IMG/VR virus record: IMGVR_UViG_3300042520_001691 | Coordinates: 1 to 61,635 of that record | Reading direction: 5' to 3' (one strand) | Source: a virus | Length of the DNA stretch: 61,635 bases | Shown here: in pieces, positions 1 through 61,635 of the stretch | Position numbering within the stretch: position 1 is the stretch's first letter | How the letters are laid out: every line of letters starts with the position of its first letter | The notes under the pieces: model-generated | What the model saw: the letters and a program-made list of their open reading frames with translations, nothing else | Database searches by the model: none | What the model was told of the DNA's origin: nothing | Made by a program: the position numbers and the translations under genes

Positions 1-403
1 GCGCAGCTTTGGCAGCAGCCTCGCGCTCGGCAAACGGCGCATTGATCGCGGCGGCTAGCGTTGCCAGCGTCGCGCGTGCGGCGTCGTATTTCGCGCTGTT
101 GGCTGCGAGCTTGGATTGCAGGTCGGCGTATTCCGCGTCAATCGCCGTCCAGTCCAGCGCGGCGAGCAATGCCGTGGCGTGGCGCTGGTCTTGCGCGGTC
201 ATTGCGGCGAGTTCGGTAACGGCCTTGTCGCGCGCTGCGTTGGCGTCGGCGAGTTCGGCGGCTGCTTTGTCAGCGGCGTCTTTCGCCGTGGCCTGCGCCG
301 CCGCGAGTGCGTCCGCGCCTTCTTTGCGAATGGCTTCAAAGTGAGCGGTGATGTCGAGCCAGAGTTGGCCGGATTCAGTTTGGATGTCGAATAGTGATTT
401 CAT
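1..403 (-). CDS. Coiled-coil protein, truncated by the window edge (wraps to the right end)
   Basis: The frame starts with ATG at 403 (MKSLFDIQTESGQLW) and has no stop before position 1. Joining position 1 to 61635 adds HLLKQ and a TGA at 61619-61621, giving 139 residues. The protein is rich in Ala, Lys and Glu with long helical stretches and no membrane segment or recognisable domain. It lies 18 bp after the fibre gene boundary at 421 and just before the small membrane gene at 61622, so it probably belongs to the end of the lysis cassette or is a virion accessory. The leader is A/C-rich (CAACAACCCACAAACCC) with no Shine-Dalgarno. No function can be assigned. Confidence 0.75.
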   Translation of the reverse strand, partial: MKSLFDIQTESGQLWLDITAHFEAIRKEGADALAAAQATAKDAADKAAAELADANAARDKAVTELAAMTAQDQRHATALLAALDWTAIDAEYADLQSKLAANSAKYDAARATLATLAAAINAPFAEREAAAKAA

Positions 404-421
404 GGGTTTGTGGGTTGTTGG

Positions 422-2911
422 TTAAGCGAGGGTGCAGCCGTTGTTAATGAATACCTGCCAAACGCTATTCAGGTAGCGCATTTCAATATTGTCGAGAGCG
501 TCATTCATGGTGATTGTTCCGGCACCGCCCCATGCCGGATTTGTCACGGTGATTACCGCATCGAAGCCGCCGTCTGTGATAAATGAGATGACTTTTCTCT
601 GCCCGTTCGTTCCCGCTGCCAGCGTCGTCGTCGTGTTGGCAGTTCCTGTGTTTGCGATTGTCGTCACCTCTGTTGTCAGGCTGACCGCTGCCACCGCGCC
701 GTTGCCACTGAGCGCCTGCGGAGTCGAGATATACGCTCCGTTGCTGGTCAGGTTGCCCGTGAGCGTCGTCGCGCCGGTCACGGCGAGGGTGCCGCTGGCG
801 GTCATATTGCTCGCGGTGATTGGGCAGTCTGCGCTATTGTCAGAGAGGCGCGCTTTGAGCGTCGTTGAAGACGCTTCCCTTCTCCATGCAGGGTATGAGG
901 CAGAACTCAAATTCCCAAAGTTTAGCTGGGACGCAACATCCGTGTAAGCTAAATTTCGCATTGTAACAATCCCTTCCGCTGCGATTTGGATTCCGCCGTT
1001 GTGTCGGCTGCCGATAAACCCTTCCGCATACACAGGCCCATTCGCCCACATTCCACCGCCTGACACATTCAGCCCCCCACCAATAACTACCGTCGTTCCG
1101 CCGAGGAGTGTTTCTCCGGTGCTTTTCACACGACATTTACTGACACCATCGACCAGCAGATTCATCAAGTCCTGCGTGCCGTCGCCATTCACGCCGAAGT
1201 AGGTGCCAGCAGTGTTCAGCGTCGTGCTCGCCGTCGCGTTCGCGTCGTTGATATAGACGAGCGGGAAGCTGGTCGTGCCGGTGCCCGCGAACGGAACGCC
1301 CGTGAACTTCATCGCAGTTACCGATGCCGCGCCGCTCTTGCTGTTGATGTTCTCCGCCGTGAACGCGTTCGCCCCCTCCAGCGTCGCCAGCGTGCCCGTC
1401 AGCGGCAGCGTAACCGTGCCCGTGCCGAGCGCGCCCGTGGCAGGCGCAAGCGTCGTGGTGCCCGATGTGGCGTTGCGAAAGCCGATGTTGCCCACGGCGC
1501 TGCCTGCGGTGCCGAGGAGGATGGACGTGGTTGCGCTTGCCGTTAGCGTGGTGAATGTGCCGGTCGCCGCTTCAACGGTGCCGAGCGTGCTGCCGTCCGT
1601 CGTGACTCGCAGTGTGCCCGTGGCTGGCGTTGTGAGGAATGTCTCATGCCCCCCGGTGCCGTCATGCACGATCAAACCGGAGCCAAGGTCTGTGCAAATA
1701 TCCACATAACCGCCAGTCAAGCCAGCGTTGATCATCAGGCGTTCGGATGAACCCCCGCCGAGACGCATCCACGGATGACCAGCCGTCACCTGAGTCGCGC
1801 TGTTGTATGGATTTATATCTATTCCAAGCGTGGCGACGCTTGGATTCTGCGCAGTTAGGATAGCTGCGCTCACTATGCCGCTGCCAACAGTGATACTGCC
1901 AGCAGTGAATGATGGAAGCGCAAGCACGCCAGTCGCCGACACAGATAGCGTCGAGCTTCCGCTGGTCGCTCCGTTCAGCACGATGCTGCCGCCGGTGCCG
2001 CCGTTCGTGCCGAGGGTGAGGCTGCTGGTGCCGGTGATTGTCGTCCCCGCAACAGTATCCGGCGTGGTCGCGCCTACCGTGCCGTTGATGTTAATGCTCG
2101 CCGTGCCGGTGGCGTTCGTTAGGACGATTGCGGACGGGGTGCCGAGGGCGGGCGTCGTGAAGCTCGGCGAGGTAGTCATCGCCACGCTGCCGGTGCCGCT
2201 GATTGTCAGTAGTTCCGGCGTGCCCGTCCCGGCTGTTGTGCGCCCCACAACGCGAGCCGTTGACATGTGCGCCAGTTTCGCGAGCGTGATGGTGTCGTTG
2301 TCAATCGTCCACGTCGCGCCGGTGTTGCTGACTGTTATATCGCCCTTGTCGCCGTCGCTCACGGAGCTTGTAGCATTCAGCGTCGTGCCGCTCATCGCCA
2401 GGCCGGTGCCGAGCGTGACAGCAACCGGAAGCCCGGTGCCGCCGCTCGAAGCCTGTCCGAGCAGTTGCGACGCGGACAGGTTCAGTCCGAGATTCGTTGC
2501 GGCTTGCAGCTTTTTCGCCGCCGTGAGCGTCTGCGCGTGCCCGTGCGCCACCCAATCCGCATCCGGGTCGTCCAATCCGCTGAACACCTGCGCGGAGGCA
2601 TCCAGATCCGGCGCGTCGATCACATTCAGCGTGTCCGCGTTCGCTGCGATGTGCTTCAGCAGCGCGGCATCGGCGCATTCCACCTTCCAATACGTTCCGG
2701 CCGGAGTGAGTTCATCGTTCCGGGCGACCACCTGCGAGAAGTTCCCGCTCCCGTCGGTGGTCGCGGAAAGAACCGCGCGCAGGACGACGCGGTTGTTCGA
2801 TGTCCAGTGCGTGTTCCGAGGCGCGCAGAGCGTGAAGCTCACCACCGCGCCTGTTGCCACCGCGCCGTCGTCGCGGTAAATGGTTCCGGTCAGCGTGCAG
2901 GTGAGTCCCAT
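422..2911 (-). CDS. Tail fibre / receptor-binding protein, 829 aa
   Basis: This is a large, low-charge protein rich in Gly, Thr, Ser and Ala. The N-terminal ~130 residues form a beta-rich head (MGLTCTLTGTIYRDDGAVAT). After it come the LQAATNLGL segment common in phage fibres and long runs of short beta repeats (GTSSLTLGTNGGTGGS, GATSGSSTLS), as expected for a trimeric shaft. The C-terminal part (NGQRKVISFITDGG, WQVFINNGCTLA) resembles fibre tips. A TTPDTVAGTT segment recurs in the other fibre gene at 51516-53753 (TTPDTIAGTT), so the two share a module. It ends the structural operon downstream of the portal. The start has no Shine-Dalgarno. The fibre assignment is by composition and position, not by a conserved domain. 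Confidence 0.8.
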   Translation of the reverse strand: MGLTCTLTGTIYRDDGAVATGAVVSFTLCAPRNTHWTSNNRVVLRAVLSATTDGSGNFSQVVARNDELTPAGTYWKVECADAALLKHIAANADTLNVIDAPDLDASAQVFSGLDDPDADWVAHGHAQTLTAAKKLQAATNLGLNLSASQLLGQASSGGTGLPVAVTLGTGLAMSGTTLNATSSVSDGDKGDITVSNTGATWTIDNDTITLAKLAHMSTARVVGRTTAGTGTPELLTISGTGSVAMTTSPSFTTPALGTPSAIVLTNATGTASININGTVGATTPDTVAGTTITGTSSLTLGTNGGTGGSIVLNGATSGSSTLSVSATGVLALPSFTAGSITVGSGIVSAAILTAQNPSVATLGIDINPYNSATQVTAGHPWMRLGGGSSERLMINAGLTGGYVDICTDLGSGLIVHDGTGGHETFLTTPATGTLRVTTDGSTLGTVEAATGTFTTLTASATTSILLGTAGSAVGNIGFRNATSGTTTLAPATGALGTGTVTLPLTGTLATLEGANAFTAENINSKSGAASVTAMKFTGVPFAGTGTTSFPLVYINDANATASTTLNTAGTYFGVNGDGTQDLMNLLVDGVSKCRVKSTGETLLGGTTVVIGGGLNVSGGGMWANGPVYAEGFIGSRHNGGIQIAAEGIVTMRNLAYTDVASQLNFGNLSSASYPAWRREASSTTLKARLSDNSADCPITASNMTASGTLAVTGATTLTGNLTSNGAYISTPQALSGNGAVAAVSLTTEVTTIANTGTANTTTTLAAGTNGQRKVISFITDGGFDAVITVTNPAWGGAGTITMNDALDNIEMRYLNSVWQVFINNGCTLA

Positions 2912-2971
2912 ATTAAAAGTATTGTTCCGCTAAACGTCGTGAAGCCCGGTGAGGTCGAGCCGGCGCGGGGG

Positions 2972-3235
2972 TTATTGTGAGGCGGGGCGATTCATCAAGG
3001 TGCAGGTTCCGCTGGTGAGCGTCACGGCGGTCGCGCCGCCGGGGAACATCAGGAATGTCCCCGCCTTCACGGTGACGGATGCGGGCGATCCCGTCCACTT
3101 GGCGCACGTCAGGGACGCGATCACGGTGTCGGTGTGGGCGAAGATGCCGGAGAACGGACCGGTGTTGGCGCTTGTGCCGGTCACATACACACCGCCGTTC
3201 GCGTCGTAGATCGAGTTGAGGTCGAGGGTTCGCAT
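2972..3235 (-). CDS. Small putative structural protein, 87 aa
   Basis: This short beta-rich, Gly/Thr/Ser-rich protein (MRTLDLNSIYDANGGVYVTG) contains two cysteines and resembles a small head- or tail-surface protein. It starts 6 bases after the stop of the preceding gene, with leader TAAACCGAA before ATG. It lies between the 203-residue virion-type protein and the long fibre. No family is recognised. Confidence 0.65.
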   Translation of the reverse strand: MRTLDLNSIYDANGGVYVTGTSANTGPFSGIFAHTDTVIASLTCAKWTGSPASVTVKAGTFLMFPGGATAVTLTSGTCTLMNRPASQ

Positions 3236-3241
3236 TTCGGT

Positions 3242-3853
3242 TTAGTAAGGGCCGGCGATATTCCCAATGGCCGTTGTGAAAGTGGTCGGCGGAGTGAATG
3301 CCGTGAGGGTTCCGTAGGTCTGTCCGGTCTGCTTTCCGGTGGCGTGCCTGCCGACCGCGTGCGTATTATAGCGCGCGGTCGCGCTGCTGTACTGGACCTG
3401 AATGAAATAGGTGGCCGGACCACTGGCGACATAGGGCGCAGCGAACGGAATGCGCTGGTAGGCGTCCGTGCCGCTGCCGGCAGTGCTGGCCGACTGAGCC
3501 GCCGCGATAGGGTTTCCGAGCGCGTCCGCGAGTCCGACGGTCACGTTCCCTGTCACGTTGCTTCCGTTGAAAAGCTCAATTCCGGTGATGGTGCAGTTTG
3601 CTGGCACATGAATTTCACTGAGATAGGTTTCGGTGATGACCGGCGTGGAATCGGTGCCGTCGGTCGAGGCCTTCGCCGGGTGCTCTCCGGTGTTGATGCC
3701 GCGAGGCGAGATGGCGTTGTTCGGAGCCTGAAGTCGGATGTTTCCGTTCACATCCACGAGGCCGCGCGCGAGCGTGGCCGCAGGCGGCTCCGCGTTTGAG
3801 ACGCCGAGATTGGTTTTGAGGGTTTCAGCGGTACGAGGTTCGATTTGATTCAT
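3242..3853 (-). CDS. Putative structural/tail protein, 203 aa
   Basis: The N-terminal third looks helical (MNQIEPRTAETLKTNLGVSN). A beta-sandwich-like C-terminal part follows, rich in Thr, Ala and Gly (TITGIELFNGSNVTGNVTVG), consistent with a decoration or tail protein. It sits between a small gene after the portal and the fibre genes, in the same direction with 6-10 base gaps. No catalytic motif is seen and the family is unknown. Confidence 0.65.
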   Translation of the reverse strand: MNQIEPRTAETLKTNLGVSNAEPPAATLARGLVDVNGNIRLQAPNNAISPRGINTGEHPAKASTDGTDSTPVITETYLSEIHVPANCTITGIELFNGSNVTGNVTVGLADALGNPIAAAQSASTAGSGTDAYQRIPFAAPYVASGPATYFIQVQYSSATARYNTHAVGRHATGKQTGQTYGTLTAFTPPTTFTTAIGNIAGPY

Positions 3854-3862
3854 GAGAGTGTT

Positions 3863-4195
3863 TTAGGTGGTGGTTTCGGTGGCGCGGGCTGCGTCCGGTT
3901 TCGGTTCGGTGATGTCAAGCGTAATTCGGTGCTCGTGCCCGAGGGTTTTCCCGCAGTCATTCGCAAAGGTTTCCGGCCACTCGGCGAGCCGCTTCACGGC
4001 GAGCCATTCGGACAGTGCGGCCTCGCGATCTTCCTTCGATTCTTTGCGGTCATGGATGAGATTGTCGAGCCTCGTGAGTTCCTTTCCGGCCGCTTCGCGC
4101 AGGAACCAGATGAAGTCCGGTTGCGCGATCAGGCGGGTGATGCGACCGAGCCCTTCGGCGGCGATTTTGTGGTTGTGCGCCTGGGCGGGGCTCAC
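3863..4195 (-). CDS. Small protein coupled to the portal gene, 110 aa
   Basis: The start is a GTG at 4193-4195 that overlaps the portal stop as GTGA. A longer reading frame extends upstream but would run inside the portal, so I reject it. The product (MSPAQAHNHKIAAEGLGRI) is helical and charged, with RKESKEDREAALSEWL in the middle. Translational coupling to the portal suggests a head or neck role, but there is no recognisable domain. Confidence 0.65.
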   Translation of the reverse strand: MSPAQAHNHKIAAEGLGRITRLIAQPDFIWFLREAAGKELTRLDNLIHDRKESKEDREAALSEWLAVKRLAEWPETFANDCGKTLGHEHRITLDITEPKPDAARATETTT

Positions 4196-6435
4196 TGCGC
4201 GGGTGCTCCGGTTTCGGTTTCGCCGGCTTCTTCCGCGCCGTGCGCGCCGGGCTGCGGAACCGCCGGCATGACAAACTCGGGATTTTTGAGCGTGAAGTCC
4301 TGCTTGGCCTTCTGCGCTCGCTCCTCGGGGCTCGCGGGCTGGAATCCCATCTCCGTTTCCCACTGCGCTTGCACGCTCGGCGGGCAGTCCTTGTAGGCGA
4401 TGGCTTCGCGCGTCTCGCGGCGGAGTTGCGCCTGTGCGGACTGCTGGCTCTTTTCCTGCCACACCTTGATCTCCTCGTCGGAGATGTTCGGGCAAAGCTC
4501 ATCGGGATCGGCCACTTCGAGCGCCTTGAGTTGCGAGAGGAATAGCGGACGCAGCGTGCGCGCCACTTCCGGCATCTGCGCGCGCGTCATGTGGTATTTC
4601 TCCGCCACTGCGAGCGCCTGCTGGTTTGTGGAAAGCATCTCGGACGAACGCGAGCGCGTGAGCAGGAGTCGGATTTCCCGCTCGATGGTGCGCGCCTCCT
4701 CGCGGTTGATCGTGAGCAGCATCTTGCCGTCCTTGGAAAGCAGAAGCTCGGTGTCGCGGATGTTCTCCAGCACGATTGTCACCACCTGGCCCATGATCCC
4801 GATGATCGCCTTCTGGTGCTGGATCTCGCTGTTCTTGATGAGCAGGTTGCTCGTGCGCTCGATGTTCAGGATGCCCGTCGCCGTCCGGCTGCTATTCAGG
4901 TCGCTCGCGCTGGCGTCCTTCGCGCCGATCACGCCGAACATCAGGTTGAGCTGCTGCTGCGCCATCGTGAGCAGTTCCAGCCCGATCTCGGATTTCTCCG
5001 TGAGGTTCACGTTCCACATCGGCGGGCGGTGATCCTTGTCGTAGCCCGGCTCCACGTCGTAAATCTTGTCGCCGCCAAATTCCACCTGCGCGCCGTTCTT
5101 CCACTCGCGCACCGCCATCGGGTCTCGGAACGTGACGCTGTTCTCCTTGCTGTCCTTGATGTTGAAGCGGTTAAACTGCGCGTCAATGTAGGTGTCCTGA
5201 TCGATCACCGCCTGGATCACGCCCTCGCCATACCAGCGGTTCGGAACGCGCGCGACGCCGGGGATCGCTTCAAACGGGCGCTTGTGCATCACGTTCGCGA
5301 GGTATTCGTAATACACGAGGTCTTCACAGCTCCGGTCCAGCACGCAGAAAATCTCCTCCTCGAATCCGTCGCCGTCGGCATCGAAGCGCACGTAGCACTC
5401 GGCCATGCGCCGGAAGATGTTCAGGCGGCTCACGACGGTATCGCGCTGTTCGCCGTGCGTCTCCTTCGCGCGCATCTCGCCGCTGCCCTCGTCCGTCACG
5501 CTGCCGGCCCAATACTCGTCGAAGCCCTCGTATTCGCCGTAGGTCTCCTTGATGCGCTGCGGCGTGTCGTCGTAAAGCTGGAACACCGCGTCCGCCTCGT
5601 GAATGTCCGGGCACCGGAGCGGGCAGAGGAATGATCGGTAGTCCACTTCACGGCACTCGACGCCCTCAAATTGGATCAACTCCTGCGGGAGCCGGTCGAA
5701 CTGCTTGTATTGAAACTCTCCCTGCCGCATCACGAACAGCGGATCTTTCTCCAGTCGCGCCTGCTCCTCTACGTTCGGGTCGGGCAGAAAGTCGTCGTTC
5801 TCATAGACCATGAGGCCGTTCGGTGTCTTGATCGGCTCGCCGTTCGCGTCCACGAGCACCACTGCGGGGCCGACGTAGGGCGTGCTGCGCTTGATCCAGC
5901 GGATCTTCACCACGCACTCGTTGCGGATGAGTGCGCTGCGAAGGGCGGATCGAAGTTCCGTCTGCACGTCGCTCTGGTCCACGCGCTGCTGCACCAGTTC
6001 CTCCACCGCGCGCGCTGTCTGGTCGTCGCCCACGTTCTGATATTTCACCGCGGCGAAAAATGGGCGCGTGCCGAGAAGATCGTCCGCGGCCTTGCTGTGC
6101 ATCTCGCGCACGAACCGCTGTGCCGTGCCGAGCGTCAGGTTGCTCTTGTCGAAGACGCCGCCATACATCGCCGCGCGCCAGGAGTTGTCGTTGTCAAAGA
6201 GATCCTGATACCGCTTGCGCCGGTCCATCCACGATCCGCCGTCCACCGCGCCCTCGCCGCTCAGTCCCATCTCGCGCTGAAGCTCCGTGATCCGCGTCAG
6301 GCATCGGTGTTTCAGTTCCTCGCGTTGGTCGGGCGTGAGTTGCAGGTTCGTCTTGAACCGCGTCGGCGCCGGGGCCGGGGGTAGAACGGTGAAATCGTTC
6401 CCGTCAAACGCGGGCTGTGGCTTGGGAAGTTCCAT
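4192..6435 (-). CDS. Portal protein, 747 aa
   Basis: The portal forms the dodecameric ring at the unique head vertex through which DNA is packaged and ejected. Length, composition and position fit the large portal proteins of short-tailed phages. The first third holds the clip/wing type sequence (AMYGGVFDKSNLTLGTAQRF). The middle holds acidic loops and an aromatic-rich segment (FRRMAECYVRFDADGDG), followed by RWYGEGVIQAVIDQDTYIDA. The long helical C-terminus includes a Gln-rich helix (LLTMAQQQLNLMFGVIG). The frame is open upstream to 6531 but would cross a tRNA gene. ATG at 6435 (MELPKPQPAFDG) lies just after a conserved upstream element and is the likely start. It follows the tRNA and precedes the GTGA-coupled 110-residue gene. 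Confidence 0.85.
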   Translation of the reverse strand: MELPKPQPAFDGNDFTVLPPAPAPTRFKTNLQLTPDQREELKHRCLTRITELQREMGLSGEGAVDGGSWMDRRKRYQDLFDNDNSWRAAMYGGVFDKSNLTLGTAQRFVREMHSKAADDLLGTRPFFAAVKYQNVGDDQTARAVEELVQQRVDQSDVQTELRSALRSALIRNECVVKIRWIKRSTPYVGPAVVLVDANGEPIKTPNGLMVYENDDFLPDPNVEEQARLEKDPLFVMRQGEFQYKQFDRLPQELIQFEGVECREVDYRSFLCPLRCPDIHEADAVFQLYDDTPQRIKETYGEYEGFDEYWAGSVTDEGSGEMRAKETHGEQRDTVVSRLNIFRRMAECYVRFDADGDGFEEEIFCVLDRSCEDLVYYEYLANVMHKRPFEAIPGVARVPNRWYGEGVIQAVIDQDTYIDAQFNRFNIKDSKENSVTFRDPMAVREWKNGAQVEFGGDKIYDVEPGYDKDHRPPMWNVNLTEKSEIGLELLTMAQQQLNLMFGVIGAKDASASDLNSSRTATGILNIERTSNLLIKNSEIQHQKAIIGIMGQVVTIVLENIRDTELLLSKDGKMLLTINREEARTIEREIRLLLTRSRSSEMLSTNQQALAVAEKYHMTRAQMPEVARTLRPLFLSQLKALEVADPDELCPNISDEEIKVWQEKSQQSAQAQLRRETREAIAYKDCPPSVQAQWETEMGFQPASPEERAQKAKQDFTLKNPEFVMPAVPQPGAHGAEEAGETETGAPAQ

Positions 6436-6445
6436 GAGTGTCCGC

Positions 6446-6478
6446 CGCGTCCTGCATCGGTTTCGCGGAGTCAAGCCG
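6446..6478 (-). promoter_or_regulatory. Conserved upstream element 1 (before portal)
   Basis: The minus strand reads GCTTGACTCCGCGAAACC then GATGCAGGACGCG, ending about 10 bases before the portal ATG. Closely similar sequence precedes the 22174 and 59506 starts. It could be a phage-type promoter (TTGAC box) or a post-transcriptional signal. No standard -10 box is evident at 16-18 bp. Confidence 0.45.
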
Positions 6479-6482
6479 AAAT

Positions 6483-6559
6483 TGGTTGCAGGAGCGGGAT
6501 TTGAACCCGCGTCCTCTTGGGTATGAGCCAAGCGCGCTACCGGACTGCGCCATCCTGCG
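6483..6559 (-). tRNA. tRNA-Met(CAT), initiator-like, CCA encoded
   Basis: The minus strand folds into a 77-nt cloverleaf. The acceptor stem G2-C71 to A7-T66 is capped by an unpaired C1 and A72, the diagnostic C1:A72 mismatch of bacterial initiator tRNAs. The anticodon loop is CTCATAC with anticodon CAT, the T arm has the TTCAAAT loop, and the 3' end encodes ACCA. Two features differ from textbook initiators. The D stem has C11:G24, as in elongators. Only two of the three conserved anticodon-stem pairs next to the loop are G:C (T29:A41, G30:C40, G31:C39). It lies between the polyvalent gene and the portal, 5 nt after a structured RNA. Confidence 0.9.
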
Positions 6560-6564
6560 ATTTG

Positions 6565-6676
6565 TTCTCTGAGATGCGCGGGCGGCTGCTACCCGCTTCG
6601 CGGTTTTGCGGACCGCTTAGGCTGGACCCGGCACCCTTTCGAGGTGTTGCCCCGGTTCCCCGCGCAACTCAAAGAA
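6565..6676 (-). ncRNA. Candidate structured RNA immediately upstream of the tRNA
   Basis: Minus-strand bases 6676-6659 pair with 6582-6565 over 18 positions, with one U-U mismatch and one G-U pair. The wobble works only on the minus strand (it would be C-A on the plus strand), which supports that orientation. The enclosed 76 nt can form at least two further hairpins: GGC/ACC with GGU/GCC at 6651-6630, and GCGGU with ACCGC at 6616-6600 (7-nt loop CCGCAAA). It ends 5 nt before the tRNA 5' end, so both are likely co-transcribed. It matches no family I recognise (not SRP, tmRNA or RNase P). Confidence 0.5.
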
Positions 6677-6686
6677 CTGCGGTCAT
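6669..6686 (-). other. Five-codon mini-ORF (MTAVL) entering the structured RNA
   Basis: The recurrent start motif TCCGAATCATG occurs here, directly before ATG ACC GCA GTT CTT TGA. The last three codons and the stop overlap the 5' strand of the long stem at 6659-6676. A ribosome translating it would disrupt the stem, as in leader-peptide attenuators. Whether it is translated is unknown. Confidence 0.3.
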
Positions 6687-6724
6687 GATTCGGATGTTCC
6701 CCGCGCGTTGGCAAGCGGAAAATC

Positions 6725-9700
6725 CTACCTGAAGAACTCCTTCACCGTGAGATTGCGGCTCCCGATCGGCGCGGCCTTCGCTGCGGCCCGCGGCGCATTG
6801 GCCGGCGCGCGCGTCGTCGCGGACATGCGCGTGAAGGCTGCCAGCATCCGTCCGCGCTTCGTCATCGCCGCCTGATACGTGGCGCGGTCGTCGGCATCGA
6901 GTGAGGCGACGAACGCCTTCTCGTTTGCGAGACTCCCGCTGAACGGCTTCATGAGCGACGAGCGGAATCCGGTGTCCGCCTTATCCTTCGGCATCGTGGC
7001 GAGCAGCTTCCCGTATTCCTTCATCGCCCGCGCGCTGTCGCCGTCTTCGAGCGCGTTCTTGATCCCGACGTATTTCGACGGCGGATGCACTTCGTCCACA
7101 TGCTCGCTTCCGTTGGCCTTCTGCCACTCGCGCCCGAGCTTGCGGGCCTTGGTGATTTCGCTGTGCCGGATTGTGCGCAGTCCCGAGGAACTGATCAGCG
7201 ACTCCGCCGCGGAGATGTCCGGTGCCTCCGGGTCGATCACGCCACGCAGGGCAAGCGGGAGCGGCGTCATGGCGAGATCCTTCACCTGCTGCGCGCCGGA
7301 ACGCTGCTGGCCGCGCCAGTCGCGCCCGGTGGCCGCTTCGAGCGCGGTGCGGCTGATGAGCGGGGAAATACGCCCCATGACGAACTGCCGCCTGTTCTTG
7401 AGCAGCGCGATCACGTCGCCGGGGACGCTGCGCAGCTCGTATTCGCGGCCCTCTGTCACCACGCTGAAAGGCTTCTCCCAATCGTTCTTGCCGGTCAGCA
7501 TCCGCTCAAGGAGCTTCGCGGTCACTGCGAGGACGACGGCGAGCAGGATGAGCGCGTTGCGTTGCTCCTTGCCGTGCTTGCGGAACGCATCGGCGAAGAA
7601 CTTGGCGCGCGACTTCAGGAAGTCCGGGGCGAGGAAAAGCAGGCGCTCGAAGTGCAGGCGCGTCGGGTTGTTGCCCGCGTAGAGGTTGTTCTGTTCGCCG
7701 AATGCGTCGTTGGCCTGCTGCGCGGTCTTCTGTGCGACCTGTTCGCGCGTCATCTTGCCGGAGGCCAGATCCTTCTTGAACCGCTCCATGTTGCGCACCA
7801 TCGCCTCCTTCGCCATCGCGATTTTCAGACCGGGGATGTACTTCTCGAAAAGGAACGCGCTCATCGTGTCGTTCAGCTTCCCGAGCTTCCCGAGTCCGAT
7901 GTGAGAGAGCAGCTTTTCCATGCCGCTCGCCGTCAGTCCCTCGCCAAATTCCGCCTTGGCGTTCCAGTTCGCGAGCATGAGCCCGGCGTTCACTAGTTCG
8001 CGTGTCGCCGGATCGTCCATGTCGATCTCCGTCACTTTGAAGGGGTTGACCTTGTGGCCGATGGCGTGCGTGCCCTCCTGCACGAAATGGAACGGCGAGA
8101 ACGAAAGCATGAGCTGCTTCACGATGGCCTGAAACTCGCCGACGGCCTTGATGATCGGCACGTTGTTCAGCGCCGAGGTGCCGAGCGTGTTTTTCAGCCG
8201 CTTGTAGAGGTCGGGGTGGATGAGTAGTTCGCCTTCCACAAGAACGTCCTTCTCGCCTTCTTTGCCGAGCCACTTCCACTTGCGAAGCGCCGGGTGCGAG
8301 ATCGGGCGGTAGTCGGAAGTGTCCGCCGGGTGCGTGTGCGGCTTGATGAGCAGCGGGGAGTCCGCCGATCCGTCCGTCCTGGTGATTGCTCCGCTTGGCA
8401 CTGCCATCGGGCGGCCGTCGCGCGCCATGATGTCGGTGAGCGACTTCACGAACACCCGATCCGCGACCGTGTTGTTCGCCGCCTGCGCGTAGGCTCCGAG
8501 CGTGCCTGCGATGTCGCCGCCGCCGCGCAGCGAGTGCCCTTCCTGTTCCAGATCGAACATGCTCGCGAACACGCGCTTGATGGCGTGGTCAAATTTCGTC
8601 TTCAGTTTGCTCGCGGGCGTGTCGCTGGCGAGATCGCCGAGGATGCGCGCCATGAGCCCGCTGCGCTGGTTGGCCGGCGCCTTCTCGACAAAGTGCGTGA
8701 CGTAGTTCTCCAGCAGGTTGCCGAGCAGCCCGAGCTTTTGCGCCTCCTCGCCCTTCTCCTTGAAGAACGTCTTGGCCGTGTCCGCCATCGCCTTCTCCGC
8801 GGCGTTCAGGTTCAGCGCGCGCTCATACACCGCCTTCATTTCCGGCTTCGACTTGTCCGCCCACTTTTGCAGCGTGGCCTTGTCGCCGTCGGCCTCCATG
8901 TAGCGGCTGATCGCCTGGCGTGTGAGCACGTTCGGGAATTGCTTCACGATCGTCTCCACGAGCTTGCGGGATTCGTGCGCGGCCTTCTGTCTGCCGGGGA
9001 TCACGATGTCGGTGCCCTTGAGCGGTGCGCTGTCCCCTGCCCCGAGCCATTGGCCGATCGCCTTGTCAATCGTGTCGTAGGCTGGCATCTCGCCCCACCA
9101 CCTTTTCGTCGCGCTGCCAGCGGTCTTGACGGCATCCCAAATCTGCGACGCGACACCCGGGGGCTTCGTCGCGAACGTGGCGGCCTGCGCCGCCTTGCGG
9201 TCTTCCTTCGTCTCCTCGCGCCCCTTCGCGCCTGCTGCCACGGCGTCGGTGGCGCGGCGTTCCGGCGCGGCGGCGGAGAAGGTTTCGCCGCTTCCGTCGT
9301 CAGCAATCTGCCCGTCATCGTCATTCGGATCCGCGGTTCGCGCGTGCGGATCGCCGGATGTGAGACGCACCACCTCCGCGAGTCGCGCCTGTTTCTCGTC
9401 CAGTTGATCCGCCTCCGGGAACGCCGTCTGAACTGCGTCCTGCTTCATCTTCAACTGATTCTTCTGATCGGCGACGTTCTTTTGAATCTGCTCCGACGAC
9501 GGGATCCACTTCAGGGAATTGGCGATGTGCCAAATCAGTTGGCTGGCATCACTTGAAGCGAGCGGATTGTAAGCCTGCGCACCAACGTCCTTCAGCGCCG
9601 GGAAATTGGCGTGATAGAGCATCGGAACAACACCGAGCATGTCGGCGTTCTTCTTCTCGTCCTCGGTGAGCGATTTCTTTTCCTCCGCCTTCACGCTCAC

Positions 9701-12700
9701 ATCCACGCCGTTCTCCTTGAACGAAAGCGATTCGCCTTTCTTCAGCGCGTTCAGCTTTGGCTCAAGTGCCTTGACTGCCTCCTGCAATGTCGTGAAGCGA
9801 GTTCCGCCCACTTCAACATCGGTCTGCCTCGCGTTGTCGTAAAGCCACTGATGCGCGGCGCGCTCGATGAGGTAATCGCGCTGCTCCTTGAACTTCGGCA
9901 GCGGGCTATCTCCTGAGTATTTGTAAAGCTCTGGCGCCTCGTCGTTGTATTGCGTCGCAAATTCAAACTTCGACGCGCTGGCCCCGGTGTAATTCCAACT
10001 GAACGTGTGGCGGAGGCGTGATTCTCCCGTGAGACTTTGCGCCGCCTCAATGCGCTCGGATTTCCGCGTGAGTCGCCCATTCAATCCGAAGGCGCGCAAT
10101 TCGAGTTCGCCGTCCGGGTTGTTCTTCGTCTTCTTCAGCGGCTCCTTGAGCATGTCCAGAATCGTCATCGGGACTTCCTCCTTCTCGCCCTCTCCGATCT
10201 TTTCCTTCGCAAGCTCAAGCTCGGTTTGCTTTCCCTTTTTCTTCACGTCCCGAGTCACGACGAAAGGCGTCTCCGGGTCGAATACATGCTTGTCCGAAAG
10301 TTCCTTTTGCTTGGCCTCCTCGCCCTCCTTGACCCGGCGATCAATGTCGGCGTCGGCGGCGCGGTGGGCATCCCGAAGCGCGTCCACATGCGGGATGGCG
10401 CGATCATTTTCCTCGATGCCGCTTGTGAGTTCGCGGATTTCCTTTCGGATTCGCGCCTGTCGCCTGTCAAAGTCCTCCTGACTGATCTTCAGATCGCGCA
10501 CTTCGTTTTCGAGCGTGAAGCGCTCCATGACCAGCGGGTTCCCGCTCGCCGCGGCAATCATTTCCTGCCCGCGCAGTTCGGCGTCGCTGATGTCGGAAGC
10601 GGTGTCGCCCTTGTAATCTCCGTTCAGCAGATCCTCGACGATCTTCGTTTTCGTCGTGATCGTCTGGTAGATACGGCTGTCCAGCGTGCGCTCTACCGCG
10701 TTGCGCGTGATGATGATGTTGAAAGGGCCGAATTTTCCGCCCGGCCCGGTCGTGAGCGCGCCGTCCTTGCTGAGTTCGTAGCTCGGTTGCTGCGGCATCC
10801 GTCCCGGCGCCTTCTTGCCGCCGATAGTCGCCTCGTGGAAAAGGTTTCCCTGCCGGATGCCGCGGCCCTCGCGCTGCGTCATCTGGTCAGGGCGATAATT
10901 GGCGTCCATGCTGTGAACCGCGACCATCCGCCGCTGAAGATTCATGCCGGTGCCGAGCTTCATCGTTGTGCCGAGAAGCACGCGAATCTTGCCGGCGTTG
11001 AAGTTGCTTTTCAGTTCCTCCTTGTCCTCATCCTTCTCGTAATCGTGGATGATGGCGATCTGGTCCTCCGGCACGCCCATGCGGATCAGCTTGTCCTTCA
11101 TGTCGGTGAACACGTTGAACAGTTCAACTTTCTCGACGATGGGCTGCCCGCGTTTCGGTCCGCGCTTGTAACGCTCCGGCTCCCCGAAGGCATTCTTCCT
11201 GGCGCGCTCGACCTTGTTGGAATACAGGTCACAAAATACGATCTGCGTGCCCTTGCGGTAGTCGTTCGCCTTCCAGATTTCGTAGGTGTTCTTCGCGATG
11301 CGCGAGGATTTGTATTCAGGATCGTCCGGCAGATTCGCGTCAATCAACCGCGGGTCCGTGCTGATCTTTCGGGCGTCCGTGTTCAGCTTGAGCCAGTTGT
11401 CCACCCTCGGATCCACTTTCCCGCCGCGCAGCGCCTCCGCGCGCTCGACGACCTCGGCCATGTAGTCCTGAACAACCTGAGTCGGCTGGAACACGATGTT
11501 CTGAATCTTGCCGCCAAAGAGGGGCGGGACCGGAAGGTTCAGTTGCTCCTGGCGCTGGATGTCCACATACCGTCGGAACATCGTGATAAGGCTCTGCATG
11601 TTCTTGAACTCGACGAATTTCGCCTTGTTCTGGAACGTCTGCCCGTCGGGTGAGATTTCCGCAACCTCGCGCACGTCCGCGAACATCTGCGCCCACTCGT
11701 CAAAGTATTTGATGCCGGCGGCGTCTAGGAGATCCTGCGCGATGTACTTCTGAAGCAGATAGACCTCGGCGATCGTGTTGGTGATCGGCGTGCCAGTGGC
11801 GAACAGTAGGTTGCGGCCATTATTCTGCCGAAGGATGTAGTCGGTCTTCACCTTCAGTTGCGCGGTCTTGATCGTCTCCGTGTTCGCGCTCCCGAGGCCG
11901 CCGATGTTGTTCAGCTTCGTCCAGAAGTTCAGATTCTTGAACTCGTGGGCCTCGTCAATAATGATGGCATCCACGCCAAGCTCCTCGAAGTAGAGCGCCT
12001 TGTCCGCGCGCCGCGGATCGAGCAGCTTCTCCATCTTGCTCCGCTTTGCCGCAAGCGACGCCTCTAGCGCCTTGATGCGCTTCTTCCCCTGCTTGGAGTT
12101 TGGATCCACCTCGTCATTCGTGGCGCGCAATGCTTCCTCAAGTTCCGCAAGCTCGCCCTGGATGTGCGCGGCCATGAGATCCGGCGACACCGGGATCGAT
12201 CCGATCTGGCTGTGACCGATCAGCACGGCGTCCCAATTCCCCGTTGCAATCCGCGCCATGAGCCTCTGTCGGCGCTTTGCCGTGAAATCGCGTTCCGTCA
12301 CCGTGAGAATCTTCGCGGTCGGATACATCCGGTAGAAGTCCGATGCGGTCTGCCCACTGCGCAGAAGATGGTTCGGCACGATATACATGGGCTTGCTCGC
12401 GAGCCCCATGCGCTTCCACTCCATGCCCGCGCCGATGAAGGCGAACGTCTTCCCCCCGCCGACTACGTGCGCCGCCACCGCCTTACCGTCCACGGTCGCG
12501 CGCCAAACGAAATCGAGCTGATGCTTCCGAAGCGAGATTTCAGGATTCATCCCCTCCAGCGTGGAGTAGGGCGCATCGTACGTGCGCGGGCGGATTGCGT
12601 TCGCCAGTTCGTTGAATTTCTTCACCAGCGGCTCGTGGATGTCCGGGTTGTCGAGGATGAAGTTCTTGAACTCCTGTTTCAGTCGGTTTTGAGCCATCCG

Positions 12701-15700
12701 CGCCAGCTTCGTTTCCTTTTCGAGCACGACGGATGATCCGTCATCGAATCGCTTGCGAACCGTCGGGGACGAAAGATTCATGGACTGCGAGATCAGTTCC
12801 TCGGTGGAAACGTCTTCGGTTCCAAATCCCTCGGCGTTTCCGCGCACGGGCACATTGACCTCCCATCTGCCGTTCTTGTATTTGAACTCCGAAGCCTGCC
12901 CCCGGTCGCGGTAGATGTGCTTTACGAACTCGGAATAGGTGTGCGGATCGATCCACGCAGCACCCAAGGAGAATCCGATCCGCTCAACGGGGCGTAGTTC
13001 AGGGATCGCCTTCGTCAGTTCCTCGATGTTCTTGCGGAATGATTCGTCCGACTTCGCCGCTTCCTCTGCGGCGTGCAGCTTCTCGTAGATGTTGCCGGAA
13101 AGATACTCCTCGCGCTCGACGTAGTTGCCGGTGACGGCATCCCGGAACACAAGCCCCTCGCGCACCATCTCGTCCCCGAGTTCATCGGGATCTCTCATGG
13201 AGAGCTTCGCCTGAAGCTCCACGTCCACCTTGCCGGTCTGCGCCATGATCTTTGTCATGTTCTCGCGAGTGGTCCCGGTCAGTCCGGTGAGCGGTTCCTT
13301 GCGCGGGCGCGTCCGCTTGCTGAAAATGTCCGTCTTGGTCGTCTCGTTGTTCGTGGCGTCGTAATCTTCGAGCGCCATCAGCGCCGGGTAGAACGGATCA
13401 TCCTGAAACGCCGCGCGCGTCTTCCCTTCGTGCAGGAATCCATTCTCCTTCACGTAGGTATCATAAAACACGTTCAGATCCTTTTGCATCGCCGCAAGCG
13501 TGGCGTCGTCCGCATTCGTGACCTGGGCGTGGAGAACCGCCTTCAGCGACTTTCTCAACGGGATCAACTGCTTGATCCGCTCATAGTCCGCCTTGGTGAA
13601 ATCCCCATCGAAGGCATACGTGCTGAACTGCCTCTCAACGGTGGTGGTTCGCTCCGATCCGGTGAGCGGGTCTTCGTATTTTTCTTCGACCTCGCGGAAC
13701 TCCTTGTATTGCTCGCCCGTGATGTCGCCGGCCTCGATTTCGGCGCGCAGCTTGATGTCGGTCGGGTTCTTCGATTCCGGCCACGCCGCCCCGGTGCGCT
13801 TCACGGTGCCGTCGTCGTCAATCTCGACGTGACCGCTCTCGATGTAGCCGGAAAGCAGCGTGTGCCGCTTCGTGGTGGGTGAAATCTCCTTCCTCGGGCG
13901 CTCGACCTCGCCGCCGCGGAACACCTTCACTTCGTTCTTATGTAGAACGAACGATCCGTCCTTTTCAGAGTTCGGGTCAAATTCTAGTTCGTCGGCATTG
14001 CGAATGGTCGCCGCCTGCTTGTCTTCGGGAACAAAGATGTTTTCAGGGAGCGTCTTTTTGATCTGCTCGATGAGTTGGGCGACGGTTCGGCCATCCGAGA
14101 GAAGCGCCTTGCTTCCGACTTTCTTCGCATCCTCTCCGGCGGTCGTCTTGCCATACATCTTCCCTTCGCTCGTCATGATCCCGAGCATATTTGAGGGGTT
14201 GTCTCGGAAATACTGGTTGATGCGGATCTCGTCTCCGGTCCTCGTGGTGATGTGGACAGGGTTCAGCCAGTCCTTGTGCTCCATTGGAACGCCGGGGCCC
14301 CGTTTTTGTAGGATGATCAGGTCGGTCGTGACTTCCGTGGCTGCGTTTCCCTTGAACATCGTGTTCGGCAGTCGGAATGCCGCGACAAGATTCGCCTTGG
14401 CGGAAAGAACCTCGCGCACCGCCGATCCCATCTTGTCCATCGTGCCGATCGAAGTGATGGCGACCACGAATCCGCCGGGTCGCACCTTATCGAGCGATTT
14501 CAGGAAGAAATAATCGTGCAGGTTCGGGTTGATCTTGTTGTAGCGCGGATCGTTCGGGTGATCGGCGTCACTGAACGGGAAATTGCTCACGATGACATCC
14601 TGTGAGTTGTCCGCCATGACGTGCTTCTCGAACGGGCGGTTCCATACTTTTGACTCAGGATAGAGCACCTTGGCGATCCGAGACGTGAGATTGTCCATCT
14701 CGATGCCGGTCAAGCTGGAGTAGCGCGCGATCTCCGCCGGCATGAAGCCGTAGAAGCTCCCGATGCCCATTGAAGGCTCCGTGATGCGCCCGCTCTGGAA
14801 TCCCATCTTGGCGAGCGCGCCCCAAATGCCCTGCACCATCTCCGGGGCGGTGAAGTGCGCGTTTGTCGTGCTGCGGCGCGCGCTCGCCATCTCGTCGTCG
14901 CTCAGTCCGAGTGCCTGCATCTCGTCGTAGAACTCTCCGCCGGGCTGGAATGCCTTTTCAGCAAGTCCACCCCATCCGACATACCGCGCGAGCGTCTTCT
15001 GTTCCTCTGGCGTTGCGTCCCGGCGTTCCGCTTCGATCGCGCGAAGCGTCTTGATCGCGGATACGTTGTCGCGAAACTTCCGGGTCAGTCCGCCTTCGCC
15101 GATGCCGTCGCTGAGTTCGAGTCGGAGGTTTCCGCGTCCGGCGGAAATGTCGCCCACTCGTTCATCGCTGTCTCCCTCGCTTCCTGCTTTGATCTTCCCT
15201 CCTGAAGAAGCGCCCTCTCCGTCTGAAACAGGTTCTTCGCCCGTTCCGCCAGTTGCGCCTTCCACTTTCCCTCCTCCTGTAATTTTTCCACCAGCCCCGG
15301 ATTCTGCGCCTCCAGGCGTTGTTCCACCATCGCCATTATCATCCGCAGGACTTTCAAGTTTGGGGGTAGTGGCTGGTTGCTCATCTGGTGTTACGATATC
15401 GGTTTTCGGTTCGGGCGCAAGCTGCGCGTAGATGGATTTCCAGTTTGGTTCAGCCGAACCTTGCGCCCCTTCGCTTTTCATCTTGAACCAAATGTTTTGC
15501 GAGAACGCCAACGCCTTCGGGCCGAGTTCCGTCAGCGCGGCGGCCAGCTTCTCAGGAGTGTCAACGCCGTGGCTGTCAATCAGGTCAGCCGTCAGAGAGT
15601 TCAGTGCATCGCGCTTCTCGCGCGGGATCGGAGCGTCGTAACGCGGCTCAGGTGCCGCCGCTGAAAACAGATCACCCAGCTTGTCCTTGATGGCCTGCGC

Positions 15701-18700
15701 GCCCGGCGAGAGCTTCGGCGCATCCGCCTTCTTCTCCGGCAGCACGCTGCCCCGGTTCGGGAGCGGGGATTTCGCGGACTTCTCCCAGAATGAAAGATCG
15801 TCTCCGGCTTCGAGCTGGAAGTCCTCGGCGTAGTCCTTGGTGTCGTCGGGCTTCCGGTTGCGTGCCTTGTCCCACACCTTTTGTGCGCGCGTGGCCGGGA
15901 CGCCGTATTCCGCCATCTTCTTCAGCAGCGCATCCGGCGAGAGCGTATTCAGCCACTTCTCGGACAGCGCGCGGCGTTCGGCAAATGTGGCGTGCGGTTC
16001 AAGAACGGCGGGCTTTTGGGACTCTAAGTTCGGGAGCGGGGGTTTCGGTTTCTCGGCGGCGGCTTCTTCCGCGGTGCGCCATTCGCCTTCCGGTGTCTGC
16101 TTCTGGGCTTTCACGCCCGCGCGAGTCGGCACGATATACACGGGCGCGGAAATCTTCACGCCGTCCTCGATGCGGTAGCGCACGCCGTTTTCGTCCTCGT
16201 AAAGCTGCTGCCCCCTCTCGTTCACTCCGACGCTGTTGCTCTTGGGCTTTGGTTTCTCTGGCGTTTCTGCCTTGCGCGCGTTGTCGTAAATCCCATCGAT
16301 CTCACCCTGCTTCTCTGCGATCTGTTTTTCGAGACGCGCAAGCGATGCGCCTTTGTCGTTCATCGCCATGTCGTCAGCGACCGGACGCCCTTGGTTCAGC
16401 TTTTTGATCTCCGCGCGCAAGGCATCAACCTTCCGCTGCTCGTCAGGATTAAGATCGCGCCGCTCTGGACGGGTTGCGGGTTTCTCGGCCTTCGGCTTCT
16501 TCGCTGCCTTCTCCGTCTCCGCGCCCTTCATCCGCGCCTCGATGTCCGCGATCAGCTTGCGCGTCGCGTCGGTCATGTTGCCGAGGATGCGCTTGATGTG
16601 CGCGATCAAGTCCTCGATGAATTTCCAAGTGCTCTCGGTGGTCACTCCGGCCTTGCCTTGCATGATCACGCGGGCGATCTCGGCCGCTTTGTGTTCCGGA
16701 TCAAGGGCGTCGAATCCCTTGTAGTGTTTTTGCAGATACTCCACCGCGGCGGGCTCGTCCTCGATGAGCTTCAGCGCGCGCGCGCGGTTCGCGGGTGACT
16801 CATTGACGAAGTTCATGAATCCTTTATGAAGAACCTCCTCGCCGATTGCCGCGTTGATGTAGGTCTCGCGCTCCTTTGGCGTCATTTGCTCCGTCGCCGC
16901 GTCGAGCTTCTCGGCATCCACGGTGATCTTGCCATTGTGGAGCGCGATTCCGCTCTTGTTCGATTCGGGAAGCTCCGCCTCGTGCGCGCGGGCGATGTGG
17001 CCGAGATTGCTCAACTCCTTCGCGTGGCCGCGCATGGCGACGTTCACCGTGCCGACGATCTTCTTCCGCCGCTCTACCGTTTCCGCATCGGGCTTACCGC
17101 CAGCCTGTCCAGCGGGCTCGCCGCCGGGTTTGCCTTCTTCGGTTTTCGCCACTTCGCTTGCTCCACCTGCGGGCTTTGCGCCTTCAGGTTGGCTTTGGTC
17201 GTTGCGTTCGCTTGCGGGTAGCTTTGGCTCATTGGGTGCGGGTGGTTCTGGTAATGCATTTTGTCTAGGCGCTTCCTTTCGCGCCGGTCTTGATCCCGTG
17301 TATTGCGAAAGCCCCTCGGATTCAGGTACCGGCAATCCACGACGCAACGCCTCCTTGAACACCGCACCGATGTTGATTCTGGTTTCCAGATTCGACCGAT
17401 CGCTCTTCGGAATACGCATCCCGGAAGCCTCTTGCTTAATCTGATCAATTAGATTTTTCGCCTGGGTTCCCAGCGCATCCGTCAGGAACTTGTCAGACTT
17501 GGTTTTCAGCCAACTATCATACGCCTCCCATGTCTTAAAGGTAGTCGGCTTTCCAAGTTCACGCCTGTCCGAATGAAACTGGCTTTCGCCAATGATCTTT
17601 TCGTGCGGAGGCTTCGCGTCTGGAAGCACCGATGGTTTCTCTGGTTCAACCCACCCTTCCGGCGCAACTCCGCCTTTTCCATGAGCGCGCAAGAAAGCCT
17701 CTGCATCCTCTCGTTTCTCGTAAGGATCGGATTCCTTTCCGGTATCCAAGTTTCGGATCACGTAGAACGACGGCTCTCCCATTCCTTGCTCGCCTTCGTG
17801 CTGGTCAATGACGTAGCGGTAGGCTTCTTTCTCCCGCAGCCCCCTCCCGTCCTCCCAATCATGCGTTCCGCTTTCGAGGCGGTCGCGGACGATCTGCGGC
17901 ACCTGCTCGGGAATGTCCGTGCCGAGACGCTGCTTCATGTCCTCGAAAATCGCATCCTTCTCCGCCTTCGCTTCGGCGATCACGTCGCTGTTCCCTTGCC
18001 CTTTCGCCATCGCGATCTTGCGGTCGGCGTCGGCGAGGCGCTGCGTGAAATCTTCCATGACCGGCGCGATGCGCTGATCTAGGTCGCTCGGGATTTCCGG
18101 TGATACCTTCGCGACCGCCGCAGGCGCGGGTTCCGTGGGCGCTGGCGGCTCCGGCGTGACCTCCACCTTGTCGAGTTCGCTTCCAAGTTTTTCCCCGATG
18201 TTCGTCGTGCCGGGTTCTGCGGGCTTCGGATTCGGCGTGACCGGCTTCGCTGTTGCGGACGCAGGAGGCTGCGCCTCGGGTTCCGGTAGTCCAGCCTTCA
18301 TCGGCTCCACGCCTTCGATATTCGTGGTGCGCGCCTGCACCGGCCCGGCGATCTGTGTCGCTCGGGCGTATTCCGCCTGCGCTTCCGCCGCGGTGATCCC
18401 GTGCTTATTCCCGATGGCTTCCCAGTCGGTCTGCCCGTCCTTCTGGAACTCGAAAGTATCCTTGTCGCGAATCTCCTTCTGCCGCGGCGTGCGGCGAATC
18501 TCGGCATCGCGCGCAACCTTTGCGTAATCGCCAGCGGGGCGATCCTCGCCCGTGAGCACTTGGCGCACGTTGATGCTGAACCTCTCCGGGTCTTTGATCA
18601 GCGCCTCGCCGCTCTCCTTCATCTTCGCGAGCTTTTCGCCGATGCTCATGAACGCATCGTTCTCCGACGGGCTCAACACCTGGTCCAGCGACTTTCCGTC

Positions 18701-20623
18701 TCTCATCGCCTGCATCCCGCGCTTCACGATGTCGGTCGCCTCCGCTGTTCCAATGTCCTTGATTTTTAGGTGAAGCCCCGAAAGGAGCGCGCCGATGCCT
18801 GCCATTTCGAGCACCGATCCAACCGTTGGAGCCTGCACGCCCTCCTTCTCTCCACCGAGCGCACCGCCGATCTGATCTACCATCCAATCGAAGCCAGGGC
18901 GGATCGTCGTCTCGAAGATTGCGCCGCCGACCGCTCCAGTGCCGGCGGTCTTGCCGAGGTAGCCCGCTGCGGCCTTTGCGCCGGATGCGCCGGCCCCGGT
19001 TGCTTCCGCCGCCGCCACGCCTGCGGCCTTGCTGAGATTCATCGCCGACTTGATCGCCGCTGGCCCCATGCCTGCGAAGTTGCCAAGCTGCGCTGCGCCG
19101 GGTTGCAGCTTGATGGCGGCCTGAATGCTCGCCATGTCGTCGCTGTATTCCGCCGCCTTCTCGCTAAGTGCGTCGAGCGCCTTGTTTGCGCCGAACATGC
19201 CCGCAAGGAACGCTACGCCGTGAGCCAGCATCGGAACCACTACCGCGCCGACGCCGCCCAGTGCCGCGCCGCCGGCAGCAAGTTCAGGGTCGAATGGCGC
19301 AACCAGCGCGGATGCCGCCATGCCCGCCTGCAACGCGGTGTAGGACTTCACGCCACTCGCGATGAATGCCTTGAGCTTCTGATTCCCTCCCGCCTGCTTT
19401 ATGAGTTCCTGATACTTGGCGTCCGCGGTGCGTGCGGCTTCGAGCACTTCTGGCGCGGGCGGGGCGATCAGCCCGTCCTGCGCGGCGGCGGTCAGTCCCT
19501 CCTCATACTTTCCGTCGATCGGCTTCGGTTTTCCTCCCTCGATGGCATACGGCTTCTGCCCGGCCACTGCCTGCTTGTAAGCCTGCGCGGTTGCGGGATG
19601 CACTCCGGCGGACTGCGCGATCTGTTCGTTCTGCGCGGAATCCTCTGGCGTGTCGCCGTATTGCTGCCGCGGCTGCGAAATATCGATCCCCTGCGCTTTC
19701 AGAATCTCGGTCTCGTGATCGAGCTTCGTCTGCTCGATCATCATCCGCTGCGCGCGCACGGCTTCCGCCTGCTGCCGGATTCCGTCGAGCGTCTGCGCGT
19801 GCGCGTGGCCCTTGGCCGCGGCGCGGAGTGCGGCGGTGCGGGACAGGTCGAGTGCCTGCTGCGCCTTCAGTGCCTCCGGTGTGTAGCCGCCCATCCCGAA
19901 GTATTCCTTCGCGTTCGCCGTCGTGTCGTTCTTCTTCAGGTCGTCGAACTGGCTGTTGATGCCGGCCACGAGGCTGTCGTAGTCGAGCGGATCGCCGGTC
20001 ACGGAATTTGTGTCGGCTACGCTGAGCTGCTTCAACTGCGAGCGCACGTCCTTGATGGCGTCACGGTGGAATTTCTCGTCGTATTCAGTGAGCGTGAGCT
20101 TGCGGCCGAGCGCGGCGCTGGCTTTGGAAAGGTTTGCGTCCTGCCGCGCAAATTCCGCCTTCTGCGCGGTCTGCGCGTCCGTTCCCACCCATCGCCACGG
20201 GAGACCGGGCGCGATCTTGTATTGGTGCCCCGTCTTCGGGTCGGTGGTGGTTTCCAGCCCCTCAAACGGATCTTTCAGCACGGGCGATCCGCCAGCCACG
20301 TCGAAATCGATCTTCTTCGGCGAGCCGGTGGAGTCGTAGGCGATGTTGTGCTTCGGATCGAGCTTGCTCAGCGGCGATCCGGTGTCGTCCATGACGGGCT
20401 TCGTGTTGCCCTGCATGTCCTGGTAGCTTGGCACGCCGCGGGCGGCCCACTGCTTGCCCTTGATCGCTTGGATGCGCGCGGTGGCTCCGGCCTGCTGCGC
20501 GCTGCGGTATTGCGTGTCGGCGTAGCTTTCGCCGGGCTGTGAGGGTGTCTCGAGAATGGATCGGGCGACATCGCCCACCGCCCCCGGATCAACTGCGAGC
20601 TGTTCGTATGCGTCGAATCCCAT
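6725..20623 (-). CDS. Giant polyvalent protein: putative protease region, N6-adenine methylase, SF2/SNF2-type helicase, 4632 aa
   Basis: A single 13.9 kb frame takes up more than a fifth of the genome. Visible parts in order are as follows. There is an N-terminal helical region with hydrophobic stretches near residues 425-500 and 560-620. A metallopeptidase-like segment GEEVLHKGF lies near 1264. A disordered Pro/Gly/Glu linker spans about 1740-1850. A DNA methylase follows (YVGWGG near 1884, SAM-site segment EPSMGIGSF, catalytic NFPF near 2014 in place of NPPY/F). A helicase follows (GGGKT Walker A near 2721, DEAH near 2891, ATGTPITN near 2946, QREGRGIRQGN motif VI near 3251). Next come coiled coils and a long C-terminal helical region with a hydrophobic segment near 4363. 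The methylase-helicase pair resembles DarB-type antirestriction proteins, which P1 injects with its DNA. Lying between a probable internal virion protein and the portal, this one may also be ejected; that is inference. A second frame near 15.1-15.4 kb also encodes a sensible protein. Confidence 0.85.
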   Translation of the reverse strand: MGFDAYEQLAVDPGAVGDVARSILETPSQPGESYADTQYRSAQQAGATARIQAIKGKQWAARGVPSYQDMQGNTKPVMDDTGSPLSKLDPKHNIAYDSTGSPKKIDFDVAGGSPVLKDPFEGLETTTDPKTGHQYKIAPGLPWRWVGTDAQTAQKAEFARQDANLSKASAALGRKLTLTEYDEKFHRDAIKDVRSQLKQLSVADTNSVTGDPLDYDSLVAGINSQFDDLKKNDTTANAKEYFGMGGYTPEALKAQQALDLSRTAALRAAAKGHAHAQTLDGIRQQAEAVRAQRMMIEQTKLDHETEILKAQGIDISQPRQQYGDTPEDSAQNEQIAQSAGVHPATAQAYKQAVAGQKPYAIEGGKPKPIDGKYEEGLTAAAQDGLIAPPAPEVLEAARTADAKYQELIKQAGGNQKLKAFIASGVKSYTALQAGMAASALVAPFDPELAAGGAALGGVGAVVVPMLAHGVAFLAGMFGANKALDALSEKAAEYSDDMASIQAAIKLQPGAAQLGNFAGMGPAAIKSAMNLSKAAGVAAAEATGAGASGAKAAAGYLGKTAGTGAVGGAIFETTIRPGFDWMVDQIGGALGGEKEGVQAPTVGSVLEMAGIGALLSGLHLKIKDIGTAEATDIVKRGMQAMRDGKSLDQVLSPSENDAFMSIGEKLAKMKESGEALIKDPERFSINVRQVLTGEDRPAGDYAKVARDAEIRRTPRQKEIRDKDTFEFQKDGQTDWEAIGNKHGITAAEAQAEYARATQIAGPVQARTTNIEGVEPMKAGLPEPEAQPPASATAKPVTPNPKPAEPGTTNIGEKLGSELDKVEVTPEPPAPTEPAPAAVAKVSPEIPSDLDQRIAPVMEDFTQRLADADRKIAMAKGQGNSDVIAEAKAEKDAIFEDMKQRLGTDIPEQVPQIVRDRLESGTHDWEDGRGLREKEAYRYVIDQHEGEQGMGEPSFYVIRNLDTGKESDPYEKREDAEAFLRAHGKGGVAPEGWVEPEKPSVLPDAKPPHEKIIGESQFHSDRRELGKPTTFKTWEAYDSWLKTKSDKFLTDALGTQAKNLIDQIKQEASGMRIPKSDRSNLETRINIGAVFKEALRRGLPVPESEGLSQYTGSRPARKEAPRQNALPEPPAPNEPKLPASERNDQSQPEGAKPAGGASEVAKTEEGKPGGEPAGQAGGKPDAETVERRKKIVGTVNVAMRGHAKELSNLGHIARAHEAELPESNKSGIALHNGKITVDAEKLDAATEQMTPKERETYINAAIGEEVLHKGFMNFVNESPANRARALKLIEDEPAAVEYLQKHYKGFDALDPEHKAAEIARVIMQGKAGVTTESTWKFIEDLIAHIKRILGNMTDATRKLIADIEARMKGAETEKAAKKPKAEKPATRPERRDLNPDEQRKVDALRAEIKKLNQGRPVADDMAMNDKGASLARLEKQIAEKQGEIDGIYDNARKAETPEKPKPKSNSVGVNERGQQLYEDENGVRYRIEDGVKISAPVYIVPTRAGVKAQKQTPEGEWRTAEEAAAEKPKPPLPNLESQKPAVLEPHATFAERRALSEKWLNTLSPDALLKKMAEYGVPATRAQKVWDKARNRKPDDTKDYAEDFQLEAGDDLSFWEKSAKSPLPNRGSVLPEKKADAPKLSPGAQAIKDKLGDLFSAAAPEPRYDAPIPREKRDALNSLTADLIDSHGVDTPEKLAAALTELGPKALAFSQNIWFKMKSEGAQGSAEPNWKSIYAQLAPEPKTDIVTPDEQPATTPKLESPADDNGDGGTTPGGAESGAGGKITGGGKVEGATGGTGEEPVSDGEGASSGGKIKAGSEGDSDERVGDISAGRGNLRLELSDGIGEGGLTRKFRDNVSAIKTLRAIEAERRDATPEEQKTLARYVGWGGLAEKAFQPGGEFYDEMQALGLSDDEMASARRSTTNAHFTAPEMVQGIWGALAKMGFQSGRITEPSMGIGSFYGFMPAEIARYSSLTGIEMDNLTSRIAKVLYPESKVWNRPFEKHVMADNSQDVIVSNFPFSDADHPNDPRYNKINPNLHDYFFLKSLDKVRPGGFVVAITSIGTMDKMGSAVREVLSAKANLVAAFRLPNTMFKGNAATEVTTDLIILQKRGPGVPMEHKDWLNPVHITTRTGDEIRINQYFRDNPSNMLGIMTSEGKMYGKTTAGEDAKKVGSKALLSDGRTVAQLIEQIKKTLPENIFVPEDKQAATIRNADELEFDPNSEKDGSFVLHKNEVKVFRGGEVERPRKEISPTTKRHTLLSGYIESGHVEIDDDGTVKRTGAAWPESKNPTDIKLRAEIEAGDITGEQYKEFREVEEKYEDPLTGSERTTTVERQFSTYAFDGDFTKADYERIKQLIPLRKSLKAVLHAQVTNADDATLAAMQKDLNVFYDTYVKENGFLHEGKTRAAFQDDPFYPALMALEDYDATNNETTKTDIFSKRTRPRKEPLTGLTGTTRENMTKIMAQTGKVDVELQAKLSMRDPDELGDEMVREGLVFRDAVTGNYVEREEYLSGNIYEKLHAAEEAAKSDESFRKNIEELTKAIPELRPVERIGFSLGAAWIDPHTYSEFVKHIYRDRGQASEFKYKNGRWEVNVPVRGNAEGFGTEDVSTEELISQSMNLSSPTVRKRFDDGSSVVLEKETKLARMAQNRLKQEFKNFILDNPDIHEPLVKKFNELANAIRPRTYDAPYSTLEGMNPEISLRKHQLDFVWRATVDGKAVAAHVVGGGKTFAFIGAGMEWKRMGLASKPMYIVPNHLLRSGQTASDFYRMYPTAKILTVTERDFTAKRRQRLMARIATGNWDAVLIGHSQIGSIPVSPDLMAAHIQGELAELEEALRATNDEVDPNSKQGKKRIKALEASLAAKRSKMEKLLDPRRADKALYFEELGVDAIIIDEAHEFKNLNFWTKLNNIGGLGSANTETIKTAQLKVKTDYILRQNNGRNLLFATGTPITNTIAEVYLLQKYIAQDLLDAAGIKYFDEWAQMFADVREVAEISPDGQTFQNKAKFVEFKNMQSLITMFRRYVDIQRQEQLNLPVPPLFGGKIQNIVFQPTQVVQDYMAEVVERAEALRGGKVDPRVDNWLKLNTDARKISTDPRLIDANLPDDPEYKSSRIAKNTYEIWKANDYRKGTQIVFCDLYSNKVERARKNAFGEPERYKRGPKRGQPIVEKVELFNVFTDMKDKLIRMGVPEDQIAIIHDYEKDEDKEELKSNFNAGKIRVLLGTTMKLGTGMNLQRRMVAVHSMDANYRPDQMTQREGRGIRQGNLFHEATIGGKKAPGRMPQQPSYELSKDGALTTGPGGKFGPFNIIITRNAVERTLDSRIYQTITTKTKIVEDLLNGDYKGDTASDISDAELRGQEMIAAASGNPLVMERFTLENEVRDLKISQEDFDRRQARIRKEIRELTSGIEENDRAIPHVDALRDAHRAADADIDRRVKEGEEAKQKELSDKHVFDPETPFVVTRDVKKKGKQTELELAKEKIGEGEKEEVPMTILDMLKEPLKKTKNNPDGELELRAFGLNGRLTRKSERIEAAQSLTGESRLRHTFSWNYTGASASKFEFATQYNDEAPELYKYSGDSPLPKFKEQRDYLIERAAHQWLYDNARQTDVEVGGTRFTTLQEAVKALEPKLNALKKGESLSFKENGVDVSVKAEEKKSLTEDEKKNADMLGVVPMLYHANFPALKDVGAQAYNPLASSDASQLIWHIANSLKWIPSSEQIQKNVADQKNQLKMKQDAVQTAFPEADQLDEKQARLAEVVRLTSGDPHARTADPNDDDGQIADDGSGETFSAAAPERRATDAVAAGAKGREETKEDRKAAQAATFATKPPGVASQIWDAVKTAGSATKRWWGEMPAYDTIDKAIGQWLGAGDSAPLKGTDIVIPGRQKAAHESRKLVETIVKQFPNVLTRQAISRYMEADGDKATLQKWADKSKPEMKAVYERALNLNAAEKAMADTAKTFFKEKGEEAQKLGLLGNLLENYVTHFVEKAPANQRSGLMARILGDLASDTPASKLKTKFDHAIKRVFASMFDLEQEGHSLRGGGDIAGTLGAYAQAANNTVADRVFVKSLTDIMARDGRPMAVPSGAITRTDGSADSPLLIKPHTHPADTSDYRPISHPALRKWKWLGKEGEKDVLVEGELLIHPDLYKRLKNTLGTSALNNVPIIKAVGEFQAIVKQLMLSFSPFHFVQEGTHAIGHKVNPFKVTEIDMDDPATRELVNAGLMLANWNAKAEFGEGLTASGMEKLLSHIGLGKLGKLNDTMSAFLFEKYIPGLKIAMAKEAMVRNMERFKKDLASGKMTREQVAQKTAQQANDAFGEQNNLYAGNNPTRLHFERLLFLAPDFLKSRAKFFADAFRKHGKEQRNALILLAVVLAVTAKLLERMLTGKNDWEKPFSVVTEGREYELRSVPGDVIALLKNRRQFVMGRISPLISRTALEAATGRDWRGQQRSGAQQVKDLAMTPLPLALRGVIDPEAPDISAAESLISSSGLRTIRHSEITKARKLGREWQKANGSEHVDEVHPPSKYVGIKNALEDGDSARAMKEYGKLLATMPKDKADTGFRSSLMKPFSGSLANEKAFVASLDADDRATYQAAMTKRGRMLAAFTRMSATTRAPANAPRAAAKAAPIGSRNLTVKEFFR
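15085..15384 (-). CDS. Nested 99-aa ORF inside the polyvalent gene, other frame
   Basis: ATG at 15384 opens a frame (MSNQPLPPNLKVLRMIMAMV) shifted relative to the giant gene. Unlike other shadow frames here, it has balanced composition and amphipathic helices: EAQNPGLVEKLQEEGKWKAQ, then RAKNLFQTERALLQEG and NEWATFPPDAE. The pattern NP-x-LV-x-L then a helix ending E-W-A-x-x-P is, from memory, like small proteins often found near phage helicase-methylase genes. In the giant frame the same bases encode low-complexity Gly/Ser/Glu linker, the expected result of overprinting. It could be expressed separately, or could mark an old junction between fused genes. Translation is unproven. Confidence 0.5.
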   Translation of the reverse strand: MSNQPLPPNLKVLRMIMAMVEQRLEAQNPGLVEKLQEEGKWKAQLAERAKNLFQTERALLQEGRSKQEARETAMNEWATFPPDAETSDSNSATASAKAD

Positions 20624-20632
20624 GTGTGTGAA

Positions 20633-22174
20633 TTAAAGTTGCGGCTTGTATTTCGCCGCGAGCATCTCGCCGCGCTTTTTGGCTTTTTCGTCCTCGCTCA
20701 GATTCGGATCCAGTCCGGCGAACGTAAGATCGCCCGCGGCTCCTGTCGCGGCCTGCTTCACCGCGCTGGTGATCGGCATCGGGGTGTTCGCAACCGATGA
20801 TGTGGCTGCTTTCGCCTGCGACGCGACGCTGTTCGGGTCCGCGGTGTCTGACCCGGGCGGCTTTACCGCTTGCGCGATCATGCTGCCCCCTCGGGTATTC
20901 GTCGCCCCGGCACCCATCGCGCCAGCGGTCATCGCGAGCCCAGGGCCACCACCAAGTCCGAGGGAATCCAGCCCGATGCTCGCGTTGGTCACGGCGTCCG
21001 TGAGCGGCGTGTCTGAAAATGCCCTGCGCTCCACTTTGCCGTTTGGCATCGTGACGGACGCGGATCGCCCAGTCGTGAGTGTGGGTGAGCCTTCGGGACG
21101 AGCGTAGCCCAAGCTGCCATCCGGCATCCTCTGCGCGTTGTACGCATCCACCGGCGCTCCAGCCGCACGGGCTTGAGCCTGATTCAGTGCCGTCGGAGGC
21201 GCATTGAAAGCCACCGGGCGCGGTGCCACGGCTGCGTCGGCGTACGCCCGCGCGTCCCTTTCATACATGTCGGAATTGAACGGGTTCGCTTTGTTCCATG
21301 CCCTTAATCCTTCGACTGAAGGCTTCTGTCCGCGCTGCATTGTGCCCGCGTAGGCATCGGCCCTGTCCTGCTCATGCTTCCGATAGAACTCTCTGCGCGC
21401 ATCGCTGTGGGCCTGACCATTGCGTTCATCCCTCGGAACCGAGACGAGTTGCCGCCCGGTTCCTCCGTAGCCCGCCCAGCCGTACACCACGTCGGGACGA
21501 CCATCCGGCTTCGGGCCACTAAAGTCCCGGTTCAGCACACGCTGCCGCGCCGCCGTGTCATCCGGCGCGGACTGAAGCGTGTCGAGCGGTCCGGGTTGCT
21601 GCGCGCCCGATGCGGACTGCTGGACGGCGCTCGCGCGTTCGTTCATCTGATCCGGGGTCAGGTTCTTCTTCGCGATGTCCTGCACCGCGCCCTGCGCGTT
21701 TAGCGCGTCCTCCATTCCTCCGCTGGTGCGCTTTTCCATCTCAGCGGCTGTCTCGGATTGCGGCGCGAGCGGAGCCCCCGCCTGCACACCGACCGCTGGC
21801 GCATTCTGCATCACGCGGCTCTGCGGGGCGGCGGGAGCCACTGCGGGCGCGGCGGGCGCGGCCTGTCTTGCCTGCGGCGTGTACACTTCCGGCTTGAAGG
21901 CGCGCTGCGGGTTCTTCGCGTTGTATCGAGAAATGTAATCGGTCATCGCGGTGTTCCCGCTCATCTCGGGCGAGTTTTTGTAGGTGTCCCACGACGGCAT
22001 CATGTTCCGCACGCTCAACTCTCCCGGCGTGCCCCGGATATGGGCGAGGAACGCGGCGCGCTCGGCGCGGGCGGCCCCCTCCATTGCCTCGCGATTCGAG
22101 GTGCGCGTGCGCCTCTTGTCTTCGGCTTCCTGCTCGGGATCTCGTCGGCCTGGATAGTGGTATGGAGGCGGCAT
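20633..22174 (-). CDS. Putative internal virion / ejection protein, 513 aa
   Basis: This is an Ala-, Pro- and Gln-rich, largely disordered protein (APAAPAVAPAAP), with a hydrophobic Gly/Ala-rich stretch in the C-terminal half (LGLGGGPGLAMTAGAMGAGA) and a lysine-rich end (EDEKAKKRGEMLAAKYKPQL). Such composition is typical of phage ejection or cement proteins. It ends 9 bp before the giant polyvalent gene and is probably in one operon with it. I chose ATG at 22174 (MPPPYHYPGRR) because a conserved upstream element ends just before it, as at the portal. In-frame ATGs at 22192 and 22222 are alternatives. No domain is recognised. Confidence 0.6.
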   Translation of the reverse strand: MPPPYHYPGRRDPEQEAEDKRRTRTSNREAMEGAARAERAAFLAHIRGTPGELSVRNMMPSWDTYKNSPEMSGNTAMTDYISRYNAKNPQRAFKPEVYTPQARQAAPAAPAVAPAAPQSRVMQNAPAVGVQAGAPLAPQSETAAEMEKRTSGGMEDALNAQGAVQDIAKKNLTPDQMNERASAVQQSASGAQQPGPLDTLQSAPDDTAARQRVLNRDFSGPKPDGRPDVVYGWAGYGGTGRQLVSVPRDERNGQAHSDARREFYRKHEQDRADAYAGTMQRGQKPSVEGLRAWNKANPFNSDMYERDARAYADAAVAPRPVAFNAPPTALNQAQARAAGAPVDAYNAQRMPDGSLGYARPEGSPTLTTGRSASVTMPNGKVERRAFSDTPLTDAVTNASIGLDSLGLGGGPGLAMTAGAMGAGATNTRGGSMIAQAVKPPGSDTADPNSVASQAKAATSSVANTPMPITSAVKQAATGAAGDLTFAGLDPNLSEDEKAKKRGEMLAAKYKPQL

Positions 22175-22180
22175 ACTCCG

Positions 22181-22213
22181 CGCATCCTGCATCGGATCGG
22201 CGAGGTCAAGCGG
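22181..22213 (-). promoter_or_regulatory. Conserved upstream element 2 (before the 22174 start)
   Basis: The minus strand reads CGCTTGACCTCGCCGATCC then GATGCAGGATGCG, matching the element before the portal at most positions. It overlaps the two more upstream possible starts of the same gene, which favours the 22174 start. Confidence 0.45.
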
Positions 22214-22242
22214 AAAAAGCACCCCGCTTGGCGTTGCGGGCT

Positions 22243-22518
22243 TTATTTACGCTCTCGCGCGGCGCGTATGAGACGCACCAGAACCTTGTTCGCGCGTTCG
22301 AGTTTATTGCACTGATCCTGTAATCTACCGTTCTCCGCGCTCAACTTGCTGGCATCTGGCTTTCTGTTGTTCCAACTGAAGGCTACATAATCTCCCGCGT
22401 CGCCACTCCACGACGGCCCGCGAGCCCCGCAAGCGCATACCACCGCAACGGCCTTGTATGGCTTTACCTTCACTTTTTCACTACCGCAAAACGGACAGGG
22501 GAGAAGATCGGTTTTCAT
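22243..22518 (-). CDS. Lar-like restriction-alleviation zinc protein, 91 aa
   Basis: The N-terminus LLPCPFCGSEKV, followed by VVCACGARGPS and FSWNNRK, matches the Lar family (CPFCG, C-x-CGA, WN-R). Members of this family modulate type I restriction in prophages. Two Cys pairs form a probable zinc ribbon in residues 6-40, and a C-terminal leucine-rich helix (LSAENGRLQDQCNKLERANK) follows. ATG at 22518 (MKTDLLPCPF) is chosen because the longer frame would start without a leader. An upstream CTTGACCGAATC box lies 13-24 bases before it. It sits between the HNH gene and the putative ejection protein. Confidence 0.75.
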   Translation of the reverse strand: MKTDLLPCPFCGSEKVKVKPYKAVAVVCACGARGPSWSGDAGDYVAFSWNNRKPDASKLSAENGRLQDQCNKLERANKVLVRLIRAARERK

Positions 22519-22544
22519 GATGGATGATTCGGTCAAGCGGAAAA

Positions 22545-23099
22545 TCAGGCGACGTGCTTCCATGTTTTGCGCAAGACGATTAGGACGATGTTCGCTTGGC
22601 TGACTCCGAACCGCGCTCCAAGTTGGCTGCTTGAGATTCCTCCTGCGGCGTAAATGGTGCGAATTTCGCGAACAGAATCATCCGTGAGCTTCGCTCCTCC
22701 GACGCGCGAGCCCCTTGCCGCGCGCAATGGGTTCATGCGCAGACCATGTGTTTCGCCTATTGGTCGCCTCCCCTTCCGCGTCATGTCCGCCATGTTGTCG
22801 GCATCCGTTCCTGTAAAAATATGCCCTGGGTTGACGCATTTTCTGTTGTCGCATTTGTGACAGCAAAGAGTGCCTTGCGGAACGTCGCCGCTTGACAGCA
22901 CGAATGAAATCCGGTGCGCCCTCATGCTTTTTCGGTTCACGTAGAATACTCCGTACCCGTCTTTATCCAGCCTGCCGAGCCAACCCCAACAGGAATCGGG
23001 ATCGCGTTTCTCAACCCTTGACCAGAAACGGTCAATGTATTTTTCGGAAAGATTGACCGGTGCTGTCTGTCGCGCTATCGAGAGTGAAGCATCTTGCAT
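22545..23099 (-). CDS. HNH homing-type endonuclease with C-terminal HTH, 184 aa
   Basis: The HNH core spans residues ~60-95: [14 protein letters not shown], then [20 protein letters not shown]. It has the paired cysteines and His residues of the HNH_3 type found in free-standing phage homing enzymes. The C-terminal ~55 residues ([18 protein letters not shown], then [16 protein letters not shown]) form a helix-turn-helix of the kind that gives site preference. It is inserted between the large terminase and the Lar-like gene, so it is probably a mobile intergenic endonuclease. An upstream CTTGACCGAACC box lies at the terminase stop. Confidence 0.85.
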
Positions 23100-23121
23100 G
23101 GTGATTTCATGTTGGGTGTCA

Positions 23122-23154
23122 GGGCCGCACGCTGTTGAACGCAGTTTGCGGCCC
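23122..23154 (-). terminator. GC-rich hairpin after the large terminase gene
   Basis: GGGCCGCA pairs with TGCGGCCC around a 17-nt loop in the 84 bp between the terminase stop and the HNH start. There is no clear T tract, so it may be a weak terminator or an mRNA-end hairpin. Confidence 0.35.
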
Positions 23155-23183
23155 GTCCTTTATGAGTTTCGCGCCCGGTTCGG

Positions 23184-25463
23184 TCAAGAAAACATTGACG
23201 ACCTTTTCTTGTCCCCTCCGAAAAAAGACTTCGGCGGCACGGGCCGATAAACTCCGGCAAATTTGATCAGCAGCAGACCGATCCCGATGGCAGCGATCCA
23301 GTCGTCGTGTTTTGAAGGAGCCGCCTCTGCTTTGCCGCGATCTGTGATGATGAAGGTTCTCATCTCTGACACTGCCGGCTTGAAAGCGCACTCGAACTCC
23401 CCTTCCCGAATCGCGTCCGCGATCGATCCAACCCACATGTCCCTTGTTGAACTGTTCGTCTCAAACCCGAGCGTGGGCATCAGCTTGCCCGGGATAAAGT
23501 GATCCTGCTTCTGTCTCTGGTAAATGTTCGCACCGAAGTCGCGCAGTTTCACAAGCACATCCAGCCCATTTCCAGTTTCGGGGCACACCATACAGCCGCC
23601 GAAATAGTTGGCGAGCATTGCGGTGCGCTCCGCGACGATCGATGCGTCCCACCGACACCCGCTCGGCTCCACATGGATCGCCGCGACGACTGCGACCGGA
23701 TGCAGCACGTTCTTCTCGCAAATGTAGGGTTGGCGAAGCACCACGCAGGCGTGGGCGTCTGGATTTTTCGCGCCATTGCTCTGTGATCCCTGGCATGGAT
23801 CGATCGCGACGATGTAGGCACACCCGCGGATCGGTTTTTCCTTCAGCCAAAGCCATGCGTCCTCCTTCTGCGGCACGAAAATCACGTTCGCCTCGCTCCC
23901 GGTGAGGATTCCGCGCTCGGCAAGGTCGTGTTCGCGCTCGGCCATGATTTCCAGCCTCGTCACGCCGTCGTCGTCGAAGCGCGGGCGGCCTGACTGGAGG
24001 AAGCAGTCCCGATCGTTCTCCGGGTAATCCTGGTCGAAGATCGATTCATCCCCGTCGCACTCACTCGCGATCGTGTAGCGCCTCCACGCGATTTGTTCCG
24101 CGGTCCACCCGTAAAGCTGGCGTCCGCGCTTCTCCCGATAGGAGTAGGTCGTGTGAAAATGCTCCTCGTAGTGCGGCGCGCGCGGCAGCACGCCGTCGGC
24201 GAACTCGAACCACGCCGCGAAAATCTTGATCCAGCCGTTACCGAACTTCCCGGCCTTCATGTCCTCCAGCGACACGGCGCCCTGCCAGTTGTTGTAGAAG
24301 AAGCCGTTCGCGCCTTCCGCCGTGGACTCCATCGCGGCCAGCGAGCGCGGCCCTTTCGAGAGCGACGCCAGTGATGCAGTGATCACCTTCACGTCCGTCC
24401 GCGATCCAGACTTTGGGTAGCGCGCGGCCTCAGTGTACCAAATCGCCTGGCGCGTGCCCGAGATGCCGGCTTTCGGGTCGTTGGCGGTGTCATACTCCCA
24501 AAGCCCCTTCGTGCCGTCGGCGTAGGTGAAGCTCGCCTTCTTCGTGTCGTAGGCAAACTTCGAGTCCCACGGAAACTTGTCGCGGATGCTGTATTCCGTG
24601 AAAATCTGCCACACCTTCATCACGCGGCTGCTTTCGTCCCCGATGATCAGCCCGTCGGTGTGAAAGCGGCGCGCATGGTGATAGAAAAGCTCGCCGAAGA
24701 ACGTGCTCGATCCCTTTTGTCGCGGCTTGAGCGCCTGCAACCGTGGCGCGATGCCGTTCTCGATGCACCACTCGTACGCCTCGTTGATTCGCATCTGGAG
24801 GATGTTCGGAACGGGCGTCACCATGTTGTGATCCTTGTCCTCGATCTCCACCATCGTCGCGAAGTGGACAATCGGGCTGCCCTGGATGAGCGCCACGGCC
24901 TCGTCGTTCGTGATCTGGCTCGTGTCCGGCGGCCGGTATTGCTGGCTGCGGCGGTTCGGCCCCCGGTAGTTCACCGGCATGGACTCGATGCCGTGCCAGT
25001 TCTTGCGCAGGTAGGTCTCGATGCCCTCGCTCGGCTCCAGCTTCCCGTGCTGCGCCTCAAAAGCATCCATCGCGTCGTCGAGGCTCGTGTTCGGGATGAT
25101 CTCCAAGACCTTCGCCATGAACAGCACGGCCAGCATGGGCGCGCGGCTCCGGCCCTGGTCGCAGTGGATCGTGATCGGTCGATCGTCGAGCCAGTTGTCG
25201 CGCGCGAATCGCAGGAACGCTGTGAAGCTCTGCGTCTGGAAGTAGGCTGTCGTCGCGTCAATCAGGTTCAGGTAAAGATCGCCCTGCTCCACGAAACTGA
25301 GATACCGCTTGTCCGTTGGTGACAGCTTCCCCGCCTTGGCCTGGTGGCACGTTTTGCATCCATGCACGATGCACGCTGACTTGCCGGCGGAATGAAGGCG
25401 CGGCGCATTGCACGCGGCACGGTCGCCGATGGAAAGTTTGCCGCTGATGAGTTCGCGGGTCAC
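23184..25463 (-). CDS. Terminase large subunit with N-terminal dual-specificity-phosphatase-like domain, 759 aa
   Basis: The C-terminal two thirds is a packaging ATPase-nuclease. It has a Walker A-like KPRQKGSST near residues 244-252, a Walker B-like AIWYTEAARY near 341 (Thr-Glu instead of Asp-Glu), and an RNase H-type nuclease with Asp in AYIVAIDPCQG near 552, ETGNGLDVL, and HDDW near 721. The N-terminal ~165 residues are unusual for this family. After four cysteines (CNAP, CIVHGCKTCH) comes a sequence with the phosphatase loop HCDQGRSR (Cys101, Arg107; C-x5-R), preceded by the Asp of NLIDA and followed by the helix typical of dual-specificity phosphatases (TSLDDAMDAFEAQHG). The frame is continuous, so the fusion is real in this sequence. 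It starts at a GTG overlapping the previous stop (GTGA). Confidence 0.85.
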   Translation of the reverse strand: MTRELISGKLSIGDRAACNAPRLHSAGKSACIVHGCKTCHQAKAGKLSPTDKRYLSFVEQGDLYLNLIDATTAYFQTQSFTAFLRFARDNWLDDRPITIHCDQGRSRAPMLAVLFMAKVLEIIPNTSLDDAMDAFEAQHGKLEPSEGIETYLRKNWHGIESMPVNYRGPNRRSQQYRPPDTSQITNDEAVALIQGSPIVHFATMVEIEDKDHNMVTPVPNILQMRINEAYEWCIENGIAPRLQALKPRQKGSSTFFGELFYHHARRFHTDGLIIGDESSRVMKVWQIFTEYSIRDKFPWDSKFAYDTKKASFTYADGTKGLWEYDTANDPKAGISGTRQAIWYTEAARYPKSGSRTDVKVITASLASLSKGPRSLAAMESTAEGANGFFYNNWQGAVSLEDMKAGKFGNGWIKIFAAWFEFADGVLPRAPHYEEHFHTTYSYREKRGRQLYGWTAEQIAWRRYTIASECDGDESIFDQDYPENDRDCFLQSGRPRFDDDGVTRLEIMAEREHDLAERGILTGSEANVIFVPQKEDAWLWLKEKPIRGCAYIVAIDPCQGSQSNGAKNPDAHACVVLRQPYICEKNVLHPVAVVAAIHVEPSGCRWDASIVAERTAMLANYFGGCMVCPETGNGLDVLVKLRDFGANIYQRQKQDHFIPGKLMPTLGFETNSSTRDMWVGSIADAIREGEFECAFKPAVSEMRTFIITDRGKAEAAPSKHDDWIAAIGIGLLLIKFAGVYRPVPPKSFFGGDKKRSSMFS

Positions 25464-25807
25464 GGATGCTCTTCGATGAATTTTTGAATAAGCTCAGGTA
25501 GCGCGGCCCTGGCCTGCATGAGCTTGTCGAGTTGTGTGGATGAGGAATCCTGGGTCCAGCTAAATCCTACCCATTCCCGCTTTCCTTTGTGCAGGAACTC
25601 GCGACCGAGACACCAATCAGTTCCGTGATTCGTTCTTTCAAGCGTTTCATGATGAAGCAAATTAACCTCCCTTGCCTTACACAGCAAAAGCCGCGAAAGT
25701 GCTTCGCGAATGAGCGCGGCGTTAAAGATGGCGTTGTTATTCGCTTCATCGTTCAAAAGAAGCTCGGCGATTTCAACGTCGGATTTTTCTGTGAATACGG
25801 TTTTCAT
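25460..25807 (-). CDS. Unknown protein upstream of the large terminase, 115 aa
   Basis: The protein (MKTVFTEKSDVEIAELLLND) is mostly alpha-helical and acidic, with a central His/Cys-rich segment (LLHHETLERTNHGTDWCLG). The longer frame upstream lacks sense, so ATG at 25807 is preferred. Its stop overlaps the terminase GTG, so the two are translationally coupled and may act together. No domain is recognised. Confidence 0.65.
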   Translation of the reverse strand: MKTVFTEKSDVEIAELLLNDEANNNAIFNAALIREALSRLLLCKAREVNLLHHETLERTNHGTDWCLGREFLHKGKREWVGFSWTQDSSSTQLDKLMQARAALPELIQKFIEEHP

Positions 25808-25847
25808 GTTTGGGATTAAAGTGCTGTAATTATGGTGAGTTCCCGGG

Positions 25848-26231
25848 TCATGAGATCGGGCGCGGTGCCTGGAACCTGTCTCGGGTTGGTTCGTAGTCGG
25901 CCTCATGTTCTCCTCCGCAGCGTCCGCAGCGAACTGGATGCAGTTTCGGCGTATCCGCACGCGGCTTCTCTGCCGTTTCAGACCAAGGGATTTCATACAA
26001 GCACCTGCATCCGCGACAGCGGACAAACTGCGTGTCGTGATTTCGGTAGTCCTCGATCATTCCGCGGACGATTTTATCCATGTAATCCCTTTCTACGGGA
26101 TCTGGCTCTGATTGCACCGCAACCCCGAACCATTGCTCGTTCTCACCATCGGTCGCGGTGATGGAAAGTCGCCAACCCCATTCCAGTTTTTCAAGAACGG
26201 GTTCACCGGGTGTCATATTTTGCTTGTTCAT
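25848..26231 (-). CDS. Zinc-ribbon protein of the packaging cluster, 127 aa
   Basis: The C-terminal half carries two Cys pairs, CRGCRC near residue 72 and CGRCGG near 105, which would form a zinc ribbon. The N-terminal half is a beta-rich domain (LEKLEWGWRLSITATDGENE). It starts four bases after the preceding stop. It lies among terminase-associated genes, but no specific role is evident. Confidence 0.65.
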   Translation of the reverse strand: MNKQNMTPGEPVLEKLEWGWRLSITATDGENEQWFGVAVQSEPDPVERDYMDKIVRGMIEDYRNHDTQFVRCRGCRCLYEIPWSETAEKPRADTPKLHPVRCGRCGGEHEADYEPTRDRFQAPRPIS

Positions 26232-26235
26232 AAGT

Positions 26236-26724
26236 TCAGAGTCCGATTGCGATCCAGAGATAGGAGCGCCACAGTCGGCGTAGATAGTGCGCGGAGTCAG
26301 GATGCTCGAAGCCGTGGAGCTTCAGCCAGCCGAGCGCGATCGTGCTCGCTTCCCACTCCATGAGCATCACTGCGGCCACGCGCCCGAGTGCCACGCACGC
26401 CGCGAAGATCGCCACCGGCCACGGATGCCACTTCATCGCCACCGCCGCGAGCGTCGCGGAAAAAAGCCCGAGCGGAACAAGCGGAGACTGCACCGGCCAC
26501 GATTGCCACACGCGGAAGCTGATCCCGTGAAGCCGGACGTGCTGAACCGCGTGCGCGGCCTCGTGCGCGGCGCAAGCAAGGGCGCGCATGTCCTCTCCGC
26601 GCGCCGTGCGCGGGCTCAGATGCACATGCCGGATGCGCGGCTCATACCAGTCACACGTTCCGACCCCGGCGGTGACTCCGGGCAGAAGGCGAATCATGCG
26701 CTGCGCGATTTTGAGTCCGGTCAT
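26236..26724 (-). CDS. Membrane zinc metallopeptidase, YugP-like, 162 aa
   Basis: It contains the zinc protease motif HEAAHAVQH (HEXXH) near residue 55. Two hydrophobic segments follow (residues ~78-100 and 105-125) and then MEWEASTIALGWL, whose Glu-rich helix corresponds to the conserved E-x-EAS region of YugP-type membrane peptidases. At 162 residues it is shorter than typical bacterial members (about 225). ATG at 26724 overlaps the preceding stop (ATGA) and is preceded by AAATCCGAACC, the recurrent start motif here. A membrane protease in a packaging operon is unexpected. A role in host takeover or procapsid processing is only a guess. Confidence 0.75.
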   Translation of the reverse strand: MTGLKIAQRMIRLLPGVTAGVGTCDWYEPRIRHVHLSPRTARGEDMRALACAAHEAAHAVQHVRLHGISFRVWQSWPVQSPLVPLGLFSATLAAVAMKWHPWPVAIFAACVALGRVAAVMLMEWEASTIALGWLKLHGFEHPDSAHYLRRLWRSYLWIAIGL

Positions 26725-27005
26725 GGTTCGGATTTTTCCGGCGGCGGCGTCCATCCGAGCGCGACGAGCGCGGCACGGATCGCTCGGTCCTCAGTGTCGA
26801 GAAACTTGCGCGTCAGCGTGACTGAAAAGCCTGCCGTAGCACCAACGCTGTTCTCGATGTCGAGCGTGATCGTTTTCCCGGCGATGGATGGCGTGACTTT
26901 GAAAAGAACGCGGCTTCCTTGCTTTGCGTCGGTTACGCCATGCAGCTCCACTGTTGGCACTGGCTCGTTCCGGGGCGCGGATTCAGCGTGGTGAGTCGCG
27001 TCCAT
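26721..27005 (-). CDS. Unknown small protein, 94 aa
   Basis: The protein (MDATHHAESAPRNEPVPTVE) has a beta-rich core (GKTITLDIENSVGATAGFSV) and a helical end (DTEDRAIRAALVALGW). Its last codons, KSEP and stop, are encoded by the bases of the recurrent AAATCCGAACCATGA motif that begins the protease gene. No domain is recognised. Confidence 0.6.
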   Translation of the reverse strand: MDATHHAESAPRNEPVPTVELHGVTDAKQGSRVLFKVTPSIAGKTITLDIENSVGATAGFSVTLTRKFLDTEDRAIRAALVALGWTPPPEKSEP

Positions 27006-27006
27006 G

Positions 27007-27333
27007 TCAGTTGTCCCAATTCAGCCGGCGCGTGCTCGGCGCTTCGACCATCTCCCAGCGCACGGAAACGATCTTGCCGTCCTGCTTCGCGATGAGCGCG
27101 CGATACTCGGGAATCTCATCGCCCTTCTCCAACGCGGCAAACTGCTCGCACAGCGCCACGTAATGAATAATGCCGTCGCGCGTCACGGCCTCGAGCACGA
27201 CGATCCCGCTCATCACCGCGCGCGCATCCTCCACGCTCGAGTTGATGACTTCGACCGAGGCGACAAATCGCCCCAGCTTCCGCGCTTCGTCGTGGTTCTG
27301 GCCCTCTGTTTCAATCGGTTGGAGTCGGTTCAT
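27007..27333 (-). CDS. Unknown protein, 108 aa
   Basis: ATG at 27333 follows the AAATCCGAACC motif, and upstream extension is not supported. The protein (MNRLQPIETEGQNHDEARKL) has an alternating beta/alpha pattern (FVASVEVINSSVEDARAVMS, IIHYVALCEQFAALEKGDEI) that looks like a small globular fold. It sits between the small terminase candidate and the 94-residue gene. Function unknown. Confidence 0.65.
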   Translation of the reverse strand: MNRLQPIETEGQNHDEARKLGRFVASVEVINSSVEDARAVMSGIVVLEAVTRDGIIHYVALCEQFAALEKGDEIPEYRALIAKQDGKIVSVRWEMVEAPSTRRLNWDN

Positions 27334-27343
27334 GGTTCGGATT

Positions 27344-28063
27344 TCAAAATTCACTCCCCGGCGGAGGCTGCGGCAACGGCGCGGGCTTCGGCGCTTCAAT
27401 CTCGATCGCCTGCGCCTGCTTTGGCTGGCTCGTCGGACTCAGCCGGCGCACCACGTCCGCAATCGCCGCCGGATCCGTGATGACAATGTTGGTCGTGGTC
27501 CCGGCCTCCTTCGGCTGCTCCGGCTTGAACTCCTCCCGCATCCCTTTCAGCAGAACTTCCATGAGCTTGTCCGAATACTCCCGCTCGTAGCCCACCAGGT
27601 TCCCAAGTTGGAACACCGGCTTCACCACCCCGTGCACGGCCCGGTTGTAGGCCGACGCGAGCAGCGTGTCCTTCGCGTCACTCGTCGCTTCCCGCTCCAA
27701 ATCCGAAAACCCAGGCACGCGCCGCCAATATGCCAGCTTCACGCCACTGACACCCGCCGCCTTCCGCGCCATCGCAGGCGCCGGGCACGCACGCAACGCC
27801 CCGAGATACTTCATGATCTCCGGCGGCAGCCGGCGCAGCAACGCCGCCGACTTGCTCCGCGGCTCCTTCGGCTCCGCCACCGGATGCAACTCCACTTCCT
27901 CATCCACCTCGCCCGGCATCAGCGGTTCCGTTTCCATCGGCTCCGGCTCCCGCGTTTTCTGCACCATGTCGTCAATCCAAGACTGCCCGGGCACTTCCGG
28001 CGGCGGCTCCACGTTCGCGTATTCGTCCTCCTCGCGCTGCCTCGATCGCGGGCGTCCGCTCAT
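27344..28063 (-). CDS. Terminase small subunit (probable), 239 aa
   Basis: The N-terminal ~80 residues are acidic and disordered. The core has a helix-turn-helix-like stretch (MARKAAGVSGVKLAYWRRVP). The segment AVHGVVKPVFQLGNLVGY, then YSDKLMEVLLKG, is a pattern characteristic of phage small terminases that recognise the packaging site. ATG at 28063 overlaps the preceding stop (ATGA). Four small genes separate it from the large terminase, in the same direction. The N-terminal frame upstream of 28063 is discarded as non-coding. Confidence 0.75.
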   Translation of the reverse strand: MSGRPRSRQREEDEYANVEPPPEVPGQSWIDDMVQKTREPEPMETEPLMPGEVDEEVELHPVAEPKEPRSKSAALLRRLPPEIMKYLGALRACPAPAMARKAAGVSGVKLAYWRRVPGFSDLEREATSDAKDTLLASAYNRAVHGVVKPVFQLGNLVGYEREYSDKLMEVLLKGMREEFKPEQPKEAGTTTNIVITDPAAIADVVRRLSPTSQPKQAQAIEIEAPKPAPLPQPPPGSEF

Positions 28064-28317
28064 GCGTTCCCCTTTGCGGCTTCGTCGAGTTCGGTAAGGA
28101 GTGCGTCCCGCTCGGATTTGAAATCCATCGCAATCCGCGCCTGGTGCTCCATCTCCTGCTGACAGCGCCCCGCCCACTCGCGGATTTTCTCCCGCTCGGC
28201 GCGGGCTGCGTTGCGCTCGCGCTCCAGCCGCTCGCAGAAGGCCACGATTTGCGCGTCCTCGGGCACATTGTCCGTGAACATTGCGTCCGTCTCAGGTGTG
28301 GGCGCGGGCATATTCAT
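28060..28317 (-). CDS. Coiled-coil phage protein with PETDA motif, 85 aa
   Basis: The N-terminal PTPETDAMF segment followed by FCERLERERNAARAEREKI is a pattern seen in many small phage proteins of unknown role. The rest is one long charged coiled coil. Both ends overlap neighbouring genes by the ATGA arrangement, which fixes the start at 28317. Confidence 0.65.
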   Translation of the reverse strand: MNMPAPTPETDAMFTDNVPEDAQIVAFCERLERERNAARAEREKIREWAGRCQQEMEHQARIAMDFKSERDALLTELDEAAKGNA

Positions 28318-28781
28318 TCCTTCACAGCCTCCACTCGGCACGCGAAAAACGCCCCGATCGTGCTTTTTTTCCCACGGCGAACAATCGCCTTCTTCCCGCA
28401 CCTCGGGCACTCAAACCGAAACGCCCGATACTCGTGCATCACCCTCGCCACACGGTCGCTCGCGATCATCGAGTAGTTGCACCGCTCCGTCGGGCACTTG
28501 ATCTCAGGGTTCGTCGGCGACGGCGGCACCACCGGCAACGTCCCCTTGTCCAGCCCCTTTGGCGTCCCCTGAAAGCACTTCCGATACCGCCAAATCTGGT
28601 TGAACGGCACCCCTCTGTGCATCTTCTTCTTCCGCGCTTCCCACCCTTTTTTCCCCATCTCAGACATGTGCGCCTTCGAGTGCGACTTTCCACCCTTCAC
28701 GCGCCACTCGCGCGCACGCTGAACGTGGTCCGCAATCAGCGGCACTTTCACGGTCTGAGGCTCAGGCTTTGGCTCGGGCAT
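28314..28781 (-). CDS. Basic zinc-finger-like protein, first gene of the packaging block, 155 aa
   Basis: The N-terminal half is strongly basic (EWRVKGGKSHSKAHMSEMGK, EARKKKMH). The C-terminal half carries four cysteines in the pattern CPTERC ... CPRCG near residues 95-130, likely one zinc site. This suggests a nucleic-acid-binding protein, perhaps a regulator of the operon it heads. A CTTGACGAAAGCC box lies about 36 bases before the start. Confidence 0.65.
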   Translation of the reverse strand: MPEPKPEPQTVKVPLIADHVQRAREWRVKGGKSHSKAHMSEMGKKGWEARKKKMHRGVPFNQIWRYRKCFQGTPKGLDKGTLPVVPPSPTNPEIKCPTERCNYSMIASDRVARVMHEYRAFRFECPRCGKKAIVRRGKKSTIGAFFACRVEAVKE

Positions 28782-30363
28782 GGCTCGGTTGTCCGCAAAT
28801 TAACGGCTTTCGTCAAGCTGTTTTTATGGCGGAAAATTCGCCTCCCCCTGTTGGGCCTTCGACACGGGCCGTTTTTCTGGAAATTTTTGGGCGAAAAAGA
28901 TGAGGGAATTTCGCGTTCATGTTTCAGAGAGAAGGGGGGGGCTTCGACACGGGAGATTTTTGCGAGCGGGAGAGGGGCAGTTAAGTGAACCCGAGATCGC
29001 CCGTGGGCGGGAGCGGGCGGCCTGGAGCGTCTGCCCATCCGCCTCGGCTGGCACCGTGGGCCGTGGTCGCCGACGCAATCGTGAACATGCTGAGTGGGTG
29101 ACTGGGTCGGATCGGGAACCGAGGCAGGCGGGCGGTGTGCAGCTCGGCGGGCGGCGCTGTCGGTTCGGTGGTTTTCGTTTGAATTTTCAATTTGCTATGA
29201 CCTTGTTTGTAGGATGTTAATGACGTAAGTTGTTGATGCTGAACGACTTGCGAATGTCTAAAAAGTGATGTTTGCGGGCGGCGTTATTGTGGATATGGTT
29301 TCTGCGGTGCATATGCACTCTCGGATCCGCGATTCGCTCGAGCACCGGATCCGGTTCGGCCGGCATCGTGGACGAGCGGCGATGCCGCAGTCAAGCTTCC
29401 GGCTTCCGGTGTGACCGCCCGTGACCACGCTCCGGCACCTGGCCTTCCGCCGACCCGATGTTCGCCGGCCATGCACGTTCGGCCACGCGCGCAGGGTTGG
29501 CCTCCGTGCGAGATTTCCGAATCGGCGATCACGGTCCATCTGCTGAATTTTTAGCACATGCCGCAACACGATGCGGTGATGCGTCCGTTTGAAGTGCTGG
29601 AATTTTAGCACACGCCATCGCCCCGTCCTCGTCTTGGCCCGAAGTCCATGAAACCGGCCCGAACCCGCAAAAAGCCCCGAAACGCCCGATTTCGCCCATT
29701 TCGCCAAAAATCCGACGCGCTGTACGCCCCGTGGTGCCCTTCTGTTGAGTCGTCCGCTGTCCTGCCCCTTGGTGGAATCCCCGCGCTGGCAGGGCGGCGG
29801 CAAAGCTCGCGAAGGCGTGCGCGGTCTTGCAGAATCCGATCCCCTGCTTGTCCCCTCCCCGCTTTCCGGCGTGCAGGTTTTCCGCTCAAAACTTGGGGAT
29901 GAAAAGCGTCTCGGTTTGAGGCTGAAACTTTGGCGGTATGATTTTTCTGGCGACACGCTGCCGGGACGTTTTTGGGGATGGTGGGGGGGGGAGTTCATCA
30001 CTCCCCCTCCCCCAACCGTCCCAAAAGACCGTCCCCGGCGTGCGTCCGAATCGTCCCAAAAACGGGATGAATTTTTTAGAAACCGTCCCGTTTGCTATTT
30101 ATCCCTGTTGGCGAGCCGTGGCGGGCGGTTCAAAAAAGCACGGCGGGACAGTTTTCGGGACGCTTTTTTTACCGTCCCTTGGTGTTTTTCGGGCGTTTTT
30201 GGAGCTCGAAACGGGACGGTTTTATTTCCGGTCGAGAAAACGGCCGGAAGTTTTCGGGGATGATTCTTCGTAAGTAGCGCGACTACAACAGCGACTTGCG
30301 AAGATTTACGACGTGCTGAAACGATGCCTTTTCCGCCGTTTCCACAAAACGGCAAATCCGCGT
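28782..30363. other. Main non-coding region (1.58 kb), possible origin or regulatory region
   Basis: No convincing gene is found; the open frames have Arg/Pro/Ser-rich shadow composition. From left to right it contains several things. A less GC-rich stretch spans 29170-29320. Two direct copies of a GAATTTTTAGCACA-type sequence lie near 29552 and 29607. A G-run/C-run inverted repeat lies around 29980-30013. Repeated GGGACG/CGTCCC words lie between 29963 and 30218. An imperfect inverted repeat lies at about 30268-30311 (TTCGTAAGT with ACTTGCGAA). It separates the packaging operon from the XRE regulator. Confidence 0.6.
29963..30218. repeat. Iteron-like GGGACG / CGTCCC cluster
   Basis: The word GGGACG or its complement occurs at 29963, 30017, 30030, 30052, 30084, 30157, 30173 and 30213, with a close variant at 30145. 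Several copies are flanked by A or T runs (CGTCCCAAAA). That is eight exact copies in about 256 bases, against roughly 0.1 expected by chance. It is a likely binding array for a phage initiator or regulator. Confidence 0.55.
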
Positions 30364-30999
30364 TCAGTTTGCGCGGAATTGGCCGTCTGGCTGCTGGCAA
30401 ACGCGTCCGGCTTTTCGCAGCGCGAGCACGTACTTCTTCATCGTGTCGGGCTTGCCTCCGCCCGAGTGAATCGTGAAGGATTTAATGAGGTCGGCGAGCG
30501 GCCAGTCGAGCACCTTGCTCGCCGCCTTCCACCGCGCGAACACGACGAGCGCCGCGGCCAGCCGGGAGTTTTTCCGAGGGCCGCCCTTGGGTCGCGGCGG
30601 GGCCGGCTCGGTGCCTTGGCGTGCTGTGAATGAAGCGGCTCGGCGTTCCGCCATCCGCTCTTTGCGGGCCGCTTTGGAGGCGAGGCGGGCGTTGCGCGTC
30701 TGGGCCTGCGCCTTGAGCACGGCGAGGCCGTTGTCGAGGTCTGCCGTGTCGCCGGTGCCGCTCCAGAGCATCGTGCTCGGGTCGATCCGAACGAGCTTCC
30801 GGCTCCGCGCCGCGCTAAATATGCGGTTCGCCTCGATCTCGTCCACCTCGGGGAATTGCTGCCGGATCCACGCTTGGGCCGGGCTTTGGTCTGGAGTCCA
30901 CGGCGCCGCGCGGTCGAGCCAGTTGGAGAGCGGAGGCATCTTGGAAAGTGCTCGGTAGATTGGGGCTCGGCGAAAAAAGGTCGCGGTGTGCTTAAACAT
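30364..30999 (-). CDS. Unknown basic helical protein downstream of the XRE regulator, 211 aa
   Basis: ATG at 30999 overlaps the last codons of the XRE gene by eight bases, so the two are coupled. The sequence (MFKHTATFFRRAPIYRALSK) continues with a helical domain (SPAQAWIRQQFPEVDEIEAN), an Arg/Ala-rich coil (RLASKAARKERMAERRAASF) and a basic C-terminal domain (PDTMKKYVLALRKAGRV) that could bind DNA. It may be a second regulator or an origin-binding protein for the repeats just beyond it, but no domain is recognised. Confidence 0.65.
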   Translation of the reverse strand: MFKHTATFFRRAPIYRALSKMPPLSNWLDRAAPWTPDQSPAQAWIRQQFPEVDEIEANRIFSAARSRKLVRIDPSTMLWSGTGDTADLDNGLAVLKAQAQTRNARLASKAARKERMAERRAASFTARQGTEPAPPRPKGGPRKNSRLAAALVVFARWKAASKVLDWPLADLIKSFTIHSGGGKPDTMKKYVLALRKAGRVCQQPDGQFRAN

Positions 31000-31234
31000 C
31001 GGCTTCTCCCTTCTTTTTCGCCCCGTCCTTTCGCTTTTTGAGGCGCGCAAGAATGCCCTCCTCGGTGACGGGCCACTGCCCGCGCTTGCTGGCGGCGCGC
31101 TCTATGTCCCAGTAGCAGCGCGGCGGAATGTCGAGGACGGCGGCGCACTCGGCCTGGGTCAATCCAAGGCGTTTGCGCTCGGCGACGAGTTGATCGATGA
31201 ATGCGACGGGTTGCGGTGGCGGTTCTGTGCTCAT
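30992..31234 (-). CDS. XRE-family helix-turn-helix regulator, 80 aa
   Basis: Residues ~10-45 form a Cro/CI-type helix-turn-helix (LVAERKRLGLTQAECAAVLD, then IPPRCYWDIERAAS), followed by a basic tail (LARLKKRKDGAKKKGEADV). ATG at 31234 is the first good start. The gene is divergent from the plus-strand cluster, across an intergenic region of 294 bp holding six palindromes. It is the obvious candidate for the protein that binds them. An Opi-type single-domain repressor of about 80 residues is typical for phage switches. Confidence 0.75.
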   Translation of the reverse strand: MSTEPPPQPVAFIDQLVAERKRLGLTQAECAAVLDIPPRCYWDIERAASKRGQWPVTEEGILARLKKRKDGAKKKGEADV

Positions 31235-31309
31235 GTCGGTGACGCTACATGCCCCGCCTTTTTCGCGCAAGCGGATTCCGCAAATTGCAAAAAGCGATTT
31301 CCGCGAACA

Positions 31310-31326
31310 TTGGCACGGGCTTTGCT
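31310..31326 (+). promoter_or_regulatory. Sigma-54 promoter P1
   Basis: TTGGCACGGGCTTTGCT matches the sigma-54 consensus YTGGCACG-N4-TTGCW at every fixed position. GG lies at 31312-31313 and GC at 31324-31325, separated by the required 10 bases. Transcription would start near 31337 and read into the plus-strand cluster. Confidence 0.75.
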
Positions 31327-31379
31327 TGGCGACTTCCGCTAACTTTTCGCCATAGGTAAAACGCGGATTCCGCGCATTG

Positions 31380-31396
31380 CTGGCACGGACTTTGCT
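31380..31396 (+). promoter_or_regulatory. Sigma-54 promoter P2
   Basis: CTGGCACGGACTTTGCT is a second full match to YTGGCACG-N4-TTGCW, 70 bases after the first and in the same direction, again between palindromes. The pair looks like a tandem duplication of promoter plus operator. Confidence 0.75.
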
Positions 31397-31528
31397 TGCG
31401 AGCCTCTGAAATTATTTGCGATTTCCGCGAAATAGTAGTTGCGCGGATTCCGCGAGTGATTAATCTCCACCCCGTCCAGCAGTGCATTCCGCGCCGCTGG
31501 CGAAACAAAAAACACACACAGCCACACG

Positions 31529-31837
31529 ATGAAAATCACACCCGCCGACTTCGCTCAACTGAAAATCGACATTGCCACTGCCGCGAAGGCGCTTGGCGTC
31601 AATATCGCCGCTGCGGATGGCGGAAAGACTGGCCTGCTCACGATGCACGGCCTGCACACGGTCGTTGATCGCAATCGCGCCTATGACGATGCGCACCCAG
31701 GCTTTGCGGGCGGCGCATGGAAGCGCGTGCTGCCATTCACCGGACGCGACTACTGCCATCTTTACAACGCTGGCCTTAACGATTCTCACATCGCGACTGC
31801 TCTGCGCCGAATCAAAGCAGAGTTGACCGTCCGCTAA
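31529..31837 (+). CDS. First gene of the plus-strand early cluster, unknown, 102 aa
   Basis: The protein (MKITPADFAQLKIDIATAAK) has a helical N-terminus and a C-terminal segment GFAGGAWKRVLPFTGRDYCH. No family is recognised. It is the first gene behind the two sigma-54 promoters, with an A/C-rich leader (CACACAGCCACACG) and no Shine-Dalgarno. Position suggests an early host-takeover or regulatory role. Confidence 0.65.
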   Translation: MKITPADFAQLKIDIATAAKALGVNIAAADGGKTGLLTMHGLHTVVDRNRAYDDAHPGFAGGAWKRVLPFTGRDYCHLYNAGLNDSHIATALRRIKAELTVR

Positions 31838-31856
31838 CACTTCACCACTCCAACCC

Positions 31857-32051
31857 ATGAAAACCATGAACCTCACACAACTCCGCGCCGCCTTCTGGCG
31901 TGCATTCCCGGAATTCGCATCACTCAAACGCTCGCGCAAAACGCAGAACGACTATCCCACCGATGTCCGAGTGACGTGGTGCGACTTCATCGAGGCCGCG
32001 CGCTCAAATTGCGAAATCACCGACCGCGTAGCAGAACGCGCCACGCTCTAA
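31857..32051 (+). CDS. Small conserved-type phage protein, 64 aa
   Basis: The pattern LRAAFWRAFPEF, then QNDYPTDVRVTWCDFIEAA and ITDRVAERATL, is, from memory, like a common small phage protein of unknown function. ATG at 31857 is chosen over 31866. A strong GC hairpin follows the stop. Confidence 0.65.
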   Translation: MKTMNLTQLRAAFWRAFPEFASLKRSRKTQNDYPTDVRVTWCDFIEAARSNCEITDRVAERATL

Positions 32052-32055
32052 AAGA

Positions 32056-32103
32056 CCCCGCACAACCCGCCCCTTGCCGCGCGCAGGGGGCGGACGTGCG
32101 GGG
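32056..32103 (+). terminator. Strong two-part GC hairpin between early genes
   Basis: CCCCGCAC pairs with GTGCGGGG, and inside it CCGCCCC pairs with GGGGCGG around a 12-nt loop. There is no T tract after it, so it may stabilise mRNA or attenuate rather than fully terminate. Confidence 0.45.
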
Positions 32104-32144
32104 CCATTCCCGGCACCGCTAACCAACAACCCGACAACCTACCA

Positions 32145-32381
32145 ATGAAAACCCGATTGTACGACACATTTAACCGCTGCACCGTCAGCAATCACCGATC
32201 ACTCCGCGCCGCGGTCCTCGCCGAGCGCAAATTCAGCCGCGCCGTGAAGCGCACCAACGGCCCCAACAGCTACATTCCCACGCGCATCGAGTATCTCACC
32301 GACGACCTCCAATGGATCGGGGTGCCATCCGATGAAGTGATGGATGTAAAACACCAACTCGATGCCAACTTTTGCCGCTAA
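32145..32381 (+). CDS. Unknown small basic protein, 78 aa
   Basis: The protein (MKTRLYDTFNRCTVSNHRSL) continues with a basic helix (LAERKFSRAVKRTNG) and IEYLTDDLQWIGVPSDEVMD. This looks like a small alpha/beta protein of a type frequent in phage early regions. The leader is A/C-rich. No domain is recognised. Confidence 0.6.
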   Translation: MKTRLYDTFNRCTVSNHRSLRAAVLAERKFSRAVKRTNGPNSYIPTRIEYLTDDLQWIGVPSDEVMDVKHQLDANFCR

Positions 32382-32385
32382 CCCA

Positions 32386-32574
32386 ATGAAATCACACGAC
32401 CTGAACACCCTCACGCTGTCCATCGCGAGCGCCGGCAACCTCACCTTTGCCGAGGCGCGCGCAGAACTGTCCCGCCGAGGCGCATTCGTGCGCCAGGCGA
32501 ACCGCCGCCGCCGCGAGATTGACAGAATCCGCGCCGAGCAAGCCCGCGCGACAGCGGACAGGATCAGCCCCTAG
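32386..32574 (+). CDS. 62-aa early protein, copy A of a duplicated gene
   Basis: The protein (MKSHDLNTLTLSIASAGNL) has a basic helix (ANRRRREIDRIRAEQARATA) that could bind nucleic acid. It is the same length as, and differs at nine positions from, the product of 35150-35338, so the pair is a recent duplication within this cluster. It starts 4 bases after the previous stop. Confidence 0.65.
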   Translation: MKSHDLNTLTLSIASAGNLTFAEARAELSRRGAFVRQANRRRREIDRIRAEQARATADRISP

Positions 32575-32609
32575 AACGACACAGCAACCCAACAAAACCC
32601 GACAAAACC

Positions 32610-33005
32610 ATGAAAAACATCACCACCACCAACGCCCCCGTTGACACGCAGACGGCGCACACGCCCGGACCGTGGAAAGTCATGCCCTGTCCGGTACATG
32701 GCGGAAGGCATCCGCTCCACGATCAGCGATGGATCGCCACCGCTGAGACACAGATTGAATTTGGAGCGACACCGGAAGACTGGCGCTGCGAAACCGGATC
32801 GCTAATTTGTGAAATGCGCGACGGCGAGCCGGCCAACGCCCGCCTCATCGCCGCGAGTCCTTGCCTGCTCTCCGCGTTGGAGCGACTGGCGAACGCCGTT
32901 GATTCCCATTGCCGCGCCATCACCACCGCAGCACTGATCGAACTGGACGACGCGGCGATCAACGCCCGCGCCGCCATCGCCATCGCGACAGGAGGTGCCA
33001 AGTGA
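32610..33005 (+). CDS. Phage protein with HTPGPW / NARLIAASP motifs, 131 aa
   Basis: The HTPGPWKV segment near residue 17 and NARLIAASPCLLSALE near residue 75 form a signature of very common small phage proteins of unknown function. Paired Cys/His residues (CPVHGG) lie between them. The end of the gene carries a strong Shine-Dalgarno, AGGAGGTG, that serves the next gene. Confidence 0.7.
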   Translation: MKNITTTNAPVDTQTAHTPGPWKVMPCPVHGGRHPLHDQRWIATAETQIEFGATPEDWRCETGSLICEMRDGEPANARLIAASPCLLSALERLANAVDSHCRAITTAALIELDDAAINARAAIAIATGGAK

Positions 33006-33280
33006 GCGCCGCCACGCAAGCCCGCATTCCTCGCCCGCTCGATCCGGTCGAGTGCAGCGCCTACGACTACGCCGCACAAAAGTGGATCACTGGGCCGGAA
33101 GCGCGCGCTCTCCGCGCGAAGCAACTGAGCGAAACTCTCTCGATCCTCGAATCGTCAAAGGGCCGGGAATATCTGGATATGATGATGCCCCGCGCAACCG
33201 GCGGGGAATCGCTGCACCGCCCGAATCTCCATCGCGCAATCGCCGACTGCCGCGCGCAGATCGCGGAACTCCGCCGCTAG
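33002..33280 (+). CDS. Unknown early protein, 92 aa
   Basis: It starts at GTG 33002, overlapping the previous stop (GTGA), with AGGAGGTG five bases upstream. That is one of the few clear Shine-Dalgarno sites here. The product (MSAATQARIPRPLDPVECSA) is helical (EARALRAKQLSETLSILESS) and ends RAQIAELRR. No domain is recognised. Confidence 0.65.
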   Translation: MSAATQARIPRPLDPVECSAYDYAAQKWITGPEARALRAKQLSETLSILESSKGREYLDMMMPRATGGESLHRPNLHRAIADCRAQIAELRR

Positions 33281-33367
33281 CCTCTCCGCTGCGCGCCTCG
33301 CCAAGTGTGGGGCGCGCAAGCGGGGAGGCAGTCCGCCGAACCGACAAACCACACACAAACCAAAAAC

Positions 33368-34132
33368 ATGACCACCACTGAATCATCCGCACCCATGACC
33401 CATAACGAAGCGCTCGCGAAAGCCGCAAAGTTGCTCCGCCTCGCTCAGTCCGCAAACCCCCATGAGGCCGCGCTCGCCGCGGCCAAGGCTCAAGACATCA
33501 TGGACCGCTTCAAACTCTCCGGCGCCGACATCGCGCTGGACGGAAGCGAGCCCGCCGAGAACGTGATCCACTGCCCGCAGGATCCGCTTGATCGCGACGG
33601 CTCCGCCCGCTGGAAGGGCCAACTCGGAATGGTGATCGCCAAGCTGAACCAGTGCAAACTCTACGCGGGGCCTGACGGTTACTGCCTGATCGGTCGCCCG
33701 AGCGACATGAACGCCGTGCGCTACCTCTACGCATGGCTCACGAAGGAGATTGATCGCCTCGCCGCGAAAGGATGCGCGGGCTGCGGTCGAACCTACTGGA
33801 ACAACTTCCGTCTCGGTGCCGTGGAAACCGTGACCGCCCGCCTCTCCGCAGCGGCCCGCGAAACGGTCGCATCGGTGAAGGTCGAAGCAGCCGCGGCCAG
33901 CACCGCCGCCGGAAACACGCTGGCGCTTGCGCTCGTCGAAAAGAGCCTCGCGACGATTGAAAAGCAGACGCAGGAGGTCGAGGACTACGGGAAGAAGGTT
34001 CTCCGCCTCCGCTCGCGCTCGCGCTCCGGCTCGCGCTTTGATAGCAACGCCCGCGCGCAGGGTCGCATCGCCGGCGGACAGATCAGCATCGGTGCCCGCG
34101 GTGCCCTCGGCTCATCGCTCCGCCTCTCCTAA
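33368..34132 (+). CDS. DUF2786-type protein, 254 aa
   Basis: Residues ~12-50 (LAKAAKLLRLAQSANPHEAA, then KAQDIMDRFKLSGADIAL) match the DUF2786 domain found in many phage and plasmid proteins. The middle contains GCAGCGRTYWNNFRLGAVET. The C-terminus is a long Ala/Val/Glu coil followed by an Arg/Ser-rich stretch (RLRSRSRSGSRFDSN). ATG at 33368 fits the A/C-rich leader. The biochemical role of the family is unknown. Confidence 0.75.
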   Translation: MTTTESSAPMTHNEALAKAAKLLRLAQSANPHEAALAAAKAQDIMDRFKLSGADIALDGSEPAENVIHCPQDPLDRDGSARWKGQLGMVIAKLNQCKLYAGPDGYCLIGRPSDMNAVRYLYAWLTKEIDRLAAKGCAGCGRTYWNNFRLGAVETVTARLSAAARETVASVKVEAAAASTAAGNTLALALVEKSLATIEKQTQEVEDYGKKVLRLRSRSRSGSRFDSNARAQGRIAGGQISIGARGALGSSLRLS

Positions 34133-34195
34133 AGGACGAAACGCCGAATGCCCCGCGCTGACGAGTCCATCACAAACCACACACAAAACCGACCC

Positions 34196-34993
34196 ATGAA
34201 AACCGCGACAAAAAACGAAACATCCGCACTCATCTTTGAGGGCGCAGGCTGGGAAAAAGCACCATCCTCAGACGTTGGAAATTGCAGGATCCGCACGCGC
34301 CTTGCGAATGACGACGGCGTGATGATCTACCTTGAGATACACGGCTGCGAGCGGACGAAATACACCGCGCGCCCGTTCGATTTCACAGGCTACGTCTTGC
34401 ACTGCTACGCCGCCGACTGTAACGAGTCATCTGAATGGAAAAGGCTAGAGGGAAAGCCCTTCAACTACACCGCCGCGGGCCTGCTCGCGTGGGTGAACGA
34501 AAATCTGCGCTGCTCATTTACCGCGCTGGAAGTCGTGAACGACGGAAGCGCAGCGGTCCACGAAACGGAAGGCGCGCTATGCCAGTCCACGAAGCGCGAG
34601 ATCGCTTTTGCGGTCCCAGGGGAAAGCAGCATCATTGACACCGCCGACCCGGTCACGCGCCTCGGCCATTGGAGCGGGGAAAATCTCGCACAGGTTCAGA
34701 TCCGATACCCCGGCGCGCAGATCGTCTTCATGGACGAATGGATTGCAGCAAAAGCCGCCAAACAGAACACCCCGGGCGAGTGGCAGGAATGCACAAAGGA
34801 TCGGCATTGGGAAATGCTGGAAGTGCTCCCGCCGCGCATCCAACAGCGCGGCGCTTTCCTCGTCGGCGAGCCGATGGATCACAACGCAGGCACCGGGGAA
34901 GCGCGCTATCAAGCGCACCGCGAACTGCACGGGGAGTTTTTCGTCTATTCCCGGCCCGTCACCGTGCGCGAGTTTCGCGCGCTCATCGCCTAA
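34196..34993 (+). CDS. Unknown early protein, 265 aa
   Basis: The protein (MKTATKNETSALIFEGAGWE) is globular and mixed alpha/beta. It has Trp-rich segments (EWQECTKDRHWEMLEVLPP) and a C-terminal part (GAFLVGEPMDHNAGTGEARY) that resembles phage proteins of unknown function. ATG at 34196 follows a typical A/C-rich leader (ACACAAAACCGACCC). No motif for a known activity is visible. Confidence 0.65.
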   Translation: MKTATKNETSALIFEGAGWEKAPSSDVGNCRIRTRLANDDGVMIYLEIHGCERTKYTARPFDFTGYVLHCYAADCNESSEWKRLEGKPFNYTAAGLLAWVNENLRCSFTALEVVNDGSAAVHETEGALCQSTKREIAFAVPGESSIIDTADPVTRLGHWSGENLAQVQIRYPGAQIVFMDEWIAAKAAKQNTPGEWQECTKDRHWEMLEVLPPRIQQRGAFLVGEPMDHNAGTGEARYQAHRELHGEFFVYSRPVTVREFRALIA

Positions 34994-35006
34994 CCCACTC
35001 CGAACC

Positions 35007-35153
35007 ATGAACAAGCCCCACGACACCGACCTCTGGCAGAAAGCCGCGCAGCTCGCGGAAATGCTCCAACAGCCGGGGATCTCTCCGACCGAGACGATCC
35101 TTGGATTTCTCGAAGCACTCACCCAAACCGAACCCAACACCACCACCAAATGA
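35007..35153 (+). CDS. Small early protein, 48 aa
   Basis: The protein (MNKPHDTDLWQKAAQLAEML) is a single helical unit with a Thr-rich tail. The start is preceded by ACTCCGAACC, the recurrent start motif, here on the plus strand. Its stop overlaps the next start (ATGA at 35150). Confidence 0.6.
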   Translation: MNKPHDTDLWQKAAQLAEMLQQPGISPTETILGFLEALTQTEPNTTTK

Positions 35154-35338
35154 AAAGCCACGACCTGAACACCCTCACCCTCGCCGCGGCCTCGGCCCAA
35201 GGCATCACCTTCGCCGAAGCGCGCCGCGAACTCGGACGCCGCGGGGCCTTCGTAAGGCAGAATAACCGCCGCCGCCGGGAGATAGACCGCATCCGCGCGG
35301 AACAGGCCCGCGCGCTCGCCGATCGGATCAGCCCGTAG
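35150..35338 (+). CDS. 62-aa early protein, copy B of a duplicated gene
   Basis: The protein (MKSHDLNTLTLAAASAQGI) is identical to the 32386-32574 product at 53 of 62 positions, including the basic helix RRRREIDRIRAEQARA and the end DRISP. It is the last gene of the plus-strand cluster, immediately before the terminator. Confidence 0.65.
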   Translation: MKSHDLNTLTLAAASAQGITFAEARRELGRRGAFVRQNNRRRREIDRIRAEQARALADRISP

Positions 35339-35357
35339 CACTGAACCGCGCCCGTCC

Positions 35358-35395
35358 AAAGCCCGCGCTCCTCGTCATGAGGGCGCGGGCTTTTT
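35358..35395. terminator. Bidirectional Rho-independent terminator between convergent blocks
   Basis: AAAGCCCGCGC pairs with GCGCGGGCTTT through an inner CCTC/GAGG stem, with T runs available on both strands. It separates the plus-strand early cluster from the end of the minus-strand replication block. Confidence 0.9.
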
Positions 35396-35400
35396 CGTGC

Positions 35401-35655
35401 TCACTCCCGCCGGACGATCAGGCCCATCTTCACGTAATGATCCAGCTCGGCCTTGTATTCCAGCGCCTTCATTGCGTTATGCTCACGCTCGGCTCCGTAG
35501 ATCGCCAGTCGGCGCCGCGCCTCGTCCAGCTCGGCCTCCAACTCGCGCGCCAGCTTCACCCACTCCTCGGGTGCGTTGCCGAGTGCGACGCCCACCTGCC
35601 CATCCCGCCGGCGGATCCGCTCGAGCAATTCCGATGTGCGCGGGTGCGCGCTCAC
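35401..35655 (-). CDS. Coiled-coil protein at the end of the replication block, 84 aa
   Basis: The start is GTG at 35655, overlapping the previous stop (GTGA). The product (MSAHPRTSELLERIRRRDGQ) contains a long Glu/Arg helix (WVKLARELEAELDEARRRLA). A longer upstream frame is non-coding shadow. Function unknown. Confidence 0.6.
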   Translation of the reverse strand: MSAHPRTSELLERIRRRDGQVGVALGNAPEEWVKLARELEAELDEARRRLAIYGAEREHNAMKALEYKAELDHYVKMGLIVRRE

Positions 35656-35894
35656 TGCTTCGCCTCCGAGAAGGTGAAGTCTATCGAGAAGTCCACGCCC
35701 TCGCCCGCCTTCTCCGTCACCGCAAAGCCGCGCAGCCGGACGAGCCGCGCCAGCTCGCGCGCGTCGTCGAGCGTGATCTTGTCGGTGCCAGCAAAGCAGC
35801 CTGGCAGCGCGTCGAGCACGATGTAGCCGCCCCTCCAATCGGTGCCGGTTACCGCGGTGACGTGCTTGTCGGTCGCGTTTTTGAAGGTGATCAC
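35652..35894 (-). CDS. Unknown protein, 80 aa
   Basis: GTG at 35894 overlaps the stop of the ATPase gene (GTGA). The protein (MITFKNATDKHVTAVTGTDW) is beta-rich and ends in VDFSIDFTFSEAKQ. It is coupled on both sides to neighbouring genes. No domain is recognised. Confidence 0.6.
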   Translation of the reverse strand: MITFKNATDKHVTAVTGTDWRGGYIVLDALPGCFAGTDKITLDDARELARLVRLRGFAVTEKAGEGVDFSIDFTFSEAKQ

Positions 35895-37204
35895 GGCTCG
35901 ATCCTCCCGTCTTGGATGATCACCGTACACTCGTCACCCTTGGAAACGCGCTCGATCCACACCTGAGCCTCCGCGCTCTCCGCCATTTCGCGCATCATGG
36001 CGAGGCTGGCAGGGTCGATGAGACTGCCATCGCGCACAAGCAGCACGCGCAGCCGGGGATTGCTCGCCAGCCCGATGCCCACGGACACGCGCAGTTGCTC
36101 CGCGCTCGAGGCCTGCGCGAACGGAAGCCCGTTGAACAGGATCCCATCGTCACCGAGCGCCAGCCCCTGCACCGGATACTTCGCGCCGTCCAGCTTCGCC
36201 CGCTTCTTTGCGTCAATTTCCGCCAGCTTCGCCGTCAGCTCCTCGGCCTTGTCGCGCAGTGCGGTCAGCGCCGCGTTCGCCTCCTCTGCCTGCTGGTTCT
36301 CGCGCAGCTTTTGATTCAGCGCGCCCACCTGGTCCAGCTTCGCCGTCAGCGCCGCCGTGTCGGTCTCCTGCATCTCCGCGGCCTTGATCCGCATCTCGCT
36401 CAGATCGCTTGCGAGCAGCTTTTCGCCCCGTTCCATGTCGGCGAGCCGCGTTTTTTCCGCGTTGAGCGCGGCATCCATCCGGGCGATCTCCTCCTTCTGC
36501 TTCGCGATCCGCTCGGTCTGCGAGACGTGCTCGCTCGCCTTTTCTCTGCCGGCCGCAATGAAAGCAGTGCGCGCCGCGTTCGCTGCGTTCGCCGCCTTCA
36601 ATTCCTCGGTGATCGCCGCCGCGCTCACCGGCTCCGCGGGTGCGTCGTCATGGTGCGGCATCCCGGCGATCAGCGCCTCCTTGTCCTTCACTGCACGATT
36701 GACGCCCGTGCGCTCCTCAAACGTCGCCGCGCGCGCTGAGTCGAGCAGTGCCGTGGAGATCCCGCACAGCTCGCGCAGCGTCGTGAGCTGGTCCGCCGGC
36801 TTCTGCCGAGTGAAAGCGAGCGGGTCGAAACTGATCTTCCCGAGCATCGTGTCGAGCATCGCCTGCGGGCTGGAGAACTTCACGCCCTCCGCCGTGGTGA
36901 CAGTCAGCGTGCCGCCTCCGGCCTGAGTGAAGGTGCGCGTGACGATGATCTCGCCAAGGTCGAGCACCACCTTTCCCTTCGCCGCATCGCCATGCACGGG
37001 GCGCGTGGTGTTTTTCCCAGTGGCGCCGCCGAGACCTTCGAGGGCGAGCGTGATGGCATCGAGCACGGAGCTTTTCCCTTGGGCGTTGTCGCCGCCGATG
37101 ACGACGGTGGACCCGTCCGGCGTGATCTGCACGGCGGACAGGCGTTTTACGTTCTCGATCTCAAGTGAGACGATGTGGAGCGGGGTGTTGTTTGGTGTGG
37201 TCAT
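35891..37204 (-). CDS. SbcC/RecF-like AAA ATPase, 437 aa
   Basis: It has the split ATPase of SMC-like proteins. The N-terminal Walker A is GGDNAQGKSSVLD near residue 40. Long coiled coils span ~170-340, and C-terminal signature-like SSAEQLRVSVGIGLA and Walker B-like LRVLLVRDGSLID end the chain near 400. It lacks the size of full SbcC (about 1000) and resembles phage ATPases that assist replication or recombination nucleases. It starts at ATG 37204, overlapping the primase-helicase stop. The partner nuclease is not adjacent. The DUF2800 or PD-(D/E)XK-type genes of this block are candidates. Confidence 0.8.
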   Translation of the reverse strand: MTTPNNTPLHIVSLEIENVKRLSAVQITPDGSTVVIGGDNAQGKSSVLDAITLALEGLGGATGKNTTRPVHGDAAKGKVVLDLGEIIVTRTFTQAGGGTLTVTTAEGVKFSSPQAMLDTMLGKISFDPLAFTRQKPADQLTTLRELCGISTALLDSARAATFEERTGVNRAVKDKEALIAGMPHHDDAPAEPVSAAAITEELKAANAANAARTAFIAAGREKASEHVSQTERIAKQKEEIARMDAALNAEKTRLADMERGEKLLASDLSEMRIKAAEMQETDTAALTAKLDQVGALNQKLRENQQAEEANAALTALRDKAEELTAKLAEIDAKKRAKLDGAKYPVQGLALGDDGILFNGLPFAQASSAEQLRVSVGIGLASNPRLRVLLVRDGSLIDPASLAMMREMAESAEAQVWIERVSKGDECTVIIQDGRIEP

Positions 37205-39495
37205 GTTGTTGGTTCAGTTGTTGGTTCAGTTGTTGGTTCTGCGGAATCTTTCGCCTGCGCGTCGAGGTAATCGTCGCCGAGCTTCGTGGTGATCCAGTTG
37301 GATGAACCGGAATCCTTCACGATGTAACCGTCGTCCTTGAGACGGTAAAAATACTTCTTCGCCGTGTCCTCCTTCAGCGGGTTGCCGAGACCGTCGAACA
37401 TCGTCGCCACCGCCTTCCGCGTCGCGTCGTACATCCGCACGGCACGCGGAACCTCGGTGTAACAGAGTCGCAGCAGTTCGAGCGCGGGCAAAAGCCGGTC
37501 GTTCTTCCGAAGGTTGCGCCCGCTTTCCCATCGGTCGCCGCCCTTCTCCTTCTCCCCCTTCTTCCCCGGCGGCATCTTGAGCGCCGCGGGATCCAGCCCC
37601 GAGTCATCACGCGAGAAAAGCGGATACTGCCAGCCGACGACGAAAGGATCGATCGGCTTGTAGTTGCGAAGCGTCGCCTCCACAGTGAAAGCGTTCTCCA
37701 CTTCGTGCCCGGTCATCGTCAGGATCGCGTCAGGATCGCGGGCGAACACGCCGGAGCCGCCGATGCGGTCAATGCTCTCCTTCGCCGACTGGTTCCCCTT
37801 GGAGTAATGCGCGCCGAAGACGATCGCCGCGCCGGTCTCCACGCTCACGCGCTCAAGGTGCGCCATGATCGTGCCCACGTCACCCGCCTTGTTCTCGTCC
37901 TTGCCAGCCATGAGCTTGTACACCGGATCGAAGATGATCATGGCGAATGGCTCCAAATCGAGGATGTAGGCGATCAGGTCTTTTGCCAGATCCTCCACTG
38001 TCTCGATCGAACCGCGGAGCGAGATGCTTTGGAAATATCCCGGCATCACCGTCGTCTCCCTCGCCTGCGTGATGTCGAACACGCGCGCCTCGAGGAACGG
38101 CTGCTGGATCTCGAAGTTGAGGTAGAGCACGCGCCCCTGATTGCAATCGAAGCCCCACCACTTGCCGCCGGTCGCCACAGCAACAGCGAGATCGAGCAGG
38201 GAAAACGATTTCCGCCCCTTGCTCGTCCCGCCGATCACCATCTTCGATCCGCGGTGGAGGATGCCCTTGATCACCTCCGGCGGAACCGGCGAACGATTCT
38301 CGGGCCGGATGGCGAAAGCCATGTCCCGCATGGGCGGCAGCTTCGTCGTGCGCGCTGGCACAGCTTGGGAGATCGCCTCGAAAAGCTGGATCGCGCCAGC
38401 CTCTCGGTCCTTGTTCAGCCAGTCGTTCGGATCCTCGTATTCTTTCGGCGTCGCCACGCGCCTGCACGGCACACTTCCAGCGAGCGACACGATGCTTTTC
38501 ACCCACTCCTCCGCCGGAATCTTCCCAGCCTCGGTCGGCTGGTCGTTCTGCGGCCACAAAATGAGCGCGCGCCCCTCGGTGATGTAGCGGGCGAGGATCG
38601 CCGCGTTGCTGGCACCGCGCGTGATGAAAAACGCAATCGGCGGCCATTCAGCCTCGCCGCGGTGCAGCCCGAGCCGGTCGATCACCGCGAAGGCGTCCCA
38701 CTGGCTCTCGAACGTGTAGAGTTTCGATGCCTTGGCGATGTCGCCGATGATGAGCGGCCGCGTCCCAGGCGATTGCTCGCCGTGGTAGCGATACTGCCAC
38801 TTTGGAGGCGGCGGATCGAGTGGGTTGCCCGCCGCGTCCTTCTGTCGGTTGCGAACGTGCGCCGCGATCACCGCGCCGCTCTCGTCATGCACCGGCAGCG
38901 CGAGTGCCAGTCCGTGCCGAGTCTCATGCAGGCCGATGAGCCCTTGCGCCACGAGCCAGCCGCCGAACTCCAGCGAAAAGCCGCGTTGCTCGCAGAGTTG
39001 CGCCAGTGCCTTGCTGGTCATCGCCTCCACGCACTTCTGCCATTCGTCGGCGTAGCTTGGCAGCGCCGGGAGTGCCACGGGCTTCACCCTCGGCGTCGGA
39101 CGCGGCGGGGGTGTTGCCGCGCGCGGGCGAGTGGGCGCCGGATGGCTCCCATTGGTTGCCGCGGGTGCCGTCGTGCCGTCCTTCTGCCGCTTCTCAAATT
39201 GCCCGCCGAGCCACGACGCGCACTCATCGCCCGCCTTCGCCACCCATCCGTCGCCGCCGTGGTAGCCGTGCCGCATCGCCCACAGATCGAGCAGCGTGCC
39301 GGTCTCCCCCGTGCTCCAGTCCTTCCACACGCCCGCTTTCAGTCCGGACGTGCAGATCGAAAGCGACGATCCCGGCGATCCGCTCACGTCGCCGATCTGC
39401 CATTCCCGCCCAGCCATCTTGCCAGTGGGGAAAAGGAATGTCGCGAGTTCTGCCGCGCGCTCGCGCAGGGATTCTTTGATTTCGTCGAGGTTCAT
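37201..39495 (-). CDS. Primase-helicase (Toprim-like plus RecA-fold), 764 aa
   Basis: The N-terminal ~100 residues resemble a primase-associated DNA-binding domain. A Toprim-like segment follows (KLYTFESQWDAFAVIDRLG near 265). A RecA-fold ATPase follows, with Walker A GGTSKGRKSFSLLD near 425, Walker B FAMIIFDPVYKLMAG near 520, and GAHYSKGNQSAKESIDRIGG typical of RepA-type helicases. A winged-helix-like C-terminal domain ends in a TEPTTEPTTEPTT tail. It would unwind and possibly prime the replication fork. It overlaps both neighbours by ATGA. No separate polymerase gene is visible, so it probably recruits the host enzyme. Confidence 0.8.
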   Translation of the reverse strand: MNLDEIKESLRERAAELATFLFPTGKMAGREWQIGDVSGSPGSSLSICTSGLKAGVWKDWSTGETGTLLDLWAMRHGYHGGDGWVAKAGDECASWLGGQFEKRQKDGTTAPAATNGSHPAPTRPRAATPPPRPTPRVKPVALPALPSYADEWQKCVEAMTSKALAQLCEQRGFSLEFGGWLVAQGLIGLHETRHGLALALPVHDESGAVIAAHVRNRQKDAAGNPLDPPPPKWQYRYHGEQSPGTRPLIIGDIAKASKLYTFESQWDAFAVIDRLGLHRGEAEWPPIAFFITRGASNAAILARYITEGRALILWPQNDQPTEAGKIPAEEWVKSIVSLAGSVPCRRVATPKEYEDPNDWLNKDREAGAIQLFEAISQAVPARTTKLPPMRDMAFAIRPENRSPVPPEVIKGILHRGSKMVIGGTSKGRKSFSLLDLAVAVATGGKWWGFDCNQGRVLYLNFEIQQPFLEARVFDITQARETTVMPGYFQSISLRGSIETVEDLAKDLIAYILDLEPFAMIIFDPVYKLMAGKDENKAGDVGTIMAHLERVSVETGAAIVFGAHYSKGNQSAKESIDRIGGSGVFARDPDAILTMTGHEVENAFTVEATLRNYKPIDPFVVGWQYPLFSRDDSGLDPAALKMPPGKKGEKEKGGDRWESGRNLRKNDRLLPALELLRLCYTEVPRAVRMYDATRKAVATMFDGLGNPLKEDTAKKYFYRLKDDGYIVKDSGSSNWITTKLGDDYLDAQAKDSAEPTTEPTTEPTT
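37205..37240 (-). repeat. Three 12-bp tandem repeats at the end of the primase-helicase gene
   Basis: The minus strand carries three copies of a CAACAACTGAAC-type unit, encoding the TEPT tail. Copy number could vary by slippage without shifting the frame. Confidence 0.7.
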
Positions 39496-39983
39496 AGCGC
39501 GATAAAAAGCTGCGGGAGATCATTGATCAGTCGTTTCTCTTGTTCGTAAAACTCGCGTTCCTTTGCTTTTTCTGATTCAAACGAGTCCAATTCAAGCTGC
39601 GCCTTGCGCACGGCAGCGAGACGCCTGAGATTGCTTTCCAACTCAGAAAGAGCCTCCCCATCCTCATAAACCACTTGTTTTATTCTGGCTTGAAATTCCG
39701 CCTCCTTCAAGCTACTCACGCGGCTTTCGCGACTCCGTATTCCAAATCTCGGAAACTCCATGATCGCTCTCTTGTAGAGCCTTTCCCCTCGGCTGAAAAC
39801 GAGCCATTTTTGTTCGTCGTCGTGCGGGTAATAAACCACTCCCCAATTCGTTGAATTGTCGTCGGCTTCTCCTTTCGGAATTTGCCTAAAGACAGCCAGT
39901 GTCATCTTCTTTTTATCAACGTGCAGCAATCGGATCGTTACACCGAAGGTTTCAATACTCGCTTTTGATGTGTGGATGTTCAT
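39492..39983 (-). CDS. Unknown protein upstream of the primase-helicase, 163 aa
   Basis: The first half is a beta-rich domain (IETFGVTIRLLHVDKKKMTL) with a predicted loop PHDDEQKW. The second half is a charged coiled coil (AAVRKAQLELDSFESEKAKE). The start follows AAATCCGAAGC, a variant of the recurrent start motif. It looks slightly more A+T-rich than its neighbours. Function unknown. Confidence 0.65.
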   Translation of the reverse strand: MNIHTSKASIETFGVTIRLLHVDKKKMTLAVFRQIPKGEADDNSTNWGVVYYPHDDEQKWLVFSRGERLYKRAIMEFPRFGIRSRESRVSSLKEAEFQARIKQVVYEDGEALSELESNLRRLAAVRKAQLELDSFESEKAKEREFYEQEKRLINDLPQLFIAL

Positions 39984-40020
39984 GCTTCGGATTTCTGGCT
40001 GCGGTGGATTGCGTGGTTAC

Positions 40021-40233
40021 TCATGCTTTTGGGGTTCTCTCGGTCATCGCGGCACACGCCGCGAATCCCTGCTCGAAGCCCTGCGTCGCCGCCAGCTTCA
40101 GTGACAGGAGCACTACGGGCTCCTGAGAATCGAGAAGCGGCAGCGCGCCGCCGTCCCGCAGCACGGCGCACAGCCTCGTTGCCGTTTCGGTCGCGATCTG
40201 GTTCGCGACGGCGTGGATCTCGGCCTCGCTCAT
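40021..40233 (-). CDS. Small helical protein, 70 aa
   Basis: ATG at 40233 overlaps the stop of the adenine methylase (ATGA). The protein (MSEAEIHAVANQIATETATR) is Ala-rich and helical. No domain is recognised. The longer upstream frame lies inside the methylase and is rejected. Confidence 0.6.
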   Translation of the reverse strand: MSEAEIHAVANQIATETATRLCAVLRDGGALPLLDSQEPVVLLSLKLAATQGFEQGFAACAAMTERTPKA

Positions 40234-40739
40234 TTTGCCCCCTTCGGCTTCAGTCCACGAATGTCGAAACCGCCCACCTTCAGCGAATGCCGCGACGGGT
40301 TCCGGTCGAGCAGGTTCAGCCGGTGCCGCCAGATCACCAGCGCACTCGGGAATTTCGCCCCTGCCTCCGCGCCGACGAATTGCACGCGACCGCGGATGAA
40401 TCGGATTTCGTCCGCCGTTCGGAGCACGGTATCCTGCCACGCCTTCGTGTCCGTGCGCGCCGGCACGAGCGCCACGATCACCTTCGCGCCCTTGCGCGAC
40501 TCGTCCGCGCACTTCCTCATCCAGTCGTTCATCTCGGAATAGGGCGGATTCACGTACACGCTCCGGCCATGCCATGACTGCGCCAGCCCGTCGTCCGCCT
40601 CGGTGAAGAACAGATCGCACTTCGCCGTGTGCGCGTAGCAGCACGGGTCCAGCCCGAAGGCAAACTCCTCATCGAGCGCGTCGAACAACCACTGCGGGGT
40701 CGCCCAGTCGTCTTTTTTTCCGCCAAAAAGATCGCTCAT
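40230..40739 (-). CDS. dam: Phage Dam-type DNA N6-adenine methyltransferase, 169 aa
   Basis: It has the compact phage Dam architecture. WATPQWLFDALDEEFAFGLD is the N-terminal signature, followed by DPCC, the catalytic NPPYSEMNDWMRKC near residue 64, and a C-terminal FPSALVIWRH. It transfers a methyl group from S-adenosylmethionine to adenine in DNA, probably protecting phage DNA or marking it for regulation. It overlaps the genes on both sides by four bases. Confidence 0.88.
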   Translation of the reverse strand: MSDLFGGKKDDWATPQWLFDALDEEFAFGLDPCCYAHTAKCDLFFTEADDGLAQSWHGRSVYVNPPYSEMNDWMRKCADESRKGAKVIVALVPARTDTKAWQDTVLRTADEIRFIRGRVQFVGAEAGAKFPSALVIWRHRLNLLDRNPSRHSLKVGGFDIRGLKPKGAK

Positions 40740-40924
40740 ACCTCGTCCTCCTCGCGCAGCTCGCGGTGCATCGCCATTTCGTCAGCGATGAATTTCGCCG
40801 CTTCCTTCACCTTCAAAGGCGGGTTGGCGTTGTGGATGAAATCGAGCAGGTGGTTCATGTGGATCGCGGTCTGTTTCTGGATCGGCTCGTCGTACGAGTA
40901 TTCCTTGTAGGTTGGCAGGTTCAT
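40736..40924 (-). CDS. Small protein between helicase and Dam methylase, 62 aa
   Basis: ATG at 40924 overlaps the helicase stop. The product (MNLPTYKEYSYDEPIQKQTA) is helical and acidic (EAAKFIADEMAMHRELREED). Both overlaps fix the boundaries. Function unknown. Confidence 0.65.
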   Translation of the reverse strand: MNLPTYKEYSYDEPIQKQTAIHMNHLLDFIHNANPPLKVKEAAKFIADEMAMHRELREEDEV

Positions 40925-43632
40925 TTTGTGGTTTTGGAAAATCGTTTGTCGAGCCACGCCTTCGCGCCGGCGAAAGTCTCCGTCTCAGGGTTCGGGTGTT
41001 TCAGGTTCTTCAGCAGTCGCACCTGCGCCACCGTCGCGAGTCCCTGCTTCCGGCGGGAAAAGAACACGTCGAGCAGCGCCGATGCGTGCCCGCGGCCCCG
41101 GACGCTCCCGGCATCGAAGCCGAAGCGCGTCAGCATTTCCGCCTGCTTTGGCGAGATCGGCGATTCGTGCCACCGCATCGTCGGTTCAAAATCCGCAATG
41201 TTCGGCGCGTGCGCGAGCACGGCCCACTCCTCCACGCTGATCACCTTCGTCTTGCGCTTCTCCATGCGCGCCAGCTTCTCGGCGAGTGATTTTTCCCGGT
41301 CATGCTCCGCGTCGGCGAGCATGTTCAGAAGATCGAGTTCCTCCTGCTTCGCCGCCACGCGCTCGCTCATGCTGCGCCGGTCCTCGTCTCGTCCGGTCAC
41401 AAGGTTCGCCGGTCGCACCAGGTTCATGTCCTCGTGGAGCCAAAGCGGATCCAACAACAGCAGGTTGCGCTTCCGCGATCCGTGCGTGCATCGTTCGGTG
41501 CATCCCCACGGGCAATAGACTCGCGTGCCGCGCCCCACCATTTGCGAGAAAAGAATCTCCGAGCGCGTCGGTCGCAGGATCATCATCGCCGAGATCGCCG
41601 GGTCGTCGTAGCCCTCGGTATTTCCCATCACCGTCACTTTTCCGCCGCGTCGGGTGATGATGTTCTTGGATGTGGTTTTTACGCACCAAACATCCTCCGG
41701 TGCGTATGGCTCGTGCGTGATGTTGGACTTCTTGGAAAGGTTCATGCGGTCGGTTTTCACCATCCTGATTCTCCATTGGTCAAGGTGCTTGGGGTTTTGT
41801 GACGGAAGGTGTGTCACCGAGCAGCGCCATCCGCGCACCGATCCAATCGCGCACAATAATTCAATCCAGGGCCGCTTCGTGTCATTGGCGACCAGACTTT
41901 TCGGAATGCCGTGTTCAGCCTGACCATGATGCCCGTCGCCCATCCAATATCCTCCAACGAGCGCGTCAAATTGCGCCTCATTCAGCCCCCAAAAGAGATC
42001 GGTTCCGTTCTTTTGAAGGTATGGCTCTATCGAATAGACGCCAGCGCGAGCCTGCGATCCGCCTCCGGTGCCGCGACAGAGCGACCAAATGATTGCTTTC
42101 GGGGATTTCTCTTTGACACGCCTGCATGATGAAAGTCCGAGTCTCGCAATCAGGTCGTCGATCCATTTCACAATGAACGGGTAATTCGGGCTCTGGCAAA
42201 GCTTGTATTCCAAACCGCCTCGAATGAGTGCTCTGTTCACGCTTCCGTCAGCGATCCAGAATCCGATCAAGTGACACTCATCCAGCGATAGTTCGTGCGG
42301 CTGCTTGCGGCGCATAGACACGCGCGCCGTCTCGCGCTTCTTGGCCTCAACAAAAGACGCATCGTATTCGAGGCTATTATTTTTCCGCAGGTTGTATGCG
42401 TTTACGATAATCCTGCGCTTCGATACTTCACGCTCGGGATCGTCAATTCGTATGTCGAACGGAGCAGCCACACCACATGACGGAAGGCTGTGTCCGTCGC
42501 GAAGATGATCCGCTGATACCTTTTTCCATTTGTAATCACCCTCCCCGCATCCAACTATCATTCGGTGCGTGTTTGTAACCCTGATGTCGTTCCTTAGCGA
42601 CTTCACCGAAACCATGTGCTCGCCTTCCGAGAGCGGGCGCTTTACAATTTCCTCCGGTCGCGCAAAAAAAACAGTCCCATCGAAGCTCCAGTTTGCAACC
42701 AAGTCATCGGTCGAGATCGTCGAATGGTTCACCCATCCGCGGGCGGTCAATATCTCGGTCTGCATGTCGAGACAGAGCAACATCGAGTTCGCGAGGATCT
42801 GAAAGTCCGTGCCGTGCGCGGAAAGGATGTCTGCCCGTTCCTCGCTCACGCCGCTCACGCCCGCGGCCTTCAGTCCCGCCGCATTGCACAGCGCGACGAA
42901 CCGCTCCACCGTCTTGATGAGCGGCAGAAAAACAAGCGTCTTACGGTCGCCAATCTCCGCGCCGAGCCGCGCAACGATGCTCTCAAGGTAAGGATCGAGG
43001 GCGTGATCCACCTGCTCCTGATCGTAGTCGCCGTTCTTGACCGCAAACGAGATCGGTTCCGCGCCCCCGCCGATGAGCGGGAAGCTCTTGACGCTGATCG
43101 GCGAGAGATAGCCCGCGCGGATCAACTCAATCAGCCCGACCTCGAAAGCGATCGTCTCGAAGAAATTCCCGAGCGCCTTCTTGCCCTTCGTTCCCGGCGT
43201 TGCAGTCACGCCCAAGACCTTCGCGCCGCCGCCGAGGAAATACTGGAGCGCCGGCTGGTAGCTGTCCGCCAGTGCGTGATGGCATTCATCCACGATGATC
43301 CGCGTGAAATGGTTCGCCGGGAACCGCTCGAACCGCCGACAGAGCGTCTGGATGCTCGCGACCACCACGCGGGCATCGAGGCTTGCGCGCGCATCCGCGC
43401 GCTCCAGTTCGGATTCGATGCCTGCGGATAAAAATAGCTTCGCCTGCGCTTGTGATAAAAGTTCTTCTCGGTGCGCGATCACGAGGGTCTTCCCTGAATT
43501 GCGCGCCGCGATCGCCGAGAATATAATCGTCTTACCGGCCCCGGTTGCGGCTACGCCAAGAACGCGGTCGTATTCCTGAAATGCCTCATCTACCGACTCG
43601 ATGGCTTTTTGTTGGTATTGCCTTAACCGCAT
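40921..43632 (-). CDS. SF2 DNA helicase interrupted in frame by an intein, 903 aa precursor
   Basis: The exteins make a DEAD/DEAH-type helicase of the Type III restriction/SSL2 kind. It has a QYQQKAIESV Q-like motif, Walker A ATGAGKTII near 33, IIVDECHHAL near 113, GVTATPG near 142, and motifs V/VI at NSMLL|TEGYDDPAIS and FSQMVGRGTRVYCP. The intein runs from Cys287 to Asn671. Removal would leave 518 residues and restore the continuous motif LLTEGYD. The C-terminal extein has four cysteines (CPWGCTERC). It would serve replication, recombination or branch unwinding. It starts with a fair Shine-Dalgarno (GGAGG) and overlaps the endonuclease VII-like gene by ten bases. Confidence 0.88.
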   Translation of the reverse strand: MRLRQYQQKAIESVDEAFQEYDRVLGVAATGAGKTIIFSAIAARNSGKTLVIAHREELLSQAQAKLFLSAGIESELERADARASLDARVVVASIQTLCRRFERFPANHFTRIIVDECHHALADSYQPALQYFLGGGAKVLGVTATPGTKGKKALGNFFETIAFEVGLIELIRAGYLSPISVKSFPLIGGGAEPISFAVKNGDYDQEQVDHALDPYLESIVARLGAEIGDRKTLVFLPLIKTVERFVALCNAAGLKAAGVSGVSEERADILSAHGTDFQILANSMLLCLDMQTEILTARGWVNHSTISTDDLVANWSFDGTVFFARPEEIVKRPLSEGEHMVSVKSLRNDIRVTNTHRMIVGCGEGDYKWKKVSADHLRDGHSLPSCGVAAPFDIRIDDPEREVSKRRIIVNAYNLRKNNSLEYDASFVEAKKRETARVSMRRKQPHELSLDECHLIGFWIADGSVNRALIRGGLEYKLCQSPNYPFIVKWIDDLIARLGLSSCRRVKEKSPKAIIWSLCRGTGGGSQARAGVYSIEPYLQKNGTDLFWGLNEAQFDALVGGYWMGDGHHGQAEHGIPKSLVANDTKRPWIELLCAIGSVRGWRCSVTHLPSQNPKHLDQWRIRMVKTDRMNLSKKSNITHEPYAPEDVWCVKTTSKNIITRRGGKVTVMGNTEGYDDPAISAMMILRPTRSEILFSQMVGRGTRVYCPWGCTERCTHGSRKRNLLLLDPLWLHEDMNLVRPANLVTGRDEDRRSMSERVAAKQEELDLLNMLADAEHDREKSLAEKLARMEKRKTKVISVEEWAVLAHAPNIADFEPTMRWHESPISPKQAEMLTRFGFDAGSVRGRGHASALLDVFFSRRKQGLATVAQVRLLKNLKHPNPETETFAGAKAWLDKRFSKTTK
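41620..42774 (-). mobile_element. Intein with LAGLIDADG homing endonuclease, 385 aa, in the helicase
   Basis: The N-terminal block begins at Cys287 (CLDMQTEILTARGW). Block B has the TNTH motif (DIRVTNTHRMIV). Two dodecapeptide motifs lie near residues 457 (LIGFWIADG) and 561 (LVGGYWMGDG). The C-terminal block ends VWCVKTTSKNIITRR, then VTVMGN before +1 Thr. The penultimate residue is Gly rather than the usual His, a known but less common variant. The insertion is exactly inside conserved helicase motif V, as typical for inteins. Confidence 0.9.
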
Positions 43633-44207
43633 GACGCCTCCAAATAATCCGCGGCAGCGCGTAGAGCACTGGCGTTATCGCTAAAGTTTCCGAGTCCGGT
43701 GTTGCATTTATTACAAAGCAGCCCACGCACCTTGTTTTTGACGTGGCAGTGATCTACCGACCAACCTAATTTTGTCGGCGTGTCTGTTTTGCAAATGGCG
43801 CAGAGCCCGCCTTGCGACGTGAGAATTTGCTTCCACCCCGCTTCCGTCAGCGAATACTGCCGAAGGATGCGCCTGTGTCTGGTTCTTGCTTTATTTGCGT
43901 CTCCCCATTCCTTGGATCTGGTTTTTGCCAACTCTTTATTCTTCGCGTACCACGCCTTGAATTGCGCTTTCCTCTTTTCCTTATTAGCAAGCCTGATCGC
44001 CTTGCATTTTTCAGGGTTCTTCGCTCTCCATAATTTCGACAATTCACGGGATCGCCCTCTGTTTGCTTTACCATATTCCCGAGCGCGCTCGTTGTGTTTT
44101 TGTCGATTTTTAGCGTGATAAGCGCGGTTATACGCTTGCCTTTTGATCTTCTTTTCAGCAATCTCTACGCTCTCGACGGAGGCGGATTGGTAAGGGCGGG
44201 CGATCAT
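43623..44207 (-). CDS. Recombination endonuclease VII-type HNH protein, 194 aa
   Basis: The C-terminal domain has the zinc-binding core of T4 endonuclease VII: LCAICKTDTPTKLGWSVDHC, then HVKNKVRGLLCNKCNTGLG and ALRAAADYLE. The N-terminal ~110 residues are a basic helical repeat (units such as AYHAKNRQKHNERAREYG and KAWYAKNKELAKTRSKEWG) that probably binds DNA. Such proteins either resolve branched DNA or act as free-standing homing enzymes. Placement directly before an intein-bearing helicase allows either. ATG at 44207 overlaps the previous stop (TAATG). The gene looks richer in A+T than its neighbours, suggesting transfer. Confidence 0.85.
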   Translation of the reverse strand: MIARPYQSASVESVEIAEKKIKRQAYNRAYHAKNRQKHNERAREYGKANRGRSRELSKLWRAKNPEKCKAIRLANKEKRKAQFKAWYAKNKELAKTRSKEWGDANKARTRHRRILRQYSLTEAGWKQILTSQGGLCAICKTDTPTKLGWSVDHCHVKNKVRGLLCNKCNTGLGNFSDNASALRAAADYLEASCG

Positions 44208-44452
44208 TACCAAATCCCCCGAATGGATTTCAGCTTCCGCCTCACGTCACAAGGCCGGTCGTCCGCGTAAAACACAGCCTCGCGCACTCGGCACTCATCG
44301 CGAATGACGACGTGCCGCTCCACGATGCGGCGTGACTGCATCGGCGCTGCGTCCATCTTAGCCTGCTCCGCGCGCACGCGGTTCCAGCGGATGTTCACGC
44401 GCTGCCTTGCTCGCTCGGATGCCTGTTTGATTTTTCGGTGCGTCCAACTCAT
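44207..44452 (-). CDS. Small basic protein, 81 aa
   Basis: ATG at 44452 (MSWTHRKIKQASERARQRVN) is preferred to a longer frame lacking sense. It is strongly basic and helical, ending in DDRPCDVRRKLKSIRGIW. It could bind nucleic acid but has no recognised domain. Confidence 0.55.
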   Translation of the reverse strand: MSWTHRKIKQASERARQRVNIRWNRVRAEQAKMDAAPMQSRRIVERHVVIRDECRVREAVFYADDRPCDVRRKLKSIRGIW

Positions 44453-44486
44453 GCTCTCTGTTCGTGTATCGGTTGCGGTCGTGTAA

Positions 44487-45521
44487 TTACTGGTTCTGAG
44501 CTTTGGCGCGGGTTGAATCGTGCTTGGCCCGCTCATGTGGCACGCCACCGCCTACGCCCGCCCGTGCCACATCAGCTACCGCGCCTCCGAGTTCGATTGC
44601 GGCGAGGCTTCGCAGGATTTCGAGCGCGACTTGCGGGACGATGGCGTTTCCAAGCCCGTGCAGTCTGTCCACCCGACCGGGTATCCCATGAGCCACTCGA
44701 TCCATTCCGGGTTCAGGCGTCCACTCGCACCAGGGGCGTTCTCCGCCCACTCGTCCAGATTCCCCTTGTATTGAGGCGTCCCCGGAATCCGCGCCTTCAC
44801 CGCCCCCTTCGCGTTGCTCGCGCTTGGCGTGGGTATCAGGCTCGCCATTGCCGTGAGGTTGTTCTGTCTCCCCTCCCGCCAGCGGCGAGTCGCCTTGGCC
44901 GCATCCTGCACTGTTGGAGTGGCCCACAATCCAAACTCGATCTCGTCGGTGCAAGGCACCGACGGCACAAGCCGGAATAACGGTCGCCCAGCAGGAGTAG
45001 CCGATGGACTCCAATTCAGAAAGCACAGTGTCGAGGCCCAGCGTGACGTGCCCAGCAACATTTTCAGCAAGCACCCAGCGGGGTCGTGCGCCTTCAATAA
45101 TTCGGCGCATCGCCGGCCAGAGATGGCGGTCATCTTCCTCGCCTCTGCGCTGCCCGGCGTGACTGAATGGCTGGCATGGGTATCCCCCAGTAATGAGAGT
45201 TGTTCCTTCATATTGTTTTGGTTCCAGAGTCCGAACGTCCTCGTGTATCGGGACGCCCGGAAAGTTCTTCGTGAGTATCCTGCGTGCCTTCGGGTTGTAT
45301 TCGCAGAATCCGACCGTCTTGAATCCCGCCCACTTTGCCGCGAGCGCAAAGCCACCGATGCCAGAAAAGAGATCGAGGTGTGTGAGTCTGTCCTGTAGCG
45401 ACCGCGCACCGTCTGCTCCCACGGGGACCAACCGCGCAGACCGTGCGCTAGCGCCGCTGTAATTCGGCTCAGAACCATGCGCTGCTGCAAACTCGCTTGG
45501 CGGCTGTGTGGCGGCAGTCAT
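44487..45521 (-). CDS. dcm: DNA cytosine-5 methyltransferase, 344 aa
   Basis: The conserved motifs appear in order: FSGIGGFALAAKWAG (motif I), GGYPCQPFSHAGQRRG with catalytic Cys (IV), VLAENVAGH (VI), HRRDRVWIVG (VIII) and HGLGNAIVPQVA (X). The target-recognition region between VIII and X is only ~85 residues and rich in Gly and Glu (EREQREGGGEGADSGD written loosely), which is short for the family. A C-terminal tail of ~45 residues follows motif X. It methylates cytosine at C5 and probably shields phage DNA from restriction. It starts at an ATGA overlap. Confidence 0.9.
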   Translation of the reverse strand: MTAATQPPSEFAAAHGSEPNYSGASARSARLVPVGADGARSLQDRLTHLDLFSGIGGFALAAKWAGFKTVGFCEYNPKARRILTKNFPGVPIHEDVRTLEPKQYEGTTLITGGYPCQPFSHAGQRRGEEDDRHLWPAMRRIIEGARPRWVLAENVAGHVTLGLDTVLSELESIGYSCWATVIPACAVGALHRRDRVWIVGHSNSAGCGQGDSPLAGGETEQPHGNGEPDTHAKREQREGGGEGADSGDASIQGESGRVGGERPWCEWTPEPGMDRVAHGIPGRVDRLHGLGNAIVPQVALEILRSLAAIELGGAVADVARAGVGGGVPHERAKHDSTRAKAQNQ

Positions 45522-46165
45522 TTTGAATCAGTCCCTTTCTCGCCCTGCGAACGCGCCGCTTCCGGCGAGTTGCAGAGCTTTGCGTTCGCGGAATACTCCC
45601 AGAGCGTTTCATTCGTCCGGCGCACCATGCGGAACTCGCACCCTTGTCCGAGCGCGTAGAATCCTTCACATGCGGCCTTCATGTTTTCTTCCAGAGTGAC
45701 ATAGCTCCCTGGCCCCCATGCGATTTGATGAGGCTCGGGGTGATCGTGCCATTCTGTCCACGTTTTCGGCATGTGCGACGCAGGCAGGTATCGTCGTTGC
45801 AGCACCAACCGCGAACCATGCGCTGCACCCTGACTGGCGGTTTGGCTTTCAGTTTGCTTCTCATTTTTCATCGGTAGTGGTCCTTTCAATTTTTGATTTC
45901 TGCCCCGCCAGCGGGTGAGCTTGGGAATATGCGCTCCCTCCTTGAAGCGACGACTCGCCACGTAGAACGCGCACCATTCTTTTGTGTCCACGAGCCGCAT
46001 TCCATTCGCGGCCCATCTCTCGCCGCGACAGCCCTCCACTATCTCCATCAGGGCGTCTATCGTGCTCACGAGGTTGCTTTCGCGCATATCCATGCGCTGC
46101 ACAGAACCGGCTTCGCTCGGTTCTGCTGGCGCGTTATTCTGATTCGATTCGGTTGTTGTGTTCAT
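45518..46165 (-). CDS. Unknown protein between two methyltransferases, 215 aa
   Basis: The protein (MNTTTESNQNNAPAEPSEAG) has a disordered N-terminus, a central segment (WCAFYVASRRFKEGAHIPKL), a Trp-rich part (KTWTEWHDHPEPHQIAWGPG) and ends with SANAKLCNSPEAA. The last motif is encoded by a 25-bp sequence repeated at the end of the 46868-47005 gene. ATG at 46165 is four bases after the previous stop; 46198 is a possible earlier start. No domain is recognised. Confidence 0.6.
   Translation of the reverse strand: MNTTTESNQNNAPAEPSEAGSVQRMDMRESNLVSTIDALMEIVEGCRGERWAANGMRLVDTKEWCAFYVASRRFKEGAHIPKLTRWRGRNQKLKGPLPMKNEKQTESQTASQGAAHGSRLVLQRRYLPASHMPKTWTEWHDHPEPHQIAWGPGSYVTLEENMKAACEGFYALGQGCEFRMVRRTNETLWEYSANAKLCNSPEAARSQGEKGTDSK
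45565..45589 (-). repeat. 25-bp direct repeat, copy 1 (inside the 45518-46165 gene)
   Basis: A 25-base sequence beginning GCGAGTTGCAGAGC on the plus strand is repeated exactly at 46876-46900. Chance identity of this length within 61 kb is very unlikely. Both copies are read in the same frame as NAKLCNS. Confidence 0.85.
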
Positions 46166-46169
46166 AGAG

Positions 46170-46871
46170 TCATTTCCCAGCCGGTCTGTGAGCTTCATCG
46201 TTCTCCGTCGCATCGTGCCGAGGGGAGTCTTTACCCTTCGGAAGCTCGGATACGCATTCCTCGAATGCGGGAGCCGGTGGTTTCAGGAAGGCAATCCAAT
46301 GCGTCTGCGCCTGCTTGCCAGACTTGTGACCATAGAGCGGCAGCATCGGTGTGAGCTTCAAGATTTCCGAGACGGGGTTTTCCGTGGCCGTCCACTTAAA
46401 GATGAGCGTGCCGCCCGGCTTGAGCACGCGGAAGCCCTCCGCGAATCCGGCGGCAATCATCTTCCGCCAGTCACCATCGAGCCACCCGTATTTCATCGCG
46501 AGGAATCCGATTTTTCCCGACCGCTCGAAGTGCGGCGGGTCGAACACGACATGCAGGAAGGTCGCATCCTCAAACGGCAGCGCAGTGAAGTCCGCGAGGA
46601 TGTCCGGGTCGGTTTCCGTCCATTCTACCGTCCCGCGCTTCGGGCGGTTCATCGCGTGGCGTTCGCGGCGACGGTCAGAGAACACGGCCCGAGGGTCTTC
46701 TTTGTTGAACCACATCATGCGCGGGCCGCAGCACATATCGAGAACAGAGGCACCCCCCGCTCCAAGAGGCATTTCCGATCCGGCGCCGGTGGTAATTTCA
46801 CCAAGAGTCGGGGAACCAGCCGCATCAGCAAACACGCGCGGTGCATCTTGCGTGAAGGCGGACGGTTTCAT
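46170..46871 (-). CDS. SAM-dependent methyltransferase (probable DNA type), 233 aa
   Basis: It has a SAM-binding motif ASVLDMCCGPRMMWFNKEDP near residue 42 and a DPPH active-site-like motif (VVFDPPHFERSG) near 110. A typical helical/strand core follows (AEGFRVLKPGGTLIFKWTAT). The DPPH form belongs to phage methyltransferases of uncertain target (adenine, cytosine or other base). The gene lies between two copies of a 25-bp repeat and overlaps the upstream small gene by four bases. Confidence 0.8.
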   Translation of the reverse strand: MKPSAFTQDAPRVFADAAGSPTLGEITTGAGSEMPLGAGGASVLDMCCGPRMMWFNKEDPRAVFSDRRRERHAMNRPKRGTVEWTETDPDILADFTALPFEDATFLHVVFDPPHFERSGKIGFLAMKYGWLDGDWRKMIAAGFAEGFRVLKPGGTLIFKWTATENPVSEILKLTPMLPLYGHKSGKQAQTHWIAFLKPPAPAFEECVSELPKGKDSPRHDATENDEAHRPAGK

Positions 46872-47005
46872 GGGCGCGAGTTGCAGAGCTTTGCGTTCGC
46901 TTCCATTGCTGCATTGGCGGCGTCCACCATTGCCTTGAGTACCGGCATCGGCACGAAGTCACACCGCCAGAGAATTTCGTTGTCTTGTGAGAGGATGAAG
47001 CGCAT
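46868..47005 (-). CDS. Very small protein with repeat-derived C-terminus, 45 aa
   Basis: The protein (MRFILSQDNEILWRCDFVPM) is 45 residues and ends AMEANAKLCNSRP. The last residues come from the 25-bp repeat shared with 45565-45589. It may be the truncated or duplicated end of a larger gene. The start at 47005 is the only sensible ATG. Confidence 0.5.
   Translation of the reverse strand: MRFILSQDNEILWRCDFVPMPVLKAMVDAANAAMEANAKLCNSRP
46876..46900 (-). repeat. 25-bp direct repeat, copy 2
   Basis: Exact match to 45565-45589 in the same orientation, 1.31 kb away. The two copies bracket the methyltransferase gene. Confidence 0.85.
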
Positions 47006-47090
47006 GGAGTATTGCTGACTCGCAACCCAAGGTCTTGCGGGTAGGCGAGGAAGCGAACCATGCGCTGCGCCGTCTCCATGTCCCCGCGGC

Positions 47091-47396
47091 TTACCTGCCA
47101 TCGGAGTCCTTTCCGCCCTGCTCGCGGCAGAGCTTGTCGTTCGGCTGGCATGACTCCAGCAAGGCGCACGCCGCCTTGTATGCCTCCAGCATCTCGATTC
47201 TATCTTCCGGCGTTGGTTCATCCGGCATCATTCGACGTGATACAGCCCGGCACAGCCTAGCCATTGCGCCGCGTATTGCAGCCTCCCCGCCACCCGCCCC
47301 ATCTGGACGCCCAGTTGCGGGCACGTAGTTATCGGCCAGCGAGCATTCATCGCCACGCATCAGGTCAAGATTCTCTCCGCATTTCGGGCATTTCAT
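47091..47396 (-). CDS. Zinc-ribbon-like protein, 101 aa
   Basis: It starts MKCPKCGENLDLMRGDECS, with a CPKC pair at the N-terminus and more cysteines later. The rest is helical (DRIEMLEAYKAACALLESCQ). Proteins of this sort are common in phages and have no assigned role. An 85-bp gap follows it, in which I see nothing. Confidence 0.6.
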   Translation of the reverse strand: MKCPKCGENLDLMRGDECSLADNYVPATGRPDGAGGGEAAIRGAMARLCRAVSRRMMPDEPTPEDRIEMLEAYKAACALLESCQPNDKLCREQGGKDSDGR

Positions 47397-47445
47397 AATT
47401 TCGATTCTGGAGCGCCGCTAGGGGCGGTGTCGGAGACTTCCCCGG

Positions 47446-48579
47446 TCACACAGTCCTCGCAACGTCATGCGATGAAACCGGAACCACGCTCGGTTCCGGC
47501 GTTTTGAGTTCGATCACCGACGCCAGCGTGTCGCGCAGGCACTTGGTCGCCTCGGCCTCGTTTTTGAACTTCACTTTGCGGCGAAGCACGGTCACGGCCT
47601 CGCCGAGTGAAAGCGAACTCGCTTCCGCGATCTCATCCTGCGTGAACGCAAGCCCGTCCCGAAGGATCGCCGACGCCTTCGCGTTGTCGGTGATCGACCG
47701 TCGCGCTGCGTTCGGCTTGAGTCGGTAGCCGGGTAGCCGCCCCTCGGCGACGCGCACGCGGGCCTCGGCCAAGATTGCTTTTTGCGTGTCGGCTTTCGCC
47801 GCGATTTTCAGCGCCTCGAAAAGCAGGGCAAACCGATCCTCCGGCAGATCAGCAATCCCGGCGACGACATCACCCTTCAGCGATCCCATCCGCTCGGCGT
47901 ACTGATTGCAAAGCAGCTTGGCCTTGCAATACCTGCACGCATCCTCGGAAGGCACGCGCGGCGCGAACGGCTTCAACCATTCGCACTCCCATTCAAGAAT
48001 CTGCGCGTGAGCTAGGGCGAGGTCGGCGCGGTCATACTGCGCGATCGTCAGTTTCTCGGCGTCGTCGATCATGCCGGCGCGAGGCTGCGCGATGGCGACG
48101 ACGGCATGTTCAACATCCCACTCCTGTGAGCCCATCACCGCGTATGCGCGCAGTTGAAGGTTAAGCGGGGCCGGCGTGACTTCGATGAATCCGAACTTGG
48201 CGTCCGTGATCACCAGCACCTTCTGATCGGGGTAGTAGCGCCAATGGTCGCAATGGCCGATCATCACCGTGCGCAGCTTGCTCCGCACGCGAAGCTCGCG
48301 CTCGTAGCCCTCTGTGAACGGTGCATCCGGCGGAATCGCCATCGCAGCGACCGTGCGCTCGATGACCTCGGCGAAGATTTCCCGTGTCGAAAGCACGAGT
48401 TCGATCTGCTTTTCGTCGAGTCCTTCGCATCCCGCGCTGTCTTCCAGCGCGGCGTGCAGGCGGGTGCCTTCCTCGGCGTATTCGCTGTTCTGCTCGGGCA
48501 GGCCCAATTCAGCCGCGTGCGAGCCAGGGCAGCGCACGCGCCTGTGCAAATTGGATGGGGATGTGGATGATCTGATCAT
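47446..48579 (-). CDS. DUF2800-type PD-(D/E)XK nuclease, 377 aa
   Basis: It begins with the C-x-GSH-type motif (VRCPGSHAAELGLPEQNSEY) and EEGTRLHAALED. A nuclease-like core follows, with GHCDHWRYYPDQKVLVITDAK near residues 115-140, read as ...D-(13)-TDAK. A cysteine cluster (ACRYCKAKLLC near 235) resembles the Fe-S or zinc site of Cas4/RecB-like nucleases. This family often pairs with a single-strand annealing protein. The Bet-like gene two genes upstream supports an exonuclease role in recombination. The start follows AAATCCGAACC. Confidence 0.8.
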   Translation of the reverse strand: MIRSSTSPSNLHRRVRCPGSHAAELGLPEQNSEYAEEGTRLHAALEDSAGCEGLDEKQIELVLSTREIFAEVIERTVAAMAIPPDAPFTEGYERELRVRSKLRTVMIGHCDHWRYYPDQKVLVITDAKFGFIEVTPAPLNLQLRAYAVMGSQEWDVEHAVVAIAQPRAGMIDDAEKLTIAQYDRADLALAHAQILEWECEWLKPFAPRVPSEDACRYCKAKLLCNQYAERMGSLKGDVVAGIADLPEDRFALLFEALKIAAKADTQKAILAEARVRVAEGRLPGYRLKPNAARRSITDNAKASAILRDGLAFTQDEIAEASSLSLGEAVTVLRRKVKFKNEAEATKCLRDTLASVIELKTPEPSVVPVSSHDVARTV

Positions 48580-48776
48580 GGTTCGGATTTTTTCGGGGTG
48601 TAGATGAACATTCCTTGCCTCATCATGCAGTGGAGCACGCTGCCGGACATATTGAGGATAAAGGCAGCGGGCATGTGCCGGTTGGTGAAGAACTGAGTGC
48701 GTGTGACAATCGCCTTCTTCGCCGCGCTCGCCGCGGCGAGTTGCTCCAGCGTGGTGATCCTTTTGCCTTCGGGCAT
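48576..48776 (-). CDS. Small protein between annealase and nuclease, 66 aa
   Basis: The protein (MPEGKRITTLEQLAAASAAK) has a hydrophobic middle (MPAAFILNMSGSVLHCMMRQ) and ends KKSEP. The last codons are the recurrent AAATCCGAACCATGA motif, shared with the next start. Function unknown. Confidence 0.6.
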   Translation of the reverse strand: MPEGKRITTLEQLAAASAAKKAIVTRTQFFTNRHMPAAFILNMSGSVLHCMMRQGMFIYTPKKSEP

Positions 48777-48778
48777 GG

Positions 48779-49693
48779 CTACCCCCTGATCGTCTTCATC
48801 GCGCCCTCGGCGGTGGCCCAGTCCTCGATGATGTCAGCGATCCTCGAGGCCGGGATCTCGTCCACGGTCTTGATGTGCTTGAGAGCCGGGAACACCGAGA
48901 TCGCGAGTTTCACGCATTCGTCATCGGTCCATCCGCCTTCCGCGAGCATCGCGCGCAGCTTTCCGAGGGGAGTTTCGGGAGCGGGAGCGGGATCACTCGC
49001 GGGTGCCGGCGTCTTTTCGGGCGCGGGTTCGGGCTTCGCCTTGGGCTTCTCTGCCTTCGGGCGCGGATCGGGACGCTTGTCCGGCGGGATCACTTCTGCC
49101 TCGACTGCGCGCGTGTCAGTGAGTTGGGCGCGCGGGATTTCGGAGATCGTCACAGATGAAGTGATCGCGGCTGCGTCGTCCTCGTCATGCACGCCAGCAA
49201 AGCCAAACGCCACGCGCACGCACTGCATGAGCGCCTTATGCCGGAGCATCCGCGCCGGGCACTTATTCCACGGATCGGAGCTGCGGTAGCACTCCCCGTA
49301 GTATTCGGTCACGATGGTCGGGCGCGTGCGATCCTTTCGGAAGATGGACGCTGTGACGCTCACCGGCTTTCCGGCGGCGTCGAAGCTGTCGGCGAACTCG
49401 ATGCCGTCGAACTGCGGATGCGAGTTCATGCGGTTGATCCAGCCGTCAATCGAGACGACGGGCACGATGCCGCCGCCCTTGGCGGGGAAGGCGTAGATTT
49501 CCTTCGTGAGCGGGTTCAGCCCATATTCATTGGCGACGACGACGAGCGCGCACATCTCGTCGTCCGACGCGCCCTTGAATACGGTCGCCTTGAGCGTGGA
49601 GAGGAGCTTGCTCGGTTCAAGCGAGAAGCGCGCGGCCATGACTGCGAGGGCGCTCGGTTTGTTGGTGGTAGCTGCGAGTTGTTGGTCTGACAT
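48779..49693 (-). CDS. bet: Single-strand annealing recombinase, Bet/RecT type, 304 aa
   Basis: The core matches the lambda Bet family: LVVVANEYGLNPLTKEIYAF, VVSIDGWINRMN, IFRKDRTRP, TEYYGECYRSSDPWNKCP, then RMLRHKALMQCVRVAFGFAG. Residues ~195-240 are a Pro/Lys/Ala-rich linker, and the C-terminal ~60 residues form an extra helical domain. It anneals complementary DNA strands during phage recombination. The DUF2800 nuclease and SSB-like protein are encoded close by. ATG at 49693 (MSDQQLAATTNKP) follows an A/C-rich leader and is preferred over the longer frame. Confidence 0.88.
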   Translation of the reverse strand: MSDQQLAATTNKPSALAVMAARFSLEPSKLLSTLKATVFKGASDDEMCALVVVANEYGLNPLTKEIYAFPAKGGGIVPVVSIDGWINRMNSHPQFDGIEFADSFDAAGKPVSVTASIFRKDRTRPTIVTEYYGECYRSSDPWNKCPARMLRHKALMQCVRVAFGFAGVHDEDDAAAITSSVTISEIPRAQLTDTRAVEAEVIPPDKRPDPRPKAEKPKAKPEPAPEKTPAPASDPAPAPETPLGKLRAMLAEGGWTDDECVKLAISVFPALKHIKTVDEIPASRIADIIEDWATAEGAMKTIRG

Positions 49694-49722
49694 TGTGGTT
49701 GTGTGGTTGGTTGGTTGTTGAG

Positions 49723-50007
49723 TTACTTGCCGAGCGCCATTTCGCAGGCGTCGGCGAACGTCGGGCCGTAGCCGACAAGGTGGAAAATGTGATCCTGCCA
49801 CCACGCCTTGTAATAGGTGCCGTCGTTATCCTTGAGCGTCACGACGCCCTTCTCCAGCACCCACTTCCCAAGCTGGCATCGGTGCGGATCGCCGACGGAG
49901 TTGAAGCGGTCGGCCTGCGCTGGCCCCATGCTAAACTTCTCCCGGTCGATCCTCGGCACTTCGCGGCCTTGGAGTCCGGTTTTGATTTCGGCGTCGGCGA
50001 GAGTCAT
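49723..50007 (-). CDS. Unknown protein, 94 aa
   Basis: The protein (MTLADAEIKTGLQGREVPRI) has a helical start and a beta-rich second half (LEKGVVTLKDNDGTYYKAWW). It overlaps the small membrane gene by ATGA. No domain is recognised. Confidence 0.6.
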   Translation of the reverse strand: MTLADAEIKTGLQGREVPRIDREKFSMGPAQADRFNSVGDPHRCQLGKWVLEKGVVTLKDNDGTYYKAWWQDHIFHLVGYGPTFADACEMALGK

Positions 50008-50108
50008 TTGCGGTTCACGAGGATTTGAGTTGCGACGACGATGGCGAGGACGGCACCGAGCGCGATGGCGATTCGGGCGCGGTTCCAGAGTGGTGATAGC
50101 GGGTTCAT
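50004..50108 (-). CDS. Tiny membrane protein, 34 aa
   Basis: The product has one hydrophobic segment (IAIALGAVLAIVVATQIL) framed by basic residues (RAR, NRK). It is overlapped on both sides by ATGA. It is a single-span membrane peptide of unknown role inside the replication block. Confidence 0.6.
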   Translation of the reverse strand: MNPLSPLWNRARIAIALGAVLAIVVATQILVNRK

Positions 50109-50359
50109 TTTGTGAGTGTGTGGATTTGCTTGAAGTGAGCGAGGAGGGAGGCGGGCAGCGTGCGCGTCCATTTCAGCACTTTCTTCTTCCACCCCTTCAA
50201 ATCATCGGGGCGACGAATCGGGCGCGGCACAGTAGCGAGTGGTTCACCGCGGAAGAATCCGTTGTCGGCCACGGCCTGAAAGATTGCGTGTGACACGCGC
50301 ACGGCGTCAGCGATTGTTTTGCAGTCATTGAACTGCTTCCAGATGGGCGCGGTGGTCAT
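50105..50359 (-). CDS. Unknown protein, 84 aa
   Basis: The protein (MTTAPIWKQFNDCKTIADAV) is helical and ends with a basic stretch (LKGWKKKVLKWTRTLPASLL). It may bind nucleic acid. The start is preceded by AAAGGAACC, a weak Shine-Dalgarno. Confidence 0.6.
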   Translation of the reverse strand: MTTAPIWKQFNDCKTIADAVRVSHAIFQAVADNGFFRGEPLATVPRPIRRPDDLKGWKKKVLKWTRTLPASLLAHFKQIHTLTK

Positions 50360-50393
50360 TTGGTTCCTTTCGTGAACATGGCAGTTATTTTTT

Positions 50394-50675
50394 TCAGGCG
50401 ACGTGCTTCTCGATGGCGAGAATGATTTCGCTCGGGATGGTTCTTCGGGCCTCGCGTGCCTTTCTTTTGATCTTGGCGAGCAGCCTTTTCGGAATGCGCG
50501 CCCTGTAATCGTCTGCTTTTGTCATGCCGCACACTTGGCCCCAAATGTCCCAATCTGGCAACAGAAATCTTTTTTTGAGATTCTGCTTGACCTCGTAAGT
50601 TGTTTGTTCCCTGCGTGCTGCGCGGAAATCGCGGGTGAAATTATTTTTTGGTGGCGCTTTTTTAGAACGGCACAT
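50394..50675 (-). CDS. Ribbon-helix-helix-like DNA-binding protein, 93 aa
   Basis: The C-terminal ~40 residues (YRARIPKRLLAKIKRKAREA, then RTIPSEIILAIEKHVA) fit the strand-helix-helix of Arc/MetJ-type repressors. The N-terminal part is basic. It overlaps the end of the SSB-like gene by 14 bases. It may regulate the recombination operon, at whose head it lies. Confidence 0.65.
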   Translation of the reverse strand: MCRSKKAPPKNNFTRDFRAARREQTTYEVKQNLKKRFLLPDWDIWGQVCGMTKADDYRARIPKRLLAKIKRKAREARRTIPSEIILAIEKHVA

Positions 50676-50976
50676 CATCACCCCGCGCATCGGGATCGTC
50701 GGGCGGCGTCGGACGCTGCGGCTGCGACGGCCTCGGGGCGGGCGCGGCTTTCGGTTCCTCGATCCATGTGAGGCTCCCGATGATCGCGCCCCTCTCGCCG
50801 CGGTCGCGCGCCTCCTTGGAAATCTCCTGCGTGATGTAGTGCGTGTCGCCGTATTCGCCCGTGCCGTTCTTGTTGGGCCAGATGGCGCAGTCGAGGTAGG
50901 TGCCCTTCTGTCCTTTGAAAAGGTGCTCCTTTAGGATTTTCGAGACGTCGATCTTGATCTTGGATGGTTTGTTCAT
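50662..50976 (-). CDS. Single-stranded-DNA-binding-like protein, 104 aa
   Basis: The N-terminal part (KIKIDVSKILKEHLFKGQKG) and TYLDCAIWPNKNG suggest an OB-type fold. A Pro-rich linker leads to an acidic tip DDPDARGDDVPF, closely like the DDDIPF end by which bacterial SSB binds partner proteins. No classical SSB core sequence is visible, so this is a functional analogue by tail and context. It is next to a nuclease and upstream of Bet. Confidence 0.65.
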   Translation of the reverse strand: MNKPSKIKIDVSKILKEHLFKGQKGTYLDCAIWPNKNGTGEYGDTHYITQEISKEARDRGERGAIIGSLTWIEEPKAAPAPRPSQPQRPTPPDDPDARGDDVPF

Positions 50977-51443
50977 GATTCGGAAAGTTTGCGGCGGATG
51001 ACCGCGATGATCGGGATCACGTTCGCGTCCGTGACCATTCCTGTGCAGAGCCGGAAAAGGATCCAGCCGTCGCGCGCGGCAAAGTTGTATTTCTCGCAGT
51101 CCTTCTTGAAGCCGCTCGCCCGATTGTGCCGTCCGCCTGAGTGGATGCCGCCCTCTAATTCGACGGCGACGTGCGCGACCAGGTGCGCGAAGTCGAAGCG
51201 AAACTTCCGCTCCTTCATGAATCGGTGCTCGGGCGTCAGGTGCGGGCCTTGCAGCCTGCGCCAGATTTCCTCGAACTTCCGCACGAGCGGGCTCACCTTC
51301 GGGCCGCACGCCTTTGCAAGCTTTTCCACTTCGGACACTGCCGGCGCGCCCGGCCGACGCTCGGAATCCGGTCTGCTCCACACGCCGTCCTCCCCGCGGA
51401 CGTAGCCCTTCGCGGTCAATGATCTGAGGTCGTCCGGTGACAT
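50973..51443 (-). CDS. PD-(D/E)XK-type nuclease, first gene of the replication block, 156 aa
   Basis: The C-terminal domain has FRFDFAHLVAHVAVELEGGI, then HNRASGFKKDCEKYNFAARDGW, the pattern of phage DUF559/VSR-like nucleases with an Asp, a Glu and a Lys in the expected order. Such enzymes cut DNA or branched intermediates. ATG at 51443 is chosen, with a CTTGCACCGAACC box about 25 bases upstream. It heads the long minus-strand replication block. Confidence 0.75.
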   Translation of the reverse strand: MSPDDLRSLTAKGYVRGEDGVWSRPDSERRPGAPAVSEVEKLAKACGPKVSPLVRKFEEIWRRLQGPHLTPEHRFMKERKFRFDFAHLVAHVAVELEGGIHSGGRHNRASGFKKDCEKYNFAARDGWILFRLCTGMVTDANVIPIIAVIRRKLSES

Positions 51444-51515
51444 TGCTGCCGTTTTATGGCCGGGCGCGGTTCGGTGCAAGACGATTCGGGGCGGGCGGAT
51501 GTCACTACGGGTTGA

Positions 51516-53753
51516 TCAAGGTTCGATGGCAAACCAGTCCAGCGTGCTCGTGTCTGTCAAGTCAGATGCCGTGACGACGAACGACGTGTTTGTGGTGCGC
51601 GTCGTCACGCGGTATGTTGATGGATTCGCCACGGTGCCGATGGTGTGGACGGTGAAGAAGTAACGCGTGTTTGCGGTGCAGGCACCGTCGGTCACGGTCA
51701 CCACGCCCGCCACCATTGCGCCGGTTGTGCCGTGTCGGAGGCTCTTGAAGCTCACCCCTGCACTACCAAGCGTGCCTCCTTCAGCAGAGTTGATTGTGTT
51801 GGATGCAGTGAGATCGTACAAGTCCGCCGAGGCGTTGTTGTTGGTAGTGATGTTGCCGTATTGGTCGATCTCCAAGCCACCACTCGCGAACGAGGCGGTG
51901 CCATCGCTGTGAATCCATGCGTCGGTGCCTGTGTTAGCTCCGAGGGTAACTGCACCATTAGCGGCGCTGACACTGTCCTCCGCGATGAAGGCGTGTAAGG
52001 TTGCGTCGGCATTATTGTTAGTGGTGATGTTGCCGGATTGGTCAATCATCAACCCTATATTCCCGCCGTTATATCCGAACTGGGCAGAGCCGTCGCTGCC
52101 GTCAATGGACGCTGTGGTGGTGCCACTGGAGTTCTTGACGTTGATCGTGCCTGCGCTGCTGTGGGCACCAACTGTCAGCGTGGAATCAAACGTCCCCGTC
52201 GTCCCCGCAATCGTGTCCGGCGTCGTCCCGCCGATTGGCCCCGGCACCGGGAAGCTGGTCACATCCTGAGTCCCGTCGAAGTTGGAGCCGCCGATGGTGT
52301 GCATCGAGAGCGGCCCACCTGCCGGCCCAGTCGGCCCCGTCGCTCCGGTGGCCCCGGTCGGCCCAGTCGGCCCAGTCTCCCCTACGTCACCCCTTGGGAT
52401 GCTGAATATCAGCGGGTCGCCTGTGATTCCCTGTCCGCTCACGCTGACCGACGATCCCGGCGAGAGTGTCACCGGGGTTCCGAAAACCGTGTAGGGCAGC
52501 AGGAGGTCTAAGGTGAAGCCATCGTTCCATGTGCCGGTGATGGTGCCGCCGGGAGTGCCTCCGGTGTAGCCGAGCGTTCCGAACTCCAGCGTCAGCGACG
52601 GGAAGTCCACGGCAAGGTCTTCCGGGCCTGCGAGTGTTATCTGCCCGATGGAGTTGATTGTGGCCGGGCGGACGAATGCTTTCAGATCGCCGTCGTCGGT
52701 GACAAACCGCACAAAGCCCGTTTTGTTCAACTGCACAGAGTCGTAAGTCGGCGCGAGATTTGCCGCTCCTGTGTCCTTGCCCTTTCCCGTCTCAGTCAAA
52801 TTCCAATAGTCTGTTTGCGCGGTGGTTTGCGTCCCCGGCGACGGCGGCATGAGATAGGGGTTCGATGCAGTCCCCGGCAGATCGTCAATCGGCCCCCATC
52901 GGCTTTGCGCAATGACGGGAATGTTTCCAGCACCGAGAGTGACGGTCGCAAGCAGGTAGTATCGCGTCGCAGTCAGCTCGTTATTCGACGGCACTGCTGC
53001 CGCCTTCGCGATGGTGCGCGAGGTGATCGTGCCGACGATATTTCCATTCGCCAGCACGCGCCTATCCCACGTGATCGCCGCATAGATTTTATCCCCGCTC
53101 GCGAGTCCGGTCAGCTCGAAGAACGGGTTATTGTCCACCGAGAACCCGGTCGGCAGTTGCCCGAACAGCGTGCCGTTGTACACCACCGCGCGATATGCGC
53201 CGGATGGCTGAATGTGGAACTCCCGGAAGTATCGCTGCAATTCCTCAATCGGCCCCCATCGGTGTTGATCCACGGTGATCACGGGCACGTTATCCGCGCC
53301 ATCGGTCGCCATCGTCACGCTCGCCAAGTGCCAATAGAAATCCCCCGTCTTCGGGTCGTCGGCTGGCACGGATGCGCCCGCGACGATGGCCCGCGCTGTC
53401 ACCACCCCGGCTCCGTCCACCGTGGCGTGTGCGTAAATCTCCGTCGCGTCACTGACGCTGAGAATCTTCGGCGTCTGCCCGTCCATGTCGGTCGGGAAGT
53501 CGTTCAGCAGCGTGTCCGGGGACACTGAGACCTGGCCGACGAAGCTGCCGATGGTGCCGGAAGTGCTCTTTGGAACGGGCGTCACGGCAAAGCCGCGCTC
53601 GTCCTCGCCGTCAATCAGATCCTTTCCATCCGGGCGCTGATACGGCATCGGCTCGTTGCGGTCGGGTTCCGGCTGTTGCACCGGAGGGGAGTATGGTATG
53701 ACATCGCGGATTCTCGCGATGACCTCCTCTGGAATGTCGGGCGATTCAGGCAT
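51516..53753 (-). CDS. Tail fibre / spike with collagen-like segment, 745 aa
   Basis: ATG at 53753 overlaps the previous stop as TAATG; the longer upstream frame is rejected. The N-terminal region (MPESPDIPEEVIARIRDVIP) is followed by repeating ~100-residue beta units (FLPTDMD-type, WGPIEELQRYFRE, WGPIDDLPGTASN). Then comes a collagen-like GPTGPTGATGATGPTGPAGG near residues 475-495, and a beta-rich shaft including TTPDTIAGTTGTF shared with the fibre at 422-2911. The C-terminal ~80 residues (VTVTDGACTANTRYFFTVHT) look like a trimer tip. It ends the head-tail operon. Confidence 0.8.
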   Translation of the reverse strand: MPESPDIPEEVIARIRDVIPYSPPVQQPEPDRNEPMPYQRPDGKDLIDGEDERGFAVTPVPKSTSGTIGSFVGQVSVSPDTLLNDFPTDMDGQTPKILSVSDATEIYAHATVDGAGVVTARAIVAGASVPADDPKTGDFYWHLASVTMATDGADNVPVITVDQHRWGPIEELQRYFREFHIQPSGAYRAVVYNGTLFGQLPTGFSVDNNPFFELTGLASGDKIYAAITWDRRVLANGNIVGTITSRTIAKAAAVPSNNELTATRYYLLATVTLGAGNIPVIAQSRWGPIDDLPGTASNPYLMPPSPGTQTTAQTDYWNLTETGKGKDTGAANLAPTYDSVQLNKTGFVRFVTDDGDLKAFVRPATINSIGQITLAGPEDLAVDFPSLTLEFGTLGYTGGTPGGTITGTWNDGFTLDLLLPYTVFGTPVTLSPGSSVSVSGQGITGDPLIFSIPRGDVGETGPTGPTGATGATGPTGPAGGPLSMHTIGGSNFDGTQDVTSFPVPGPIGGTTPDTIAGTTGTFDSTLTVGAHSSAGTINVKNSSGTTTASIDGSDGSAQFGYNGGNIGLMIDQSGNITTNNNADATLHAFIAEDSVSAANGAVTLGANTGTDAWIHSDGTASFASGGLEIDQYGNITTNNNASADLYDLTASNTINSAEGGTLGSAGVSFKSLRHGTTGAMVAGVVTVTDGACTANTRYFFTVHTIGTVANPSTYRVTTRTTNTSFVVTASDLTDTSTLDWFAIEP

Positions 53754-55129
53754 TATCCGGTGACGGTTGTGAGCGCCTTGCGCTTGAGGTTGTATTTCCA
53801 GTTCTGAATGTCGCAGGAGTAGGTGATATTGGACACAGCGGACAGGAACGCGCTCGCGCCACTCGTCCCCGTCCATGTCGGGCCGACACAGGCGACGTAG
53901 CCCCACTTCTTGTTATTGCTTGCGGTGGTGAAATCCGGCACCTTCACGGTTCCGTTCACCGCCACACCGCGCAAATTGACGTTGTAGAACAGGCCGCTGA
54001 AAATCAGGTCTTTTGTCTCCGGGGTGAAGTAGGCGTTCGCAGAGTCTTGGCTTGGCGCAGCCCCGTAGGAGAACGTCGTCGTGGCGTTGGCCTGCCGCGA
54101 GCCTCCCGAGATAATCGGCCAATTCAGATCCACGATCACCGATCCGTCTTTGCCTGCAAAGTGAGTGCAGGACGGCGATCCAGTCACCACGGACGGATAG
54201 CGGATTTGAATCGTGCTCTTTTTCGTGATGGAGATGCCAGCGAAGTTCAGCAGCGTGCTCGTGATTTTCCATCCGTGAACCGAGGAAATCGGCTGATAGA
54301 TGATGTCCGATCCGGCGACTTGCGTGTAGGGCGCGGACGGCTTCGCCACCATCTGCTTCGTCACGGAAACGTCGGTCTGCGTCTCTCCGTCGATCTCGTA
54401 GCGGATCGTCGCCGGCCCCGGTAGCGTCTGCCATACGCGCGTGACTGAGTAGAAAAGGTTCCCCATCTCGCCCTGCTCGGGCACTGCCTCTTGGTCGATC
54501 AGGATCGCGGTCTGGTCCTGGATGGATGCCGTTGCCGTCGCGCCCGTGCCGCCGCCGCCACTGAATGCGACCGTGGGCGTCGTGACGTATCCGGTGCCCT
54601 CCGCCGTGAGCAAAAGCGCGACCACGGCCCCGTCGCGAATCTGCGCGATCGCCGCCGCCCCGGTGCCCGATCCCCCGCTGAATGTCACCGTGGGGGCTGT
54701 CAGGTAGCCGCTGCCGCCCGCGGTGAGCGCGATGCCGATGACCGCCGTGAGCGGCGTGCCGGCCGTGAGCGCGGCGTAGGCGCTCTTGAGGATCGTGTAC
54801 TTGCGGATGTATGTCGGCGCGGCGTGGCCGCCCTCCAGATACTTCAGGGAAAGGTTGTGCGCCTCCTGCGCGTTCTGCGACGTGGCCCACACCCGCCGCA
54901 TGTATTGCTTGTCTCCGTCGCCATCCGCCTCTTTCTGCGAGACGAGGCGGTAGTTGCTCGCGCCCTTCCGTGGCGTACCAATGAGAACCGGGGTGTAACC
55001 GGCGTCGAGCAGCACGTCCTCCACGAGCACGAGATCCCGGACGTTGGCCGTCGGGTAGATCGTGGATGGCTCAAGCAGCCGATTCTGCGCCTGCGAAAGT
55101 CCGTAGTCCCTGCGCGCCCCGAGGCTCAA
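53753..55129 (-). CDS. Tail structural protein with Gly-rich repeats, 458 aa
   Basis: After a ~110-residue N-terminal domain (MSLGARRDYGLSQAQNRLLE) come two copies of a G-SGY-TAPTVTFSGGSGTGA-type repeat (residues ~135-160 and ~175-200), a motif seen in phage tail and receptor-binding proteins. The rest is beta-rich and ends CDIQNWKYNLKRKALTTVTG. It overlaps the adaptor gene by ATGA and the fibre by TAATG. It is probably a tail hub or nozzle protein, by position. Confidence 0.7.
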   Translation of the reverse strand: MSLGARRDYGLSQAQNRLLEPSTIYPTANVRDLVLVEDVLLDAGYTPVLIGTPRKGASNYRLVSQKEADGDGDKQYMRRVWATSQNAQEAHNLSLKYLEGGHAAPTYIRKYTILKSAYAALTAGTPLTAVIGIALTAGGSGYLTAPTVTFSGGSGTGAAAIAQIRDGAVVALLLTAEGTGYVTTPTVAFSGGGGTGATATASIQDQTAILIDQEAVPEQGEMGNLFYSVTRVWQTLPGPATIRYEIDGETQTDVSVTKQMVAKPSAPYTQVAGSDIIYQPISSVHGWKITSTLLNFAGISITKKSTIQIRYPSVVTGSPSCTHFAGKDGSVIVDLNWPIISGGSRQANATTTFSYGAAPSQDSANAYFTPETKDLIFSGLFYNVNLRGVAVNGTVKVPDFTTASNNKKWGYVACVGPTWTGTSGASAFLSAVSNITYSCDIQNWKYNLKRKALTTVTG

Positions 55130-56133
55130 TAGAGGTATCCGGCGCCGCGACGCCGCCCCCGGAACGGCGGCGTGTAGTTCGCCGCCTGTTGGCTTGCTCC
55201 CTGCGGTTTGGCATTCTGGAGCGACTTGATCGCGAGTTCATACTGCCGGAAAATCTCCGCGCGCCCGGCGATGTTCGTGAAAAGAGGGTCGCCGCTGAGA
55301 TGCTGCCGCGCCACCGCGTAAATCGTGAGTTCAGGGAACCAGACTACGGTATCCGTGCCCGGGTCGGTCGTGTGATCCCCGTTGTCAATGTCGTCCGCCG
55401 TGACGACGGGCGGTGTCGCCAGCAGCCGGTAGTCGAGCGGGTAGTCCGCCGACGGCATCGGCCCGATTCGCAGGTAGGTCGTGCGCGTCGCCGTGCCGGT
55501 CTGCTCATACCGGGTGTCCACAAAGTAGGAAACTGGCTGTCCGCTCAGTTTGTTCATCGCCGCGCTGCCGTAGCCGACGCTGTTCCAGCCGTGCATGGTT
55601 CGGATCACGCCGGCATATCTCTGAAGCTCCTCCCAGCTCGATGCCGGCAAGAGCACGCGCTGCCCGCGGATCTCCACCGGGTCGAGGATCACCATGTCCG
55701 TGCTCGGAAGCTGGATGGCGTCGCAATAGACCGTGGCCGAGTAGCTGCCGGTCGCGCCGAGGAACGGGCGGAGAAGCTGCGTGCTGGATTCGAGGATTTC
55801 GTTGTCCTGCGTGTCGCCGCTCGCGAAGACGATGGTGCAGCCGAGCATCCATGAGGCGTAGCCGGATGTGATGCTGATCGTGTTCGAGTATTGCGTGCAG
55901 CTCACGGTGACTGCCGTGGGCGCCCGCAGAACGGCACCGGTGCGCCGCTCGAACATGGCGCTCGGGCTCCGGTCCCAAAGCTCGACATACGCGCCGTTGA
56001 TGGCCGCGCAGATGGAGTCTAGGTCGCCCGGCGAAGGCCCGCGGGTGTCGCTGTTGTCGGTCGCGCCAGCCGGGGTGAGCGTGCGCAGGCCGAGATCCCG
56101 CATCAGTTGCTTGGCGAGCGTGTGGATCGTCAT
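55126..56133 (-). CDS. Probable head-tail adaptor / tail tube A-like protein, 335 aa
   Basis: The N-terminus (TIHTLAKQLMRDLGL) and DLDSICAAINGAYVELWDRS resemble short-tailed-phage adaptor proteins that bind under the portal. The middle is beta-rich, and the last ~60 residues include VVWFPELTIYAVARQHLSGD, typical for this class, with a basic end (FRGRRRGAGYLY). It lies between capsid-region and tail genes, as expected. The assignment rests on pattern and position, not a clear domain. Confidence 0.6.
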   Translation of the reverse strand: MTIHTLAKQLMRDLGLRTLTPAGATDNSDTRGPSPGDLDSICAAINGAYVELWDRSPSAMFERRTGAVLRAPTAVTVSCTQYSNTISITSGYASWMLGCTIVFASGDTQDNEILESSTQLLRPFLGATGSYSATVYCDAIQLPSTDMVILDPVEIRGQRVLLPASSWEELQRYAGVIRTMHGWNSVGYGSAAMNKLSGQPVSYFVDTRYEQTGTATRTTYLRIGPMPSADYPLDYRLLATPPVVTADDIDNGDHTTDPGTDTVVWFPELTIYAVARQHLSGDPLFTNIAGRAEIFRQYELAIKSLQNAKPQGASQQAANYTPPFRGRRRGAGYLY

Positions 56134-56153
56134 CGGGGTGATCCGGGGGGTTG

Positions 56154-56708
56154 CTACGTCTCGATGTCGTCAGCGGGCGCGGCATCGGGTTTCGGCGCGC
56201 TGAGAAGGGCGATCATGTCGTCCTTGTTCGGGTTTCCGATCAGCGGGATTCCGCGCTCCTTCATCATCGCGCGAAGCTCGCGGTGTCCGAGTTCGGCCAG
56301 CGGACGCGCGGCTTGCGCGGCGGGCTCGTTGGCTCCGGTCGCGTTCACGAGTCCGGTAAAGGCATCCGGCGTCCGGGTGTTTGTCTGCTCGGATTTCAGG
56401 CGCGCGATCTCCGATTTCAGGCGCGCGATCTCCGCTTTCGCCGCCGCAAGTTCCTCCGTCAGCCGCTTCACGTCGTCGCCGGATTCGGCCACCGCGACCA
56501 CCGGCCACCACTTGATCACGTTCGGATGCTTCGCGATGTCGGGCAGGATCGTATTCTGGAACTCGTCCAGGTCGAACTCTGCCGTCTGGTGTCGCATGTC
56601 CTTCTCGTGGAAGTGGGCGCGGTCATAGACCCTGCCGCTCCTTCCCTGCAAAGAGGGCATGACGTTGCGTGCGGTTCCGTAGGTGACGAGTTTGATTTTG
56701 GCAGACAT
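56154..56708 (-). CDS. Capsid-region protein with SAP-like C-terminus, 184 aa
   Basis: The N-terminal half (MSAKIKLVTYGTARNVMPSL) is globular. Residues ~90-120 form a coiled coil containing two identical SEIARLK units, from an exact 21-bp tandem duplication. The C-terminus (ELGHRELRAMMKERGIPLIG, then NKDDMIALLS) resembles a SAP-type helix-extended-helix used to bind DNA. It is probably a head-completion or DNA-contact protein. Confidence 0.65.
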   Translation of the reverse strand: MSAKIKLVTYGTARNVMPSLQGRSGRVYDRAHFHEKDMRHQTAEFDLDEFQNTILPDIAKHPNVIKWWPVVAVAESGDDVKRLTEELAAAKAEIARLKSEIARLKSEQTNTRTPDAFTGLVNATGANEPAAQAARPLAELGHRELRAMMKERGIPLIGNPNKDDMIALLSAPKPDAAPADDIET

Positions 56709-56732
56709 AGAGGATTGAAAATTGAAAGACTG

Positions 56733-56764
56733 CGCCCCGGCGGAGACATGACGCTCCGCCGGGG
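56733..56764 (-). terminator. Perfect 12-bp GC hairpin after the major capsid gene
   Basis: GCCCCGGCGGAG pairs exactly with CTCCGCCGGGGC around an 8-nt loop in the 76-bp gap after the capsid gene. On the minus strand it is followed by a short T-rich stretch (GTCTTTCAATTTTC). It is probably a partial terminator that keeps capsid mRNA more abundant than downstream messages. Confidence 0.7.
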
Positions 56765-56784
56765 CCGGCTATGAACCACACAAA

Positions 56785-58371
56785 CTAGGCGATGACGGGA
56801 GCGCCGGGCACAGGCAGTGCGTGGCACGAGACCACGAAGCCGGGGCACACACCGTCAGAACGCTCCACAAGGGCCGCGCCCCACACCTTCTCCGCACCGA
56901 TTTCATGATCCATGTCATGATTCAGGTGCTCCTCGGTGCGCTTGCCGAACTGCGGGCTCACTTTCGAGCCGTTGATCGTGCCGACGCCGCAGATAAGGGC
57001 TTCCGCGCCGAGGCCGAGCGAGCGACCGAACGGGGTGCCGAGGATGTTGCACTCGACCACGAGGGAGCCGATCGGGAATGCCCAATCAGTGGTTTCCCCG
57101 GTGAGGCCGAGCACGACCTTGCTGAACAGGGTGATTTCGAGGCCGGTGTTGACCTTGAAGCCGAACACGCCCCACACGCCCGTCGAGGGGTTGATGACGA
57201 GGATGTAGCGCAGCGTGGCGGTGTCCGCGGCGATGGTGGCGCCCCAGTGGTAGGTCCACGGGGCGTTGCTGAAGTAGCGGGTGTACTCAGGGGCGGGCGT
57301 GACTGCTGCCGCCGCCGCGCTGCCGCCGCCCTTCACGGCGATGGTGCCGCCATTGACCGTGGTGCCGCTGAACGTCGGGGCGAGTGCCGCTCCGAGGTAG
57401 AGGCGCGGGGCGAGAAGGGATCCAATCGGTCCCCAGTTCCCGTGATCGAGCTGGTCCCAGCGGTAGATTCCCACGCCGTCCCAATCCACGAAGTTGCCCT
57501 TGAACTGCGGGTTCTTGTCCCCGCGCTCACCCGCCAGGCGGATGCCGGCGAGGTAGTCGCTTTCGCTCTTGAGATGGCTCAGCGCGTAGTGCGTGCCGAA
57601 GACCATGTAGTTCTTCACGCGGCTGCCGCCGGAGTCCATCGCGCCGGTCGCCATCGGAAGCGCGCCGTTGCTGGTGAGGATGTTCCGCGTGTTGCCGATC
57701 GTCGCGGTGTCCATGTAGTGCGCCGTCTTGATCGTCGCGATGGTCGAAGGGCCGCCCACCGTGAACATCTTGTTCCGGCTGGACGCCTCAGACTTCGCGA
57801 TCATGAGGCGGAGCATATCGTCGTTGTTCTTGATGGCGTGCTGCTGGCTCAGGCCCTGCTTGATCATGCCGTCGAGACGACCGCCGACCATCGTTTCATC
57901 GCGGGCGACGCTCTGGTAGCCCACGCCGAACCACTGGCGACCGATCTTCACGTCGAACGAGCCGGCCTGAATCTTGTTGGCCGAACCGGTGCGGACGCCC
58001 GCGCCCTGCACGCCGGGGCCGCCGAAGCCGCCGTAGGTCGTGACATGCACGGTGGAGCCGGACACCTTCTCGGTGTCGGTGATTTTGACGATGGCCTTGC
58101 CTGCGTCGCCTTCACCCATGAATCCATCCGCGAGCGGATTGTCCTGGTATGCGGCGTCCGCGCCCTTCACGACCTTGAGCGCCCAAATCTCCTGTTCGAG
58201 ATTGGCGTTCTGCGTGGTGAGGTCGCCCTTGGTGGTGGCGTTGGCTACCGGGTAGCTCGTGCCGAGCGCCGGGACAGTGAGGAATCCGAACAGCGCGGCG
58301 AGAGCCAGCGGGCCGGAGACGAATGCGAGTGCGGCCACGAAGAGCAGCCGGAAGATATTGCGATTTTTCAT
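56785..58371 (-). CDS. Major capsid protein (DUF4043 / N4-gp56-like), 528 aa
   Basis: The core has the pattern of this capsid family: AIVKITDTEKVSGSTVHVTT, then VGYQSVARDETMVGGRLDGM, IKQGLSQQHAIKNNDDMLRL, and a middle insertion domain up to WDGVGIYRWDQLDHGNWGPI. The length is normal. The N-terminal ~40 residues are unusual: a basic start followed by a long hydrophobic stretch (LLFVAALAFVSGPLALAALF), which looks like a signal or membrane anchor and is not expected in a capsid protein. The next in-frame ATG lies well inside the mature part. It is followed by a hairpin terminator and preceded by the scaffold candidate. Confidence 0.8.
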   Translation of the reverse strand: MKNRNIFRLLFVAALAFVSGPLALAALFGFLTVPALGTSYPVANATTKGDLTTQNANLEQEIWALKVVKGADAAYQDNPLADGFMGEGDAGKAIVKITDTEKVSGSTVHVTTYGGFGGPGVQGAGVRTGSANKIQAGSFDVKIGRQWFGVGYQSVARDETMVGGRLDGMIKQGLSQQHAIKNNDDMLRLMIAKSEASSRNKMFTVGGPSTIATIKTAHYMDTATIGNTRNILTSNGALPMATGAMDSGGSRVKNYMVFGTHYALSHLKSESDYLAGIRLAGERGDKNPQFKGNFVDWDGVGIYRWDQLDHGNWGPIGSLLAPRLYLGAALAPTFSGTTVNGGTIAVKGGGSAAAAAVTPAPEYTRYFSNAPWTYHWGATIAADTATLRYILVINPSTGVWGVFGFKVNTGLEITLFSKVVLGLTGETTDWAFPIGSLVVECNILGTPFGRSLGLGAEALICGVGTINGSKVSPQFGKRTEEHLNHDMDHEIGAEKVWGAALVERSDGVCPGFVVSCHALPVPGAPVIA

Positions 58372-58411
58372 TGGATTAGAGATGTGAGATTTGGGTTGGG
58401 TTGTTGGTGGA

Positions 58412-59506
58412 CTACCTGCGCAGCACGTATCCCGAGTTCCCCGGAGTGGGTGATAGCTTCTCCAGGTCTGCGAGACTCATGTTTGCGGCTTCTGCGAGCG
58501 AGAGGGCCTTTGGCGCGGGCGGTGTCGCGGGCGGTATGCTCGCGGCCCCTCCTGCGGTCGTGGGCTTGCGGACTTGCGGCGTCGGTTGGGTTGCGGTCGC
58601 TGCCGCTTGCGCGGGGGCGTCCGACTCCATGAGCGCGGCGAGTTCCTTGGCGACCGAGGTTCCGTTGTCGGCGGCGCGCAGTTTCGCCAGTTGCATGGCG
58701 GCTTCGGCGGCGATGACTTCGGGAGCCTTCGGATCACTCAGGAGAACACTGCGAGCGGGATCTTTGGCGATCGACTCGATGCGTGCAGCGATGGCTTGTG
58801 CCAGTTCGGACTTCGGATCAGTGGATGAAGGGAATTGCCCCTTCGCGGCCTTGATTGAGTTCGAGCGTTCTGTGGCGAATGCGTCCTGTTTTTCCGCGGC
58901 GGCTTTCGCCTGCTGCGATTCAACGGCCGCCTTCTGCTGCCTCAGTTGCTCGATCTCGTCCTTGGCCTCCTCCAGTTCCTCGGTGCCGAGTGACTTCGCG
59001 AGTTCCTTTCGCCGGTCCATCGCCGCATTCAGCTTCTCGTCCAGTTCCGTCAGCGCGTCGCCGTGCTGTGGTTCGGGTTCGGGGTCTGGTGTGGCTACGG
59101 GCGCCTGCTTCTGCTGGCGCGCTTCGATAATCTCGATGCGCTCCTTCAGGCTTGGCACCGTCTCCCCTGCATCCTTCAGCGCCTTGCCGAGCGCAATCGC
59201 TTGCTGCTCGGTGTCGCTGAACTGTGCGGTGGAGACGCGGTTTGGCAGGATGCGATCCGATTTCGGGTCCGCGGGCGGCGTGGTTTCGCCTGCCTGCGGT
59301 TCCGGTTCGGTCGCGGTCGCTGCGGGAACTGCTTCGGTTTCCGGCTGGTTCGCGGCCTGCATCCTCGCCAACTCCGCCTCTTGCTGTGCAAGAACGTCGT
59401 CGAAGGGGTCGCCGGTCGCGGTTGGAGTCGCCTGCGTTTCCGCGGGCGTTGCTGTCGCTGCTGCGCTTGCGGGATCTGTGACCTCCGCTGGTGCTGTGTT
59501 TTCCAT
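58412..59506 (-). CDS. Capsid scaffold candidate, 364 aa
   Basis: It is acidic, Ala/Glu/Gln-rich and largely helical, with long charged coils (DRRKELAKSLGTEELEEAKD, EQLRQQKAAVESQQAKAAAE) and disordered Pro/Thr ends. It lies immediately upstream of the capsid gene, as scaffolds usually do. No protease motif is seen. The start is preceded by the third copy of the conserved upstream element. Confidence 0.65.
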   Translation of the reverse strand: MENTAPAEVTDPASAAATATPAETQATPTATGDPFDDVLAQQEAELARMQAANQPETEAVPAATATEPEPQAGETTPPADPKSDRILPNRVSTAQFSDTEQQAIALGKALKDAGETVPSLKERIEIIEARQQKQAPVATPDPEPEPQHGDALTELDEKLNAAMDRRKELAKSLGTEELEEAKDEIEQLRQQKAAVESQQAKAAAEKQDAFATERSNSIKAAKGQFPSSTDPKSELAQAIAARIESIAKDPARSVLLSDPKAPEVIAAEAAMQLAKLRAADNGTSVAKELAALMESDAPAQAAATATQPTPQVRKPTTAGGAASIPPATPPAPKALSLAEAANMSLADLEKLSPTPGNSGYVLRR

Positions 59507-59510
59507 TGCG

Positions 59511-59548
59511 ATCCGCCGCCTGCTTCATCGCATTCGCGGATGGCAAGC
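59511..59548 (-). promoter_or_regulatory. Conserved upstream element 3 (before scaffold and capsid genes)
   Basis: The minus strand reads GCTTGCCATCCGCGAATG, then CGATGAAGCAGGCGGCGGAT before the ATG. It aligns with the elements before the portal and the 22174 gene, with a two-base insertion. Three virion operons therefore share it. Confidence 0.45.
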
Positions 59549-59565
59549 AAAATCTTTCGCGGTCG

Positions 59566-59742
59566 TTACCCCGGGTTGATCGATCCGAATTTCCCGCGCG
59601 GAACGCCGGCGGTGTGCGGCTTGCCGTTCGGCCTGCGCTTCTCCCATTCGCGCAGCTTCCTCCGGGTCTCCTTGTTGTTCAGGTAGTAGTGATTTCCCTC
59701 GACTCCCCCGCTGTTGAATGCCGCCGGCAGTGTTTTGTTCAT
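59566..59742 (-). CDS. Small basic protein, 58 aa
   Basis: The protein (MNKTLPAAFNSGGVEGNHYY) is followed by a basic helix (NNKETRRKLREWEKRRPNGK) and a Gly-rich end. The start follows AAATCCGAACC. It could bind DNA or a head component; its role is unknown. Confidence 0.6.
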   Translation of the reverse strand: MNKTLPAAFNSGGVEGNHYYLNNKETRRKLREWEKRRPNGKPHTAGVPRGKFGSINPG

Positions 59743-59753
59743 GGTTCGGATTT

Positions 59754-59843
59754 CTATTTTTTCCCGCCAAGCGTGGCGCAGAGCACGACGATTCCAGCCA
59801 AGATGAACACCGCGAGGATGCCCATTGCGGCGGCGAAGTTCAT
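59754..59843 (-). CDS. Tiny membrane protein, 29 aa
   Basis: ATG at 59843 overlaps the endolysin stop as ATGA, and a stop follows after 29 codons. The product (MNFAAAMGILAVFILAGIVV, then LCATLGGKK) is one membrane segment with a lysine tail. Its place in the lysis cassette suggests a holin-associated or antiholin-like role. Confidence 0.6.
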   Translation of the reverse strand: MNFAAAMGILAVFILAGIVVLCATLGGKK

Positions 59844-60307
59844 AGCCGGGCAAACTGCCAATGCATCGGGTCAAATCCTCTCGCGCGTCCGAGACTCACC
59901 GCCCCCTCGCCCTCGATGATCTTCCACATTGGAATGTATTCGGGTTTCCCGAATTGCGCCCGCTTCATGTCCCATCGCAACTGATTGCGGTCAGGATCAA
60001 GATCCACGGCGCACCCCCATGAGTGGATTGACCACGAGCTTTTGCTCCCGCGCTTGAGCCGCACGTTCAGGCAGCCACCGAACTGATCGATCCCAAGCTC
60101 GCGCAGCTTCTCCTCGCCGTATTCGCCTTTCAGCTTCGTGAACACCCGCAGCATCGCATCCGCCACCTTCTCGTGGCACGTCATCTCGGTGATGCGCGTG
60201 CCGGGTGCCCAGTCGAGCACCATCGGGTAAGGCAGGACGATCTGCGTCTGGTTCTCGCCCATCTTCCCGTAGAACTTCGGGCACTGTGCTTCGGTGGGCC
60301 AGTTCAT
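59840..60307 (-). CDS. Endolysin, M15 (VanY-like) peptidase, 155 aa
   Basis: It has the zinc peptidase motifs of M15 D-Ala-D-Ala peptidases: SIHSWGCAVDLDPDRNQ (S-x-H-x-x-x-x-A-x-D) near residue 90, and the terminal His in GFDPMHWQF. It would cut peptidoglycan peptides at lysis. ATG at 60307 (MNWPTEAQCPKFYG) overlaps the holin candidate stop. There is no signal peptide, so release should depend on a holin. The frame upstream is shadow. Confidence 0.85.
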   Translation of the reverse strand: MNWPTEAQCPKFYGKMGENQTQIVLPYPMVLDWAPGTRITEMTCHEKVADAMLRVFTKLKGEYGEEKLRELGIDQFGGCLNVRLKRGSKSSWSIHSWGCAVDLDPDRNQLRWDMKRAQFGKPEYIPMWKIIEGEGAVSLGRARGFDPMHWQFARL

Positions 60308-60720
60308 CGGAACTTCTCCTCGGTGTCTTTCTTGATCGGCGCGTAGCTCGGGTCGTCCTTGTATCGCTCGGCGCACTCATGGACGATGCGTTGCACGTTT
60401 TCGGTCTTCACCTCGCTCTTGGTGCTCGATGCGAAATTATGCGCGACACTCTCAAACTTCGCCGCCGCCGCGTTGGAGAAATTCTCCGCCGTCTGGATTC
60501 CGAGATAGGCCAACAACATCGTCGTGACGGCCCACTGGAAGTGTTGAGTGATCGAAACGAAGGCGGTCAGTTGCTCCGGTGTGGTGAACGTGTAGAGGGT
60601 TCTCACGGTCGCCCAATACAGCCCCCATTCCGTCCAGATGGCGAACAGGGTCATCAAGAATTTCCGTGAGGCGAAGTTCATCGCCAGCGTTTTGAGCAAT
60701 CGGGAGAGGAAGGCTTTCAT
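60304..60720 (-). CDS. Holin candidate, 138 aa
   Basis: It has two probable membrane segments (FLMTLFAIWTEWGLYWATV near 20-38 and WAVTTMLLAYLGIQTAENF near 62-80) with a short loop, and a charged coiled C-terminal tail. This topology suits a class II holin. ATG at 60720 is four bases after the previous stop and is preferred over 60753. It lies immediately upstream of the endolysin. Confidence 0.65.
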   Translation of the reverse strand: MKAFLSRLLKTLAMNFASRKFLMTLFAIWTEWGLYWATVRTLYTFTTPEQLTAFVSITQHFQWAVTTMLLAYLGIQTAENFSNAAAAKFESVAHNFASSTKSEVKTENVQRIVHECAERYKDDPSYAPIKKDTEEKFR

Positions 60721-60724
60721 GGGG

Positions 60725-61105
60725 TTATCGTTTGAAATATGCAAAGGCTGCAAACCCGATGGCCGTCAGGCTGAATGCAGAGAACCACATCCACTTCGCT
60801 TTCGCCTGATTCGCCGCATCCAGCCGCGCCTTGTCCCGCTCCCATGTGCGTGTGTCGAGCGTGCCCTGCACGGCCTGCGTCTCCACGAGTGCAGCAGCGT
60901 GGGCGGTCGTGAGGATGGCGAGTTGTGCGAGCACGGAGTCCGTCTGCGCCTGCGCTTCGTGGAATAACACCTGCATCTGCTTCACCAGCTTCACGATCTC
61001 CGTGCGCGTCTTACCGTCGGTAACGGGGCGCGCCGTGGGGACAGTCTGCGAGTTCGCCATCGCCAGCAACACCCACAGCATGAGCAACGGCAGGCACGGC
61101 CTCAC
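60725..61105 (-). CDS. Spanin-like membrane protein, 126 aa
   Basis: GTG at 61105 overlaps the previous stop. It begins with a cleavable-looking signal (RPCLPLLMLWVLLAMANS), has a long periplasmic-type coiled coil (residues ~30-100), and ends in a membrane segment (WFSAFSLTAIGFAAFAYFKR). A coil tethered at the C-terminus suggests an inner-membrane-linked spanin component, though not a classical Rz. Confidence 0.6.
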   Translation of the reverse strand: MRPCLPLLMLWVLLAMANSQTVPTARPVTDGKTRTEIVKLVKQMQVLFHEAQAQTDSVLAQLAILTTAHAAALVETQAVQGTLDTRTWERDKARLDAANQAKAKWMWFSAFSLTAIGFAAFAYFKR

Positions 61106-61332
61106 GGTTCGTCCTCCAGCAGCCGGAGAATCCTCCCGGCCTTGTAGTCCACGCGGGAGAGGATGCGCTTCACTTCCTTGCCGTCCCTACGTGCCCGTGC
61201 AGTCGCAGCCGTGGCGGTAGTGAGGTGCCGCACGAGTGGGGCAGTCTCGTTGCCGTGGCGTTTAGTGGCACAGCCGGTGAACATGCAGAGCGCCGCGATG
61301 ATGGCGAGGATGATGTAGAGGGTTCGGTTCAC
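61102..61332 (-). CDS. Outer-membrane lipoprotein, Rz1-like, 76 aa
   Basis: GTG at 61332 starts a signal peptide ending in the lipobox FTGC (near residue 21). A short coil follows (ARARRDGKEVKRILSRVDYK). A small lipoprotein next to coiled membrane proteins in a lysis cassette is typical of an outer-membrane spanin. Confidence 0.75.
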   Translation of the reverse strand: MNRTLYIILAIIAALCMFTGCATKRHGNETAPLVRHLTTATAATARARRDGKEVKRILSRVDYKAGRILRLLEDEP

Positions 61333-61622
61333 GGCTTCCGGCTGATAGCCTCCAGCGTCGCCGCCAATTTATCCTGCGTGCGGATTGAGAGCTGCTGCGA
61401 CTCGGAGATTTTGGACAGATTGGATTTTACCTCAGCCATCGTGGTTTCCACCAATGCCAGACGAGCATCCTGTCGAATCATCACCTCTCGCCCCTGCGTC
61501 CACACGCCAAGTCCGCCAATGAGCATCACGGCAGCAGTGAGGACGTGCCCGAGGTTCACGGTGCCGTCAAATTTCCAACGGCGTGCCTCGGCTCTGTTTT
61601 GTTCTTGTTCGGTGTCGCTCAT
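61329..61622 (-). CDS. Membrane coiled-coil protein of the lysis cassette, 97 aa
   Basis: It has one membrane segment (LGHVLTAAVMLIGGLGVW near 25-42) and a long coil (TTMAEVKSNLSKISESQQLS). It has the topology of an inner-membrane spanin or holin-like protein. ATG at 61622 overlaps the stop of the gene that wraps around the circular junction, and its own stop overlaps the lipoprotein GTG. Confidence 0.65.
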   Translation of the reverse strand: MSDTEQEQNRAEARRWKFDGTVNLGHVLTAAVMLIGGLGVWTQGREVMIRQDARLALVETTMAEVKSNLSKISESQQLSIRTQDKLAATLEAISRKP

Positions 61623-61635
61623 TGTTTCAGCAAGT
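61619..61635 (-). CDS. C-terminal end of the coding sequence that begins at 403 (circular junction)
   Basis: These 17 bases complete the frame that leaves the left edge of the window: HLLKQ then TGA. The stop shares the bases ATGA with the start of the membrane protein gene at 61622. That is the same overlap used by more than twenty neighbouring gene pairs here, which is the best evidence that the molecule is circular or circularly permuted. Confidence 0.65.

What the first reader, a model, noticed from the sequence alone, without database searches (positions are those of the whole stretch)
23184..25463. Large terminase fused to a dual-specificity-phosphatase-like domain
The continuous terminase frame begins with about 165 residues carrying the phosphatase signature HCDQGRSR (Cys101, Arg107), an upstream Asp in NLIDA and the expected following helix, plus a four-cysteine N-terminus. 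Phage terminases normally begin with the ATPase. I do not know of a described fusion of this kind. It could act on phosphoproteins, nucleotides or RNA ends, or be an inactive recruitment module.
Basis: partly seen in the sequence, partly recalled or inferred. Interest (0 to 1): 0.85.

Follow-up and report, generated by a model that had tools for sequence, protein, structure and literature searches.

The report
Phosphatase domain on phage packaging motor
In this virus of bacteria the motor protein that stuffs DNA into the new virus shell carries at its front an extra enzyme-like part of the kind that removes phosphate groups, and related viruses keep the same kind of enzyme fused to, or encoded close to, their packaging motor, which suggests an undescribed link between phosphate removal and DNA packaging.

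Summary
Window 23184-25463 (minus strand, GTG start, 759 codons) is one open frame: residues 1-165 are a dual-specificity-phosphatase (DSP) domain, about 186-737 a large terminase, joined by a low-confidence linker. The DSP model (pLDDT 92) matches human DUSPs (Z 14.3); the rest matches T4 gp17 (Z 23.1). The join is uninterrupted in 17 records of five lineages, down to 28% terminase identity. A terminase tree rejects one clade for the fused forms (AU p 8e-5), so the join probably arose at least twice or was often lost. The DSP family mostly stands alone: in 16 of 28 dereplicated standalone loci it lies within 2.5 kb of a same-strand terminase gene (4.2 expected at random); in the other 12 it does not. 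Catalytic Asp, Cys and Arg are kept in 45 of 45 sequences; dN/dS against a near relative is 0.065. I infer an active phosphatase coupled to the packaging motor. Its substrate is not shown: a nucleic-acid end or nucleotide is my first guess, a phosphoprotein the main rival. The 'four-cysteine' motif is no family-wide metal site. No paper found describes the fusion. New variant of a known kind.

The parts
23184..25463 (-). DSP-TerL fusion gene, 759 aa, GTG start, stop included
   Evidence: frame kept in relatives
24969..25463 (-). dual-specificity-phosphatase domain, residues 1-165
   Evidence: Pfam DSPc (under the cut-off), AF2 pLDDT 92.2, Foldseek and VIA to DUSPs, profile to DUSP10 E 6.9e-9
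25344..25364 (-). family motif H34-x-C36-K37-x-C39-H40; K37 in 45/45, H40 in 43/45
25257..25259 (-). D69, presumed general acid (45/45)
   Evidence: role inferred from the DSP mechanism (recalled)
25143..25166 (-). HCDQGRSR phosphate-binding loop, residues 100-107, nucleophile C101 and R107 (45/45)
   Evidence: roles inferred
24933..24971 (-). linker, residues 165-177, low confidence
   Evidence: pLDDT under 50
23994..24908 (-). TerL ATPase domain, about residues 186-490, with K-P-R-Q-x-G-x-S-T loop (no Lys right after the Gly) and EST-A-x-G motif
   Evidence: VIA to T4 gp17 and P74-26 ATPase domains; invariant residues
23253..23993 (-). TerL RNase-H-like nuclease domain, about residues 491-737; D555, E629, D720, D721 invariant in 10 TerL rows
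   Evidence: PHROG 24361 terminase E 7.1e-7, VIA Z 21.6 to RB49 and G20c nuclease domains
24005..24006 (-). empty intein site before C487, filled in L002, L005, L006, L007 and L035
   Evidence: LAGLIDADG_3 shown for L002
25460..25463 (-). 4-base overlap (GTGA) between the stop of an upstream ORF (25460-26026) and the start of the fusion gene; translational coupling possible
   Evidence: no Pfam match for the upstream ORF, it may not be a gene

Best explanation
The gene makes one polypeptide: an N-terminal DSP-type (CX5R) phosphatase on a short flexible linker, followed by a complete large terminase. SHOWN in silico: the join, both folds, complete catalytic residues, purifying selection, recurrence of the join, and clustering of the standalone form with terL genes in about half of the loci. 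INFERRED: the domain is an active phosphatase (Cys101 attacks phosphate, Arg107 binds it, Asp69 gives the proton) that the linker brings to the packaging motor and that other phages encode near it. GUESS at the substrate (about 0.4): a chemically uniform, non-protein phosphate met at the motor, that is the end of a nucleic acid, or a nucleotide, rather than a host-specific phosphoprotein, because K37, N66 and the active-site loop hardly vary among phages with very different terminases. If a DNA end, the effect would be to take terminal phosphate off ends that the terminase makes or holds, shielding them from ligases and from 5'-phosphate-dependent exonucleases.
For: Frame kept in 17 records of five lineages. 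DSP fold; profile to DUSP10 E 6.9e-9. TerL fold. D69, C101, R107, K37, N66, S106 in 45 of 45 (5 fused, 40 standalone, near-copies included). dN/dS of the DSP part, window against L007: 0.065, 39 synonymous and 11 nonsynonymous differences. Fused TerLs as one clade: AU p 8.35e-5 against (quick tree of 46 representatives). Standalone DSP genes within 2.5 kb of a same-strand terL in 16 of 28 clusters, expected 4.21, P 2.5e-8; 10 of 20 on contigs of 20 kb or more, expected 1.59, P 5.5e-7; without the three loci that gave the idea, 13 of 25 and 8 of 18, P 2.4e-6 and 2.9e-5. These terLs are of several families. For the nucleic-acid guess, weak single cases: one standalone gene directly follows a HAD_PNKP gene in Vibrio phage 1.077.O, and one lies between a conjugative coupling protein and a relaxase.
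Against: No activity or substrate is shown. The residue after R107 is Ala in the window (S 21, A 17, G 7 of 45), where Ser/Thr helps phosphoenzyme hydrolysis in many DSPs (recalled). The nearest folds and sequences are mostly protein phosphatases, which speaks for the phosphoprotein rival. HAD_PNKP occurs in 1 of 37 records. In 12 of 28 clusters no same-strand terL lies within 2.5 kb; in eight of these a terL match is 5 to 25 kb away, as it is in Vibrio phage 1.077.O. In distant pairs dN/dS of the DSP part is 0.25-0.51 with dS saturated, and for L012 it is twice that of the motor. L055 and L056 rest on one contig each; L056 is a long branch, and the DSP tree does not reject one clade (AU p 0.305). 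Phage genes are not placed at random, so the enrichment P values are rough. I recall no CX5R enzyme that removes a 5'-monophosphate from DNA.
Confidence: 0.55

Rival explanations
1. Motor-tethered protein phosphatase: the DSP dephosphorylates a packaging or capsid protein, or undoes a host kinase-based defence that senses packaging or late proteins.
For: Closest solved folds and sequences are mostly protein DUSPs. [quoted passage not shown] Stk2/PacK in staphylococci (recalled; only search listings seen).
Against: K37 and N66 are invariant in 45 of 45 sequences, unexpected for a domain adapted to varied host proteins (inference). No paper with four phrases on phosphorylated terminase was found. 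An anti-kinase would not need fusion to TerL.
Confidence: 0.3
2. Inert or weak DSP used as a phosphate-binding or protein-binding adaptor that brings TerL to a partner.
For: Ala after the catalytic Arg in the window; Pfam score under the curated cut-off.
Against: General acid, nucleophile and Arg kept in 45 of 45; for the 37 sequences the search patterns did not contain D69 or R107.
Confidence: 0.1
3. Passenger: a neutral in-frame join of an accessory gene inserted upstream of terL, without a role in packaging; the neighbourhood may simply be a hotspot for accessory genes.
For: Standalone genes often lie next to terL, which makes an accidental join easy; an HNH gene lies right beside the fusion gene (window 22548-23099).
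Against: Purifying selection, retention down to 28% terminase identity, fused forms in separate TerL clades, association over several TerL families.
Confidence: 0.12
4. Artefact of sequencing or assembly: two adjacent genes read as one.
For: L055 and L056 rest on single contigs.
Against: Same uninterrupted frame in ten records of the window's clade, three of the L012 group and two of the L053 group.
Confidence: 0.02

Closest known systems
Vibrio phage VpV262 ORF44 (AAM28387.1) and Vibrio phage 1.077.O NVP1077O_32, standalone phage DSPs
   Same: Same family by local profile (E 2.2e-27 and 7.3e-39); VpV262 also by fold (Q8LT65, TM 0.74/0.79); both annotated as DSP
   Different: Standalone, about 20 kb from terL
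Human DUSP10, DUSP1, DUSP5, DUSP22 catalytic domains
   Same: Fold (Z 12.5 to 15.4 among the DUSP rows listed), HCxxGxSR loop
   Different: 10-20% identity; known (recalled) to act on phosphoproteins; the HxCKx(P)xH motif is not in the aligned part
Bacteriophage T4 gp17 and other large terminases
   Same: ATPase plus RNase-H-like nuclease (Z 23.1)
   Different: No phosphatase domain; here the P-loop lacks the usual Lys after Gly
Vaccinia VH1; CX5R RNA triphosphatases (mouse capping enzyme 1i9s, DUSP11 4jmj)
   Same: Same fold, Foldseek E 1.3e-5 to 4.7e-5
   Different: Not joined to a packaging ATPase; the RNA enzymes rank below the MKP-type DUSPs
KKP kinase-kinase-phosphatase prophage module (PMC11341870; abstract and outline seen)
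   Same: A phosphatase in a phage setting
   Different: Balances kinases; no link to terminase told in the abstract; no sequence comparison made here

Membership tests
Dual-specificity phosphatase (CX5R) | H-C-x5-R loop | tested here: met
   C and R in 45/45, H in 41/45; C favoured by retrieval patterns
Dual-specificity phosphatase (CX5R) | General-acid Asp about 30 residues upstream | tested here: met
   D69, 32 residues before C101; 45/45
Dual-specificity phosphatase (CX5R) | DSP fold | tested here: met
   pLDDT 92.2; best PDB matches are DUSP-type phosphatases; Z 14.3, 134 residues, 3.1 A to DUSP1
Dual-specificity phosphatase (CX5R) | Pfam DSPc curated cut-off (33.5 bits) | tested here: not met
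   22.8 bits, E 8.4e-5. Filed as a divergent DSP by fold and by profile (DUSP10 E 6.9e-9), not as a Pfam DSPc member
Dual-specificity phosphatase (CX5R) | Ser/Thr after the catalytic Arg (usual, not universal; recalled) | tested here: not met
   Ala108 in the window; S in 21/45 of the family
Dual-specificity phosphatase (CX5R) | Phosphatase activity | not testable with these tools
   needs an enzyme assay
Phage large terminase (TerL) | ATPase plus RNase-H-like nuclease fold in one chain | tested here: met
   T4 gp17 Z 23.1 over 448 residues (rmsd 15.4 A over both domains); nuclease alone Z 21.6, 2.5 A over 190; ATPase to P74-26 Z 20.7, 3.5 A over 235
Phage large terminase (TerL) | Catalytic motifs | tested here: met
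   K246, R248, G251, S253, T254, E345, E379-T381, D555, E629, D720, D721 invariant in 10 TerL rows; roles recalled; the P-loop is deviant, without GK[ST]
Phage large terminase (TerL) | Terminase profile match | tested here: met
   PHROG 24361 terminase E 7.1e-7; Pfam gives no terminase family
Phage large terminase (TerL) | Packages DNA | not testable with these tools
   needs in vitro packaging
   C18, H34, C36, C39, H40 kept in five fused lineages, but C18, C36, C39 in 13, 30, 11 of 45 of the family

The most novel reading that the evidence does not exclude
A packaging-coupled phosphatase family: phages repeatedly bring one DSP family to the terminase, by gene neighbourhood and by at least two separate fusions, so that the motor carries an enzyme that changes the phosphate state of the DNA ends or another substrate it handles. 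That would add a third enzymatic activity, beside ATPase and nuclease, to a viral packaging motor.
Probability: 0.3. Interest if true: 0.88.

Novelty: new variant of a known kind. Interest (0 to 1): 0.74.

Why it matters
Large terminases are among the most conserved phage proteins and are taken to have two activities, ATPase and nuclease. A conserved, catalytically complete phosphatase on the same chain, with the same enzyme family encoded near terL in many other phages, points to a phosphate-removal step in or around DNA packaging that the papers searched do not describe. A single Cys-to-Ser change in a laboratory phage would test it directly.

Tried and rejected
Rejected: assembly artefact (independent contigs); chance motif (fold, profile, conservation); a family-wide zinc site; an inactive adaptor as first choice. 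An internal start that would make free TerL was looked for: Shine-Dalgarno-like sites before possible start codons lie at different residues in the five lineages and no shared one was evident (positions were not compared through an alignment). HAD_PNKP as a regular partner failed: 1 of 37 records. phmmer of the full protein against PDB sequences found nothing up to E 1; NCBIfam found nothing for five proteins. No fused form turned up among cultured phages: of 161 records that match the full protein none has a place covering 80% of it (20 rows shown, earliest start residue 162); with the fused L056 protein none of 163 does (20 rows shown, earliest start 210). In 398 genomes of the phylum of the Hyphomicrobium genome the family was found in 2, one of them that genome itself and the other with a stop inside.

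Results against my reading. Of 28 standalone clusters 12 have no same-strand terL within 2.5 kb: in L157, L160, L175, L182, L190 (VpV262), L191, L193 and L196 a terL match lies elsewhere in the record, about 5 kb away for L157 and 11 to 25 kb for the others (some of these matches hold stops); L167 has one about 2.9 kb away on a 5.8-kb contig; in L159, L176 and L195 none was found with three families. Vibrio phage 1.077.O, not among the 28, has its terL about 19 kb away. The DSP tree alone does not reject one clade of fused forms (AU p 0.305). In distant pairs dN/dS of the DSP part rises to 0.25-0.51 with saturated dS.

Rows dropped and biases. One search gave 42 relatives: L186, L187 and L194 are fused and were left out of the standalone count; L164 and L197 had no full DSP frame by my rule; 37 remained, in 28 clusters. 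The 45 sequences include near-copies. Search patterns contained C101, G104 and parts of the HxCKxPxH motif, and in earlier calls also N66, D69 or S106; D69, N66, S106 and R107 were not in the patterns, which gave 37 of the 45. Of 173 TerL relatives the best 80 were returned; of the 68 loci new to, 65 have no DSP in any frame of the locus (L152 lacks its N-terminal half). The TerL tree used 46 representatives of 66 rows.

Full report
What was checked. The frame at 23184-25463 is on the minus strand, starts with GTG, and runs 759 codons without a stop. Its start overlaps the stop of an upstream ORF by four bases. L005, L007 and L035 have ATG at the same codon, so the start is very probably right.

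What the two halves are. Pfam sees DSPc at residues 79-147 (E 8.4e-5, below its curated cut-off) and no terminase family; PHROGs sees a terminase at 606-725 (E 7.1e-7). An alignment of 14 DSP sequences gave an AlphaFold2 model with pLDDT 92.2 and pTM 0.89. Its best solved matches are DUSP-type phosphatases (Foldseek E 2.8e-6 to DUSP5; VIA Z 14.3, 3.1 A over 134 residues to DUSP1); in the viral library VpV262 ORF44 has the highest TM-scores of the rows shown. The alignment profile finds DUSP10 by sequence alone at E 6.9e-9. The full-length model (pLDDT 87.5, pTM 0.64) has a low-confidence linker at 165-177; residues 182-737 match T4 gp17 (Z 23.1) and residues 1-160 match DUSP1 (Z 15.4) in the same chain. 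The placing of the two domains to each other is not determined.

How widespread the fusion is. Ten records carry near-copies: the window, eight IMG/VR contigs (L001-L008) and contig L035, binned with a Verrucomicrobiota MAG, whose held sequence ends inside the terminase. Three contigs (L012-L014) share 68% of the terminase and 53% of the DSP. L053 with L054 (48% terminase identity), L055 (49%) and L056 (28%) are further fused lineages. In all five lineages D, C and R of the DSP are kept, and the main terminase motif residues are invariant in ten aligned TerL rows, fused and not. Of the 68 further terminase loci fetched at 49% identity or less, the 65 at 37% or less show no DSP. A quick tree of 46 terminases puts window, L007, L012, L053 and L055 in one clade with full support and L056 apart; holding all six together is rejected (AU p 8.35e-5). 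L056 is a long branch on one contig, so 'at least two fusions' is probable, not proved; one early fusion with many losses is the other reading.

The standalone family. Related DSPs of about 160 aa occur in Hyphomicrobium and an Acidobacteria MAG, in Vibrio phages, in an Alteromonas plasmid copy broken by a stop and in many viral contigs. The family is marked by H-x-C-K-x-P-x-H, L-x-L-N-x-x-D and HCN[QK]GxSR. Of 45 sequences (5 fused, 40 standalone, near-copies included) all keep K37, N66, D69, C101, G104, S106 and R107; the search patterns favoured some of these, but not N66, D69, S106 or R107 for the 37 that came.

Genes beside it. Three standalone loci (L082, L078, L083) first showed the DSP upstream of a terL. 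I then counted: 42 relatives, 39 not fused, 37 with a full DSP frame, 28 clusters at 80% identity. In 16 of 28 a terL lies on the same strand within 2.5 kb, downstream in 15 of the 16; a uniform-placement model expects 4.21 (P 2.5e-8). On contigs of 20 kb or more it is 10 of 20 against 1.59 (P 5.5e-7). Leaving out the three loci that gave the idea: 13 of 25 and 8 of 18 (P 2.4e-6 and 2.9e-5). The terL calls were checked with Pfam or PHROGs on the gene itself or on a near-copy from the same cluster or contig, except L177, which rests on similarity to L078 (phmmer E 7e-68). They fall in several families (phrog_2, phrog_38, phrog_36964, T7-like). In VpV262, 1.077.O and several others the gene is far from terL. 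The P values assume random placement and are rough.

Selection. Window against L007: 39 synonymous and 11 nonsynonymous differences in the DSP part, dN/dS 0.065; in TerL 188-545 it is 0.011. Against L012, L053 and L055 the DSP part gives 0.28, 0.25 and 0.51 with dS of 1 or more, so saturated. The domain is under purifying selection, weaker than on the motor's ATPase part in the near pair.

Mechanism. Shown: fusion, folds, catalytic residues, selection, association. Inferred: an active phosphatase tethered to the motor. The substrate is open. I lean to a nucleic-acid end or nucleotide because residues around the pocket do not vary among phages with different terminases and probably different hosts, and because of scattered nucleic-acid neighbours (HAD_PNKP in 1.077.O, coupling protein and relaxase in Hyphomicrobium, thymidylate kinase in L175, ERCC4 nuclease in L078). 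These are single cases, and HAD_PNKP was found in 1 of 37 records. The nearest solved relatives are mostly protein phosphatases, which keeps the phosphoprotein rival alive.

Literature. Searches of the open-access library for terminase with dual specificity phosphatase, with tyrosine phosphatase domain, and for four phrases on terminase phosphorylation returned no paper. Looser searches listed 80 (20 shown) and 15 papers; passages of four were read and none describes the fusion. Most subscription journals and all preprints are not held, so absence is not proof. KKP (PMC11341870) was seen as abstract and outline.

Verdict. The finding is real, recurrent and, in the papers searched, undescribed; activity and substrate remain to be tested.

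Noticed in passing
L002, L005, L006, L007, L035 (TerL); window site 24005/24006: An intein-like insert of about 357 aa sits in the terminase before C487 in five relatives (LAGLIDADG_3 shown for L002), while the window's site is empty.
   Followed up: partly
L082:1868-4321, L163:6982-9750, L177:6230-9004, L180:3509-6001: Terminases beside standalone DSP genes also carry LAGLIDADG inserts.
   Followed up: no
window 23244-23828 against L001, L002, L003, L005: Sharp rise in divergence within terL: dS 1.1-1.2 in residues 546-740 against 0.08-0.11 in 188-545, which looks like a recombination junction inside the nuclease domain.
   Followed up: partly
window 6725-20623 (-): A 4632-aa ORF with N6 DNA methylase and helicase C-terminal matches, next to a portal-like ORF at 4192-6531 (PHROG 1216 E 3.6e-8).
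   Followed up: no
L036:2184-8454: The Hyphomicrobium standalone DSP lies between a type IV coupling protein and a MobA/VirD2-type relaxase, another DNA-transfer system.
   Followed up: partly
L042:11384-12429: In Vibrio phage 1.077.O the DSP gene directly follows a HAD_PNKP (polynucleotide kinase phosphatase domain) gene; no such match in the other 36 records searched.
   Followed up: yes
L043 (Alteromonas plasmid pMIT1002): A DSP of this family is interrupted by a stop, and another piece lies about 20 kb away.
   Followed up: no
window 27344-28177 (-): A 277-aa ORF without a Pfam match looks to me like a small terminase; this is an impression from the sequence only.
   Followed up: no
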